Of a stretch of 64,000 nucleotides of DNA, positions 1-64,000 are shown piece after piece. Each line of letters starts with the position of its first letter. The first letter of the stretch is position 1. The stretch spans positions 620,001 to 684,000 of the forward strand of contig WHVD01000020.1 in NCBI GenBank assembly GCA_015178975.1, read 5' to 3'. The translations under genes were made by a program, and so were the position numbers. Below the pieces are notes generated by a model, which made no database searches, was not told the origin of the DNA, and worked only from the letters and a program-made list of their open reading frames with translations. This DNA is from Hysterangium stoloniferum (taxonomy: Eukaryota; Basidiomycota; Agaricomycetes; Hysterangiales; Hysterangiaceae).

Positions 1-485
1 ACCTCCACGGTGTGCTTGCACACCTGTGCAGCTACATGCTCATGCACTGCACCCAGCTCTCGACCATTTCATAGGCAAGACTGGTGACATAGTCATTTTC
101 ACACTGCCACACCCATATCCACATGCTGCACCCATACTCCTGCACACTCGCACCTATGCACTCATGCACTGCACCCCACTCTCAACTGTTCCATTGGTGA
201 GACTGGTGATGTAGTCGTTTGCATGCTCTTGCTGGCCATAGGTGACAATCCCATATGTGCCTTCTCCTATACCCCCTATACTGCCCCCCTGTTGCGATAT
301 TGTTGTTCCAGGACAATCTCACAATATAATGATCATCCCCCATGTGACATAATTTTTGAGGGAGTGTCCAGGGTCAAATGGGAATGTATCCATCCTCGGC
401 TTGGTCTGTTGAGAGGTGTCCAGCAAGGTGTGTCCATGATTGCCTTCCATTTGCAGAAACTTCATCAGTGCCCCCCATTCTGGGA
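1..485. repeat. Tandem repeat, about 122-bp period, plus unassigned DNA
   Basis: Two imperfect copies of a block start near 28 and 150; both contain GCACTGCACCC followed by CTCTC, then a GAGACTGGTGA-like stretch. Short open frames here are shadows of the repeat. No coding family is recognised in 231-485. The left edge of the window cuts the region, so more copies may lie outside. Confidence 0.5.
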
Positions 486-1547
486 TTAGGGTTTATGTTG
501 ATGAATTCCCAGTGATATCTCCATGGGAAGACTTTTGGTTGGTGAGCCCTGTCCTAGGCATTTTCTATCATCAAAACCATCATCTGATTTCTGCTCCCCA
601 GTTCCCAAGCTTTTATCACAGTCCCAATCATTCGAGCTATTGGATGACTTGTTGGAGGGTCCACTGGAGGGAGTAAATGGGATAGGATGGATAGGTGATG
701 GATGGTGAGATTCGTCAGGACACTGCGAATCTCGACCTGAGGATGATGGGGAACTGGAGATGACCTTGACTGTGATATTTTCTGTAGACACATTCAAGAA
801 AGATGACTGTCCTTTTTTGGCAGTCGATCTGGCATGGATCCCAGGACATTCTCCGTGAAAGGGACCAGAGCTGGAGGATGAGGGTGTTTGTTCTGGCTCA
901 TCAAACCCACTGAGCAATTCTGCCATCATATTGTTACATCTCTCCAGGTTGTGCATCAATCTTGACCTGAGAGTAAAGTAGGTGAAACACACATTTGAGG
1001 GTTTACCGTACATGGATTCCTTCAATGTTTGAATGTATATGAAATCAGTATCGACCCTTGGCACGATGTGGTCCCCTCCGAGCAATATGTGCATAATCTG
1101 TAGCAGATCATCATTCACACAAAGTAAATCGGAGAGCAGAATGAACAATTCCATCTTGATACCTGCTATTCCCTTTTCTTGGAAGGACATCACTTCGTTT
1201 GACCACTTTGGAATCAACTTTGTTACCTTGTTGAGAGTTCCAGGCCAAGTGAATAAGTCCTGTGCTGATATGATGCCATGGTACCTTCCCAGCCAGATAG
1301 CTATTCTCGTAGGCATGGATGGGTACCTTGTCTTGTAATCCTTTGTGGCAGTGACGACCTTATCTCTCGAAACTCGAGGAGCGTAGTAAGAGCCCCACTT
1401 CACATTGACAGGCTCCCAATAAAGTTGTTGGCCATGATGCTTGAGCATAACTTGTCTCGGTGGGAAGACCAGGGTATCCTTCATGAAGACGTGAGCATTT
1501 TGCCTTTCCAAGGGACTCGACTGCTTGAAGTTCGGGTTACCTTCCAT
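486..1547 (-). CDS. Hypothetical protein, 353 aa, Ser/Pro-rich C-terminus
   Basis: This is one uninterrupted frame of 353 codons, which is long for the surrounding decayed DNA. The N-terminal two thirds looks globular and has many aromatic residues (WGRYHG-like and YFTLRSRLMHNLERC segments). The last 130 residues are low complexity, rich in Ser, Pro, Asp and His. I do not recognise the family. It lies just left of a dead Ty3/gypsy fragment on the other strand, so it may be a transposon-borne accessory gene rather than a host gene. No intron is needed. The start is the first ATG after in-frame stops; the true 5' end could lie further up if an exon is missing. Confidence 0.4.
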   Translation of the reverse strand: MEGNPNFKQSSPLERQNAHVFMKDTLVFPPRQVMLKHHGQQLYWEPVNVKWGSYYAPRVSRDKVVTATKDYKTRYPSMPTRIAIWLGRYHGIISAQDLFTWPGTLNKVTKLIPKWSNEVMSFQEKGIAGIKMELFILLSDLLCVNDDLLQIMHILLGGDHIVPRVDTDFIYIQTLKESMYGKPSNVCFTYFTLRSRLMHNLERCNNMMAELLSGFDEPEQTPSSSSSGPFHGECPGIHARSTAKKGQSSFLNVSTENITVKVISSSPSSSGRDSQCPDESHHPSPIHPIPFTPSSGPSNKSSNSSNDWDCDKSLGTGEQKSDDGFDDRKCLGQGSPTKSLPMEISLGIHQHKP

Positions 1548-2031
1548 TTGACCAGATTCACAATGCTCAGCGTGTGAGGAGTTCCAGACAGCCTTTTGTA
1601 CTTAGAATTTGATAATAGAATAAAAAGAGATTTTCTTCATAGGGAAAGTATGGTCTGGCCCGGATCACCACTGTGAAGAGTGGTAGAAGTTCTGACCGTT
1701 CTATATACGAAGAAATGAGTAGAATGGGAAGAATGATGATTTGAGTGGAGGCCTCAACTGCTATAGTTCGAGGTCTGAAGTGTTAGATAGCTCAGATAAT
1801 GCTACCTATGTGGTAGCTGACACATTACCCTGATCACCACTCGCTGTAGACCTAGTTTATGTCTTACAAATGGTGGTGCTTGGGTAAAAGTGTGTCTGAG
1901 TTCTATTTGGTGCCGAGTGCACCCACAAGTATACACAAAGCTTCAAACTAATGAAATGGTGCAATATTCGAAGAATATAAAGGATAGAAAAATATGAATA
2001 AAATGTGTAAAATATAAATAAAATAAAAGGA
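1548..2031. other. Non-coding AT-rich stretch
   Basis: No gene is seen. The last 100 bp before 2032 are very A/T-rich and probably contain the left break-point of the Ty3/gypsy remnant that follows. Confidence 0.4.
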
Positions 2032-2531
2032 GTGTTTTACCACAATGAAACTGTGGTAAAATCATACTCCTCACACCGAGTATTCATTAAAGCCGAGTTT
2101 TTCCGAACTACTAGACCCTCTAAGAAGCTCTCTGAAAAATATTTAGGTCCTTTTGAAGTTATAGCACAGGCCGCACACTTTCATGGACACTTCGGCTTCC
2201 CAACAACATGCGTGCAGTGCACCTGGTATTTCAAGTATCTATGTTAGAACCTTGTATTGCTAACAATATACCGGATCACATACAACCACCACCTCCACCT
2301 GTGATTATTGACAGAGAACCCAAATTCAAGATATCGGAGATCCTAGACTCCAAAATCAACAATCACCGATGTTCATGCAAGTTACTTTATTTGGTTAAAT
2401 GGGCTGGCTATGAAGGTACAGATGAAGAAACTTCATGGATCCTAGCTACAGAGCTCAGCAATGCATCGGAAATCGTCTTAGGGTTTCATCAAGCATATCT
2501 GAATAAACCTGGTCCTTTAGATTCTCTATAG
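2032..2531 (+). pseudogene. Ty3/gypsy pol 3' end: integrase tail plus chromodomain
   Basis: The first frame (2032-2190) matches the integrase C-terminal region of chromodomain Ty3/gypsy elements (a KLSEKYLGPFEVI-like segment). A frameshift near 2190-2208 moves the reading into the frame that ends at 2531. That frame carries a chromodomain: ISEILDSK, then LLYLVKWAGY and the W of ETSWI, the usual aromatic positions. Reverse transcriptase and the integrase core are missing upstream, so only the 3' end of pol remains. The 3' LTR at 3789 is in the same orientation. Confidence in the family is high; the exact left edge is not known. Confidence 0.85.
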
Positions 2532-2633
2532 TCTCTCACATGGTATCTGACCCTTTTCTGAATATGTCTTATGTTTTCACACTTTGTTTGTTTTGCTTTA
2601 AAACCATTATATTTTACTATCTAAAAGTTTCCT

Positions 2634-3562
2634 CTACAACTTCTCCTTCTTCCCAGCCTCTGACCCTTTCCCCTCACCGACAGCCACCGACACCTCCTCA
2701 CTGACTTTTCCTGATACCTCAACTCCAGGCCCAACTTCATCGGAACTCAATTCTTCTAAATACTGCTCAAGCTGTTCCCCGAGTGACTCAATAGCGCTGG
2801 TTTGTTTTTCCAGCCCCATGCCCAATAGTCACAATTGTTCGGTCATCAGCCCCTGTTGTCAGTGTCTCGAATCAGAACTGAGTTGTTTCTGAGAAATAGG
2901 TGCACATGAGGTGGTTCTGCTCTTCTAGAGCATCACCTGCCGTTCTTGGTAGAACCCATTCCCATCAGTATCCAGGAATACACAACCAAGTTTTTGACTA
3001 GCACACTCTTGATGAGTGTGGCCCCGACCACTTGCCCATGGATGGCAAGTCCAACCCCATTTGGTGCACCAGTTGCACTTTGGGTTATTTTCAGGCCCCA
3101 CCTTGGGGGCCTGTTTTTGTTTCTATAATCGAAAACAAAAAGAAATTAGAAAATTTAAATGATAGGAATCCGAACCCACCTTGGGGCTCAACAGCCCTGG
3201 TACGTCCTCCTCATCCTCCTCATCCTCTCCATCATGAGACTCCAAAGGTGTCGCTGCCTTGCACTGTGGAAAAAAAAATCAGCAAGATTTGCAAAAGATG
3301 AGAGAACCCGACTTACTTTACCCTCCCACTTCTTCTTTGCCTCCTCCTCTCGCACCCGATCAGCCTCCTGCTGCTTTTTCTTTGCAAGCACTGCATTCCA
3401 ATGCTTGCGTGCAGCCTCTTCCACTGCCAGCTTCTTCTCCTCCACCTCTATCCCCACCAGCTCCTCCTTCTCCTTATGCTCTTCCTCCTCCTGCACTTTC
3501 CTCTTCTCTTCAAGAAGACGCTGATGTTCTTGAGCACTCAAGGGTCCACTCGGACCTGACAT
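2634..3562 (-). pseudogene. Spliced antisense gene: coiled coil plus Cys cluster, inside gypsy element
   Basis: On the strand opposite to pol, an ATG at 3562 opens a charged coiled coil rich in Glu, Lys and Arg (exon 3317-3562). A 53-nt intron (3264-3316, GTAAGT..CACAG) leads to an acidic exon (3180-3263, runs of EDEEDEED). A second 57-nt intron (3123-3179) leads to a Cys-rich exon with CNWC, a C ten residues later region (TC-HPW), then EC and GC. All three junctions keep phase 0. The frame stops at 2925, after about 175 aa. Beyond the stop the same strand still encodes another coiled coil down to 2634, so the gene looks recently broken. The Cys cluster suggests zinc binding (inference). It sits between the pol stop and the 3' LTR. 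Confidence 0.6.
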
Positions 3563-3788
3563 GGGAGTGACTGTTAACCAAACCGGGAAGGGCTTCGACC
3601 CCGAACCTATGGTCATGGTGGTTGAGGGAAGAGAGTTGAAATTCAAGCGCCAGCACCCCTTGCATTTTTATATGTAAATTTTTACCAGGTCACATGATGT
3701 TTCGACACACCACCGTACCCGACAAGTTTTTTACATATGGAATCTAGATTTTCGGCCTCCTTGGGATTTCAGCCAAATGGGGGGATAC

Positions 3789-5107
3789 TGTTATGACCAT
3801 GTTGCAACCCAACGGTCACCGAGGATATCGCCACCTATTGATGTTTCAAGTTATCGCTCAAGTCATCGCATTGGAAACCATCAGTCACCCGATGCTGATG
3901 TATCCTTTCATGGCGATCAAACCCTGTTTACGCCCCCATCAAAATATACTTGTACTATCTGGTTATACTCTGATATGTCCCTTTTTATTATGATGATCCA
4001 TTCTACTCTATGTTTCACATATGCCTATATATACTTGTAACCCTCAGACTATTTCCTTTTCTCGTAATTCCACTCTCAGTTAATCACAGCCTCCAAACTT
4101 ATCGTAACCTTCCCATTCCTAGTCAAATTTATTTGTCAATAATGTTTTCCGCTCTTCCCTTAGTTAGTATTTTCTAGACGCCAAATACTTGTATATGAAC
4201 CCACTGTAGTTGTAGTTACTAGGCAATCAGAATATCAACTCAGAACACCCACATACATCTTTAGAAGTCTTACTCTAAGTATCCCGCTCTCCGCCTTCGT
4301 GTGTGCTTGCCCACTCTCGGTCCCCAACCCCTGACACTCGACTTATCCTTCGGTCCTGATCGGTAACTCACCGTGAGGTACTTGTTAGGAGGATAACCCA
4401 AAACTTTAAAAATTATTTATCCACTAAAATATATATATTTATATTGTTTGTTGTAAAATTAATATTTAATCAAATTCAGTTGATTAGGTATCACTCTGAA
4501 GAATGCAAAAATATTAATATTTATCCTATATCTGACAAAATTTAGTCAAACAATCATCTGTAGATTGTTCTTTTGGAATAAATTGCACAATGGGGATTGG
4601 TACCCCAGATAGTTCTGGTTAACTCTCTAAACCAACTAAATTTAAATTATATGAAATATATTTGAAAGTTTGCTTGTATACAAGAGAATAAATCATAACC
4701 CAAAGATTAAGTCATAACCCAAATAATCTTGTTTAACCCAAATAACCTTGTTTAACCCAAATAATCTAGGTTAACCCAAATAATCATGTGTAACTATGTC
4801 ATTTGTGTGTATTTTAAAGAGGCATGCATATTTTAAAGATGAAATTTCAGGTAATTAAATATAAACTCATAGAATAAGTTGTCATGGCCAGAAGGAATAG
4901 ACTCACTTAGAAAATATGAGGGTTATTCAGTAAAATTTTGTATATTCAATAAAGTGTGACCATCCTCCTTAGGACTAGTCTTCACCTGTCCGAAATTTAA
5001 GGACACCTGACAGTTATTTGCGAGGGTGCAGCATATAAGCTGAAGCCAAGTCCTTCCGATTGGTTCCCATCAGCCTACTGACATTAGTCAGTTTTCAGTT
5101 CTTAACA
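3789..5107 (+). repeat. Ty3/gypsy LTR (about 735 bp) split by a MITE
   Basis: Starts TGTTATGACC and ends GTTCTTAACA. It aligns along its length with the complete solo LTRs at 18829-19547 and 32157-32879 (719 and 723 bp) once the MITE at 4388-4968 and its 3-bp duplication are removed. Confidence 0.9.
4388..4968. mobile_element. MITE, 581 bp, GGAGG ends, TTA target duplication (PIF/Harbinger-like)
   Basis: The gypsy LTR is interrupted exactly here. The insert begins GGAGGATAACC and ends GACCATCCTCC (inverted ends share GGAGGAT). It is flanked by TTA on both sides, present once in the undisturbed LTR copies. It has no coding capacity. 4685-4790 contains a roughly 20-bp tandem repeat (TTTAACCCAAATAA type). 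A diverged copy lies at 22938-23344. Assignment to PIF/Harbinger rests on the TTA duplication only. Confidence 0.8.
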
Positions 5108-5472
5108 ATATATTAATCATCAGATTCAAGCTCTGGAAGCATGAGGGGTGGTGGAAGCATGAGGGGTGGTGATACACAGTGGGATTTTATGATAGCACTG
5201 AGAGAATTTGTAGGTCATAATCAAGCTCTGAAAGTTATAGAGAGCTTACTTGGACCTTTTTTTGTTGTATAAATAACTTATTTGAGCTGCTCCATTTCAC
5301 TCCATATTTGGCTTGCAGTGGTGCTGGTTGGCATAGTATGCTGCATCCACATTGTTAGTAGCTGATATAATTTATTATGCACTTCCTCAAAATCACATAT
5401 TTTCTTAAATAGAGATGTAAAGGATGGCATGGGTGTGATATTGATGTTGCTTCACAGACATGGTGATGAGTA
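5108..5472. other. Non-coding, short direct repeat
   Basis: No gene seen. Near 5138-5171 a 17-bp unit (GAAGCATGAGGGGTGGT) is repeated in tandem. Confidence 0.4.
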
Positions 5473-5841
5473 CAGTCAACTCCTTCATAACCCATACAAT
5501 TATGGAGTAACCAAGTTGCTAAGCAGGTTTTAATATCTCCCTGATAACCCATACTCCCTCTGTAGCAATTGTAATATCTCAGTTGACAGGTAGATAGGAA
5601 TTGACTAAGGTAGCTCATGGTAGTTTAAGTGTATTTATAGGTCTCCTCAATAATAGAGGCAGCAAGAAAGCAGGAGGAACAAAGGAATAAGATGACAATG
5701 GGTTGATCAGACAAAAGGAAGGTAGCGTGGGACATTCCGTAGTGATTACAATATACACGTGTGAGCCTTCAATCACAACACCCTCATAACACATACTTCT
5801 TGGCCTATCCCAAGGGGTATGTGTTATGAGGGAGTCAACTG
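5473..5841. mobile_element. MITE, 369 bp, pogo/mariner type
   Basis: Left end CAGTCAACTCCTTCATAAC and right end (reverse) CAGTTGACTCCCTCATAAC form inverted repeats of about 25 bp, flanked by TA on both sides (5471-5472, 5842-5843). The right end also contains a perfect 16-bp hairpin (5781-5833 region). The CAGT(T/C)(G/A)ACTC type of end is typical of pogo/Fot-like Tc1/mariner elements. No transposase is present. Confidence 0.75.
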
Positions 5842-6652
5842 TACAACCACAAGGACGTTACGTGCTCTAGCTTTTTTTTTTTTTAATACATTTATATACC
5901 CCATCGCATAACTAAGATACATAGCGGTTGGGAGAAAAAGTACCCTAATGGTAGGTGGGGGGCGGCAGGATATGTATGTAGCTGACAACCGTAAGTCTTA
6001 AGAAAAGTTCGCGGATCTGAACCATGTTATAGGACCATATATATATATAGTTTATCGACATACGATATTTATTGGATATTAGTTGAAAATACTCTAATAC
6101 AGGGAATTAACTACATATGCGCCACGGATATTTAAATGATTATACTGATATTCTATGTTTGTGATATATGGAATTTCAGCAACATTCCTTCTGGAGCTTT
6201 TTTGGGCTAAGGCGAGGTGATCACACTCATTTCCCACCCCGCCACCAGGATCCACCGCCACCACTATTCACCGTTGCCATCACTATCCACTGCCCGCGGC
6301 ACCGTCCATCTATCACCACCACATTGGTCGTCGCCATCCACTGTCGCCTACCGTAACAATAGCGCACACCTGAATGCCCAGACGTCTACGAAGCCACAGC
6401 ATATCAATGTATCGACGAATCTGCGTGCCGTTCGGCCCTGAACCTAACCAGACATTGGCATCTTGCAATGTGAACAGCCAAAAATGGGCTCATGGTAGAG
6501 TGAAAAAGAGGTACTTTGAGGAGTTAACCTGCCACAGATAAGATGGCAGCAAAGGCGATGTCTGAAAACAGATGTCACAATGGTTCAGTGACTATATGCA
6601 TTTCAAACGCTAAAAATATTCACAATACATTCAAGATAACTCAGAGTACAGC
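5842..6652. other. Non-coding; T-run and CCA-rich segment
   Basis: A run of about 14 T near 5871-5884 and a (CAC/CCA)-rich segment at 6235-6350 are the only distinct elements. The T-run could be the poly(A) tail of a retroposon on the minus strand, but no target duplication was found. Confidence 0.35.
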
Positions 6653-6949
6653 TCAGAAGATACATTGGCCATCTGTGGGACGAAGATATATGGTCGGGGA
6701 GCATAGCTCATGGAGGAAATAATGACGACCGGTAATAACAAGCAAAGACGCAAGTGCCCCCAGTACTAACGGGGTCGCTAACACGATAAGTAACTTGCTA
6801 TTCGGTCGGTAAACGAAAGAAACCTTTTTAGATTTGACTTGATAATAAAAGCATCGATACCTACTGCTTCCTGGAACAGACCATGCGAAGCTCAACGTCC
6901 CTTCTCTAGAAAGAGCAGCAGCACTGAGTCTTTTACAATGCAAAGCCAA
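6653..6949 (-). CDS. Small hypothetical protein with one TM segment
   Basis: The frame is 98 codons, with a hydrophobic stretch of about 20 residues near residue 55 (LLIVLATPLVLGALASLLVI). No family is recognised. The start codon is 13 bp outside the edge of the inverted repeat. It could be a chance frame. Confidence 0.25.
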   Translation of the reverse strand: MALHCKRLSAAALSREGTLSFAWSVPGSSRYRCFYYQVKSKKVSFVYRPNSKLLIVLATPLVLGALASLLVITGRHYFLHELCSPTIYLRPTDGQCIF

Positions 6950-7385
6950 TCAGCTGGTATAGTTGAAGCTCGTTCTTCGATACCTTAATTTAAAATATTT
7001 GATGACGGCGATATGACGGAGATTAGATCGACAGGTATATCCCTTGTTAGGGACAGAAAGCGAGACTAGGGCTGCGTATCTGAGGAGTGAATACGTGTTG
7101 GTAGACGATCTACTGTATGTCTTCGACGTTCTTTGTTTTTCTATTTCATCGCTTCGTTTCGAGAAGCTGGCCAACGGACAGCGCTGGGCACCTCTACCGG
7201 GTTAAGAAGGTAAGGTCCCTACTATGCCTCTCCTGCCACTAGGTGGTTCCCGGTTTCGTAGCGTTTGCAGTTGAAGAAACTGTTTTCCAGTTCGCCAGAT
7301 CGTGCTGAAACGCATTGTGTTAAGAGAAGGATGTTGACTGGCTACACACGTCTCCGTTCACTCATAACTTCCATCGGATGCCGGG

Positions 7386-7547
7386 TGTTGGAGTCTGCGA
7401 GCCATAGAAGCTACAAGACTCCGGTATTGTCTCAGATGTTTGATTCTGAGATTGAATTAGGTATTTGGCTATATAAAGGTCATGTAGTCAGCGTTATACA
7501 ATAGTGTGCTCTGTCCTTATACATTAACACTCCCAAAATATTTAACA
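7386..7547. repeat. Solo LTR, 162 bp, inside the left arm
   Basis: Begins TGTTGGAGTC and ends ATATTTAACA, with the 5-bp duplication CCGGG at 7381-7385 and 7548-7552. The right arm has the empty site (one copy, CTGGG). A TATATAAAG box lies inside. The short length suggests a copia-type LTR. The insertion is younger than the inverted duplication. Confidence 0.85.
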
Positions 7548-8104
7548 CCGGGGCGGTACCAAGGTGGCTAATGTTTCATCGACGGCTCCAGTCGGTTCAA
7601 AGGGATCTGGCCCTAACACCTGAGACATCAGCATGTTCAATAAAATGGTTAGTAACGTTGAGAAAGGAAACTTCAAATTACTTCAGCAACTGTGTTGTTT
7701 TACGCTGGGTAACGCTCTCATAAGATATGACATGGAATAATAGCAAATAAATAAACACCAGTGTGAGAAGTCGAATTCAACCAGGTTTATTTCCTGTGGG
7801 AACGTCATAGTTCACCCTTTTCGTCGTTCGCTTACTTGAAAGAGTTTTACGATGTGAGTGAGAGGTTAAAACAAGCGTGTTCACATAATCAACCATTCCG
7901 CTACACCAAAGAATGTCACAACGCAGAGCGAGCGAGGCAACTCGAAACAACAATATTCTCCATCAATAATACTTCAAGACAGAAAGTGACTAGATCGAAA
8001 AGGTCAGCCTACGAATTCAAGTTAGAGAAATAAATCAAAGCCCACCTTCGGAACCGAATATGTACATGGAAATTGCACCATATCTCGGCGTCGGAATTAA
8101 AATT

Positions 8105-8280
8105 CTAGTAGTCCTTCTGGGGCACGCCTTCTTGGCGGGCTTCGTTCAAATCTGGTTGTGTTAAGTCTAAGGGGGTACATCTCTTACGAGGAGAAATAAC
8201 TCACTAGGGGGAGTGGGACTGGAAGACACAAAGGGAAGGAGCAAAACGGCGAGAATGACAGTGAAAACGGTGAATTTCAT
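8105..8280 (-). CDS. Small secreted peptide, copy A (40 aa, one intron)
   Basis: Exon 1 (8205-8280) encodes a signal peptide: MKF, then a hydrophobic core (VILAVLLLPF) and a small-residue cleavage zone SSSPTPP. A 53-nt intron (8152-8204) has GTGAGT at the donor, CTTAAC as a likely branch point and CCAG at the acceptor. Exon 2 (8105-8151) adds NLNEARQEGVPQKDY and stops. The predicted mature peptide is about 20 residues and has no Cys. A TATAAAT box (8358-8364) lies 78 nt upstream of the ATG. The second copy at 10062-10237 differs only at residue 13 (Leu here, Phe there). No family is recognised; a secreted role is inferred from the signal peptide. Confidence 0.6.
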
Positions 8281-8357
8281 GGTGACTGGTGGAGATACGT
8301 ATCACAAATGGATCAACTGGGTTTATGTTGTATCAATGGGCTTACCTTGTACTTAGT

Positions 8358-8364
8358 ATTTATA
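8358..8364 (-). promoter_or_regulatory. TATA box of peptide gene copy A
   Basis: TATAAAT on the minus strand, 78 nt before the ATG. The same box is at the same distance in copy B. Confidence 0.5.
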
Positions 8365-8773
8365 GTCGGTCAGAATCAGCTGAACACATTGTGCCCTCGG
8401 GTTCGCTACCTTTTGGGGGATTCAACACGCGTTCCCATGGCGTCTGAGTTGGGACAAAAAATCGGCAGGTTAGTTTCCATTGACACATTTCAATTGACGC
8501 AATTAATCCGTGGCATGGAAACAGCGGCCAGTAAGGAGCCATCGAATGACGTACGTTGAGGTGAGACGCAGCACTGGGGATCGGATTCCTAGGTTGCAGC
8601 TCGTTACTAGCAACAGTCTTACATTAAAATCACAAAACGCCGCATGGAAAGGCGTGAATTGCATTGATAGTGGCAGGGTCACACACCACAAATGGATTAG
8701 CTCGGTTTTTCCTGTACTTATCACTTATAACCAGAATTTCTCCGTCTGGCCTCAGCCAAGGATCACATTATAG

Positions 8774-9600
8774 ACAGTCATGGGGAACGGCTTGGAGGAC
8801 TACAAGCACCAGGAAAAGCGGGATGCAGTAATGAATAAGTCATTGTCATCCTGATGTTGAAAATAAAGTGTGAGAGAAAGATTTCTTCAGAAGACAACTG
8901 AGTGCAACCGCTGATTCATACCCGCACGCACCCTTCCCTCTCGCCTTTGGGCACGAATCTGATGCCGGACATTTTGTGTGTAGTTCACGAACCCCACATG
9001 AAGGAGTGGTAATGGATATGTACAATGTATCTCACGTAAAGCTGATGTATACCCGCAGGCCGGACACCACGGGACAGTCATCGGGCACGGCTTGGCGGAC
9101 TACAAGCACCAGGACAAGCCAGATGCAGGGATAACAAACTTCTTGCCATCCTGATATGAAAAATAAAATGTGATAGAACGATTTCTTCAGAAACTGAGTG
9201 CAACCGCTGATTCATACCCGCACGCACCTTTTCCTCTCGCCTTTGGTTGCGAATCTGATGCCGAGGTCACGGACACCGGATTGAAGGAATGGTAATGATA
9301 CGTAATGAATCTCACGTGATGCTGATTCATACCTTCAAGCCGACACGGCTTGGCGGACTATATAATTAGATGCAGGAATAGTAAGCTTCTTGCCATCCTG
9401 ATGGCCGAAATTTCCTACCTGATATGAAAAATAAGGTAGAGAAAAGATTTCCTCAGAGGAAAAAAAGACTGAGTGCAACCGTTGATTCATATCCGCACGC
9501 ACCTTCCTCTCTCGCCTTTGGTGGCGAATCTGATGCCGGACCTTTTGTGTGTAAATGATGGACACCACATGAAGGAATGTATTGGATGCGTACAATATAT
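8774..9600. repeat. Three tandem copies (260-300 bp) in the inverted-repeat spacer
   Basis: Units begin near 8774, 9074 and 9336. Each has the sequence of marks CACGGCTTGG(C/A)GGACTA, CATCCTGATR, an ACTGAGTGCAACCG core with the CCGCACGCACC block, and GCGAATCTGATGCCG. The second and third units are shortened by internal deletions. No convincing gene lies in them; open frames on the minus strand merely repeat with the unit. Confidence 0.85.
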
Positions 9601-9977
9601 TTTATGTAAAGTTCAACTCATTCTAACCAATTATAAATGATAAGTACAGGAAAAACCGAGCTAATCCATTTGTGGGTGCCCCTGCCATTATCAATGCAAT
9701 TCATTTTAATGTAAGACTGTTGCTAGTAACGAGCTGCAACCTAGGAATCCGATCCCCAGTGCTGTGTCTCACCTCAACGTGCGTCATTCGATGGCTCCTT
9801 ACTGGCCGCTGTTTCCATGCCACGGATTAATTGCGTCAATTGAAATGTGTCAATGGAAACTAACCTGCCGATTTTTTATCCCAACTCAGACGCCATGGGA
9901 ACGCGTGTTGAATCCCCCAAAAGGTAGCGAACCCGAGGGCACAATGTATCTCATGTGTTCAGCTGATTCTGACCGAC

Positions 9978-9984
9978 TATAAAT
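9978..9984 (+). promoter_or_regulatory. TATA box of peptide gene copy B
   Basis: TATAAAT, 78 nt before the ATG at 10062. Confidence 0.5.
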
Positions 9985-10061
9985 ACTAAGTACAAGGTAA
10001 GCCCATTGATACAACATAAACCCAGTTGATCCATTTGTGATAAGTATCTCCACCAGTCACC

Positions 10062-10237
10062 ATGAAATTCACCGTTTTCACCGTCATTCTCGCCGTTTTC
10101 CTCCTTCCCTTTGTTTCCTCCAGTCCCACTCCCCCTAGTGAGTTATTTCTCCTCGTAAGAGATGTACCCCCTTAGACTTAACACAACCAGATTTGAACGA
10201 AGCCCGCCAAGAAGGCGTGCCCCAGAAGGACTACTAG
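10062..10237 (+). CDS. Small secreted peptide, copy B (40 aa, one intron)
   Basis: Exons 10062-10137 and 10191-10237 flank a 53-nt intron (GTGAGT..CCAG), and the spliced length is 123 nt. Residues 1-21 form a typical signal peptide, followed by SPTPPNLNEARQEGVPQKDY. Without splicing, the frame would run into a stop after about 12 further codons, so both forms are short and secreted. The copy in the other arm is identical but for one residue. Exon 2 and about 100 bp of 3' flank look identical between arms, while the outer flanks have diverged. This fits either selection or recent gene conversion. Function unknown. Confidence 0.6.
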
Positions 10238-11209
10238 AATTTTAATTCCGACGCCGAGATATGGTGCAATTTCCATGTACATATTCGGTTCCGAAGGTGG
10301 GCTTTGATTTATTTCTCTAACTTGAATTCATAGGCTGACCTTCTCGTTCTAGTCACTTTCTGTCTTCAAGTATTTATTGATGGAGTACATTGTTGTTTCG
10401 AGTTGCCTCGCTCATTCTGCGTTGTGACATTCTTTAGTGTAGCGGAATGGTTGATTATGTGAACAAGCTTGTTTCAACCTCTCACTCACATCGTAAAACT
10501 CTTTCAAGTAAGCGACCGATGAAAAGGGTAAATATGACTTTCCCATAGAAAATAAACCTGGTTGAATTCGACTTCTCACATTGGTGTTTATTTATTTGTT
10601 ATTATTCCATTTCATATCTTATGAGAGCGTTATCTGACGTAGACAACACATTTGCTGAAGCAATTTGAAGTTTCCTTTCTCAACGTTACTAAGTATTTGT
10701 ATTGAACATGCTGATGTCTCAGGTGCTAGGGCAAGGTCCCTTTGAGCGGACTGGAGTCGTCGATGAAACATTAGCCACCTTGGTACCGCCCCAGCATCCG
10801 ACGGAAGTTGTGGGAGAGTGAACAGAGACGTGGGCAGGTCAGTCAACATCCTTCTCTTAACACAGTGCGTTTCAGCATGATCTGACGAACTGGAAAACAG
10901 TTTCTTCAACGTAGTGGCAGGAGAGGCATAGTAGGGACCTTACCTTCTTAATCCGGTAGAGGTGCCCGGTGCCGTCCGTTGGCCAGCTTCTCGAAACGAA
11001 GCGATGAAATCCAAGAACAAAGAGAATCAAACGTCGAAGACATCCAGTGGATCGTCTACCAACACGCATTTACTCCTCAAATACACAGCTTTCACCAGTG
11101 TAACTCTCGCTTTCTGTCTCTAACAGGGGATATACCGTTTGATCCAATCTCCGTATATCGCCGTCGTCAAATATTTTAAATTCGGGTACCAAAGAACGAG
11201 CTTCAAGGA

Positions 11210-12732
11210 CATCTTAATATCTGGCGTCCTTGTAGGGTTTGACGCAGGGAAGAAGGTAGGGTCGATCACGTATGAAACACCGAGTTACGGTGGGAGGCGC
11301 TTAAGCAGTTGGCGGTGGACTCGGTGAGTGGGAATTGAACGGCATGAAGGAAATTCAAACGGACACAGCTGCTACAGCAACAAAGGATATGGGCGGAAGA
11401 GAAGGGGCATTATTTTAAACTTATAATGTTCGCTTTAGAAACGGACTCTATGCGGCGAGTACTCATAGTCTTGTATACAATATGACCGCGCAATAGCCTA
11501 AGGCACCCAAGCGCGCATGTCGAACCTCATTACTGTGCAGGTACTCTGAATGCAGAATGAGAGTGGCAGGAATAGCAATAGGAAATGGCATAGCTTGTAC
11601 CTACACTCAAGCGCCCTATATACCGGCGAACCGGCCGATGAGACGGTCGGCGAGTATAATGGTCAGGTCTATCCACGATCCAGAGACACCTAGTCATGGC
11701 AACAGAATCACATCGTGCAGAAATGATGCGTGCATGCACACCGTTATCCTCTTCATGGTGCGATGTGCTCTCTGGAGTCGAGATCAGAAAGAACTTCCAG
11801 ATTTACAAGGGCAGACTGCCGCCACCTCAAACTGACACAGGGGAGTTGAATGACCCGCTGCGCAATCCAACGCAACCTGCTTCAAGTTCAACGGTAAATA
11901 ACTCATTGCAAAATCTGATCATAAAAACACCGGATGTGAGCAGTAAACAGTGGAAGTAGGTGAAGAACAAGTGGAGACGCGTCACGGGTGCCCATGCTAT
12001 CACGCGCAGTACTATTGTGCACCATGTTCAGGTATGGAGTAGAGAGTAAGTGGTACCAGAGATAAGTACGAGATAGAAGAATCCTAGTTGAGAGTAGATG
12101 CAGAACCGATCGTGAATCTCGCCCAGTTGACCCATCCCTGACGCGCAAAATCCCTTCAACGTGGCACAGTGGATACTGTGATCGTCAACAGCTCGGCTAG
12201 CACATATAATAAGGACATTTGGTGACTGAATAGGGAAGTTGGCGAGAAGACCGTGGAGCGAGGGGAAGAAGTGTGGCTAGCTGATAGCTCTAAAACAGGG
12301 TGGTTACATTAAATGATAGATCCAGGGCGATCCCCTGACCTCAACATGACAGTCCACACTAATAATGACCCCAACAAGTGCCAACGCCCGTGAGTCTGAT
12401 ACATGCAAGGGGGGAAAGACCATTGCCTGCAAATAATGCTCCGTTGGTGATAGGTAGGAAATGTTTTGGGAGTCCGTATTGCATTGGCATGCGTTCTTGC
12501 TTCTAAGAGAGTAGCTCAAGGGAAGACAGACAATATCAAAACAGAAGCTTGGGTTAAAGAGACACCAGGCTAACGAATACCGTGAGAATTCGGCTTTTAG
12601 ATTCGGAAAATAAATAGTTTTCTATTCGGTCCCAGAAAATCTAATTCCATTTCGTGCTCAGCCCTTTCTGTCACGGCTTTGGCACTTAACAACCTGACCT
12701 TGACAGTTTATTCAGTTTGGACATGAAGTGTA
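11210..12732. other. Non-coding or unrecognised
   Basis: Several short open frames (up to 92 codons) lie on both strands, but none has a recognisable motif or supporting splice structure. I see no confirmed gene. Confidence 0.35.
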
Positions 12733-12936
12733 ATCCTGGTGCCCCCAGTCTTACGCACGGACCCTTTAGTTTTACGTGATTACATAATCACCGTGTTTTA
12801 CGGTATAGTAGCCGGGAAGTTTTCAGGACCCTTAGATCTTACCGTACGCTGCACTTGCCTGTATCCTGTTCTGTTCTGGAAAATACACCGTGGTCCTGTC
12901 AACTTGTGTGACCGCCAGTGATCCCAATTGACGACG
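12733..12936. repeat. Dispersed repeat related to the core of the foldback element at 53782
   Basis: Two blocks align with 54098-54256: GTAA(T/G)CCTGG(T/C)GCCCC at the start, and ATCCTGTTC, AATACACCGT, GTCCT and TTGACGAC further on. The spacing between blocks differs. The terminal arms of the foldback element are not found here. Confidence 0.55.
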
Positions 12937-13019
12937 GGATTACATGAAGAGTGCAAACATCCCCATTTCAACTGGAGTGCCTTTTTTATTGTCTGCTACA
13001 TTGAACACAATGTCTTGTA

Positions 13020-14130
13020 TGTTAAGTAGTAGACAAGATTTCGGAAGGATTTTGAGTCTGTTTGCGAAGCTCAGTGAGTGAGTGAGTAAACTCCACTATA
13101 TATTATAGTACCTGTTTGCGAAGCTACAAGATGTTTGATAAGTAACAGAATAATAATGAATGATTGTGCATATACCTCAGTGAGTGAGTGAGTAAACTCC
13201 ACTGAGGTATATGGCAAAATATTGCGACTTTTTATCTAATTTCTAATTATTTTAGGAGAGATATTAGGAGAGTAAATAGGGGAAATTTAGATACTCGAAG
13301 TTTCTAGTCGATTGCATCATTAAGGAGAAATTCGTGATTAGGAGTTATTTCCCCCCTTGACGGCACCTCAATATATGTGCATATATGCGCATATATTCGT
13401 CATTGTAGGTTTGATTCCGATTTCGGTTTAGGAGGATATCTGAAAACTATTAAGTATACCAAATTCTAATATACTCTAAAGGTCATTTAAACATCTGGGA
13501 TGTGATTCAAACATAATTTGGTTTTTAAAACTTTTTGAAAGTTTTAAACTCTCTCATACATTACAAACTAATGAATCTTTCTGGACACAAGTAGACAATA
13601 AAAAAAATTAGTAGTTTGAAACACTAATACTTTTAAAAAATAGATACCTTTAAATAGTCCATTCCATGCATATGTATATCATTGGCACCTCTAAATACAT
13701 ATGTATTACTTTGGAATGGATCTGTCAATCTAAACAGATTTCTACTTGATTCAACATATCCAGAATATATAGGGGGTTTTACTTAATAAAGACAGCTGTG
13801 GTATGAAAAATTTCCAATAATATTTTACATATTTTACATGGAAATAACTTCATTACAACTTTTAAAAAACAAAGTACTAATAAAAGTATTAGTAGGCATC
13901 TGTAAAAGGAAGGAAATTATATACAATGGAATTTGTTAAATAACTATGGGTTGTATAAGATGTAATATGGAGAACTATTTCTGATGGTTGTTTTTTGATG
14001 ATATAATTGTTTCAGAATAGATATCACTATTTAAAGATGGAGTTTTGTAAAAATAAGACTTTTATTAGTAAATATTTGAGATTATAGTAATTATAAACAC
14101 CCTCCTTATGCGAAGACTTGATTACTAACA
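13020..14130 (-). repeat. Copia 3' LTR, interrupted by MITE
   Basis: Starts TGTTAAGTAG and ends ATTACTAACA on the + strand. With the MITE and one TTA removed it is 433 bp and matches 19887-20318 closely. It contains a perfect 9-bp-stem hairpin ACCTCAGTG/CACTGAGGT at 13174-13208, and a related half-copy near 13070-13098. Confidence 0.95.
13431..14105. mobile_element. MITE copy A, 675 bp, TTA duplication
   Basis: Begins GGAGGATATC and ends AAACACCCTCC; TTA flanks both sides (13428-13430, 14106-14108) and the intact LTR at 20318 shows the empty site. It is A/T-rich, with no coding frame. It is nearly identical, in the opposite orientation, to 17273-17947. Confidence 0.9.
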
Positions 14131-17100
14131 CTTCCCCTTAAGTCGAGTGTTGATAAGACCGAGTTTTGATGTAAAATAGATGAGTTTTGAGTGAGGTAAA
14201 GCTTTGGTGAATATATCTGCTGTCATATCTTCGGTAGGACAATATGCGAGTGTAACTGTGCTGTTTTCCACAATTTCGTATATGAATTTGTATTGTATGT
14301 CAATGTGCTTTGTTCGTCCTTGAAATCTGTTATTCTTCGATATGATAATAGCGGCTTGATTGTCGCAATGGAGTATGATTGATTTTGTGAATGGATGAAA
14401 GATTTCATTCATGAATTTGCGAATCCAGCATGCCTCTTTAATGGCATATGTGGCTGCAATGAATTCGGCCTTGGTGCTAGATAAAGTTACGAGTTTTTGT
14501 TTGTTTGAACTCCAAGAGAATGCTCCACCATTTAATAGAAAACAATAGCCTGACATTGAATGTCGATCCGGTTGTTGTCCCCAATCTGCATCTGTATATC
14601 CCATTATTCCACTCTCGTTCCTTCCTAATGTTAATTTGAAATCTCGTGTTCCCTTCAAATATTTCAGTACTCTCTTTGTTGCTTCCCAATGTACTTGTCC
14701 TGGATTCTCCATAAATTGAGATAAGATAGACACTGCAAAAGCAATATCTGGTCTTGTACCCATTGCGGCCCACATTAATGAACCAATGGCTTCGTGTTAA
14801 GGAATGTTCTTCATATTTTCGCATTCTTTTGGTGTAGTAGGACATTGTTCTTTTGATAATAATGGTTTGGGGTCCATAGGCAGTGTGATTGGAACTGCAT
14901 CTTGTAAATTGAAATGTTTGATGATCAAGTTGATATATGCAGTTTGTCCGAATGAGATTGTATGCGCTTTTATATCATATTTGACCTCTATATTTAGTAA
15001 CCAATGTAATTCACCCATATCCTTCATTTTGAAATGTGATTTGAATTGCTCTTTTGTTTGAATTATCCCTTCGTTCGTATTTGCAGTGATGGTGAGATCG
15101 TCCACGGCTACTGCAATAATAATAATACTGTGCTCCACTCATTTGTAGAATACGGCTGGATCAGATAGTGAGCAAGTAAATCCCATTTGATTCATCACCT
15201 TGCTGAGTAGCTTGTACCATTCTCTACCTGATTGCTTTAAACCATATAGAGCCTTTTTCAATTTGAGTACTTTCGATGGTGGACCTTGAGGAAATCCCGG
15301 TGGTTGGTGCATATACACCGGTCCTGTAAGTTTTGCATTCAAGTATGCATTGTTAACGTCCATTTGCTCTATAGGCCAGCTGTTCTGGGCTGCTATGCCT
15401 GTTATAAGCCTCAGTGAAGCCACACGAACAATTGGAGAAAACGTCTCTTCATAGTCCGTCCTGAATACTTGTGTAAAGCCTTGAGCTACAAGTCGTGCCT
15501 TGTATGTGGTAATGTTTCCATTCACATCACGTTTTATTCTTAATGTCCATTTAGAACTGACTATATTGATTCCTTCGGGCTTGTCGACGAGTTCCCAGGT
15601 GCCTAAATCGTGTAAGGCCTTCAACTCCTTTAAAAATGCCAGCTTCCACAATGACCAATTGTCTCCTCTCATAGCCTCTTCCACTGTAGCTGGTACACCT
15701 TCTTGAATGTTTGCAATCATCCCTATCGTTTCCAATCTCTCACTGTCCATTCTGTCTGTAAACTCCATCCACTCCAATGGGCTATATGTGTCTGTATACG
15801 AAATGTTTTTATCGACCATGATTGGCGGCTCACTTGGACTGTTTTCCCATAAAATTGAGTCTTCATCAAAACCATTTTCATCTTCTAATATAACGCATGT
15901 AGCTTTTCCAAATTCTTCTGGTACTTGTAGTCTTGGAGAAAATTCGATCTGACTAGAACCTGCAGTGAGACAGCACATATAATCAGATGGAAATCTGGTT
16001 CTTGAACTTCATCTCAATTGCTCTTGAGGTAAGGATTCCATAGTTTCTGGTAGCTCTGGAATGCTAACTTGAGGCGATTCGGGTAATGGTACATCTGTGG
16101 GCATTTGAGGAAGTATTTTGTATGTTTTGGGCTCTAGATCCTTTCCTGATACGAGTATAGGAGCCCCAGCTTGCTTGGGGAATGCTACATTTCATTCTAT
16201 GGTTACGGTGCGTTTTTTCTGGCCAATATATGTGGCGTCCTTCACTGTTAAAACTGTACCTGACCCAGTGGCCCTCTTTTGCCTTGGGTCCTAGTTTACC
16301 TCCCTCTGGTTCCATCCTCACATATATAATCTCTCCCCATTCTGCTAAGTCACTTAGATTCGGTTTCTTGTTATGAACTAGCTCGTATGGTGTTTTTCCA
16401 TCGAGAGCTGATGTTGCTGTTCTATTCTTTAGAAATACTGCATGTTGTATGCACTCGCCCCATAGAAACTTGGGCAGATTGGCAGCGATGAGCATTGACC
16501 GAGTGTGTTCAACTAATGTTCGATTTAGTCTTTCTGCGACACCACTCTGTTGGGGAGTATCATGAACGGTTAACTGTTGGAGGGTTCCTCATGAGGATAA
16601 ATAGTCTTTAAACTCATTAGATGTGTATTCGCCTCCATTGTCCGATTGTAGTTTCTTAATCACAATGTTTCTTTGTTGATTTAGGAATGCCTCGTATGCT
16701 TTGTACTTTTGGAATGCTTCTCCTTTCGTTTTCATCAGGTAGGTTCTTGTTTCCCTTGTGAAATCATCAGTAAATGATATATACCATCTACAACCTCTGA
16801 TGGTTTGAACTTTGGATGGCCCCCACACATTGGTGTGTATCTTCTGGCCTTGAGATTTGGCTCGTTCTGATTTCCAAACTTTTGGGATTGGTTCCTGAGT
16901 AATCTTTCCTTTGATACAGGCTTCGCAAAACTCGATAGGCCTTGAGTGGTCTAGTGTTATCCCTTCAATTGCTCCATTTTCGACCATTCGCTTTGCAGCA
17001 GCTGGTGCTATGTGTCCCATACATGTATGCAGCTCGTTTATTGTCATTGTAGTGCAGGCGTCATCTTGTATATTATTGGTTTCGTGGATAGTATAGCTTC

Positions 17101-17272
17101 TTTGATAAAGACCGTTGATTTGATCGATTTGCCTGCATATACCTCCGGATTTCGAAGAGTGCATTTTCCATCGCCGAATGTGCATGAGAACCCCTTTTTA
17201 TCGCAGCATGTGATGGACACTAAAGTAAATGCTAATTCGGGTGAGTACAACACATTTTGTAATGTGATGTTA

Positions 17273-17947
17273 GGAGGGTGTTTATAATTACTATAATCTC
17301 AAATATTTACTAATAAAAGTCTTATTTTTACAAAACTCCATCTTTAAATAGTGATATCTATTCTGAAACAATTATATCATCAAAAAACAACCATCAGAAA
17401 TAGTTCTCCATATTACATCTTATACAACCCATAGTTATTTAACAAATTCCATTGTATATAATTTCCTTCCTTTTACAGATGCCTACTAATACTTTTATTA
17501 GTACTTTGTTTTTTAAAAGTTGTAATGAAGTTATTTCCATGTAAAATATGTAAAATATTATTGGAAATTTTTCATACCACAGCTGTCTTTATTAAGTAAA
17601 ACCCCCTATATATTCTGGGTATGTTGAATCAAGTAGAAATTTGTTTAGATTGACAGATCTATTCTGAAGTAATACATATGTATTTAGAGGTGCCAATGAT
17701 ATACATATGCATGGAATGGACTATTTAAAGGTATCTATTTTTTGAAAGTATTAGTGTTTCAAACTACTAATTTTTTTTATTGTCTACTTGTGTCTGGAAA
17801 GATTCTTGAGTTTGTAATGTATGAGAGAGTTTAAAACTTTCAAAAAGTTTTAAAAACCAAATTATGTTTGAATCACATATCAGATGTTTAAATGACCTTT
17901 AGAGTATATTAGAATTTGGTATACTTAATAGTTTTCAGATATCCTCC
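17273..17947. mobile_element. MITE copy B, 675 bp, inverted relative to copy A
   Basis: Begins GGAGGGTGTTT and ends CAGATATCCTCC, with TTA on both sides (17270-17272, 17948-17950). It splits the copia protease-integrase region. Same length as copy A. Confidence 0.9.
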
Positions 17948-18828
17948 TTAGTGGGCTTGCTGCCGTTTTGCACTTGTATGCACATATTGCCAATTCCTGT
18001 GGCTAAGAACTCTGTCTTATCTGCTGCGTGAATTTTCCGAGGTGGGTCTATTGTTTCGAAGCTTGAGAATAGGCTTAGATATGGGGACATATGAGAATTG
18101 GCCCCAGAGTCCCATACTTCAACGATGTTTGTGCCGTTATTGTTAGTTTCATTATTTGTTAAAATTCCTGTGTTAAATGAGCTAGCGAATGCATATGACT
18201 CTTCATTTGCAATGTTTCCATTCCTGCTGTTGCCTGTATTGTATCCCCTTTGGTTTGTGTTATTGCACCTTGAATTTCCGCGCATATATCTTGGTCCTTG
18301 CCCTTCCTTACCACCACCTTTAGCCCAACAATCGGCTATGACGTGCCCGATCCATCTGCAATTCGGATTGAAGCACGTCAGGTTTCGATTTTGAGTTGTG
18401 GAGGTGTTTCTCGAGTTCCAGGAGTTATTGCTAGGACCTGTACTTCATCGTTGGCCCTTAGTATTAGCTAGGAGGGCTTGATTATTGTTATTAGTTGAGT
18501 TTGGGGCTTTCTTTGATTTTCTATGCTCATATTCGGCTTTGATCATTGTTATTAGACTTGTTGGAGTTAAAACAGTTCCAGTGGCTGTTGCAGAAGTCGT
18601 TACTGCATTCATCATGATGTCGTAAGAGTCCGGGAGTGAACTCAACATGATATTGAAGAAATCGGTATCTTCTACCTTCATTCCCATGCCTGCTAATCGC
18701 TGATGCATTTCGAGCAGGGTGTCAAGGTGGGAATGCACATCTTCCCCTTCTTTGCACTTTAGAGCACGCATTCTGTGCTGCAAATCAACTTGAGTCATTT
18801 TCAGCTTCGACTCGAATTCCTGGCAAAC

Positions 18829-19547
18829 TGTTACGACCGTGTCGCAATCCTATCGGCCCCGAGGTTATCGCCACTTGTCAACGTTTCAAGTCATCCTCCC
18901 GGAAACCATCGGCCCCGAAGCTGACGAATGTTTCGCGAAGATCAAACTCCATTTACGCCCACGTCAAATAACTCATATTGTCTGGTCAAACTTTGATACG
19001 TCCCTTTTATTATGTTGATCCGTTCAATCTTATGTTTCGCATATGTCTATCTATATTTGTAGTCCTCGAACCATTTCCTTTTACCGTAATCCCGCTCTCG
19101 GTTATCATCGGCCTCCGAACTAATCATAAACTTCCCGTTCCTAGTCAAGCTTATTGTTAAAACCGTTTCCGCCCTTCTCCCCATTCGTACTTTCTAGACG
19201 CCTGTTACTTGTATATGAACTCGCTGTAATTGTAGTTACTAGGCAATCAGAATATCGACTCAGAATACCCTCATACACCTGTATCAGTCTCATACTAAGA
19301 ATCCCCCCATCCGCCTTCGCGTGCGCTCGCCCACTCCCGGCCCCGACCCCTTGGCCCGACGCTCGACTTGTCCTTCGATTCCGATCGGTATCACGCCGAA
19401 AGGTACTCACTAGGATTAGTCTTCGCCCGCCCGAAATTTAAGGACAACCTACGGATATTTGTGAGGGCGCAGCATATAAGCTGAAGCCAAGTCCTTCCGA
19501 TCGGTCCCCATCGGCCACCGACATTAGTCAGTTTCCAGTTCTTAACA
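18829..19547 (+). repeat. Ty3/gypsy solo LTR, 719 bp, inside copia gag
   Basis: TGTTACGACC..GTTCTTAACA with the exact duplication CAAAC at 18824-18828 and 19548-19552. CpG-rich, hence probably young. Same family as 3789-5107 and 32157-32879. Confidence 0.95.
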
Positions 19548-19886
19548 CAAACGGCCTACCATACTTCTCTTGCTGTGCCAAGTCTTTGAAGACTGAGCAT
19601 AAGAGAAGGGCCAACAGATAGGAAGATCTGAGCTTTGACTCGTCCTTCACGTGCAAGGTAACGATCCAAATGTTCCTCTTGTTTGTCCCTAAGATCTAAC
19701 TGATCATTTGTTAATACAGTTCCAGCAACATATACTGTAGGATCTGGGGGGCGCTGTGCACTTCTGTCGACGTGTTTCAACAGTGCACCTGATTCCAATA
19801 TGGATAGTATGCGGCTTTTCCAAGCGATCCAATTTTTGCCATTATCGGTGAGTTTCTCGAGTGTGACTATAGCGGGGCCCATAACC

Positions 19887-20318
19887 TGTTAAGTAGTAGA
19901 CAAGATTTCGGAAGGATTTTGAGTCTGTTTGCAAAGCTCAGTGAGTGAGTGAGTAAACTCCACTATATATTATAGTACCTGTTTGCGAAGCTACAAGATG
20001 TTTGATAAGTAACAGAATAATAATGAATGATTGTGCATATACCTCAGTGAGTGAGTGAGTAAACTCCACTGAGGTATATGGCGAAATATTGTGACTTTTT
20101 ATCTAATTTCTAATTATTTTAGGAGAGATATTAGGAGAGTAAATAGGGGAAATTTAGATACTTGAAGTTTCTAGTCGATTGCATCATTAAGGAGAAATTC
20201 ATGATTAGGAGTTATTTCCCCCTTGACGGCACCTCAATATATGCACATATATGCACATATATTCATCATTGTAGGTTTGATTCCGATTTTAGTTTATGCG
20301 AAGACTTGATTACTAACA
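19887..20318 (-). repeat. Copia 5' LTR, 432 bp, intact
   Basis: Starts TGTTAAGTAG and ends ATTACTAACA on the + strand, followed by TTGTA. Hairpin at 20041-20075 as in the other LTR. The inner edge is followed, on the element's strand, by GGTTATGGGCCC, where a primer-binding site would be expected; it overlaps the gag start codon. Confidence 0.95.
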
Positions 20319-20323
20319 TTGTA

Positions 20324-22307
20324 ACCCTGATTGTATATGTATACAGATTCTGGATAACTCTACTATCTCACTGGACATTAACAGATGAAAGGCTTCTTTT
20401 TCCAAACCCCCACATTCATTATGAACTGTTTCTGAATTTCAAGCACAGGGTAGGTTTTCCTGCACATTGGACACCCTGAAAAGATAATTTTGTAGTACAT
20501 TCATCCTATGATTTAAAGAGATCTGAGTACTAAGTGCTGCATACAGTTTGTAATTATTTCTCTGAAACATGACAAGGAGAAAAACTGGATCTGTTAAACT
20601 GTGAACTCTAGCTCCCTTGCACAGCATTTTTTGAGACATTAATTTTTATGTTGTGTTCTACATATTACTACTCATTTATGTAGTTCTTTTTTTTGGGGGG
20701 GTGTCACAGAGAGACACACTTTTTAGATGTTCTCTACACCACAGGGTGCCTGCCACCGAGTTTTCTTTCTGGGGCATCCAGCGGGGAAAAAATTAGCACA
20801 GCACAGAGGCTCAAATTCTCGATCTCAGAATACCTTGGAAAAATTGTGAAAAATGCAAGTCTTTCTCGAGAATGTTCAAATTTTATATCTTCTAAAGAAT
20901 TCTCCGCCGACTTCTATATACACTTGGAAATTTTCCAGATATAAATTCAACCAGGAAAATGCCCGGAGAATCCTTTAGACACAAAAATTTTCCACATCAG
21001 TGAAATGGTATTTGATCCCGACAGTTCCCATCCTCGTTCTAGGAAGCTCCTGGACATTGTGGAGCGTCTAGAGCATCCCTCTTCCCAGCGCTTAAAACCA
21101 TTTTCACTGATGCATGTGAGCCTCAGCGCTGTACCTCGTTATCTGTACCATTTATCCCAAAGCATCCCAGATACCAAGCACTTCAAATCCATAGAATCAA
21201 TGATAAGTGGAAAAACCGCTTGCGGCACTCCACATCAGGATTTTTGAAAGCCGGTCCGGTGTAGGCTGACTTGTTATGTAATTGGTTATGTGATTGTTAT
21301 GTAATATATTGAGGTTGTGACGGAACTGCTCGGTCAGAGAAGACCACTAAGTTAGGGCGAATGTCCGAACACAGTGAGCTCCTATCACATCTCCTCTTCC
21401 GGATGGGTGGACTCCATAAATCCTTCAATCCCGGTTAGTCGGCCCGGGGGATGATCTTTCTTAACATGAATGTCAGGAACCGTAGAAAATGTATGATTTT
21501 AATAAACTCGGTATCATTGGTAAAGGCATTAGTCCCAGCCAAGGAGTCCCATTCACCCGACAAGATAGATAGATCAGGTGCAAACTTGAGTGTAGAGGGT
21601 ATATGACATAACTAGACCGAAATTTCAGATATATATACCGCATAGTGAATGAGATTACAATTATAGCATTTGCCAAGTTTTGCCACTCTGGCATGCCATT
21701 TTGCAGGTGAGCCGGCAGGACTCGACCAGGGGTTTTTCCCACGACGCGCTGTCACTACCCACGTACCGCCTTTAGTTACTGATTTGATAAGTCTGACCAT
21801 CGCAACCGCACCAAAGCCGAACAATCCGTGGCTGCATGTTTGGCTGTGTATTGGTTAATGCGTACTAATAGCAGTAGTGTGAAATTTATGTACAGACTCA
21901 ACCTATATGATTAATAAATTATGAGTTATAACTTGAAAATATCACATTATTTTGTGCTTATAGAATATATGACAGGCCTGAACATGACCTTTATTGTGTC
22001 GCGATTTTCGAAGACGTTTCAGACCGTCATAATTCCCAAGGCGTAGCTTGATGAAATGTTGATCATGAACCCATGCTCTAAGACGGGGACATCATTTAGT
22101 TAATTTCATTGATACTAGCTTACATAGGCTGACAGATGATATCAAGTCCATCCGGTGCCGTGTGTTTCAATCCCAATGGGCGAATTGGTGCAGCTATGTG
22201 TTTCTATAGTACTTAATCCTCAATATGCCAGGTCATCAACCACAACTGTCTCCCTCACAGCTTATTTGGACGCGGCAAGCATAACTTTCTCTCCCACATA
22301 GCCCATT
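20324..22307. other. Unassigned intergenic DNA
   Basis: Short open frames at 20693-20944, 21005-21247 and 21612-21824 have no recognisable motif. I see no confirmed gene. A G-run follows a T-run at 20688-20700. Confidence 0.35.
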
Positions 22308-22908
22308 ATGTCCCCCATTACTGAACAACCTTCGCCATTCTCGCATATGAACTCGACAGTGCGTCCTGAACAACGTGAAAAGGACACGCGGCATAAGCAT
22401 TCACACAAAGCTGCCCATTCCATACGAAGACGACGGTTACTCCTACTTGCGTTGGTTATTTTACTCACAGTTGCAGTCCTTTTCCTTTTCGACATTCGCG
22501 ATATTGTGTCCGAAGGCAGCCTGAGGATCGGTGCTGGAAGCGGGCTATTGCAACGGGCAGATACCGTGCCTGCAACTAGCAGCACACATCAAGGTGACAC
22601 AAATGTGGATGAAATTGTAATGGCGAACTGATTTATGTAATACTGTAGTTACGCCCATCGTTGTTATAGTGATAATCATCCTGATGGCGGTCCTCGGAAT
22701 TGCTTTGTCAATCTGGTGTTGCAAGGGACCATATGAAAATCAGTACGGTTTTTTTAATACCTTGTGGCACTTTAAATTCCGATGTTGTTCCCTACTTATT
22801 GTAGACTTTGCCCTTGCTACGTTTGCGCGTGTTGTAGTGGCTTCGGTAAGTTGTGCAATAAATATCGTAAGATGCACGCTCATCCAAACAATGTGTAGCC
22901 TGTCTTGA
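22308..22908 (+). CDS. Small two-TM protein, paralogue 1 (181 aa, one intron)
   Basis: Exon 1 (22308-22593) begins MSPITEQP, has a His/Arg-rich stretch and a first TM segment (LLLLALVILLTVAVLFLF). An intron (22594-22648, ending CTGTAG) splits a Val codon. Exon 2 opens directly into a second TM segment (PIVVIVIIILMAVLGIALSI) followed by WCCKG. Frame and phase match the paralogue at 34191-34664 exactly. Where the paralogue ends with TAG, this copy has TGG and reads on for about 40 residues that include a further hydrophobic stretch. A small membrane protein is inferred; the family is not recognised. Confidence 0.6.
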
Positions 22909-22937
22909 TTGCATGAGTTGTTGTCTCTGAATGGGGA

Positions 22938-23344
22938 AATATTAATATATATCCTGCATCTGAAAAAAGTTAGTTAAACAATATTTTGTAGATTATCCTT
23001 TTGGAATAAATTCCACAACATCATTTGGTAGGCCAGATAGTTCAGGTTAACTTTCTAAACCAAATAAATTTAAATTATATTAACTATATTTGAAAGTTCA
23101 CATGTATACAAGAGAATGCATCTTATCCCCAAATAATCTTGTTTAACCATGACATTTAAGAATATTTTAAAAGTCCTACAGATACCAGAGAATACATTTT
23201 ATCCTACAGATTAGGTCATAACCCAAATAATCTTGTTTAACCATAACCTTTGTGCATATTTTAAAAGAGCATACAAGTCTCACTTAAAAATGGGAGGGTT
23301 TTTTAGTAAAGTTTTGGATATTGAAGAAATTGTGATCATCCTCC
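22938..23344. mobile_element. Diverged, 5'-truncated copy of the 581-bp MITE
   Basis: Aligns with 4500-4968, including GTTTAACC-type repeats and the right end ATCATCCTCC. The left inverted end and the TTA duplication are missing. Confidence 0.65.
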
Positions 23345-24882
23345 AATGTACTAATACGAAAGAATATACTAATATGCAGCCAATCATTCTAAGTATAAAT
23401 GAGGACCTAAACTAATCAATTAGGTTCAAGTGCAAGTTGGCATACTATGACAGGTTGACAGCACACATGGTGCCATAACCCATCTGACAACACTTGAATG
23501 CCCTCCTGGTGACTTCCTTCTTGAATAATGTGTCCTTCTATCAGTCATAGTTGCATTGAGTGCATTGACTGAATATTAGGACTATTAACCATCATGTTGG
23601 TTTGCAGCTAATTGTCTCTTCTGGATGGGAGCAGTAGTCCTTTGGTATGGCCTGGCCTAGTGGGACAGGTGTGTTTTCAATTATCTCTGTGCAGCAACTG
23701 ATGATCATGGCTGGGTGGGCTCACTGATATTGATATGTGGGATAAGGGGTAGCTGGAGAATTGTGTAAGAAGATTTGATTAGTGATTCTTAAAATGCACA
23801 GAATGGATTCCAGGGAATGTAATACTACTAAAGTTAGTTCATAGGTGTTCAGAAAGTATACAGATATTTTATTGATGATTTTCCTGGATAGTTTGGGTAA
23901 ACAAAATGACTAGTGTTGTATCAGTAAATCAACATAACCATTAATATTATAACAAATTTGAAAGCTCAGTTGATAAAAAGTGGAATATTGAGTGAGATAT
24001 ATTGTATCAGTCAGCATGTAGATATTAGCATATAAATATATGATCTTGGGACAATGAAAAAAAAAAAACTTAATGGCTGTGAGACTGGACAAATAGGTGT
24101 AAGGCATAGTTGGGCAGACAGAGTTATTTAAAGCCAATATATTGTCAATGGCATATTCTGGAAATGGCATATTCTGGAAATGGTAATGAGGCTATTATCA
24201 AAGTGGGGAAATTATATTTGAGCCTGATGTAACAACACATTGTGTTAAGTACAGGAAATCTACCTGGATTTTCCAATGAATATTCTGAGGACTTTCTGGG
24301 AATAGTCTGTGGGTTTCCTGGGGAAATAATCTGTAGAATTTCCAGGAAATTGTCTAGGGGTATAGGAATATTACCAGGTACAAGAAGGACTTGACTGTGC
24401 CCTCACACAATTGTTGGGTTATAACTTCAAATAGGTATTAGTCTGGGAACTCCAAGGAGTTTGAGAATACATCAAAGAACTGGAAGTTGGAAGGCCCAAG
24501 GACTCTGGAAATATGTGAGTGAGGACAAGTAGTCAGATGACACAAAAGGAGGTTGAGTTGCAGGGTATGAGAAGGACTTGGCTTCAGCTTATGTGCTGCA
24601 CCCTTGCACACATGTTCAGGTGTCCTTATTTCAAGCTGACAGATGATTACATGAGAGTGTATGTAGATAATCAGATTTCTGAGGAGTTCTAGATATTGAG
24701 CATACAGAAAGAACAAAGGAGTAGATTAGACAAGTCAAGACTAATTCAAGATTCAAACTAGAGAGCTAAGTATGTTGTAGATGACTATATAGAATATTGT
24801 ACTACTAATCTAAAAGTACAATAAAACATATTTGGAAGTATTCTCCAGAGATGGAGAATAATAACAAGCAAGTGAACATCTG
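23345..24882. other. CpG-poor decayed transposon DNA with gypsy LTR fragments
   Basis: No gene. Two minus-strand pieces of the gypsy LTR core (AAGGACTTGGCTTCAGCTTA type) lie at about 24380-24400 and 24569-24606, implying two overlapping or nested old LTRs whose ends I cannot fix. Confidence 0.45.
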
Positions 24883-25561
24883 TGTTAGAATCCTCACCTT
24901 TTCAGGCCCCCACAGCTTGTTTTCACTCTGACAATTTTCCAGCATCCCATTATTGGTACTGCCCCCAGCACCCCAACACTTGGTTTACTATAGGTTACCC
25001 CTTTAATCATTCTGTTCCACTCCCATCCCAATGCTTCCCCATCATCCACTCTACATGTACACATCATTTACCACCTCAAACAGTATGCATTTAGTTCCTA
25101 TCATCCTTCCATCTCATCACTTGCTTCTTTTCATCTGTTTGCCTTCTTACCTTCATGATCAGCCTCCTGATCACCCCTCTCATTTTAGTATATATATAAC
25201 TCTCACCTTGTATGCTATAGTTCTTCAGTTCAAATATCAACTTAAGTTCTCCTACTCTTTTACTTAATCCTCTTCAAGACATCATCAGCCAGCCATGACT
25301 CTTGTCACTCCAGCTCTTAGCATTTTGGCCTGCTGCCTGATTACACTAGGTGTGGACCTTTAATCTGTTACATACTATTTGCTCATTTTGAAATACTGGA
25401 GCATCCCAACAGTTCATGTGAGGGTCCAGCACATAAGTTGAAGCCAAGCTCCACTTGTCCTGTAGGACTGGAGCTCCTGGTTCAGTACATGCTAACCCTA
25501 CAGACCCCTGGAGCCCATCCTCCTCATCCATAGGAACACCCCTCTGGTTTAGACTTTAACA
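24883..25561 (+). repeat. Old gypsy-type solo LTR, 679 bp
   Basis: TGTTAGAATC..GACTTTAACA with duplication ATCTG at 24878-24882 and 25562-25566. It holds the shared core AGCACATAAGTTGAAGCC (about 25427). Essentially no CpG is left. The family differs from the 720-bp LTRs outside that core. Confidence 0.9.
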
Positions 25562-27157
25562 ATCTGTCAACCTGTCAGTTACTAAATGCAGGACAAAGAA
25601 ATTGAGTCAGAATATCCATGGGATATCCAATATTAGCCAGAAATGGATCGTGACACTTTAATGAGAAGCAAAATATTTTCAGAGAAGCCTCAGGTTTCAG
25701 GTAAGTGGGAACATTGGATTAGAGAAAGTGATGTGGGTTGACAATGATAATCTGGTGAAGGTCAGGTCATGGATTACTGAAGCATCTAGAAGAATGTGGG
25801 AGTCTGACCAGAGTCCAGGTCAGGTAACAACCAAGGACACTTGAGAAGTGAGCTGTTAAGGGGTAGAGTCTGGTGGGTTATGGGTCATAGGATGAGACAT
25901 CTAGTTGAGGGCAGAATATCCAACTGGGAACTGAGCTGAAAGGTACTTGAGGGATGAGGGTCAGGTTCCAGTATATTCTGGATCCTAACACTAGTCCAGA
26001 ATATGGTTCAGAAATGGGGAATGTACCTAGAAAATATTCTCAGGAGTTTCTGGGAACAGATCTACACACATTGTTAGGATGCATCTCAAGTGTAACAGTG
26101 GTTACTGCAGCAGAAAGACAGGAAGTCAAACACAATCTTCAGTTGACTTTTGAGGAGGATTGTCAAACAGAGTGGCTGGCTTTTTAGCAATAAGAAGGGG
26201 ACCAAGCTGGTGAGGAGAGCCTTATGCTAGTGATAAGTAATTCAGTGAGAGCCCATGAGAGCCAACAGACATTTCGCCAAAAGCTGTTTGTTGCACAGCT
26301 AGTAGTGTTGCTTACTCACATTGCTTTGTGAGCAACAATGAGTTGTGCTGGTTGAACAGAATTGCCACTTTACTACCCCAGCTTGTGTTGACACCCCTGG
26401 AAGGTTTTGTCTGTTACAGGGTAGTGCACAGACACTGTCTCACTCTTGAGACAGAGTCATTAGTTTTTATACATGGCAGGGTGTTTTTTCCTACCTCCTT
26501 GCTCGCAGCAAGTGTTTTGTCACACCCTATCAGGTATTAGGATTTTCTGAGTGTGTCGATTCCTGACAGACCTTGTTGAGCATTTAGTGTCTTTTCACTT
26601 CCCACATCTCCCTCCCTGTATTTACATATGGTGTGCCATCTTTCTGAATAACTTCTGATTGGGAATTACTGGCTTGGATGCTGATCATAGTTTTATATGA
26701 ACTGTCCTGCTGCCAATGAGAAAAACAATATCCTATTAACAAATAGTAGGAGTCAGCTTAGTGTAAATGCACAAACTACAAGAATTTAATAACCTTGTAA
26801 TGAAGTGCTTGTATCAATCACTGTGTCAGTCAGTGAATCACCTTCTGACATCATAGGTTTGGTGATAGTTAGAAGTGCATGGGTTAAATCATGCATCAGC
26901 CTCACTGAGCATGGTCTACATATTTTCAAGTATTTGGTAGAAGGGGAAAGTGTGAGGTATCAGCTTTATCTCATAATTTTCTCTTAATTTTCTTTGAATT
27001 TATTAATATTTTCTCGAATTTATTGTATTTTTATTATATTTTTATTGTGAAATATAGGCTCTATTCCTTTTAACTTTGCATAATAATAGCATATATGAAC
27101 TCATATTATGCTATTATATCTTAGTTAATTTATTATAATTTTTAACTAATTATTTGT
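25562..27157. other. CpG-poor non-coding DNA
   Basis: Open frames of 60-77 codons only, with no motif. 27000-27150 is extremely A/T-rich. Confidence 0.4.
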
Positions 27158-27189
27158 TTGCACATTTTGGAGTCATGTGACTTATTAGA

Positions 27190-27302
27190 TAAGCCTCCGG
27201 TGTCGGGATGTCACAAAGGTCACGAATGTGACTGCCCGAGTCACACAAGTCACAAATGTGACTACTCGAGTCACACAAGTCGCGATTGTGACTACCCAGA
27301 GT
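27190..27302. repeat. Three tandem 30-bp units, each palindromic
   Basis: Units of the form GTCACAAATGTGACT follow each other, so every unit is itself an inverted repeat (GTCAC..GTGAC). The + strand frame 27158-27358 (66 codons) reads them as Cys/His-rich decapeptides (CDYSSHTSRD type). Whether this is a protein repeat or a DNA structure is open. Confidence 0.6.
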
Positions 27303-27359
27303 CATTATTAGATTCCGCCGACTCATTGTTTGCTTCCGTCCCGGGACCGCGGCCTTGAA

Positions 27360-29364
27360 CCTTCATGTTCAAGCAAGAGGTTACAACCCTTGTCTCAGAG
27401 AAGAGAATCACATGATAGACAAAGGGTAAATAATGAGTAGAATATGAGGTCATTATGATCTCACTAATGACCTCATAAACTAAATAGTTAGCTAATCATT
27501 GAGTTATCAAAATGTATATAAGGAGGGCCAAGTTTCCAATAAAACCAATCTATATGTCTCATATTTTACAGTACAGCACAGAAGCTTACCTCATCATCCT
27601 AAGGACAATAATAGCCTTAGTCTGATACACTCACTGCAAGCACCTACACTTGCAGCATCTTGAATCTTTGTCAGCAACTCTTGAACTTAGCTAATCATCT
27701 AAGTTCCCCCAGCCTCACAGTTACCCTTTAGGCTTATTAATTACATAATAAACCTAATAAGTATCCTTACTGAAATCCCTGCCAATACTAGATTACTCAA
27801 GGCCCAGCCCTAAGTTTATTGAATTAATCAAGTACAAGCACTCAGATAATCCAATACATATTATTTTCTCTATTAATAAATTATTTAACACCTTGTTAAA
27901 TAACTATTAATAGTTACAAATAAGCATACAAGAATCCGAAGCTCTTATATCAAGTCTCTGCCAAGTTACTGTGCATATATTCAGCTTCCATCCCCTATTC
28001 TCAAGGAATAGTTCTTTTATTGCTAAAAGAGTCATACACAGTTCTATTGAACCTTTCAATAATCAAAATAAGCATTGATTTGAGTTGTTTAAGCTTAATA
28101 GTGCAGCTCATTAATCTATCAGTATTTAAATTACTGGATCTTTGCTTGTTTTATTGTTGAAGCTCTGTGACACTATAGCATATGTATATTGAGCTATCTA
28201 AGAGAATCCCCTGAATACATTACAGAAAGGTGAACTGCCCCTAGAGAGGTGGGTGTTTCATCACCATTTCCAACATATCCCCAGCAGTTCATAAGGGTAC
28301 TAAACTCGGGAAGATATTGGGATCAAACACCCAGCAATGTGGGCTGGTTGAGTTCTCATATCTACTTTGTAACTAGTTTAGCTAGAAATCAATACATTAT
28401 CACTGATCCTTGTGGTCTCAAGACAAATAAAAATTGGTACGGGAGTTAAGTGGTCATTATTTTGCATGAAGTGGGTGCCATTGACATGTCAATCGACATG
28501 TGCCACTCTGTAGTGATGTCTTGTCATCTAAATACTTTGTAACTTTCGTGTCTGTTATAATATTGAGAAAAACACAATGAGGGATTGTATTGAGAGTTCC
28601 TGTATAAGGTTTGCCTGCCGATCCATCCATTGCATTTAAAAAGTTTGTAATTTTCAAATTTTCAAATTTTAATCAATACTGTTTCTACTCTTTTATAACA
28701 AATGCAGATGGACTAAAGTGAAGAGCCAGAAGACAGTATGTACTTGACTAGGAGGACCAGTTCTACAGAAAAGTGGAGCTTGACTTCAACTGTGCCCTCA
28801 CATAAACTGTCTGGAATGGTCTGGTATTTCAAGCAAACAAGAAGTATGTTTCAGACTGAAGTAATTGACACTTAGCTAATAACCAGAGGGCCAGACTTCT
28901 AAGTGATCTAGGTATTGGAGTTTCCAAGGAAAATGAGTAATGGATCAAAATGGTGAGTATACAGGAGATAAACAGAAAACAATGGAAGTCTAGGAAAGCA
29001 AATAATGCAATGGAATAATGCAAGAAATAATGGAAGGCCATCAGAACAGAAACAGGAGGGTGTGGCCAAAAAAGGAAACTGCTCAAAGACAAGATGTTGG
29101 GACACCATTGTCAGGGATGCCAGTGTCAGATGAACTGAAGGGAGGATTGCCAGAAAGGTGAATACCTGAAGTGAGGCCCTGAAAAAATGGTGCCTAACAA
29201 GAGTAATGGGTCTGAATGTGAAGAGGTGGACATCTCAAAGTTCCAAATGCATAATTAGTTATATATATCTTCTCTAATTGTAAATTAATGTGATGATGTC
29301 AGATTAGATATGTATACTGAGTCAGGGGAACTGATTGCATGGTTAGAAGAACTTGGCTTCAACT
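27360..29364. other. A/T-rich decayed DNA with gypsy LTR fragments
   Basis: No gene. A TATATAAGG box at about 27514 and long leader-like DNA suggest part of an LTR with unknown ends. A minus-strand LTR core fragment is at about 28765-28795. Confidence 0.4.
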
Positions 29365-29714
29365 TACAGTGACTTACAAAATGTATCCAATATTTTGTAG
29401 TTTCAGCTTATATATGCTATATCCCAGTAGATAAAATAGTAGAAATCACCGAAATATTTGTGAACATGACCTATCATGTATATATGTATATGGTAGAACT
29501 ATATTATGTAATATCCATATATGGAAACACTATGAATATTTTAATGGAGAGGGTTCATTGGATACGTTTTGTAACTGACAGGTTCTAGCATGAAAACCAT
29601 GTGCCTATGTTGATTGTTTGCAGTTGTTTATGTTTTTCAACATGACATGTGATCATTCTATACTACAGTATAAGTAGAAGGGCTTTCTCAGCTAAGATTC
29701 CCTCAATTCTAACT

Positions 29715-31299
29715 ATGCATCCCCTTTCCACTGCTGCCCAGTATGAGATCCTTTCTCTACTTAATGCTGGCCATTCTGCCAGACATATTTTAGTTTCTAC
29801 TGGCTATAGCTATGCTACTATCTCTAGACTTTGTTCTAAACACTGTTCCCACCTTTATAAGTCCTCTGGTGGTCACCCTTCCAAACTCTCCACAGCCAAC
29901 ATCCATTTTGCACAACACCTTATCAGCTCTGGAAAGGCTGATACAGCTGTAGATGCAACAAAGGCACTTTGCACTATCACCAACCAGTCACTCAATCCTC
30001 AAACAGTGCATCGTGGACTCAAGGCAGCTGGGATGAAGCCTGTGGTAAAGAAGAAAAGGCCTCTTCTTGCTAAGAGGCATAGGAAGGAGAGGATGGATTT
30101 TGCTTTGGCACATCAGGATTGGACTGTGGAAGATTGGAAGAAGGTGGTGTGGTCTGATGAGACCAAAATTAATAGGCTGGGGTCAGATGGCAGGAAGTGG
30201 GTGTGGAAAAAGGCAGGGGAGGGCTTGAGTGACAGGCTGGTTGAGGGAACCCTGAAGTGTAGTGATGGATCTTTAATGGTTTGGGGGTGCATGCTGTGGG
30301 AGGGGGTTGGGTATGCATGCAAGATTGATGGAATGATGGATGGGGATCTCTACATCCAGGTTCTGGAGGATGACCTGCAAGCCAGTCTTAAGGACTATGG
30401 TAAATCTGCCAATGGTATCATCTTCCAGCAAGACAATGACCCCAAGCATACTTGCAAGCAGGCTGTTACGACCCATTCCCGGATGTTTCAATATCCGACT
30501 TCCGATCTCCCACTTTCGATATCCGATATCCAACTACGGAACATCATAGTTACCGTATCATCCGCGTTCTTCGTTTGTTCCGCATTTGGTAATTTGTCCG
30601 TTGACAAGTATTCACTCGTTTGTTGTTGTATTCCCGTCTCGGAATATTGTCTTCCTAATATGTCTTATTGTATTTCCGTTTTAAGAACACTTCCGTTTCC
30701 GTCTTATTATGGTCTCAGTTTGTAGTACAATAATGAGTAGACTTATATTAGTTTCCGCGAATTTGTACTTTACTTTAGATCTGATATCGACTTAGTTTCT
30801 TATTCCTCCTCCCGTCTTTCTGTACGCTCGATATTCGGAACTCTTCGGAACTCTGAATATCCATATCTTCCATCGTTAGTTCACTTCCAAAATTAAGGAC
30901 ATTGAGCGTTTGCGTAGAGGCGCAGCACATAAGCTGAAGCCGACGTCCTGACCCTATCCACGAGTTTCCGACTTCCCGGTGACTTCCCGATAGTTCCGGA
31001 ATAAGTTCCCGACACGGCACTTAACACAGGCCCAGAATTGGTTGCAAGAAAATGGTTTCAGGGTTCTCTCATGGCCAGCACAGTCTCCTGACTTGAATCC
31101 CATTGAACACCTATGGAATCACCTGAAGAGGAGGTTGGCAGGGTATGAGAATGTACCCCAGGGGATGGAAGAGTTGTGGGAGAGGGTGGTGGATGAATGG
31201 TACAATATTGATGCAAAGGTGTGTCAGGATTTGATTGAAAGTATGCCTAGGAGGGCTTCAGATGTATTAAAGGCAAAGGGTGGCTACGCTAAGTACTAA
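29715..31299 (+). pseudogene. Tc1/mariner transposase, DD34E, interrupted
   Basis: The 5' part (29715-30463) has an N-terminal helix-turn-helix region, then WSDETK (first Asp) and QDNDPKHT (second Asp). A 563-bp LTR plus its 5-bp duplication follows. The 3' part (31032-31299) has PDLNPIEHLW with the Glu. Outside the insertion the frame is open: the two parts total 1017 nt (338 codons plus stop), the usual length for the family. The only visible lesion is the LTR. Cut-and-paste transposition is the family role. Confidence 0.93.
30464..31026 (+). repeat. Young gypsy-type solo LTR, 563 bp, in the transposase
   Basis: TGTTACGACC..GCACTTAACA, duplication CAGGC at 30459-30463 and 31027-31031. Rich in CpG, unlike the host element. 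Carries the shared core GCAGCACATAAGCTGAAGCC at about 30922. Confidence 0.95.
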
Positions 31300-31540
31300 A
31301 TACTAGTAATTTCCTGCCTAAATGTGTCAGTTACAAAATGTATCCAATAAATGCTCTCCATTGAAATATTCATAGTGTTTCCATATATGGATATTACCTA
31401 ATATAGTTCTACCATATAAATATATACATGATAGGTCATGTTCACAAATATTCTGGTGATTTCTACTATTTTATCTACTGGGATATAGCATATATAAGCT
31501 GAAACTACAAAACATTGGATATGTTTTGTAAGTCACTGTA

Positions 31541-32156
31541 TGTGATGCATCCTCACTAATCATTCACTTGTCCTTATTTTAGATAAACAGAAACTAGCAC
31601 ATTTTCTGAAACCAAAGGTTTGTCAAAAATAATTCCAGACAAGGATTGAGTTGATGGGTATCAGTAATTTCAGGCACCAAAAGAGAAACATGGAATTAAA
31701 AGGAGAAGTAGATAGTAGACAAGTCTAAGTTGATATTTGGATTAGTTTGTATTGTCCTCTATTACTTATAACAACCCCCAGAATGACAGGCAATACCTTA
31801 GTCGATTTCACTGTCTATGCCAACTGAGATAAGTTACATATTCATAGTTCTTTTGTCAAACTGAATATTCTTTTCATATCATAAATTATGTTTGTTATAG
31901 GTAGTTCTAAATATTAGTTAATTCCATTGTCCATGTCGACTGAGAGATTATATTTGTTGTACCTCTTTCCAATTCCTTGATGTATGCCCGTAATTAGTAA
32001 CTTAGAGAAAGTAGTCAGCCATCATCAAAACGCCGAAATGAGTAGTTCTAATTGTTAAAGTCAGTCGAAGGATCTGACTATAAGTTCTGCAAGCCTGGAA
32101 ATTGTAGTATGAGGACTCTCTAAGTAGGCACTATGAAAATGACTTTAGGTAGAGTG
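31541..32156. other. Remnant of old LTR, then non-coding
   Basis: 31541-31600 continues the gypsy LTR interrupted by the Tc1 element. Nothing coding is seen afterward. Confidence 0.45.
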
Positions 32157-32879
32157 TGTTAAGAACTGAAAACTGACTAATGTCAGTGGCCGACAGGGAC
32201 CGATCGGAAGGACTTGGCTTTAGCTTATGTGCTGCGCCCTCGCAAATATCTGTAGGGTGTCCTTAGATTTCGGGCGGGCGAAGACTAATCCTAAAGAGCT
32301 TCTTTCAGTGAGATACCGATCGGAACTGAAGGACAAGTCGAGTGTCGGGCCAAGGGGTCGGGGCCGAGAGTGGACGAGCACATGCAAAGGCGGATGGGGG
32401 GATTCTTAGTATGAGACTGTTACAGATGTATGAGGGTATTCTGAGTCGATATTCTGATTTCCTAGTAATACAACTACAGTGGGTTCATATACAAGTAACA
32501 GGCGTCTAGAAAATACTAATGGGGAGAAGGGCGGAAAATGGCATTAACAATAAGCTTGACTAGGAACGGGAAGTTTATGATTAGTTCGGAGGCCGATGAT
32601 AACCGAGAGCGGGATTATAATAAAAGGAAATAGTTCAAGGACTACAAATATAGATAGACATATGTGAAACATAAGATTGAACGGATCAACATAATAAAAG
32701 GGATGTATCAAAAGTTTGACCAGACAATACGAGTTATTTTGACGTGGGCGTAAACAGAGTTTGATCTTCACGAAAACATATGTCAGCCTCGGGGCCGATG
32801 GTTTCCGAAATGGTGACTTGAAAATGTTGATAAGTGGCGATAACCTCGGGACCGATTGGGTTGCGACACAGTCGTAACA
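32157..32879 (-). repeat. Ty3/gypsy solo LTR, 723 bp, reverse orientation
   Basis: TGTTAAGAAC..CAGTCGTAACA with duplication GAGTG at 32152-32156 and 32880-32884. Same family as 18829-19547. CpG-rich, so young. Confidence 0.95.
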
Positions 32880-32884
32880 GAGTG

Positions 32885-34190
32885 GTGTAGAATGTTAAAC
32901 CAATGATATGTCTATGCTTCCAGATGAGGATTCTACTCTCATCTGGAACTAAGTATATACTAGCTTACATGGTCTGTGCATTTGGCTCTATGTACAAAGC
33001 TAAACTATAATCTGACTAAGTATGCTACCACATTGCATGAATCGGGTTATCTAACTACAATCAGAAAGAGGTATGAGGTCATTGTTATTAATGACTTGTC
33101 ATACTCTAACACTAATTACCAGTATGTCATCCTATCCCACCCAACATCATCATCTTCTTCGCACTTGCGCAAGTAATGCCTAATCGTATGGTGGACTTCA
33201 GCGCTTACCTGCTGACAAGTTGCAGTGAGGTCTGGGTTCGAATCCTACCCTCAGCTTGAGTTATGGTGGGTATTTCGGCTTGGGCCTAGTGTCGAGTGCC
33301 GCACGATCCCTGGCGTGCCGGGAGTAGTTCGGCACTCAACGTCCAGCTGAGCATATGTAGGATTCGCACGCCTTGTGTTCTCGTACAACGTCGCTGTCGA
33401 TCCTCAGTCCTTTCTGTTTTTCTCATCACTGACTTCTGATCCTTATCTCTACATATCTACACAGTTAATTTACCCACCCACCCTAGCCCTTTCTTTAGAC
33501 AGCGGCAGTAATCCAGTATCAATATTTCGATGTGATATATTTACCGTAGTTAGCGGATTATACAGTAACGAGAGCTGTTAATGCGTTATGATTACCCGCC
33601 CTCCCGAGCGGCGAGTCTTCCCACGCACACGCGGAGAGCTAACGCTCTTCCTCTACCCAACCACTCAGCTCTTCACTGTCTAGTCCGTAATAGTTGACGC
33701 TGGAGGTGAGTCCCACACTACCTGCCGGCTCTCCGGCAGTGTGTACAGAACGGAAACCGTCTCTCCTCGAATACCACAGCCACATCTACCAGGGATTTTA
33801 TCCTCAATACTACTTCAGTTATCAGAATCGAACATAGCATAGATATATTGTAGAGATCCTAACGACGTGTCATTTTTAAGTAATCAAATAGTCCATAGTC
33901 CAGATGGTATACAAAAGAAAGACTACGACACGATTATCAGAAACTAAAATTACAGTCCATCTTCAACGTTGTGTGAATATTGATCATCCCGATCATATGT
34001 TAAAAATCGTCGAGCCCTGCAGCGCATAAGCCACAACTCAGGCATTCAAGACAAGCTACATGGCATTCAGATCAATATACAGTTTACACTTCTTATTGCA
34101 AGAGACTCACCAAGGCCGCCGCAACATGCACAAAGGTAACAAGGGCAACAAAGTCTACGATAAACAGGACAAGTCAGAATTCAAAGTGCT
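32885..34190. other. Non-coding with a tRNA-like pol III promoter
   Basis: At 33186-33246 a TGGTGGACTTCAG segment (A-box-like) is followed by a perfect B box GGTTCGAATCC (33236-33246). The T-stem pairs imperfectly and no acceptor stem closes, so this looks like a tRNA-derived SINE rather than a tRNA. A fragment of the gypsy LTR core is at 34026-34045. No protein gene seen. Confidence 0.4.
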
Positions 34191-34664
34191 CTATGAGGTA
34201 ATTGAAGAACCGTACGGATTCCGAAATGATCCCTTACAACACCAGGCTGACAAAGCGATTGCAGCGAACAGAAGCAGGACGAGTCCCACTATAACAACAA
34301 TGAGATAGACTGTTTCTCAGAGTTAGATCAGTCCGCGCCCTATAGCATTTTCCACCAAATTTGGCTCACGTTTATTCTTCACGAACGGTGTGTCACTATT
34401 TGTAGACCCGTCACCTGCCCGTCGCAATAACCCGCTCCCGACACCGATATTGCCCCCCGATGCCATATCGCCAATTTCAAAGAAGAGAAGGGCTGCTGCT
34501 GTGAGGAAAATGGCCAGCGCAGGAACGAGCAACCGCCGCAACCGCACGGAATGGCATGCTTGGTGTGAATGCCTGTGCCGAGTGTCCTTTTCACAATCTT
34601 CAGGACGGACTGCCGAGTTCATCGTGCGGGAAGACGGCAAGGGCTGCTCAGTAATGGGCGACAT
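34191..34664 (-). CDS. Small two-TM protein, paralogue 2 (137 aa, one intron)
   Basis: Exon 1 (34370-34664) begins MSPITEQP, as in paralogue 1, and has the His/Arg-rich segment and a first TM (LLVPALAIFLTAAALLFF). A 60-nt intron (34310-34369) has GTGAGC, a CTAAC branch site and AACAG. Exon 2 (34191-34309) gives a second TM (LIVVIVGLVLLLFAAIALSA), WCCKG and a short tail ending with TAG. Intron position and phase equal those of 22308-22908. Shared splicing argues that both derive from a real gene. No family recognised; a membrane location is inferred from the two hydrophobic segments. Confidence 0.65.
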
Positions 34665-35571
34665 GATGGGTTATGGGATTGCACCTGACGACCTGCGTCC
34701 AAATAAATACACAGTGAATATCGGAGCTCCAATTCACGCACTGGAAGTCGCAGCACCACTAAATGAAAAGTGATGCCTTGCGGCAGTGACGTTTGCCAAG
34801 AACACCATGATGTTGTGGGTTTGAGCAAGATAATTCCTTAAATTATCCGTCGTGGAATCTGGCGGCCTGAGACGCCGCAACACAACGAAGACCGTGGTCA
34901 GCTCGTCAAAATAATGTGATGTCTTTAACGTAGAAGTGAAGATCCACTGACCATATAGGTTGAGTCTATACATAGGACGCAGCAATGAATACACAGCCAA
35001 AGAGGCAGTGTGTTGAATGCATGGGTGGTCCGGGCTCCACCCAATTACAAATTTTCAGCTTCACTAACAGTCCAACACAGCAGGCGTAAAAGTTGAATTT
35101 GCCTTGCGTTCTGAAGAGGGAATTTCCCTAGATGGTAACATGTCGCCGTGGTGTGAATGAATGGATGGCCTACACAAACTGGGTATCCTACAATATGTTC
35201 GCCAGTATTGACCCTCCCAATTTCGAAGGTAATGCAACAACTGTTTATTACAAACTTCTACTCATGATGTACAGATCTATTTATGTGCATATGCTATACG
35301 TCCGGATCAACTTCACGTCCCCAAAAGAGACTTGAGGAACTAAGAAAATTGAGGAACTATATCTGTAAAGATAAGAGCAAACAAGATAAAGTGGTACACA
35401 GCCGATCCTAGGTTAAACGGGCCTACAGATACAATATAAAAGGTGAACACACTGGTATGACCTTTCTGAAAAATATCGAGCCAGCACGATATAGAGAACG
35501 AAATTATAAACGAATGACAGGGTGAAGTGATAGTGGGGAGTAAGAAAGAGATGACGATAAGGTTAATGAAG
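34665..35571. other. Intergenic
   Basis: Includes a 67-codon open frame (35132-35335) with no motif. It separates the two-TM gene from the 3' end of the HMG-box gene. Confidence 0.4.
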
Positions 35572-38500
35572 TCATGCATGTATTGGCGTAACGGGGCGAG
35601 AACACTGTTTATTAGAGCACGGCTGGAACTCGTTCGTTCCATCGGCGTCTGTGTCCATTAATTGGTGGGAGTACGAGTATGCGAATTCTTCCGCACTGGC
35701 GGGAGTATACGGAACAGAAGGCGAGTCCTCTCCGCAGCTCGAAGACGACGGTGGCCCAAGGCGCGCATTGCGGAGGTGAAATGCCGAGTAGGGAGACGTG
35801 GGAGACGTGGCCGATCCATCGCTCCTGAAGGAGACATTGAGAGATAGGGGCGCGTCAAGGTCAAGATCCAGTCCCAGACGGGCGCCTTGGCTTCCAAAGA
35901 GTCGGGCTGAGACTTTGCGGCTTGGGATGGTGGAAGAGTTGTGTGGAGGGTTTGCGGCGGGGGGACCCGCCCCTGGCGAGCTAGGTTCGTCCTTGATGAA
36001 CCTCGGCGAATATACAACGCTGTTGCTATCCTCTTCGGGTGACGAGCTAGAGTAGTAATTTCCAGCTTTCAGTTCGACGTGCTCTTCAGAAGACGCCGGG
36101 GGTGATGGTGACAGAGCAGGCGTTCCCGCTTCAGACGAGGAATGTGAAGGGTCGCTATTAAACTGGTCGCTGTTAAACTGATCGCCATTAAACTCGGGAT
36201 TCTGGTAATAGTGAGTCTGGTTTAAAGATAAAAATTAGAATAGTGCGTCGAAAGCATAAAATGAGAAATCTCACATCAGAGCCTGGATATTGAATTGGCG
36301 GTGGCTGAACTGTAGGAGCGCGCTGTTGTTGCTGAACATATCCCTCACCAGTCCACGGATTTCCCCAGGTTTGGCTAGCCCGGGATGAAATGGAACCAAA
36401 AAAGTTGAATGCATTTGCAATGCTCGAAGAAGCCATAGCTCGGTCCAAACTGGATCCACGTCTGCGCATAAGTCTCGATCCCGTATCAAAGTGTGACGGC
36501 CGCGGTGGGAACGGATGGTGCTGCGGCGCGGAAAGGGGCCGATGTTCGTCCGATGCCTCATGATGTCCCGCAGCAGAATCAACTTGGGGAGGAGCGAAGG
36601 GCGACGGAAAGGCAAAAGGCGAAGCGGATAGGAATGGGTTTCTGAACATCGTAGGCGAGACATCTTCCAAAGGAGAATCCACCGGCGGGTGAGGGGGGTG
36701 AATTGAAGGTGCAATCCAGGTGTCGGGATTGTCGAAGAGGGAGGTGAACATTCCCGGAGGCGGGAGCGGGGGGCAACTTGACGATCGACGAATTGAGAGT
36801 CGCGACGCATTAACCGACGAGCCCATGAAGGACGCGACAGGCGAATCAGGGGGGAAGGAATTATCGTACGAAAATACACTGGGGGGCGTGGAAAAGCGGT
36901 TATAATTATTCGGGGTCGGTGTTGCGGATGCACCGGGCTGGAAGGGGTGGGAAAACTGGATGGCGAGCGGCGCAGGCGTCGCGTCAGACTCGCTTACTTG
37001 TCCCATCTCAGCACGGGACGGGGGAGGGACAGAACCTACCCTAGGCAGGGGTGCATGTAGCTGTAAATTCTGCACATGTGGGTGGGAGATAGGTTGCGGA
37101 GCGAAAGGCGAGTTGAAGACGGGTGAATTGTACTGGTCAGACTGTCCCTCGATTGCATGCTTGATCCTATAGTGGCTGCCGTACCCATAATTATCTCTTG
37201 TCAACGAGCGACCAACCCTCTCACGTTCGTCAAGAATATGGGAGGGGCCATCTAAAGCACCAGGTGTGCGAGATCCGCCAGCTATAGTTCCGAGGCCATT
37301 CTTCCGAACTTGCGCCTGAGTCATTTGGACAGGATTATACCTGTAACCAGGCCATTTCTGCTCATGCCTATTCTTCTCGATTTCAGCAGCTTTCGTCCAA
37401 GGCTCTCGTTCTTGGTTACTAAAAATGAGAGAAGGCAATATTAGTAAGTAATTAGGAAAAATGCCGACAATGGGGTGAAGACCCCCAAAAAAAAAATACT
37501 GATCAGAAGCGAAGAAGTACCAAGAAATAAATACCCTTAATAGGCAATCACTGGTATACCAAATGCGGTATAAGGAGGTGACAAGGAAGGAAATTTGTTG
37601 CCACACGTGATACTGTGTGACATAAAGGCGCCGGTGATGAATAGCGACCGATGGGCGATCTGATCCGGCGCAGGAACACGGGCGGCAACAAAAATTACCC
37701 ACGACTCAAAGTATAATAGAAATGCCAAACACGCGAAATCGATCCCAACACACTCTCGTGAGATTTGAGCGCGGGTTCCCGAAGCGGAACCAAAAAGGGA
37801 GTAATGAAAGACGACATCTCACCTCATAGCCTTCCATACACGTCCGGCAATTCGACTGATATTCCTGTGGTCCTTCTCGATGCTCGCGGGAACGGACTGT
37901 TGACTGACAAATAGACAGCGGAAGAGGATGAAAGCATTGCGGGGCCGCGGAATGTGTCCAGCGGGCTGCTTGCGTGCATGCGATTTCTTCTTCGGTCCAG
38001 ACGATGCGATGTCATCGAGTGTCGCGAGGATGGTGCCAGGGGACATCGGTGGTAGTGGTCGAAACTCAGGGAGAGGGGGACTGGCACCTGAGGGCCTGAA
38101 AGCCTCAGGTGAAGTCGAGCCTGGTGCCACTGGCTGTGGCGCATATGTAAAGCTGTGGGTCGGAGAACAGACGGATCGCGAGGTACTGGTCGACTGTGGC
38201 GATTGCATGTGGGGAAGTGGGGAACTCATCACCGCAGGAGAGTCGGGTGGTGATGGTTCAGGAGGAGGGCTCGAAGACGCACAATGAAGTGAAGAAGATG
38301 AGGGCATTTCGTATTCGAGTTGATTTCCAACATGCGGGGCGTAGAGCTGATCTGGGATCTCTGTATGTCCTATCATTTTGCTGTCGCCTGCGACGAAGGA
38401 ATTATGGCGATTAGGTTGTGTAAAGAGACGACGAGAAGAGGATGAACGAGGAGCAGATAAACGAAGGACAAAGATACAAGGGAGAGATATTAAATGCAAT

Positions 38501-38585
38501 GCTCACCAGTGGTTATATAAAAATCCATCACGTTGAATTCCTGGTCTTGGTGGTGAAAGGGAGACAGTGAACCACCCGCTGACAT
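35572..38585 (-). CDS. HMG-box transcription factor, 810 aa, four exons
   Basis: Exons 38507-38585, 37823-38387, 37418... to 36275, and 35572-36216 join in phase to 811 codons including the stop. The HMG box starts after a basic KKKSHARKQ stretch: PRPRNAFILFR, then EKDHRNISRIAGRVWKAM at the end of exon 2, and EREPWTKAAEIEKNRHEQKWPGYRY-type residues at the start of exon 3. Both halves match a MATA-HMG/SOX-like box. Flanking regions are Pro/Ser-rich, as in fungal regulators. The protein should bind DNA in the nucleus. The intron inside the box is 404 nt, against 40-120 nt elsewhere. Related basidiomycete proteins act in sexual development, but a specific orthologue cannot be named. Confidence 0.85.
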
Positions 38586-41500
38586 GATCGGAGAGAAGCG
38601 CGGGGTCGATAGAGATACAGGAGCAGCACCGAGATCAGCTCTTAAACAAGAACAACGGGGGGAGGACAAAGGGAAACCCGTCGATAAAGCAAGTTCTTAT
38701 TTGTGTACGCGAGTGGCCAAGCCATCGGCGACGAGTCCGGTAAGCGATCGGCCCCCCTGCCTGGGAAAATTCAGCTACCTCCACGTCAGAACGGTGCCGA
38801 CAAATAGAATCGGTGGCGAGCCGAAGAATGAGCCTCTTACATTCTGCCGAGCCCATGCTGGAAGCTCTGTCGATTTAATCTGTCTTCTCATCTCACCTGG
38901 AAGTGGTCTGAGGACCACAATAGCATCCAAATACACATTTGCTGCACACCTCAGAGGCAAACTTAACGGTCAAACCCAGAATGCATTATGATTCTAATGG
39001 AAGGTTGTGCCAGTCAGTGGCGTGTATTCGAAGAAGATTTATATATATACATAATTCAATAAGTGCAGCTCACCGAATCTATTTTACATCATGCGGCTTC
39101 CATATATATTATTCGTGGGATCGATTCATGGACCTACACAGGTAACTTGTTACCAAACAACGCGTAGCTACTTCGGTTACGGTCGTAACACCTGTCGATC
39201 TAAGGTGCAACTCAAGCGCAATAGTCCCCTTTCAGCCACTTGGAGTCGATAGTGCAGTGAGAAACGAGAGGCAGCAGACATATGTAACTACACCGTCGCA
39301 GGCCTATGCTTAGTCAGCCAACTTGCGCACGTGCCCACAACCAAAAGAGATGCCATTGTCCCCTATTAGGAAATATTCAATTAATTTGGGGTACGTTCTG
39401 TGCATGGTGAATATTTTCAGTAAAATCATGTCCCAAGTTGCCTCGTGTAGAGGGTGAGGCCTTGAGGCCTGAGGTTTGGTCTCATGTTGTGGATTAGACA
39501 CCTTGTTCTATATCCAGTCGAGAACAATTGGGTGATACCCTCACAACGTTTGCTGATGATGCCAGAGGAGATCGGCTGAATGCCGATTGAGACCACTTTA
39601 CTGAGCACCGCCACGATCTTTATGCCATATGGTTCCTGGTACAGTCAGCGCTTTCAAGATTATACATTTCGGAACCACCTGACGCAGCTATCCCGTGACA
39701 ATTTTCGCCAACTTTTAATTTCCCATTTTCTCTAGTCGAAGCCCAGTCAGTGATACGAGGCCATTTTCCCCGGAGGGACGCGCATCACCATTTCTACACA
39801 GACCCCTGTGAATTCCTTGCTGAAGTTAGCCGTCACCGGTCTCTTTCATTATTGGCTCCAGTTCACTGCCACCTGCCCGCAGTAGCCCTCTTTCAAAAAA
39901 TGAGAGATTACATTTAAAGATATCCAATAACGTTGACGATACTAGTACGTACCTTGTGGTGCTAATCCACTATAGTTCCGATACGTTGGATGCCTGTGAG
40001 CATTGACTGATAGGCACTCGTACACGGTATCTCAATACTCTCGACCACATCAGTTTCCTGCCATACTCACGCAGAAGTTCACCTTGTATTTACTAACTCA
40101 CGGTACCATCATATCGTGATTGGCTGTTTACTCTTCCTTAACCAATAGTAATGCGCCAAGATTAAGGCAAGTTCTATATATGTTTGTCATGCAACCGTTC
40201 CTGGCTTTGTCTGCTTCGGCATAAAGTCGGTCCTGAATTATCCATGTGCAAGCTAATCATGTCCCGCGCCATATATTCTTAGTTTCAATAAGTTGTGGAG
40301 TTGAGGCATGTAATACATTGCACCACCAATTCATTCCTCTGGGTCCGGTTGGTTTCACCACCACTTAGTCCAAGTTATTCTAAAACCCCATATTCCTTAC
40401 ATAAGTTACTAACACCTTATAATTGGACACAGTCAGCGAGCGTCAAATCATGTGGTTGGTGCCCATCACTTATACCGGCGTAGGGAGGGCTACGAGTTGC
40501 CGTCACGGGTGATTGCCGTCATTATATTATCTTTTCCACCCTGAAATATCTCGATGTATCGGAACTTACACGGCTAACCTATCCCCGCTCTTCGGTCTCT
40601 AATATTATCCAAAGTATGACCTTAATATTCTTAGGATACCTCTATTACGATTTATATCGCAGATTAATATGGCGTATATACTTGACCAGCTCGTTTATTC
40701 GGATGTATAAACCTCGTTTTGGGACCTTAACATTTCCGCCGCTACTAGAATGGAAGCTGATATAAGCTAATACAAATGGTCGCTGAATGCTGAATTCAAC
40801 TCTATTTAGGCATTCAAGACGCCAGGATATTCCTTTGTGGTTAAGTTGGACGGTTGTGTTGAAGCGACTGGTTGGCCCTACATTGAATACATTTCGGCAA
40901 GCGTGCATGTATTCTAATAACCATCGACAAAGAATCCTCTTGCGGACACGTTCGGCGCCGTACTTTGGCACAACAACTTCGGCACACCGTCGGTGCGCCT
41001 ACAATGCTAAAGGTCTTGATCGTTCCCACAAGATCATTTGCAGCCATCAGAAGTATCAAGTGTAAGAACCCAATTTATGCTTATCTTACCCATCTTGTAT
41101 CTTGAAGCATGAACAACAACAGGTCTCCTATACTACCCTCTGGTGAACATTCATGATTGTCCGTTGTTTCTTTCTTGAAGAAATCATCACCTTTAAGGGC
41201 AGTGAAACCATCAAAATCGACGAGTAGTAGCTAATATGTGAATCACTTGCGTGCCAACTTTCGAGGATGTCCTCCGTATACCTCGGCTGTAACGGTATCA
41301 TGAAACATGTACGGAAATTTGGCTTACCATACTTCCCAACTTGAACAGTCACGATTTGTACAGAGAGATCTCAAAAGCCTGACGATATCCTGTTTCTCAA
41401 TTACCGGTCCAGACTATTATTATTCATCTGTTTGGCTATTGATTCTCCGCGCTGACGCGTTCATGGTAAAACAACTCTCTTGTCGGCAGTATCCGCGAGT

Positions 41501-42857
41501 CTGAATTCCAATGACCATTATGACGAACCTGTGCATTTGACAAAGGGGATTTAGACAATAAGCATTCAGCCACACCCAAGCAGCATCAACAGAATCTGTA
41601 ACAAGATCTGACCTGGCTCTCTGTGCAATCGTGAGGTCCTCGAGGCTTCCCCCTTACTAAGCTGCAAGGTGATGGCTGCATGTACACAACAGAAGTCTTC
41701 GACCTGTTGCGAAGGGGATATTGAAACCTTCTCGCACCGAGAAATATACTTTGTGTTTTCAAATCCTCGACATCAATATCACCTGGGACTTGTTCCGACC
41801 GTTGCGGACTTGCAGCCTTCCTTGCTTCCTTGGGCATTCATATCCAATTCGTCTGCCACCTCAAAATATGCTACTGAGAGTTACCACCAGTCGAGATCTC
41901 AAATGAAACATGGCTCTAAATGATTGGCAGGCCCATTCATACTCCAAAGTCACGAGAGCTTCTGCGGCTGTCAAATCTTTGGCTGTACAGTGGTCCTCTT
42001 TCGAACTGGATTATGAATTTGGGTCTTGCACATCTTATTGTGATTAGATCCGTGATGAAACAATGCGATTAAGTTAGGGTAAGCCTGGAATACCAGCGGC
42101 TTTGTGGGATCAGTGCAAGGCTGCCCTTTTTTGTTTCCCCACAGCTCACAAAAGGTTTATTATATTTATTTTGAAGAGATTATGTTATGACGTAGTCGCG
42201 GGTGGTAGAACACGGGTAAATTACATGGTTCCCGACATGACAAGGCTAGACCTTTCTAACGTTACGCAATCAAAGTCTCAAAGTGGGATTTTCAAATTTG
42301 ACCTTATATAGCCAGCACACTGCTCATAAACATTTTCCTCTAATGTAAATGTGAAGGGGAGGTTTTCTTTGTTCCACAGACTCCACAGACTCCCAGTAAT
42401 TGTACTCGGTCATGATATACCCCGAATTGTTTTAGCATCGTTAGTGAACCGCTCGACTTGCTACTCACTGGATGTAACAGGTAAGCTTCTACGCGTTTAA
42501 TGCGATGTTTTTGAATATACCAACAGTCGATGTAGAAGCACCCTTGATATCCTATGCTCCAAGTAGGCGCCGCCAGCTATATACAGGATTGTCCACCGTC
42601 ATGAAATTTTATCGGCATTGTCCTGTAATATGGAATATCGTGCCCGGTTATCGGAAGTCAATGAGATCTCCGCAACTCTTTACAGTCTATAACGCCTTGT
42701 CACCCCGATTCAATGACACCCTTCATACAATCCCAGCCACTCCCCCGTAATGACAAGAACCGGGCTAAGATAACTGCCAGTAAAGCCTAGAACCGCCTTG
42801 ACTTCCCGCATCCGGGATTCTCCATCTAAGTCGTTTAACAGAAATTTATTGTTCTCT
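38586..42857. other. Long intergenic region, nothing recognised
   Basis: Scattered frames of 60-135 codons occur on both strands, with no domain, repeat boundary or consistent splice pattern that I can support. The first few hundred bases are probably the promoter and leader of the HMG-box gene. Confidence 0.4.
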
Positions 42858-43278
42858 TTATTTCACCTCCGCGATCAACGTCCCGTCAATAGCCATGAGA
42901 CGACCCCCATATTCCAGGTCATCAAATCCCTGTGCCCCAGATTTGATCATCAGGGAATGTGGCACAGACAGAGTATATGCTCCGAATGACTTCCTATGAT
43001 CGCTTCCGCTTTTGCTGTAGGGTGTCTGGGTTATTGAGTAGAACCAGTTGGCTACTGGTGCAGCGTAGTACATTGTTCGGTTCAGGATCCACCCAACCTT
43101 TAAATATACCATCTGTACCCTGAAAGCACCTCATTGACATTATTGTAGTCTTCTTACATGCATGTTTCAGGTGCGGTAAATCTCCCTTGTCTATTATATT
43201 CGAATAATCCCATGAGAATACATTACATAACAGACTGGTGAGCATTTCTCCTAGACTACGGACGAACTCTCTTCTCAA
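42858..43278 (-). other. Possible short exon remnant
   Basis: Two overlapping minus-strand frames (42994-43278 and 42858-43112) have protein-like composition, for example GFDDLEYGGRLMAIDGT near the end. No family is recognised and no complete model could be built. Confidence 0.2.
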
Positions 43279-43974
43279 GAGGAAACGGCCGACAGCTGAA
43301 AAGGATCATCACGGTTAAAGGCGGATATTATTGGGAGGCATAGTTCACGCATTTTTTTGCAGGACAATGGTCTTTGGAGGTGCGTCGACGTCACTCCCTC
43401 AAATTCCTTCCGTTACATGATGAAAAGGGTTGACCGTTCAGCAGGAAGAGAGGGAGATTCTACAGATAAAAAATATTTTAGAGAAACAGTGGCTGTTGGA
43501 TATACTGTGTGAACAGATGATACTTAAAGAGAAAAAACAATTGTGACAGTCGTAACCGTCTCACTCCAAAAATAACATGGACCCACAAACGCATACCAAT
43601 TAATGCAAAAGTTAAAGTTCAAAATCGCTACTATGGGAGTGAACAAAAAATATAATCGTCATTTTTGCGCGAATGGGAAAGCGTAACTATTCCTCGCAGT
43701 TACATAGATGCGCGCAGGATTTAATTTCCTATATTTAAACCTAGGGTTGATTTTGAGGAGGAAGATAATATGATTTGGAAAGCTAGTCGAGGGAACAAAA
43801 GAGCTCGGCTTACTCTCATTGTTCGCTAAGCTGCGCCGGGCACTGAACCAGTCTATATCTCATGAACATTGTTCATCTTCGTCAAAGAAGCTATTTATTT
43901 TTGAAGCCATACCAAGTCAACGCTTAATTTATCAATGATAAAGGAAAATATATGTCAAAATCGGGTGGTGTTTA
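43279..43974. other. Intergenic
   Basis: Nothing coding seen; includes the presumed 3' flank of the beta-lactamase-like gene. Confidence 0.4.
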
Positions 43975-46075
43975 TTACTTTGCGCTGACGCGCTTCAGCA
44001 TCGTCGACAAACTAGGGATATGCAAAACATTCTCCCCGGTTTCACTGTCTTCCTTAAAATAGAGCATGTCTATAGGGGCTCCGTTTGCGTAGATCCCATC
44101 GAAAGTCACCCAAGATAGAAGGCATCCTGTATGGGTGTTTTGAGGACGACCATATGCATAAGCGATGCTGGAAAAAAAATAGTGGGTTAAGGTGGTAATT
44201 GCCTTGGTATTACTGTACTGAACGACACATACCGAAACTCTCCTGTTCGATAAGTGCTCCAAAGAGCCACAGGTTTCCCCTTTCCAGGATTTCGGGATTG
44301 TATCAACGCGAGAAAGTCCACGCCTTGAAGGATCAGTCGTTCAAGCCAAAGGGACCCACGACGGACTTTGATTACTGCCTGGTTATCCTTCCCAGTCCCA
44401 GAAGACCAATGGCCACCAAAAGACTTCTGAGCTGATGCTTCCTGAACTCTGTCAAAGATGGGTTGGAAGCGTGTGATAGCCTCACGGGCAATCTCTTCCG
44501 CCTGGGAGTAACGACCAGCAATGAGAACGATGACACCGTAGGATGACACTGGATTAACACTGAAGACGGAGTGGTGACTGTCAAGGTTCCCCCCTGACAG
44601 AGCGGGCGTAAGGCGGGGCAGAGAGGTACTATTCGGCTGAATTCACCTTTTTCGTAGAATCTCACCGGTCGACCCGTCGAATCAGTATATTTCACAATCT
44701 CCCATGGTGCTCCGACTTCATTCAAGTCATCCTCCCATCCATGCAAGGGCCGAAGCCACTCTCTAACGGTATATGGACTCAAAACAGCATTAGCGCGGTG
44801 AGGATCAAGAATGGTTTGCATGAAGGCTGAAAGGTCCACCAGTGAAGAGTATTGCCCTCCCGCTGGATTGTATACCTCTCCCAAATCTAGATCCTAAAAG
44901 CCAACAGTGAAATGTGCACTCTGAAATCAGGTATTGATAGCATACCGTATCTGAGTAATAGCGCGAGGCGACAGCCACCCTATGAGCCATGTCTGAAGTC
45001 ACTTTGAACGAGCTAGAGTTCATTCCTATGGGTCGAAAAATGTCACGTTGAGCGAGGTCCGCCCATGTAGAAATGTTAGAGGGTTGTTCATGCGCATTGT
45101 TCGCTGCGACATTGGCCAAGCCTAATAATCCCATACCTAAAACTGCCATTAGCTGGTTGGTCAATGAGGAACAGACTATACAAGAAGGCACCGGCATTGG
45201 AATATACAGGATAAGAGTAGGGAGGGACAACGAGTGGGGTTCTCGCAATTAACTCGAATAACTGCTCTTTAGTTGGTGGAACAATTTTGGTTGGCTCTCC
45301 GCCTCGTTCTTTAGGTGGCCATTCGATCTCGCCTAAATTACAGTCTCGAGGGATACCGGCCATGTGCGATGCGAGCTGACGTATGGTGATTGGTTCAATA
45401 GAGCCATGATCGCCAAGTCCGACATCAGTGTTATCTGCCCATGAATTAGGGTTATACGTGAAGTTGGGAAAGAACTTGGTTATCGAATCATCCCTAGTAT
45501 TGGTCCTAAGAAGTCGTAAATTTGTAACACCATAAAAGGACTCACCAATTAAGTGCACCACGATCGCGTTGGATAAGTGTTCCAGCAACTGTGAACATCT
45601 TTGAGATGCTTGCAATGCGATATATCGAATTCTGGTCTACCGTGCCATATCTGAGTGGGTCCGTCTCATTGGCTTTTAGTATACCATATCCTTTCTGGAA
45701 TATGGGCCCAGAAGGGGTGATTATCGCAATAGAAAGACTGTCGATATCCTCCTTTGCAGTCCTAGTACGAAGGAATCTATCTAAAGAGCGAGATGCTGAC
45801 TCGAAAATGGCACGAGTAGGCTCTGGTGCATCTGTGAGTCGTGGGAGAAAGGGACGACATGCATGGGATATCTCTTGCTGTTCCATAGAGTGCAACACAG
45901 GGAGCCATGCCGATAATCCAGTTTGGGCCCATAAGATCATATGGTATAGTAGAAATACTTGGCTTATCAAAATAAACAAGCTTTTCAGCAATGATTGAGG
46001 AGAGGGGAGAGATTCATGCTTATTTGAAAAGCGGGAATATTTCATGGTAGTCTTGAACTTTTTTTGCAACGTCAA
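43975..46075 (-). CDS. Beta-lactamase/serine hydrolase family protein, six exons, about 600 aa
   Basis: Exons 45546-46075, 45192-45505, 44946-45142, 44647-44893, 44233-44593 and 43975-44167 join in phase to 614 codons. A hydrophobic segment near residues 32-50 suggests a signal anchor. The catalytic SxxK motif is SISK (ASISKMF, about residue 159); the Tyr-x-Asn motif is YSN before intron 2. The C-terminal third resembles the extra domain found in fungal proteins of this family. Such enzymes hydrolyse esters or amides by acyl-enzyme; the substrate here is unknown. An internal ATG at codon 11 (46045) is an alternative start. Introns are 40-63 nt. No lesion seen. Confidence 0.85.
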
Positions 46076-47740
46076 GTTATGACGGACGGGTTGCCAACAA
46101 GAAACCAGTGTAATATATAATACAGTCTCAGGCGGGCCGAATTCGGTCCACCAACCTCATTTCAACGGGACTAGAACACACCATCTGACCTAAAAGAAGA
46201 TATCTGATCGCAGTCAAGTCTAATATTGCGCAAGACTATTATTGTGTGTACAGTACTATCATAGAATTATCTCTGGCGGTTTGAGTCCTTTGGCCGTGTT
46301 ATACAGTGTAGAAGAACTGCGAAACTGACTAGCTCGTTTTGGTGAGTGTGTAAGAACGGCTCTGCTGGGACCGGCAGAAGGGGAATTCACATGCTATTGA
46401 CAATTGTGTCATATCGCCCATGAGATGCTTAGCAACCTAACATGAGATTGGTGGAGAAGTCAGATATTCTTCTCCTTGAGGCGCTCAATGTCAGGTGCGA
46501 CTAAAGGACAACGAAAGATGCCCCTCGAAGCGGTGCACTATAGTCCAGCGATCAGCATTCTTACATATCGTACTTCCTTCTCGCCTTTTAATAGAGGAAA
46601 CCGTGTGAGAAGCCTAATTAGATGATTTTAACCATTTTTCAACACTTGGTTCTCTCTGAGATCAGTTTGCTTTTTGATAGTTTTTACACTGAACATTTTT
46701 TTCGCCATGCTACGTAGAATAGTTAAGCACATTAAAGTGTATATTGATCATGAGTTTTCATGTCTAAGTGCTACCGAAGTGTATTTGAAGTAGAATTATT
46801 GCAATTGTCAAAAATAATGACACTTTCGAAAAAAGTTCGAATGTCTAGACGGATAAGGTCAACAAAAACTCACACTTGGTCATGGCACTCCTCAAATTAT
46901 ATTTGAAAATTGCAATAATATTGCGTTCAACACTCGCGATTTATTTATAACAACGTACAGTAACTAGACCTAATAAGCCTAATGAAACAAGGGGAGACAA
47001 ATTTTGTAAAATACTGATGGGCATATGGGAAAACAGACTGACTCTGTAGTACGTACCAGAGGCCACAGTTGCGCACAGCAACATAACATAGCCTCTTCGG
47101 CAACCCGCTCAGGTGAAGAAATAATATTGGATAGACCAAGGATGTACTTGTCAAGTAGTACCAAAATTAGTCGGGTTGAGCAGCTAAATTCGCGGCGTGT
47201 TTGGTTGTCCACAGCTAGATGGATGCAAGAGAAGTGGCAAAAATGGTTCAAGTGCCAAACTACTTAACAGCGTATTCAACTACATCGATTCTGTTGGATA
47301 TTACTTGACTTGTCACAAAAGCTAAAATGTCACTGTCAGCGTGAAGCCTTTATGAAAACAACTACGGCACCAGACAGTATGCAACCTATAAACTATAAAT
47401 ACAGCGTGCAGTCTATAAATACACCCCCTAACTGCGATCAAGTCCTCGGTATCGTGTGAGTAATGTGACCTTTCTCACAAATACTTTTTGATAGGATGTT
47501 GATCCCAGTTGTTCTTTGACTAGATCGAAAGTCTATCTATATCGGCCCCTTGATGAAGGTTACTACGAGAAACGAGTCATTAGCAGCTGTTGGGGTCATT
47601 CGATAACCCTAAGGGTATCGTTCATCTGTACAAACTAAATATATCTTTGTCAAGTAATTGAACATCTATAAATGGCGTGTGATGTCAGTGTGGCTGTATA
47701 TTGACCACCGGTTATCCTCTCTCTTAGAATTTACCCTCCC
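46076..47740. other. Divergent intergenic region
   Basis: It separates the minus-strand hydrolase from the plus-strand kinesin and must hold both promoters. TATAAATAC motifs occur near 47393 and 47414. No gene recognised; frames at 46945-47267 are A/T-rich and lack motifs. Confidence 0.4.
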
Positions 47741-50115
47741 ATGGCACTCTCTGTTCAACAACTTCCGAGTTACTTACCAGAGATACGAGGACTCTTGCAG
47801 GACTGGAAAACATCGCAATCCAAGCAGACCCAGGCCAATTCCGCTGGGAGCGACCCCACCGCGTCAAGTGACGTTATTGTCGCGTTTAGGACGCGCCCTA
47901 TACTTCCCGAGGAGATGACAAGTGATCTGGCTCAAACAGAACTCAATGACGCGTCCGATGAGCTTAATGGGTCAAACATCTGCATCGGGATATCGGTGAA
48001 GCATCTGGAGCCTGGAGTTACAGTAGCTCATGTTCCGAATCTGAAGGTACGAAACGTGTTTTTTGTCGAAATAAGTAATAGAAAGATTTTATCAGTGGAA
48101 GGGTGGCATTACGTTGACTCACAAAGAGTTTAAATCTGACCTCGCGTTTGGTCCAGAGTCATCAAACGAGGATGTTTATGGTACGACTGTGGAAGCTCGT
48201 GGGGTATTTCTGCTTCGATTTTATCAATATACTAGCGGGTTGATCCATGTCTTATCCATACTTAGATGATCCCATTAGTCATTTCTGGCGGCGTGGTTTC
48301 AATCCTAGCGTACGGTCAAACTGGGACGGGTAAAACATACTCGATGACATTTTTAGAACTGGCAATTGCTCGCGACCTATTCCGCCATGCAGCAAAGGTT
48401 GGATCTGATATGAAGGCGCAAGTTTCAAGTAAGACGTCTTCCTTATCCTCCACGTCCCTGGAAACTGATTTTACATACTCCAAAGGTGGTGGCGACGGCG
48501 ACGGGAGTGAAGCATTCGAAATCACGGCAAACTGCTTGGAGATTACAGGTAAAGCAGTATATGATCTAGCCGTTGACAACGGCGAAAAAAAACCTTTGGT
48601 TATCGGTGAGGATAAGGTGAGAGTGGTATTGAATCGTTTAATAGGCCCGCCGACCGATCGCGAACTAGCTGGGGAAGGTCAGGCCTAAATTGGTCACCGT
48701 TCGAGTTAACAGCCCAGAAGAACTCGAAGAGTTCATTTCTAAATGCCTTTCCTATCGTCGAACAGCGGCTACGGCTCGAAACGCGACCTCATCTAGATCA
48801 CACGCTATCCTCACCATTCGAGTGAAGAATATTCTGATTCCTCAGTTGGAAGATGGAGAGTTTATCCTCGTTGAGTACGCCTTCTCCGCGTTGTTTTTTG
48901 CGGTTGCTGCTGATTCATTTGCAGCCTTGCGGGATCAGAACGATACGAGGACAGTAAAGCTCACTCAAAACAACTTATGGATGAATCCAGAGAAAACAAC
49001 AAGGCGCTGTTGGCATTGAAAGAATGCGTCAGAGCACGCGCCAAAGCTGGTTCAGAAGATGGATTTGTGCATATTCCTTTCCGCTCCAGCCGTCTCACAT
49101 GGGTTCTAAAGGTATATATAGTTGACTTTGATAAACTACGGAGCCGTTTAAATAGTCACTCGCCCACGCTATAGCCGCTATTCGACATGGAAGAGACTCG
49201 AGCGACCAAGGCCGTGGTTATCGCACACGTTTCTCCACATATCCAAGACGTTTCCCACAGCGTCAATACGCTCTCATATGCGGCGCCGTTCAGAATTCTC
49301 CCCGCTCGTCGTCCACCAGCAAAGTTCAACACTGGTGACCCACGTACCTGGGACCACGAAGCTACCATGAAATGGTTGCATACGACATTCGCAAAACAGC
49401 AGCAAATCCGTCGACGAGCTGAGTGGGGACGTCAACGCGATGCAGCTTTAGAACAGAACAAACGGCTGTTGCCGCTTCCTGTTCTCCCTGAAGATCGACA
49501 GTCCTTAATTGAATATGAAAAATTGTGCCCTTCACCTCATGGTGGAATATACCTTGCCCGCCTTTATGGAGGGGACTGGGTGCAGCTTTGTCTTCAGAAT
49601 CGGAAATTCAAATCTCTGGAAAAGCGCGAGGAAGAAGGCCTGGTGGCCGCTATCAAAGAGGACAGTTTAAATCTGTATCTGACTTTCAGTCAGATGCTCC
49701 TTTATGCGAGAACAAAGACACGTAAGGCTGTCATGAACAATCGCAACCCTATTGACTACGAAGCTGGCAGTGGTGAGTCCTTTATCGCTCTGTCCTTCGT
49801 GACGTACCTCACCATCATCAAGACAGACGCATGGTATTGGATCCCATCGAACAATTGTCAGAGGACGATAGGGTGGATTTCTACTCCCTGTACCTCCAGC
49901 CCGAGATATACAAGAAGGTTCAGGAACGTAAGGCTGTATTGGGAGATTGGAAATTCGATAAACAGGTTCGCAATGAGGTCTACGAGGAATTGATCATGTC
50001 CTGGCGTGAACAGAGGGCTCGTGAAAAGATTGAGAAAGAGGAACAGGAGCGTAGTGAGAAAGAAGTTTTTGAGAGATATGAGGACAGTGTTGACTTTGTA
50101 GATAGTGGTTTTTGA
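47741..50115 (+). CDS. Kinesin motor protein, 682 aa, seven exons
   Basis: Exons 47741-48046, 48096-48203, 48266-48616, 48669-48874, 48925-49111, 49175-49772 and 49823-50115 join in phase to 2049 nt. Motor motifs appear in order: VAFRTRP near residue 47, P-loop GQTGTGKT (48316), switch I NATSSRSH (48780), switch II DLAGSER created across the exon 4/5 junction, the IPFRSSRLTWVLK helix, and HVSPHIQDVSHSVNTLSYA. A charged tail with coiled-coil character (REKIEKEEQERSEKE) ends the protein. It is an ATP-driven microtubule motor; the motor lies in the N-terminal two thirds, and the subfamily (possibly kinesin-13-like) is uncertain. Naive reading stops in introns 3 and 4 make it look broken, but the splices restore it. 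Confidence 0.88.
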
Positions 50116-51000
50116 TTGATTAAATACAATAAGACTATATGAATTCCGAGTTCAGCCTGGAGTGCTTACGTAGTTGCTAATATTGCCTTTGCAATTAAGA
50201 AACAAGCTCAAGTGATATCCTCGATATTTTCCTCCTGATAAGCTTATAAATCGATCTCGCAGACCAAAATCATGGTTGTGTATCATATGAGTATTGGCAA
50301 AAGAATCTAAACTGAGGTATATATCAGGTAACCTTTGATGAATAGGACTTGGTTTCAGCTTATGACTGTGCACACCTTGAAGGTTATTGTTCTGCATGTA
50401 CAACAAGACAAATATACTATTGTGGAGCAAAACAAAGGATTGGCCTGAATTAAGCAAAAAACAAGAACAATAAGACAAATCAGGAAGACAGTTCAGGTTC
50501 TGAAGGTACATCTATCATTTTGTCATGACTCAAAAAAAGGGAATTGGGGTCATAATCACATCTAGTATTGGGTTGAGGATTGGAGTTGAGGTTGGGGTTG
50601 AGATCAGGTTCTAACACAAGCTCTGACTCCAACACCTGGATTTGCTGCATGTTTTGTCACTGAAATGAGGATTGTTAGAAAGAATTTAGTTAGATCATTT
50701 TTTATTTGACATCTTCATTCTGTACCTGCTTTCCTTTGTGTTTAGTGACTGTTAGCACACTTCTAAGCACAATTGCTTTGGCCTGCCTGTCTTCAATTTC
50801 CACCTTGAGATCAGTCAATCTATTTCCAGCAGCTAGACCTAAGCTGTCAGTAAACCTATGTAAGTGCTATTGTCATTGAGGTAAATGTAAATGATGATGA
50901 AACCATGGCCACCAAGGCTACTTCCACCATACTTTAGCCTGCAAGTGTTGATGGATTTACACCAGAAGGGGCATCACTGTCCACTAAGGGGAAGCCTCGA
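50116..51000. other. CpG-poor DNA with gypsy LTR core fragment
   Basis: A minus-strand copy of the LTR core (AGGACTTGGTTTCAGCTTATG) lies at about 50345-50365. This marks the edge of old transposon DNA directly behind the kinesin gene. No gene. Confidence 0.45.
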
Positions 51001-53520
51001 ATGGAGGGTGAGAATCCCATAGGGGACCTGTGTAAAAAAACTTCACATCCACACCATACAGCCAGGAGTGAGAGGCAGAGTAGCAAGCCTCTGAGAGATC
51101 CACAGTCCAAGAAGGTGACTAGCCAATATGAGAACCCTCACCAGTGCCCAATGGTGGCAGCTGTGGTGCCTTTCTGGAGTAGGAAGTTCAATTCAGCTCA
51201 ACAGAGCTATCCTGTGCACAAGCAGGAGTTGTTGGCAATTGTCAAACCCTTGAAAAGCTTTCATCCTCAGCTGTTGGGAGTAAAGTTTCGAGTGTGTACC
51301 AACCATAAGGGTATAGAGTACATCCTTACCCAGAGGAACTTATCTCCAAGGCAGACACATTGGCTGGATCTTTTGAATGAGTTTGACTTTGAGATTCACT
51401 TTATAACTGAGGAGTCAAATATGTTTGCCAATGCACTATCAAGAATATACAGTGATGACCCCTTGGGAATCATGAGGGGATGCCCCACTTCTGGACAATG
51501 AAGAAAAGGGGGCAAAAATGGTCCCAAGAGTGTGGGGCATCAGTGGTGTGTCAACACCATTGTATATGGGTCTACAGTAGTGGTGGCCAATGACGTGTCA
51601 AGATGGTCAAGTAGGTTGGCTACTCATCTGCATCTGTCTTATGCAACACTAGCTGGAATGGTCTCATGGGGGAAAATGCAGTATAGATCAAGCAGAGCAT
51701 AACATGGAACAGACTGTGAAAGGCTTTCCCAGTTTTTCCCTAACAGCTGACACAGGAAGTGAGGGATGAAACACCTATCAATTCTGGTAAAGGTTGTCGT
51801 TATCAACCTCACTCAGTTAGTCACAGATGGGACAACGTTATCGTGTTTAGAATGGTCCGGATATACAGTAAGTGGTAGATCTCTTCTAGGGATGTTCTCA
51901 TGTACTTATATCTCTAATGGAACAATAGAATTATGATAACAAAGGATATGTGAGAAACAAAAGGAGTCTGAGTTCTTGATTGAGGCAGAGAGAGAACAAT
52001 AGGGATCTGATCACAGCGGGGAGACAATAGTGTATGGTCTGATTGATGGAACAATAGTGGGGCGATCAGTGGTGAGGCTTTGTCTGTGGATGTGGTAAGA
52101 TGACCAGGATTACATCTGGCGGGTATAGTCCTTCTGAACATGATTCCCCATGATTGACAATGGAGGGTGGGTGGCAACAGTCAGGAGAGATTATACTCAG
52201 ATTTTCTCCTAGCTGATATTATTTCAGAGGGTAACCCAGGGGTGGACATTCCAGAAGTATTTTGGGGACAGTATGGTTCTGACCACTTCTTTTCTAAAAT
52301 ACTGGCAGCATTGCTGGAGTATAAGGGTTTAGAGTTGCATCACAGCCTTTTGTTTTTCAATATGGAGGGTATCAAACTACTTTGTATCCCTGATATTACC
52401 ATGGGAAACTGATGGGTGCAGGAAATTGTTATTTCACATGCTCATTCAATCTTGGCTCATCTAGGGGTGAGGAAAACTGCCACACATTTGCAATCCAATG
52501 TGTGGTGGCCATCCATGACCAAGGATGTTGAGTCATTTTTCAAGTCATGTAGCATTTGTGCCACATCAAAATCAGATACCCAAAAATTGCAGTGACACCT
52601 CTGCACATTGGAAGTGCCTTCATAACCATGGGAGGCAATCAGCATTGATTTCATTGGTCCATTGCCAGTGTCCAAGAATTGCTTGGAGAGTTTGATAGTA
52701 TTTGTGTTATAATTGACCATTTAACCTGCATGGTCCATTTAGTTCCTGCACATATCAATTATACAGCTATTCACATGGTAGAGGTGATATTTGAACACAT
52801 TTACAAGTTACATGGGTTACCAGTAAGAATAATTGGTGACAGAGACTCACTGTTTACCAGTATCTTCTGGAGGGAGCTTCATCAACTGATTGGAGTTGAG
52901 TCATGAATGTTGTCGGCTTACCACCCTCAAATAGACAGAGCTACTGAATGAGCAAATCAAACTATGATGCAGATGCTGCAGCAGTGTGTCACACCAAACC
53001 AGAGGGATTGGGTTTTGAAGTTGCCAGCTATTGAGTTTGCAATGAACAATGCTACCTCTGAAACTACTGGATTTTTGCCATTTTTCCTGAATTATGGTTA
53101 GTTGACTCATCCAATGATTTGGGATAATAACACAACATACCCTGGTGTTCATGAGTTTGCAGCACAAATGAAACTGGTATCATGACTGCCCATGACAAAA
53201 TTCTTGCCACTAGGGTTAAGCAAACAAGGCAGGCTAATTGCCACTGGCAAGCTGTTGAGTTTGGGGTCAACAACCTAGTTTATTTATCTACAAAAAATTT
53301 ACGGTTGCCAAAGTATTGGACATGAAAGTTAATGCCTAAATATATTGGACCATTCAAGAGATTGTTCATGAACTAGAGCCAGGGGCCACTTATGAACTGG
53401 AGTTGTTGCCAGAGCTAAAGAAACAGGGGATTAACTCTTCTTTTCATGCATTGTTGCTTTGCATCCACATTGTATGGAATGTGTACCAGGCAAACTACTT
53501 GGCTCCCATATAAAGATGTC
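51001..53520 (+). pseudogene. Ty3/gypsy pol remnant (RNase H and integrase)
   Basis: 51130-51500 reads as the RNase H region of Ty3/gypsy reverse transcriptase (YPVHKQELLAIV, then NHKGIEYIL and ANALSRI). 52420-52600 holds the H2C2 integrase finger (HAHSILAHLGVRKTATHL..CSICATSK). 52630-53170 holds the core with DFIGPLP, an IGDRDSLF segment and HPQIDRATE, the last with the Glu. Numerous stops and frame changes interrupt it. CpG is almost absent. No LTR could be placed around it. Confidence 0.85.
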
Positions 53521-53779
53521 AGCACTTGCTGCCATTGCAGGTGTTCCTGGAGGTTGTAGGTGTTGTGAGCATGTAATCATTGCAAAGGGGGTCAGGGTGA
53601 TTCATCAATCCCATGCAGATTGGTCAGCTAGCTGAAGGGAACAATCAGTTTCTAGTGTCTCAGATTTCAAGTGCACAATGTTTGCCTTGTATTTATGTCA
53701 GCTCAGCTACACCTGTTACCTCATCTGACTGTCCCACATGTCTGCCAAGGACTGCACAACACAGATTATTCAAAAAGTG
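53521..53779. other. Decayed tail of the gypsy remnant
   Basis: No motif; probably former integrase C-terminus and untranslated DNA. Confidence 0.3.
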
Positions 53780-53781
53780 TA

Positions 53782-54636
53782 AGGGTTCAGCTCCAGAAAG
53801 AGTAGCTTAATCCCTCAGTGAGCTCTTGCAAAAGGGAAAGTAGGACTAGGTTCCTATTCAAAAGAGACTAAGGTAACTATATGAGGGATCTACCTATTTA
53901 TGATAATAATGGCAGAGCCCCTAACAACAAGTAAAAAGACGTGAAACAAACTGCTCGGAAAATTCTAATAGTCTAAGACGCTGATGATAAGGCAGGCCCG
54001 GTGCCAAGTCTGCCCTAGCCCAAGTCCACTACCGTTACACCCGCCCTCCTGCACTGCATTCCTGACCATTTCTATGGAAGTTGATACAAGGGGTGGATGT
54101 AAGCCTGGCGCCCCAGGCATACCAGTGGACCTTTAGTTAATCATCCTGTTTTTCCCGCTGCCCAGCCATGTATCCTGTTCGTTAGTTCGTCGAGCAATAC
54201 ACCGTAGTCCTATCAACCCATGCGACCTGGACCCAGTGAGCCTATTTGACGACAGGCTTTCAGTGGAGGGCAGTACTGGAGTGACGAACTTGACGAGTTG
54301 GAGCAAGGCGTCATGGAATTGCACAGTTGAGTCAGTCCGCTGTAAGTTGCACAGTGCATTGCTGGCAGTGCGGGAGGGTGAGTGTAACGGTAGCGGACTT
54401 GGGTTAGGGCAGACTTGGCACCGGGCCCGCCTTACCGTCAGTGTCTTAGACTATTAGAATTTTCCGATCAGGTCTTTCTACTTGTTGTTAGGGGCTCCAC
54501 TATTATTATCATAAATAGGTAGATCCATCGCATAGTTACCTTAGTCTCTTTGAATAGGAACCTAGTCCTACTCATTTCATTCCTTTTGCAAGGGCTCACC
54601 TGAGGGATTAAGCTACTCTTTCTGGAGCTGAACCCT
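53782..54636. mobile_element. Foldback/MITE element, 855 bp with about 280-bp inverted arms
   Basis: Left arm from 53782 (AGGGTTCAGCTCCAGAAAG) and right arm to 54636 are inverted copies down to about 54055 and 54365. TA flanks both ends (53780-53781, 54637-54638). The core (54060-54360) is non-coding and related to 12733-12936. Long arms and TA suggest a mariner-dependent foldback element (inference). Confidence 0.8.
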
Positions 54637-54638
54637 TA

Positions 54639-55146
54639 CATCTATTTATGTCTACACTGTGACAGTGTATGGATACTGCTACCGTGGCCCCACTCTTCCC
54701 TGACCCCACACGCCTACAATGGGCCACGACGTCGGGGGCGACGAGACACACCATTTACAAGAGTCTGTTCTCTCAGTTCGCCTGAACACTGTGTCCACCA
54801 AGCCCGCTGTTCCGTATTTACCTGAGTCGCCGAGTGGCATAAATCAGGCCGTCAAGATTAGTTATGGAGAGCTACCGGGTATGGCTACTATTTTGCAATT
54901 AAGGGTCAATTGTCGTGCGCAGGGAAACTTAGAGTTTCTTGTGAACCTATTCTCTTGTCGCATTCCTCGAATTGTGACTTCCTGCTTTCATTTTTATGAG
55001 AATATCAAGCCACACAAAGCACTGTATGTATTACTTTACAGATTCTTTCTTTCTTTCTTTGTCAATAATAAGCGGTAGATAAAAATTACCAAGTTACAAT
55101 GTTTTTGTAAATAGTTGCTGAATTAGTCCGTTCACTCCTCGCTCCC
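54639..55146 (+). other. Intergenic with a 119-codon open frame
   Basis: The frame 54719-55078 has no recognised motif. It may be chance or a small gene; nothing else supports it. Confidence 0.25.
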
Positions 55147-56773
55147 CTATATCGACCGAGTCAATGATTCAATGTCCTCATCCGAGTCTGCCTCCATCAC
55201 CCTGTCAGTCGTCATTTCATCCATATTAACTTCCAAATTTCCTATACATAAAACATCGTCCGCTTCAAATTCTGTAATCAAGGTGGACCAGTGCTGGGAT
55301 GCATTAGATTTGAATTGGATAGCGTAAGCTGGAGTCTTCGTGGAATTGGTGTCTATCGCTGGGTCAATATAAGTCGTGTTGGCCTCTGGCTTTAAGAGGG
55401 CTTGGCGCAAATCGAGTAGGAAATGCGCGATCAACACGCTAGCGAAGATGGTCGTATAGTCGTTGAGAAAGCTGTTGTAGGGGTTCTACGTTCGGATGCC
55501 TGTGAGGACGCCTAGTTAAATGGCCTTTGCGATCAATAACGTACCTGAGGATTCTGAAAATTTAGCAGCTAATTAGAAACATGCTCGTATTCCATATGTG
55601 TAGCTGAAGACATACAAAATTCTGAACGACAGCAGCAATCTGAATAATCGTGATCAAGCTGCAATATCGTCGTCATTGTCTCGTTTTCAGGGTGACAGCA
55701 ATAGTAAAACTTACACAAAATATAACACTCCTATGAAAAAATTGTCAGTGAACGGAAGGACCGGTCCCAAATTATTGAGAACCTACCACTCCGCATCAAT
55801 AAGGCACTAATATTATTGCCACCCAAAGTCTTCAGCCCGCCACGAAGACCAATGATTCCGACCAACTTCCAAGATACAATAAGAGATACAACTAGGTCGA
55901 ATACGCTAATTGTGATGAAAGTCATTATAAAAGCTGTTTATGTCCTGAGCGCAGTCACAGGGTGTGGGGTTGGGTGAAAACATACGGCTTCAAAACGAAA
56001 GATCGTCAATTCACTTTTGATTAACAATGCTGAAAAGAAACTTACATGTGAGGAGCCGTCTCAGAGCATGTGGTCTGTGTGAGCTCCACCTTCATAGGTC
56101 AGGAAAATCAGATGTGTGAAAAAATTGTAGAATGTCTGATAACACACTGATTTCATAGCTAGGGAAGCTAATGCCAAGAGGCTAACGACCAGAGTAAAGA
56201 ACTTCCTTGCCTTCCCTTGCGTGACAACGTAGACTCGTAGTATAAAGCACACTAGATAGGTTATTGTGTAGTTGCTGTCGTATATAATCTAACGAAGGAG
56301 AGAACTCACCCGAGACAGCAATACGTGGAGGGAAAAGAGCGATTGAGTACGTAAATCTAATCCATTGGTCGCAGCTTCAAACCAATATGAGATATAAGGC
56401 AAAAAAGGCTATAGCAAATCATACTATAAAGACAAGACTTGGGTCAATATACGCGTTTAATCACATTCATCGCGAGCTTTACCTGGTGGGTTTCGGGAGT
56501 GTATATGATCTGAAAGATCGACTTTGCAATAACGGGATACCGAACCATGAAGTAAAGAAAGGTCGATGCCTTGAACTTTTTGTCCCACATGAGCTCCTTC
56601 TCTCGCTGGAGATTAATGAGTATGTCCCAAACATAGAGAGCTACAGAAAGGGGGGTAATTTTTTGGATAAGTCGACTATTGCATATGGATTTGGTAAAGT
56701 TATACACCAATTCGTGAATAACTGGCAAATATAATAATCTGGCTGGATATAGTAGAAGAGTGATGAGTCTCAT
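55147..56773 (-). CDS. Seven-TM protein of the basidiomycete DUF6533 type, multi-exon
   Basis: The first readable exon (about 56500-56773) contains YVWDILINLQREKELMW, the pattern of the DUF6533 N-terminal domain (YD..L....E...IW). Later exons give further TM helices: VCFILRVYVVTQGK (about 56240), a long hydrophobic run at 55800-55925 with DLVVSLIVSWKL, the GVLYFV segment near 55725, and LIAHFLLDLRQAL in the last exon, the usual end of the bundle. The hydrophilic acidic tail ends at 55147. Plausible donors (GTAGGT, GTAAGT, GTATGT) and acceptors lie between them. I could not fix every exon, so an intact gene is likely but not proven. Function of the family is unknown; membrane location is expected. 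Confidence 0.6.
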
Positions 56774-56894
56774 GATCTAAACACAGGTATGCAGAAGTAC
56801 AAACGTTTGTCGGGCCTGAAAAATATCGAGTCCTGCTCTGGGTGCTAACATGCTGATGATTTCTAGGAACAAGGAATCGCCAGTATATGTACAT

Positions 56895-57318
56895 TTGGGG
56901 ATCTGGTTGAGAGCGCTAGGGACATCATTGCTCCTTTCCAAATTTGAATTGGTCAATTGAGATGTACATCAGGGTCCTACTAAGGATTTCCCACGTCAGG
57001 GACAATGCAATTTCATTTTCGGCTTGGGTTGACCCAGTGATGCCACTCGGAAATTGACAACGTTAGACTGGGATTAGCTTGGATCGATGATCTCTAAGTC
57101 AAGGATCGTTTCGGACTTGGGCACGGCCACCGGCGTCCGCTAGCTTCAAGCTAAGATTAATCATCCGACATCACGTGTGCGCGATCATGACAGATTCATA
57201 TTTGAATCCTAAACCTATTCAGTTGTTCACATGGTTTGTCGCCCTCAAAACGTGGTGAATTGTGAATAGAACCCTGGGCGTTCCCCTAATCTAAAGGTCC
57301 CCAGGAAGAGAATAACAT
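56895..57318. other. Intergenic
   Basis: No gene recognised between the seven-TM gene and the solo LTR. Confidence 0.4.
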
Positions 57319-57323
57319 TCGAG

Positions 57324-57596
57324 TGTTGAGATTATTTGCGCAGTTCTAAATAATACTCTCAGTGAGTGATAAACCTTCACTATAACATCTATTGTTATCT
57401 ACCTAAATAATACTGAATTTAAGTAAACTATTAATGTAGAACTAGGGAAAATTGCATACCTCTGTGAGTGATAAACCTTCACTGAGAGGCTACGCTATAC
57501 TAATATAGTATCCATAAGCGTAATGTAACTATACAGTTACCCTACACTGCGTTCCAGCTTACCAAAGGTAGCTTATGTAATGCTAATATTTCAACA
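57324..57596. repeat. Copia-type solo LTR, 273 bp
   Basis: TGTTGAGATT..TATTTCAACA with duplication TCGAG at 57319-57323 and 57597-57601. Two copies of GTGAGTGATAAACCTTCAC lie at about 57363 and 57464; the second forms a hairpin (57459-57489). The layout parallels the copia LTR at 13020 and 19887, although the rest of the sequence differs. Confidence 0.88.
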
Positions 57597-57601
57597 TCGA
57601 G

Positions 57602-58789
57602 CTGTTACAGCCCTTTCCATTACGTAAGGCGCGCGCTAGATTTGCGGGGAAATATTGCGTGAAAATTGCGAACCTCGTAGCTCTCTCAATAATTGACCAA
57701 TTGCCTTGTAACTTCATATATGTATTTTACCACTATATATCTAGTATATCTTGATGTTATAACTTCATAATTTGACCTACAGCATCTTTCCCAAAATCGC
57801 AGTCCATTTGAGCTTGCGAACCAATTCATGAGTCAACAGATGTGTCACTCCCAATGAGCTTGTAATATGTTGTTTTACATGTATATAGGTAGTGAAAAAT
57901 AACAGCACCTGGCTTTTGCGGTCTAAATACCAGCTGCAAACCTGTATGAGGGTAGTTTGTATCCATTTACTCGGCGAACTCACTCACATTAGCTCTGTTG
58001 CATTTTCAGACATGTGGGGTTTCAAATTATGTATATAAGGTCACTATATAGTACATATAAAAGCCCCAGAGCCCTCTAAGTCTCCATTCCTGCTGTGCGG
58101 CCTCCCAACCCAAGGTCCTACCCCCACCATGCTTCTTACCACAGCTGCAGCATTTCCATCCCAAGTGGCCATGCGAAGTAGGGTATAGTTTAGACTGCCC
58201 CACTCCCACTGATACCCAACAGTGTTTGCACCTCAGAGATACAGTCCGTGAGCCACATTCACTTGACTATTACTCACCTCAAAGTGTATGTCTTTTCGCT
58301 GCATATTGGAGCAGTAATTTTGAATAGGAGTTAACAGATTTCGGATCTTGCTACTTTCCTGTTGCATAGCCTAAGCCCGGTACAAACGTGTTCCTGACTC
58401 CAGAGACCGTTACTAAAGAGCACCTCAGTGGACATATCGTTCAGGAAGTATCAAGTGACACACCGCTTAATGCTGGTTGTAACAAGGCGAAGGGTGAACT
58501 GGCAGAATTACCTTTGATAGTTAATGGTAACGAATTTGGTGTGGTGAGGAAAGCAGACAGGAAGCTTTGCACAATGGTATCATTAGGATGAGCTGGCATA
58601 TAATGGAATTCAGAAGGCTGGACGTCTTGACCAGGAACCAGGTCAAAGTTCTGTGTAGATTCAAATTAATGTGGTGATATAATTGCATTTTGTGCTCTCT
58701 CACGTTGATTGCAGCACGCCCAATCTATCATAATATGAGTATATGAAGGTTTGAGGATTGCAAGACACAAACCTCTACACCTTTGAACA
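57602..58789. other. Mostly unassigned; short Cys-rich frame on the minus strand
   Basis: Between about 58250 and 58027 a minus-strand frame has two CxxC-type pairs (RCKHCW and KCCSCGKKHGGG), compatible with a zinc ribbon of about 70 residues. An exon upstream could not be defined. The rest of the interval shows no gene. Confidence 0.25.
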
Positions 58790-59965
58790 ATACAGGTAGG
58801 GATATACCAGTTGTCACCAAAGGCGGAGTTTCGGTTTGTCCACCCAGCGTTTCACTACGACCGGGGCACCGAACATGAAAAATTGCGTTTGGAAGGCTTC
58901 CTTGAAGAGAGTGCCGTCAGGGTCTTCGAAGGCTAGCGAGATGGAGGACTTGGACCGGCGATTGCGTCCAGGGGTCGGACCCAGGAGGGGGGTTGGGTGA
59001 GGGTGATTTTAGAGGCGAAGGGGAGGTTGTTGAATGAGTCCAGGAGGGAGGTGTCAGAGAAGACTGGGCTTCCAGGGAACTCACGTGCAAAGACGCCGGA
59101 CAGGACGATCTTGGACCAGCGAGTGTCGTGTGATATGGTGGGGTCCGAGCCGAGGTCTAGGGCCTCGCGGATGGACGGGAGGTGAGCTGAGACGAGGGCG
59201 GGGGAGGTGGCAGGGGGAATGTGACGATGAGGTTGCCAGTTGGGTTCCAGTGGGTCCCGATGGCCTGGAGGCCACAGGCGGTGGGGATGGGTTTAAGTTT
59301 GGCGTTGATCCTCTTGGAGAGGATTAAGGGAGGGGGGCGGCTGTCCGCCGGCGGAGGTTGCCTTTGAAGCGAACCACGAAGCGGATTGGGGAGGGGGGTT
59401 TGCGAAGGGGGGGCTTGGGAGTTTTGGGAGCCGGGGGACCTGAGATGGGCGGTGAGGCAGCGACTGCAGCAAAGGATCGTGGGCCGGGGGGAGGGGTCTG
59501 GGTGGGGGGTGGTGCGAGTTCCGTTGGAGATTTGGCGTTCCAATCGTGAGAGTTGGGCCGTGATCGATTGTTGGAATTGTTGGAGGTAGTGTGTGATGTT
59601 GCCATCCAGCGCGGGAGGGGGGGTTGGGAGGGACGGGGGAGGCGGGGCATCCTGGGGGGGGGCAGATGTGGAGACCTTGAAGGCTTGACTGAGGTATGTG
59701 CGGATTTCTGAGTGGGCGTCGGCAATAGAAGGGTCGATGAAGGGTTCGCCGTGGGGGAGTCTACAATAACGTCAATTAGGCTGAGGCAGAGAGTGAGCCA
59801 CCCGGCAATTGGGTCATCGACAGCGTAGGATTTGGAGTAGACCTCAATTAGGCTCTTCACAGAGTTGATGGTGCGTGAAAGGAGGAGTTGCGGGTCGGTG
59901 AGGGTGGAGGGCTCAGTTGGAAGGTGCGTGGAACTGAGCGTGTTCGGGACTACGTTGGTCTTTGT
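58790..59965 (-). pseudogene. LINE (non-LTR retrotransposon) ORF1, truncated and frameshifted
   Basis: From right to left: a helical N-terminal domain, a Pro-rich linker (PPLPRW..SFAAVA), then a conserved gag-like domain with IRFVVRFKGNLRR, HWNPTGNLIVTFP and PPSW. The end reads FMFGAPVVVKRWVDKPKLRLW in another frame. This order matches ORF1 of fungal LINEs. At least two frameshifts are needed (near 59330 and 58920). No reverse transcriptase is in the window on this strand, so the element is 3'-truncated. It joins the lipase-like domain upstream in the same frame. Confidence 0.7.
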
Positions 59966-60334
59966 TCTGATTCTGAAAGTGGACAATGCCACCAGGAAGT
60001 TGCGGGCTAAGTGGGATATGGTCTGTTGAGATCTGTTCTTGCCGTGCGTGCGTGCATCGTAGCTGTACGTTAGAATCCTCGCATTAGGAATGGATTTTGG
60101 CAAGGTATCCCGAAGCCAAAGAACACTGTTGGGGGCAGTGAAGGACTTGGCATAGTGTCCATCGAGACCGTGGATGGCGACGATGCTGCGAGTGATAAGT
60201 ATGGATGTAAGAAGGCCGCACTAACTGACTCACTCCACGGCAGGAGCATCTCCATGAGCGAGCACTTTGACCTCATAGAGAGATTCTTTGTTAGTGGAAA
60301 CCGATGGTTTAGAAGAAGACAAGATAATAGACAT
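59966..60334 (-). pseudogene. Truncated lipase-like N-terminal domain of a fungal NOD-like receptor
   Basis: Exon 1 (60234-60334) starts MSIILSSSKP and ends in a YEVKVLAHGDAPAVD segment. A 48-nt intron (60186-60233, GTGAGT..CGCAG) keeps the frame into IVAIHGLDGH, then WLRDTLPKSIPNARILTYSYD and ISHLARNFLVAL. This is the start of the alpha/beta-hydrolase-like domain that precedes NACHT in many fungal receptors. The expected GxSxG nucleophile segment and everything after are gone, replaced by LINE ORF1 in frame. The intact 5' end suggests truncation by insertion. The family acts in self/non-self or microbial sensing; this copy cannot. Confidence 0.7.
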
Positions 60335-60787
60335 TTTTGCAGTGATGAAAGGGTAGACTGATGGGTGGTGATAATCGTTCACAAATATTTATAGGCATAT
60401 AGCTGCTGTGGAGCATCGAAACCTTCGCCACAAAATCCTGGTTAGTGAAAAGAATAGGGGGACTTTACGATGAGCTTCACCAATTTTTTGTCACAGCCAG
60501 AGTGAGATGCAGCGACTCCCTTTCATCCCAAAGCAGCAGGATAAAACATTCACATGTCTTTCGGTGGGGAAGGGTTCGGTTGGAGGCGGGCGGGGATGTG
60601 GGGGAGTCTTCGTCCATGTCGTGGCTAGGACCAGGGTTGTGGACGAAGTTTGCTTTTTTAAAACCGGAGCTGATATCGTCCGCAGGGGGGGGAGAGCGTC
60701 GGCCCATTCGCAGGGCGGAAGCAGATGGTGGTGGTTGGGAGTGACCGTCCATGGCACGTGACTATCTCCGATATCACTTACCTCAAC
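60335..60787. other. Intergenic, G-rich; one minus-strand frame
   Basis: A 91-codon frame (60477-60752) is Pro/Ser-rich at its start and unrecognised. The interval should contain the left end of the transposon to which the next gene belongs, but no inverted repeat could be paired inside the window. Confidence 0.3.
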
Positions 60788-62010
60788 ATGGCTGAGCAGT
60801 CTGTCCAGGTAAACCAGTCCCGCCGTCATTACTCCAAAGATATCAAGGCTCTTGTTGTGTACCAGCACAAAGTCCTCGAGAAGAAACCTGAGGACATTGC
60901 CAGAGACCTTGATATGTCACTCCGGGTAGTACAGCGAACTTTGCAACTTTGGAATGAGATTGGGGATATTTCGCGTGACCCTACAGAATACAACAAACGA
61001 AGGAAGGCACCATTGATGGGCATGGTGGCATGCAATGTGTGTATTCGAACTAAGGTATGTATACTGTAAACGCAATTCTGACTGTTTCTTTTAGTATATG
61101 ATGGGTCTACTGGACGAGAAGCCTGATCTATACTTAGATGAGATTGCAATGGATCTATTTGAAACACTTGGTGTAGAGGTTTCATTGTCAACTGTCCACT
61201 GCACCTTGGCATTACTTGGATACACACGAAAGAAGGTATGTCTGTAAATTATTACATGGTGGGCTCATACTTACATTGTTTCAGCTTTCAAAGACTGCTC
61301 TGGAACGCTGTCAAATGGCACGCGAGCTTTTCCTTTTCAAGATTGGTGATGAACAGCCAGAGCAACTTGTTTTTACAGATGAAAGTGCAGTCAATATCCT
61401 GACCACTTACCGCAGTATGGGACGTGCACTGAAAGGCTCTCGTGCATGCAAACAGACTTATTTTCAGCGTGGGGACCGGTAAGTTATTTCTAGATGTGAG
61501 GGCATGTTTTAATTGACTAGCTTTGCTTCACAGCTTCTCCATTCTTCCCGCACTTAGCTTGCGTGGAATCATACACCTGAAAATTACCCGTGGGTCTTTC
61601 GATGGGGATTCATTCCTCACTTTCATTGAAGAGCTCGTCAATGTCATGAATCCCTACCCTCAGCCAGAGAGTGTCCTTGTGATGGACAATTGTGCCATCC
61701 ATCATGTCGATGGTGTTGCAGACCTTTGCACAGAAAAGTGTTTTTACATCATATTGTGGTATATTTTCATGCTAACACACTGTTCAGGGGTGTGAAACTC
61801 ATCTATCTGCCACCATATTCTCCCGACTTCAACCCCATAGAAGAGTGTTTTTCTTTTATGAAAAGTGTAATCCGCCGTCATGGCACTCAGTTTCAAGCAG
61901 CTGTAGATACAAAGGATGAGCTTGCAATTCATACATTTATTACAGATGTACTGTCAATGGTCACACCAAGCTATGTGGAGGGTTGGTTCCGGCATTCTAA
62001 TTACCTGTAG
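60788..62010 (+). CDS. Tc1/mariner-type transposase (DD34E), 342 aa, five exons, intact
   Basis: Exons 60788-61054, 61095-61235, 61285-61478, 61534-61737 and 61788-62010 join to 1029 nt, with all phases consistent. The N-terminus has a helix-turn-helix (HYSKDIKALVVYQH, then EDIARDLDMSLRVVQRTL). The DDE_3 catalytic core follows with FTDESAVN, MDNCAIHH and PPYSPDFNPIEE; 34 residues separate the second Asp from the Glu. Four introns of 40-55 nt are unusual for a mobile transposase and common for long-resident fungal ones. No lesion seen. It converges on the gene at 62103. It could be an active element or a host-captured gene. Confidence 0.85.
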
Positions 62011-62102
62011 TGCATCATAAGTAGTATTTTGTGCTATACATTAATTCCAAGGCCGTATTAGAAGCTCGAAAATGATATGTTTTATTAAGCAGAGAAAGAA
62101 AA

Positions 62103-63939
62103 TTATTGCAACTTCCTTAGTGCATGTTCAACCTTTGTTCTCAACCAAAATATATCCCCCAGTACCATCCCGGTACCCTCCAATATAGTGTCACTGATAA
62201 GATGGACTTCATCAAGACGATAAAGTCCACAATCCACCAGCTTTGCCAAAATATGGCGGCGTTTGGGCTCCCTTTCCAAAAGTGGCTCAAGAAATTCGTC
62301 GACCTGAGGGTAAAGCTTGTTGTGGTCAATGATGATGGGCACAACACCATGGGAGCTGTTAGCTGGACTGACGGTGTGTGGTAGCTGACCCATTTCACCA
62401 AATGGGCCATTAACACTGAATGGGGGAGCAGCATAAGGGGCCAGGCCACTCAGCATTGCACCAGGCGCATTGTAAGATACACCATATGGTCCATTGCGAG
62501 GTACTGATATTGCCTGAAACATCTGCATTTGCATCTGGCTTATATTCATCAGCTGGGTGGTTATAAGAAGGCTGAGGTCAATACTCGTGCTGCCAGAAGC
62601 AGGGATGAAGGAGTTGGCAGGCTGCAACTGAGGTGATGTGGGACAAGCTGCAGTGGGGAGTGATGGAGTGGGGCTGGACACAGTTGGGATGGTTTGTGGC
62701 ATTAGCGGGGGGAGGGGTGGAGTGTCAGGTGGTGGATGAACAATTGCACCAGGGGCCGCCGTAAAAAAATATTCAAAACTGGGTGTACGTGGTGGTAGTT
62801 CAACTGACACACCAGTCACATTTTTTGCCTATGAATATTAATAATGGAAGAATGAGGACTAATGATTGTGTCTTACCAGTGCCTTTGCCCATCCTTTTAC
62901 CCGGGCAGATGTAAAACGAACATGTGCCCCATCCTTTGACTTCAAGCAAAATGCCGCATCACCATGTGGGCAGCCTGGACAGTTCCTGAGTTTTGCCAAA
63001 ATTAGGCTGTGTGCCTGACGTTCTTCATCACTAAACCCATCTGAGCCAGGGACATATGGCCCCAAGGGCCCACTTGCAGGGTTGTCCCCAGCTGGCTCAT
63101 CTGAGTCGACATCTAAATTGAGGGGGCTAATCTTTTGCTTTCCTTTGCAGGTTGGGATAGTGAACCCCTTTACAAACCGGCATCGTAGTGGATTCATGTA
63201 CTAAAAACCAAAATAAGTACTATTAATAGATTCAAACACATGCCAATAATATAACTTACTTCGTCTGATACAATAATGTCAACCTTGACAGCTGATTGCT
63301 TCGACTTTGCTTGTCGCTTTTCTTCATCTGTCACTTGATTCTTTAGGACCTCCCAATCCTCTGCAGTGCTGAGGTTGAAATTCTTTGCTTTTGGCTTGTC
63401 TAGCTTGAACCTCAAGACGGGTTTGCGTACTATTTTCTCACAGCCCATGCCAACAACAATTGCCGCAAAAACATCTTCCCATTTGCAATCCCACAACACC
63501 GTGACCTGTGACCACCCATCAGAAGTGTATCCTTGGGGAACAATGAGTAGAATCTCTGTAAAAATGAGATTTGTAAGTAGAGTTGGCAGAGTCAAATTAC
63601 TGACATACCTTTTGATTCAACTGGTTCTGGTTGAATGGATGTGTTCCGTTTCATTTTCTTCTTTGGACCAGTTTCTGCTGCTTCCAAACCTTCCTCCAAG
63701 TCCTCATCATTTTCACTGAACATATGTTTCTCTGGGTGATAGTCAAAGGATATATCATCGTTCAATCCCAGCTCAATGGCTTCTTCTTCAAGAACATTGT
63801 CGACATTGGTGATGGCCACTTCGTCATCCTCTACTATATCAGCCATCTTTTTTGAGAGCTTTATCTTCCTACCAGACACTCGTTTCCCTGCTTTTTTGAG
63901 GTATGAGGGTGATATTTTGGAACCCATGAGGTGAGTCAC
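62103..63939 (-). CDS. Unrecognised 558-aa protein, four exons, convergent with the transposase
   Basis: Exons 63609-63939, 63260-63555, 62877-63200 and 62103-62828 join to 1677 nt in phase. Layout: a Lys-rich start with acidic stretch and a basic KKKMKR (possible nuclear signal); a compact segment WSQVTVLWDCKWEDVFAAI..VLRFKL with a ubiquitin/PB1-like feel (inference); a CPGCPHGDAAFC cluster that could bind metal; a long Pro/Ser-rich linker; and a C-terminal helical domain (REPKRRHILAKLVDCGLYRLDEV, then LGDIFWL) resembling SAM-like bundles. The start may lie further up (ATG near 63981). Only 92 bp separate it from the transposase stop. No family is named. Confidence 0.7.
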
Positions 63940-64000
63940 GCGTTACACAATGTGTTTGTTATACCTCATACTCAGTCGACATAGAGATAATCAACCAGTT
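63940..64000 (-). other. Possible first exon of the preceding gene
   Basis: An ATG near 63981 opens MSTEYE followed by GTATAAC, a possible donor. Phase with the next exon could not be reconciled, so the model starts at 63939. Confidence 0.25.

Follow-up and report, generated by a model that had tools for sequence, protein, structure and literature searches.

In the 64,000 nucleotides of Hysterangium stoloniferum DNA analysed here (the window), a two-exon gene is present in each of two inverted arms, and on the best reading both genes encode a predicted short, Cys-free secreted peptide. Gene conversion between the arms, over a tract of ~0.5-0.6 kb that includes the gene, is strongly supported by sequence comparison, both for this pair (pair A) and for a second pair of the same family (pair C). 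The account as a whole, namely that these are converting inverted pairs of real genes which encode a putative variable extracellular signal peptide, is considered reasonably probable, and the evidence for each of its parts is laid out below together with the explanations that compete with it.

Genes L and R and their product

An earlier note on this DNA, made from the letters alone, described two inverted arms, each with a two-exon gene and the same 53-nt intron, and this was confirmed by splicing and translation (Table 1). In both genes, exons of 76 and 47 nt with the 53-nt intron between them yield a precursor of 40 aa, that of gene R being MKFTVFTVILAVFLLPFVSSSPTPPNLNEARQEGVPQKDY and that of gene L being the same except for Leu at position 13. 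The two products consequently differ at one residue, as had been stated, and this difference (F13L) sits in the putative signal sequence. The same TATA box, TATAAATA, was likewise found again upstream of both genes, where it starts 84 nt before the ATG; the distance of 78 nt given earlier was close, but was measured as 76 nt from the last base of the box to the ATG.

The N-terminus of the gene R product (A_R) is strongly hydrophobic, as only 3 of the 495 ATG-started open reading frames of the window score as high, a count which should include the unspliced frames of genes L and R themselves. The last 20 residues of the pair A product are polar, and its residue 26 is Asn. Cys is absent from the seven listed products of the family, which end in KDY, RDY or PPW, and neither a dibasic site nor an internal repeat is visible in the 40-aa products. 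Profile searches up to an E-value of 1 returned no Pfam match for the product of A_R, of pair B or of a diverged copy on contig C201, and no NCBIfam match for that of A_R or C201. The only solved structure to be matched was PhnH (6jjs, E 0.0034); the match covers residues 1-28 and was put down to chance, given the hydrophobic leader.

Homology of the right arm to the other pairs of the family continues beyond the arm to ~11490. The 162-bp insertion within the left arm has TG..CA ends and is flanked on both sides by a CCGGG direct repeat; a reading of it as MITE was considered and set aside, as ends and direct repeats better match a solo LTR. A scan of positions 6000-12500 with Rfam at the gathering threshold revealed no structured RNA.

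Table 1. Features of pair A (positions in the window) and the eight gene copies on contig C113 (positions in the contig).
Feature	Position	Strand	Remark
Left arm of inverted pair A	6963..8730	-	inverted repeat with 9631-11206
Solo-LTR-like insertion, 162 bp	7386..7547	.	inside left arm, absent from right arm
Gene L exon 2, including stop	8105..8151	-	
Gene L intron, 53 nt, GT-AG	8152..8204	-	identical to gene R intron
Gene L exon 1 (putative signal sequence + SPTPP)	8205..8280	-	translated, spliced
TATAAATA (TATA box) of gene L	8357..8364	-	
Relic upstream of gene L (second promoter, start of exon 1)	8643..8733	-	nhmmer 31.5 bits, E 1.4e-8
Spacer between pair A arms	8773..9611	.	about three diverged ~290-bp direct repeats
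Relic upstream of gene R (second promoter, start of exon 1)	9628..9703	+	nhmmer 19.9 bits, E 5e-5
Right arm of inverted pair A	9631..11206	+	inverted repeat with 6963-8730
TATAAATA (TATA box) of gene R	9978..9985	+	
Gene R exon 1 (putative signal sequence + SPTPP)	10062..10137	+	translated, spliced
Gene R intron, 53 nt, GT-AG	10138..10190	+	
Gene R exon 2, including stop	10191..10237	+	variable patch in codons 33-38
530k	C113	-	
D_R	546k, C113	+	
B_L	558k, C113	-	
B_R	560k, C113	+	
C_L	592k, C113	-	
C_R	593k, C113	+	
A_L	628k, C113	-	
A_R	630k, C113	+	

The gene family across the genome

DNA and protein searches covered the window's own assembly (111 Mb in 554 contigs) and recovered eight copies on contig C113 within 530.6-631.5 kb, arms included (~101 kb), as well as the one further, diverged copy on contig C201. 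The strands of all eight C113 copies alternate without exception, and the array is made up of about four inverted pairs, pair A being one of them, a family context that the earlier note had not seen. The divergent arrangement is clear for pairs A, B and C, while of pair D the right arm is intact and the left arm next to it is a relic only. The copy termed 530k is a 372-bp fragment, of which promoter, exon 1 and intron are nearest to D_R and exon 2 is nearest to A (1/44 differences); it represents either the left arm of D, moved from its place, or what is left of a fifth pair. Exon 1 has been lost from B_R, which leaves seven C113 copies that hold both exons. A profile built from promoter and exon 1 recovers those seven copies and, at 17-32 bits, six short relics. 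Five of the relics are located upstream of a gene that points the same way, and the one next to D has no adjoining gene.

Related, diverged repeats of ~290 bp occur in the spacers of pairs A, B and C, and D has one piece of ~100 bp. Pairs B and C sit in a larger inverted duplication, which is 98-99% identical in parts and ~5-20% diverged over the gene arms, and the C113 stretch as a whole is repeat-rich, with nested inverted duplications. A transposable element carrying the gene was considered unlikely, the unit being confined to one C113 stretch and the diverged C201 copy. Sequence comparison was made within the organism's own genome, and in literature judged by titles and abstract starts nothing on the peptide family was found; at the same level of titles and abstract starts, nothing relevant on hypervariable mushroom peptides was found among the matches listed.

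Probable conversion between the arms

Between the arms of pair A, two ungapped blocks of 422 nt and 245 nt are 98% and 99% identical, respectively, and of nine outer blocks eight are at 88-94% and one at 96%. Counted by site, the core of pair A (9752-10380) differs at 12 of 619 positions (1.9%) as compared with 59 of 653 (9%) in the outer arm. The core of pair C (9981-10530, numbered along A_R) differs at 3 of 540 positions (0.6%; one difference in 388 sites, plus two in the 152 sites immediately downstream) as compared with 108 of 649 (17%) in its outer arm. Between pairs, the cores differ at 22 of 390 sites (A_R vs C_R) and at 31 of 394 (A_R vs B_L), i.e., by 5-8%. The core of pair C hence departs from its own outer arm with P 1.5e-26 and from the A_R/C_R core comparison with P 4e-6 (Fisher). 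The high identity of the arms spans promoter, intron and 3' DNA and then falls off outward. A converting pair was taken to be one in which core identity within the pair exceeds both that between pairs and that of the outer arms, and this was found for A and C, with the signal of conversion appearing most clearly in pair C; it is weak for B (P 0.048), and D has no intact adjoining left arm.

Either gene conversion or purifying selection had been proposed in the earlier note to keep the two copies alike. Conversion is upheld by the comparison of the core with the outer arm and with the other pairs, whereas selection does not account for the identity of the arms, since the exons are no more alike between the arms than intron and promoter. 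Along the same line, the claim that the gene core is better conserved than its flanks stands against the outer flank but not as a property of the exons, as in pair A 4 of 123 exon sites differ as compared with 8 of 494 in the adjacent non-coding DNA (P = 0.27). Exons no more alike than flanks, which had been named beforehand as the outcome that would speak against the idea, were thus seen relative to the near flank and not relative to the outer flank.

It may also be asked whether the arms are alike merely because each inverted pair stems from a recent local duplication, with no conversion involved. Nested inverted duplications abound in this stretch and near-identity extends over kilobases between the regions of B and C, which would suit such an origin, but uniform divergence along the arms was looked for and not seen, and a single duplication date does not yield both a core at 0.6% next to outer arms 17% apart in C, and a core at 1.9% next to outer arms 9% apart in A. 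This explanation is therefore regarded as very unlikely.

A GENECONV-like run test, whose permutation ignores the relatedness of the copies, gave low P values within pairs A (0.0001), C (0.00005, the floor of the test) and B (0.048). In the comparisons across pairs, carried out with the same test, low values were obtained for B_R/C_L (0.00005), C_L/B_L (0.0014), A_L/C_L (0.007), C_L/D_R (0.008), A_R/C_R (0.014) and B_L/D_R (0.04), and P was above 0.05 for B_L/C_R, A_R/B_L and A_R/D_R. As several between-pair comparisons hence gave low values too, exchange does not appear to be confined to partners and probably also occurs between pairs.

Apparent constraint and change in the peptide

In the seven two-exon C113 copies and in C201 the frame is open and the exons are free of indels, and the introns of D_R and 530k carry deletions. 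When A_R is compared with C201, 13 of 76 sites differ in exon 1 as compared with 73 of 261 in non-coding DNA (P 0.07), and in all five comparisons of exon 1 with C201 the per-site synonymous change exceeds the non-synonymous change (P values of 0.0042, 0.025, 0.036, 0.064 and 0.064). By this measure the leader seems to be under constraint. Exon 2 of the same two copies differs at 30 of 44 sites, again as compared with 73 of 261 in non-coding DNA (P = 5e-7), while its net length is unchanged; the exon 2 of the C201 copy is not recognisable as a C113 exon 2, and the exon may have been replaced as a whole instead of changing site by site.

These observations bear on the idea that the copies belong to a decaying, non-functional repeat family, the open frames of which were inherited from a recently active ancestor. 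Decay is what one would read from B_R without exon 1, from the 372-bp fragment 530k, from the six truncated promoter/exon-1 relics and from an exon 2 that is not conserved with C201. It is, however, at odds with eight two-exon copies (seven on C113 plus C201) in which no stop or frameshift occurs, with exons that lack indels though introns and flanks have them, and with the synonymous excess in exon 1 vs C201, so that decay is judged quite unlikely and the reading as real genes is retained.

Exon 2 starts with 21 nt that do not vary among the eight C113 copies, and of the 15 nt that follow, nine vary. Variable sites cluster most densely in exon 2, with eight of them in 12 nt (permutation P = 0.0036 over 501 nt with one copy each of A-D, and P = 0.012 over 334 nt once the 530k fragment is included). 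Pairwise tests of exon 2 vs non-coding DNA covered six of the ten possible pairs, two of which were significant (530k/D_R and B_L/C_R, P ~0.013-0.014), and four were not (530k/B_L 0.07, B_L/D_R 0.16, 530k/A_R 0.33 and 530k/C_L 1.0); the excess of change in exon 2 within C113 is a modest one.

The variable patch of exon 2 reads VPQ, PGL or QGH, plus neighbours, and lies entirely downstream of Arg31. Pairs A and C both have VPQ and differ from each other at K/R38 and T/N23. Ahead of Arg31, positions 22, 23 and 24 vary as well (SPTPP, SPTSP, SPNPP, STTPP), and the leader has four variable positions. Taken together, the comparison lends moderate support to a leader that stays near-constant between pairs while the exon-2 patch changes. 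An origin of the patch by micro-inversion was rejected as too weakly backed, as QGH agrees with the reverse complement of VPQ at 7 of 9 positions and the other two comparisons give 5 of 9.

Proposed processing and role

A TATA box, a putative signal-sequence exon, a short intron and a peptide exon are present in every intact arm, and conversion of the core within a pair would allow the same mature peptide to be made from both arms despite their old, diverged surroundings. The precursor would enter the secretory pathway and lose ~20 residues, and exon 2 is predicted to encode most of the mature peptide; maturation would bear some likeness to that of the KEX2/STE13 peptides of basidiomycetes. 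A possible cut after the single Arg31 would then give a Q-starting peptide, e.g., QEGVPQKDY, and in the C201 copy may give (EP)QATSPPW, while with Arg31 left uncut the product would be one of 20 residues, SPTPPNLNEARQEG... Outside the cell the peptide would act as a variable signal; the paired state would serve dosage and repair, and new variants would arise through new pairs.

Arg31 is present in every listed product, pair C having R38 in addition, and it is followed by a QEGVPQKDY-like sequence on C113 and by EP-QATSPPW on C201. As a single residue shared among 15, it could be conserved by chance. For KEX2-derived precursors of C. cinerea produced in yeast, cleavage after a single Arg and removal of XP/XA dipeptides were reported, and the same yeast-made peptides were described to have an N-terminal pyro-Gln and a C-terminal Trp (PMC9769878). 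Considering the processing-like features of the products together with an Arg that is possibly shared by chance, we infer a variable extracellular signal to be the most likely role and an outward-aimed effector to come second.

Such an effector or antimicrobial peptide would be directed against a host, competitor or grazer, with the patch being shaped by an arms race and the pairs serving as dosage amplification in a repeat-rich island. The repeat-rich setting, the amplified copies and a fast-changing exon 2 beneath a conserved leader agree with this, but the peptide is very short, Cys-free and, by eye, about neutral to slightly acidic, unlike common antimicrobial peptides, and an effector role is possible though on the whole unlikely. 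Most improbable is that the genes encode the precursor of a dikaritin-type RiPP, a modified cyclic peptide: the genome does hold UstYa-family genes (17 matches), but none of these 17 is located on C113 or C201, and the products have neither core repeats nor dibasic sites.

With regard to a partner of the putative signal, a mating-type link was rejected, as all 15 STE3 matches are located on contig C553 and none on C113 or C201. A STE2 profile had no match in the genome, where the control likewise matched nowhere. Interleaved with the pairs is a repeated module of ~2 kb, which we presumed to resemble a DUF6533-type membrane protein. This reading was reduced to a mere lead, as the five open pieces of the module had no DUF6533 match in Pfam (four had no match at all, one a weak match to GPR15L, E 0.2), and among the best 150 of 402 candidate DUF6533 matches none was on C113 or C201. 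As a doubtful extension of the preferred reading, the array may constitute a non-mating, unprenylated peptide signalling locus with several specificities, one variant per inverted pair, in which conversion would keep the partners matched and new pairs, arising from inverted duplication, would be free to change the specificity residues, possibly with a receptor yet to be found.

Comparison with known systems

Basidiomycete a-type lipopeptide pheromones possess a C-terminal CAAX box with Cys, and the MF pheromones of Cryptococcus are CAAX lipopeptides; a CAAX box was not found in the seven listed C113 and C201 products. The Cryptococcus MF genes nevertheless resemble the present ones in being small peptide genes, frequently of inverted or divergent orientation, and those for MFalpha were reported to lie within repeats of ~500 bp which are thought to be maintained by gene conversion within MAT (PMC526376; PMC12510652). 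They differ in that those pheromones are encoded at the mating-type locus, whereas the C113 peptide has a putative signal sequence and no Cys, and its genes are located on another contig than the STE3 receptor genes (C553). Primate Y palindromes and their genes are much larger. The likeness to them consists in concerted evolution between inverted arms, for which they are cited in PMC526376 and PMC12510652.

With Agaricomycete KEX2 peptides the products have in common a signal sequence (a putative one in the products), a short linear peptide, XP dipeptides and a Q-start, and the C201 tail EP-QATSPPW resembles their QMRPPSW and QYKAPSW (PMC9769878; PMC6339444). A short, Cys-free secreted peptide is hence not as unusual in a fungus as the earlier note assumed, as KEX2-derived peptides of such kind have been reported from Agaricomycetes (PMC9769878). 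Unlike these KEX2-processed repeat proteins (KEPs), each C113 precursor holds one peptide, and copies come from gene duplication; the C113 and C201 precursors are by definition not KEPs, since they have no repeated cores and no dibasic (KR, RR, KK) sites. Qsp1 of Cryptococcus neoformans is alike by description, being a short secreted basidiomycete pro-peptide with proteolytic maturation; it is imported by an oligopeptide transporter and acts intracellularly, and in the portions of PMC7537855 drawn on here neither inverted pairs nor variable sets are described for it.

Implications

Basidiomycetes have alpha-pheromone-like peptides the function of which is not known (PMC6339444; PMC9769878). 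Against this background, the apparent converting inverted pairs, together with the diversification between pairs, would represent a compact natural experiment on the identity of the changing residues and of whatever responds to them, and the layout of inverted repeats and conversion known from the Cryptococcus pheromone genes would here be seen in a different peptide class and off the receptor locus.

Repeats and duplications associated with the peptide genes

The 162-bp repeat, which in the window is inserted into the left arm of pair A but not into the right, was found at no fewer than 39 further near-full-length places in the window's own assembly, G000, where at least 7 partial copies were also identified. 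Since two same-strand copies lie 712-716 bp apart in at least six contigs (among the matches listed), the sequence suggests a very small LTR element accompanied by solo LTRs, which we take to be TRIM-like.

On contig C113, a large inverted duplication, relating 555-568 kb to 583-598 kb, surrounds peptide gene pairs B and C; its copies differ by 0-1% across several kb, but where the arms with the peptide genes lie the divergence reaches approximately 5-20%. On C113 the gene pairs also alternate with copies of a module of about 2 kb, which was found to be amplified mainly on C113 and C1, but also on other contigs, giving at least 58 matches (40 of the 124 candidates scored). By eye, pieces of this module look like a multi-pass membrane protein, a reading for which no Pfam support was found, and the one copy read contains stops and seems decayed.

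Gene families and further features

DUF6533 is a very large family in the whole genome, with at least 150 matches above the cut-off (150 of 150 scored, of 402 candidates). The cluster of about four STE3 receptor genes on contig C553 is probably the B mating-type locus, which would indicate a mushroom-forming basidiomycete.

Coordinates of features in the window and on other contigs of the assembly
Feature	Location	Evidence or remark
162-bp repeat	window 7386-7547	TG..CA ends; 5-bp direct repeat at window copy
Copia-like pieces	window 14125-18444	by eye
Tc1-like transposase	window 29646-30725	Pfam HTH_Tnp_Tc3_2
Possible HMG-box piece	window 37819-38502	weak match, E 0.24
Beta-lactamase-family gene	window 45088-46156	Pfam
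Kinesin-like gene end	window 49175-49993	weak match, E 0.11
~2-kb module copies	C113:397-553 kb; C1:2.68-2.72 Mb	example copy in sequence L011:2989-5024
STE3 receptor gene cluster	C553:189.6-199.9 kb	about four genes
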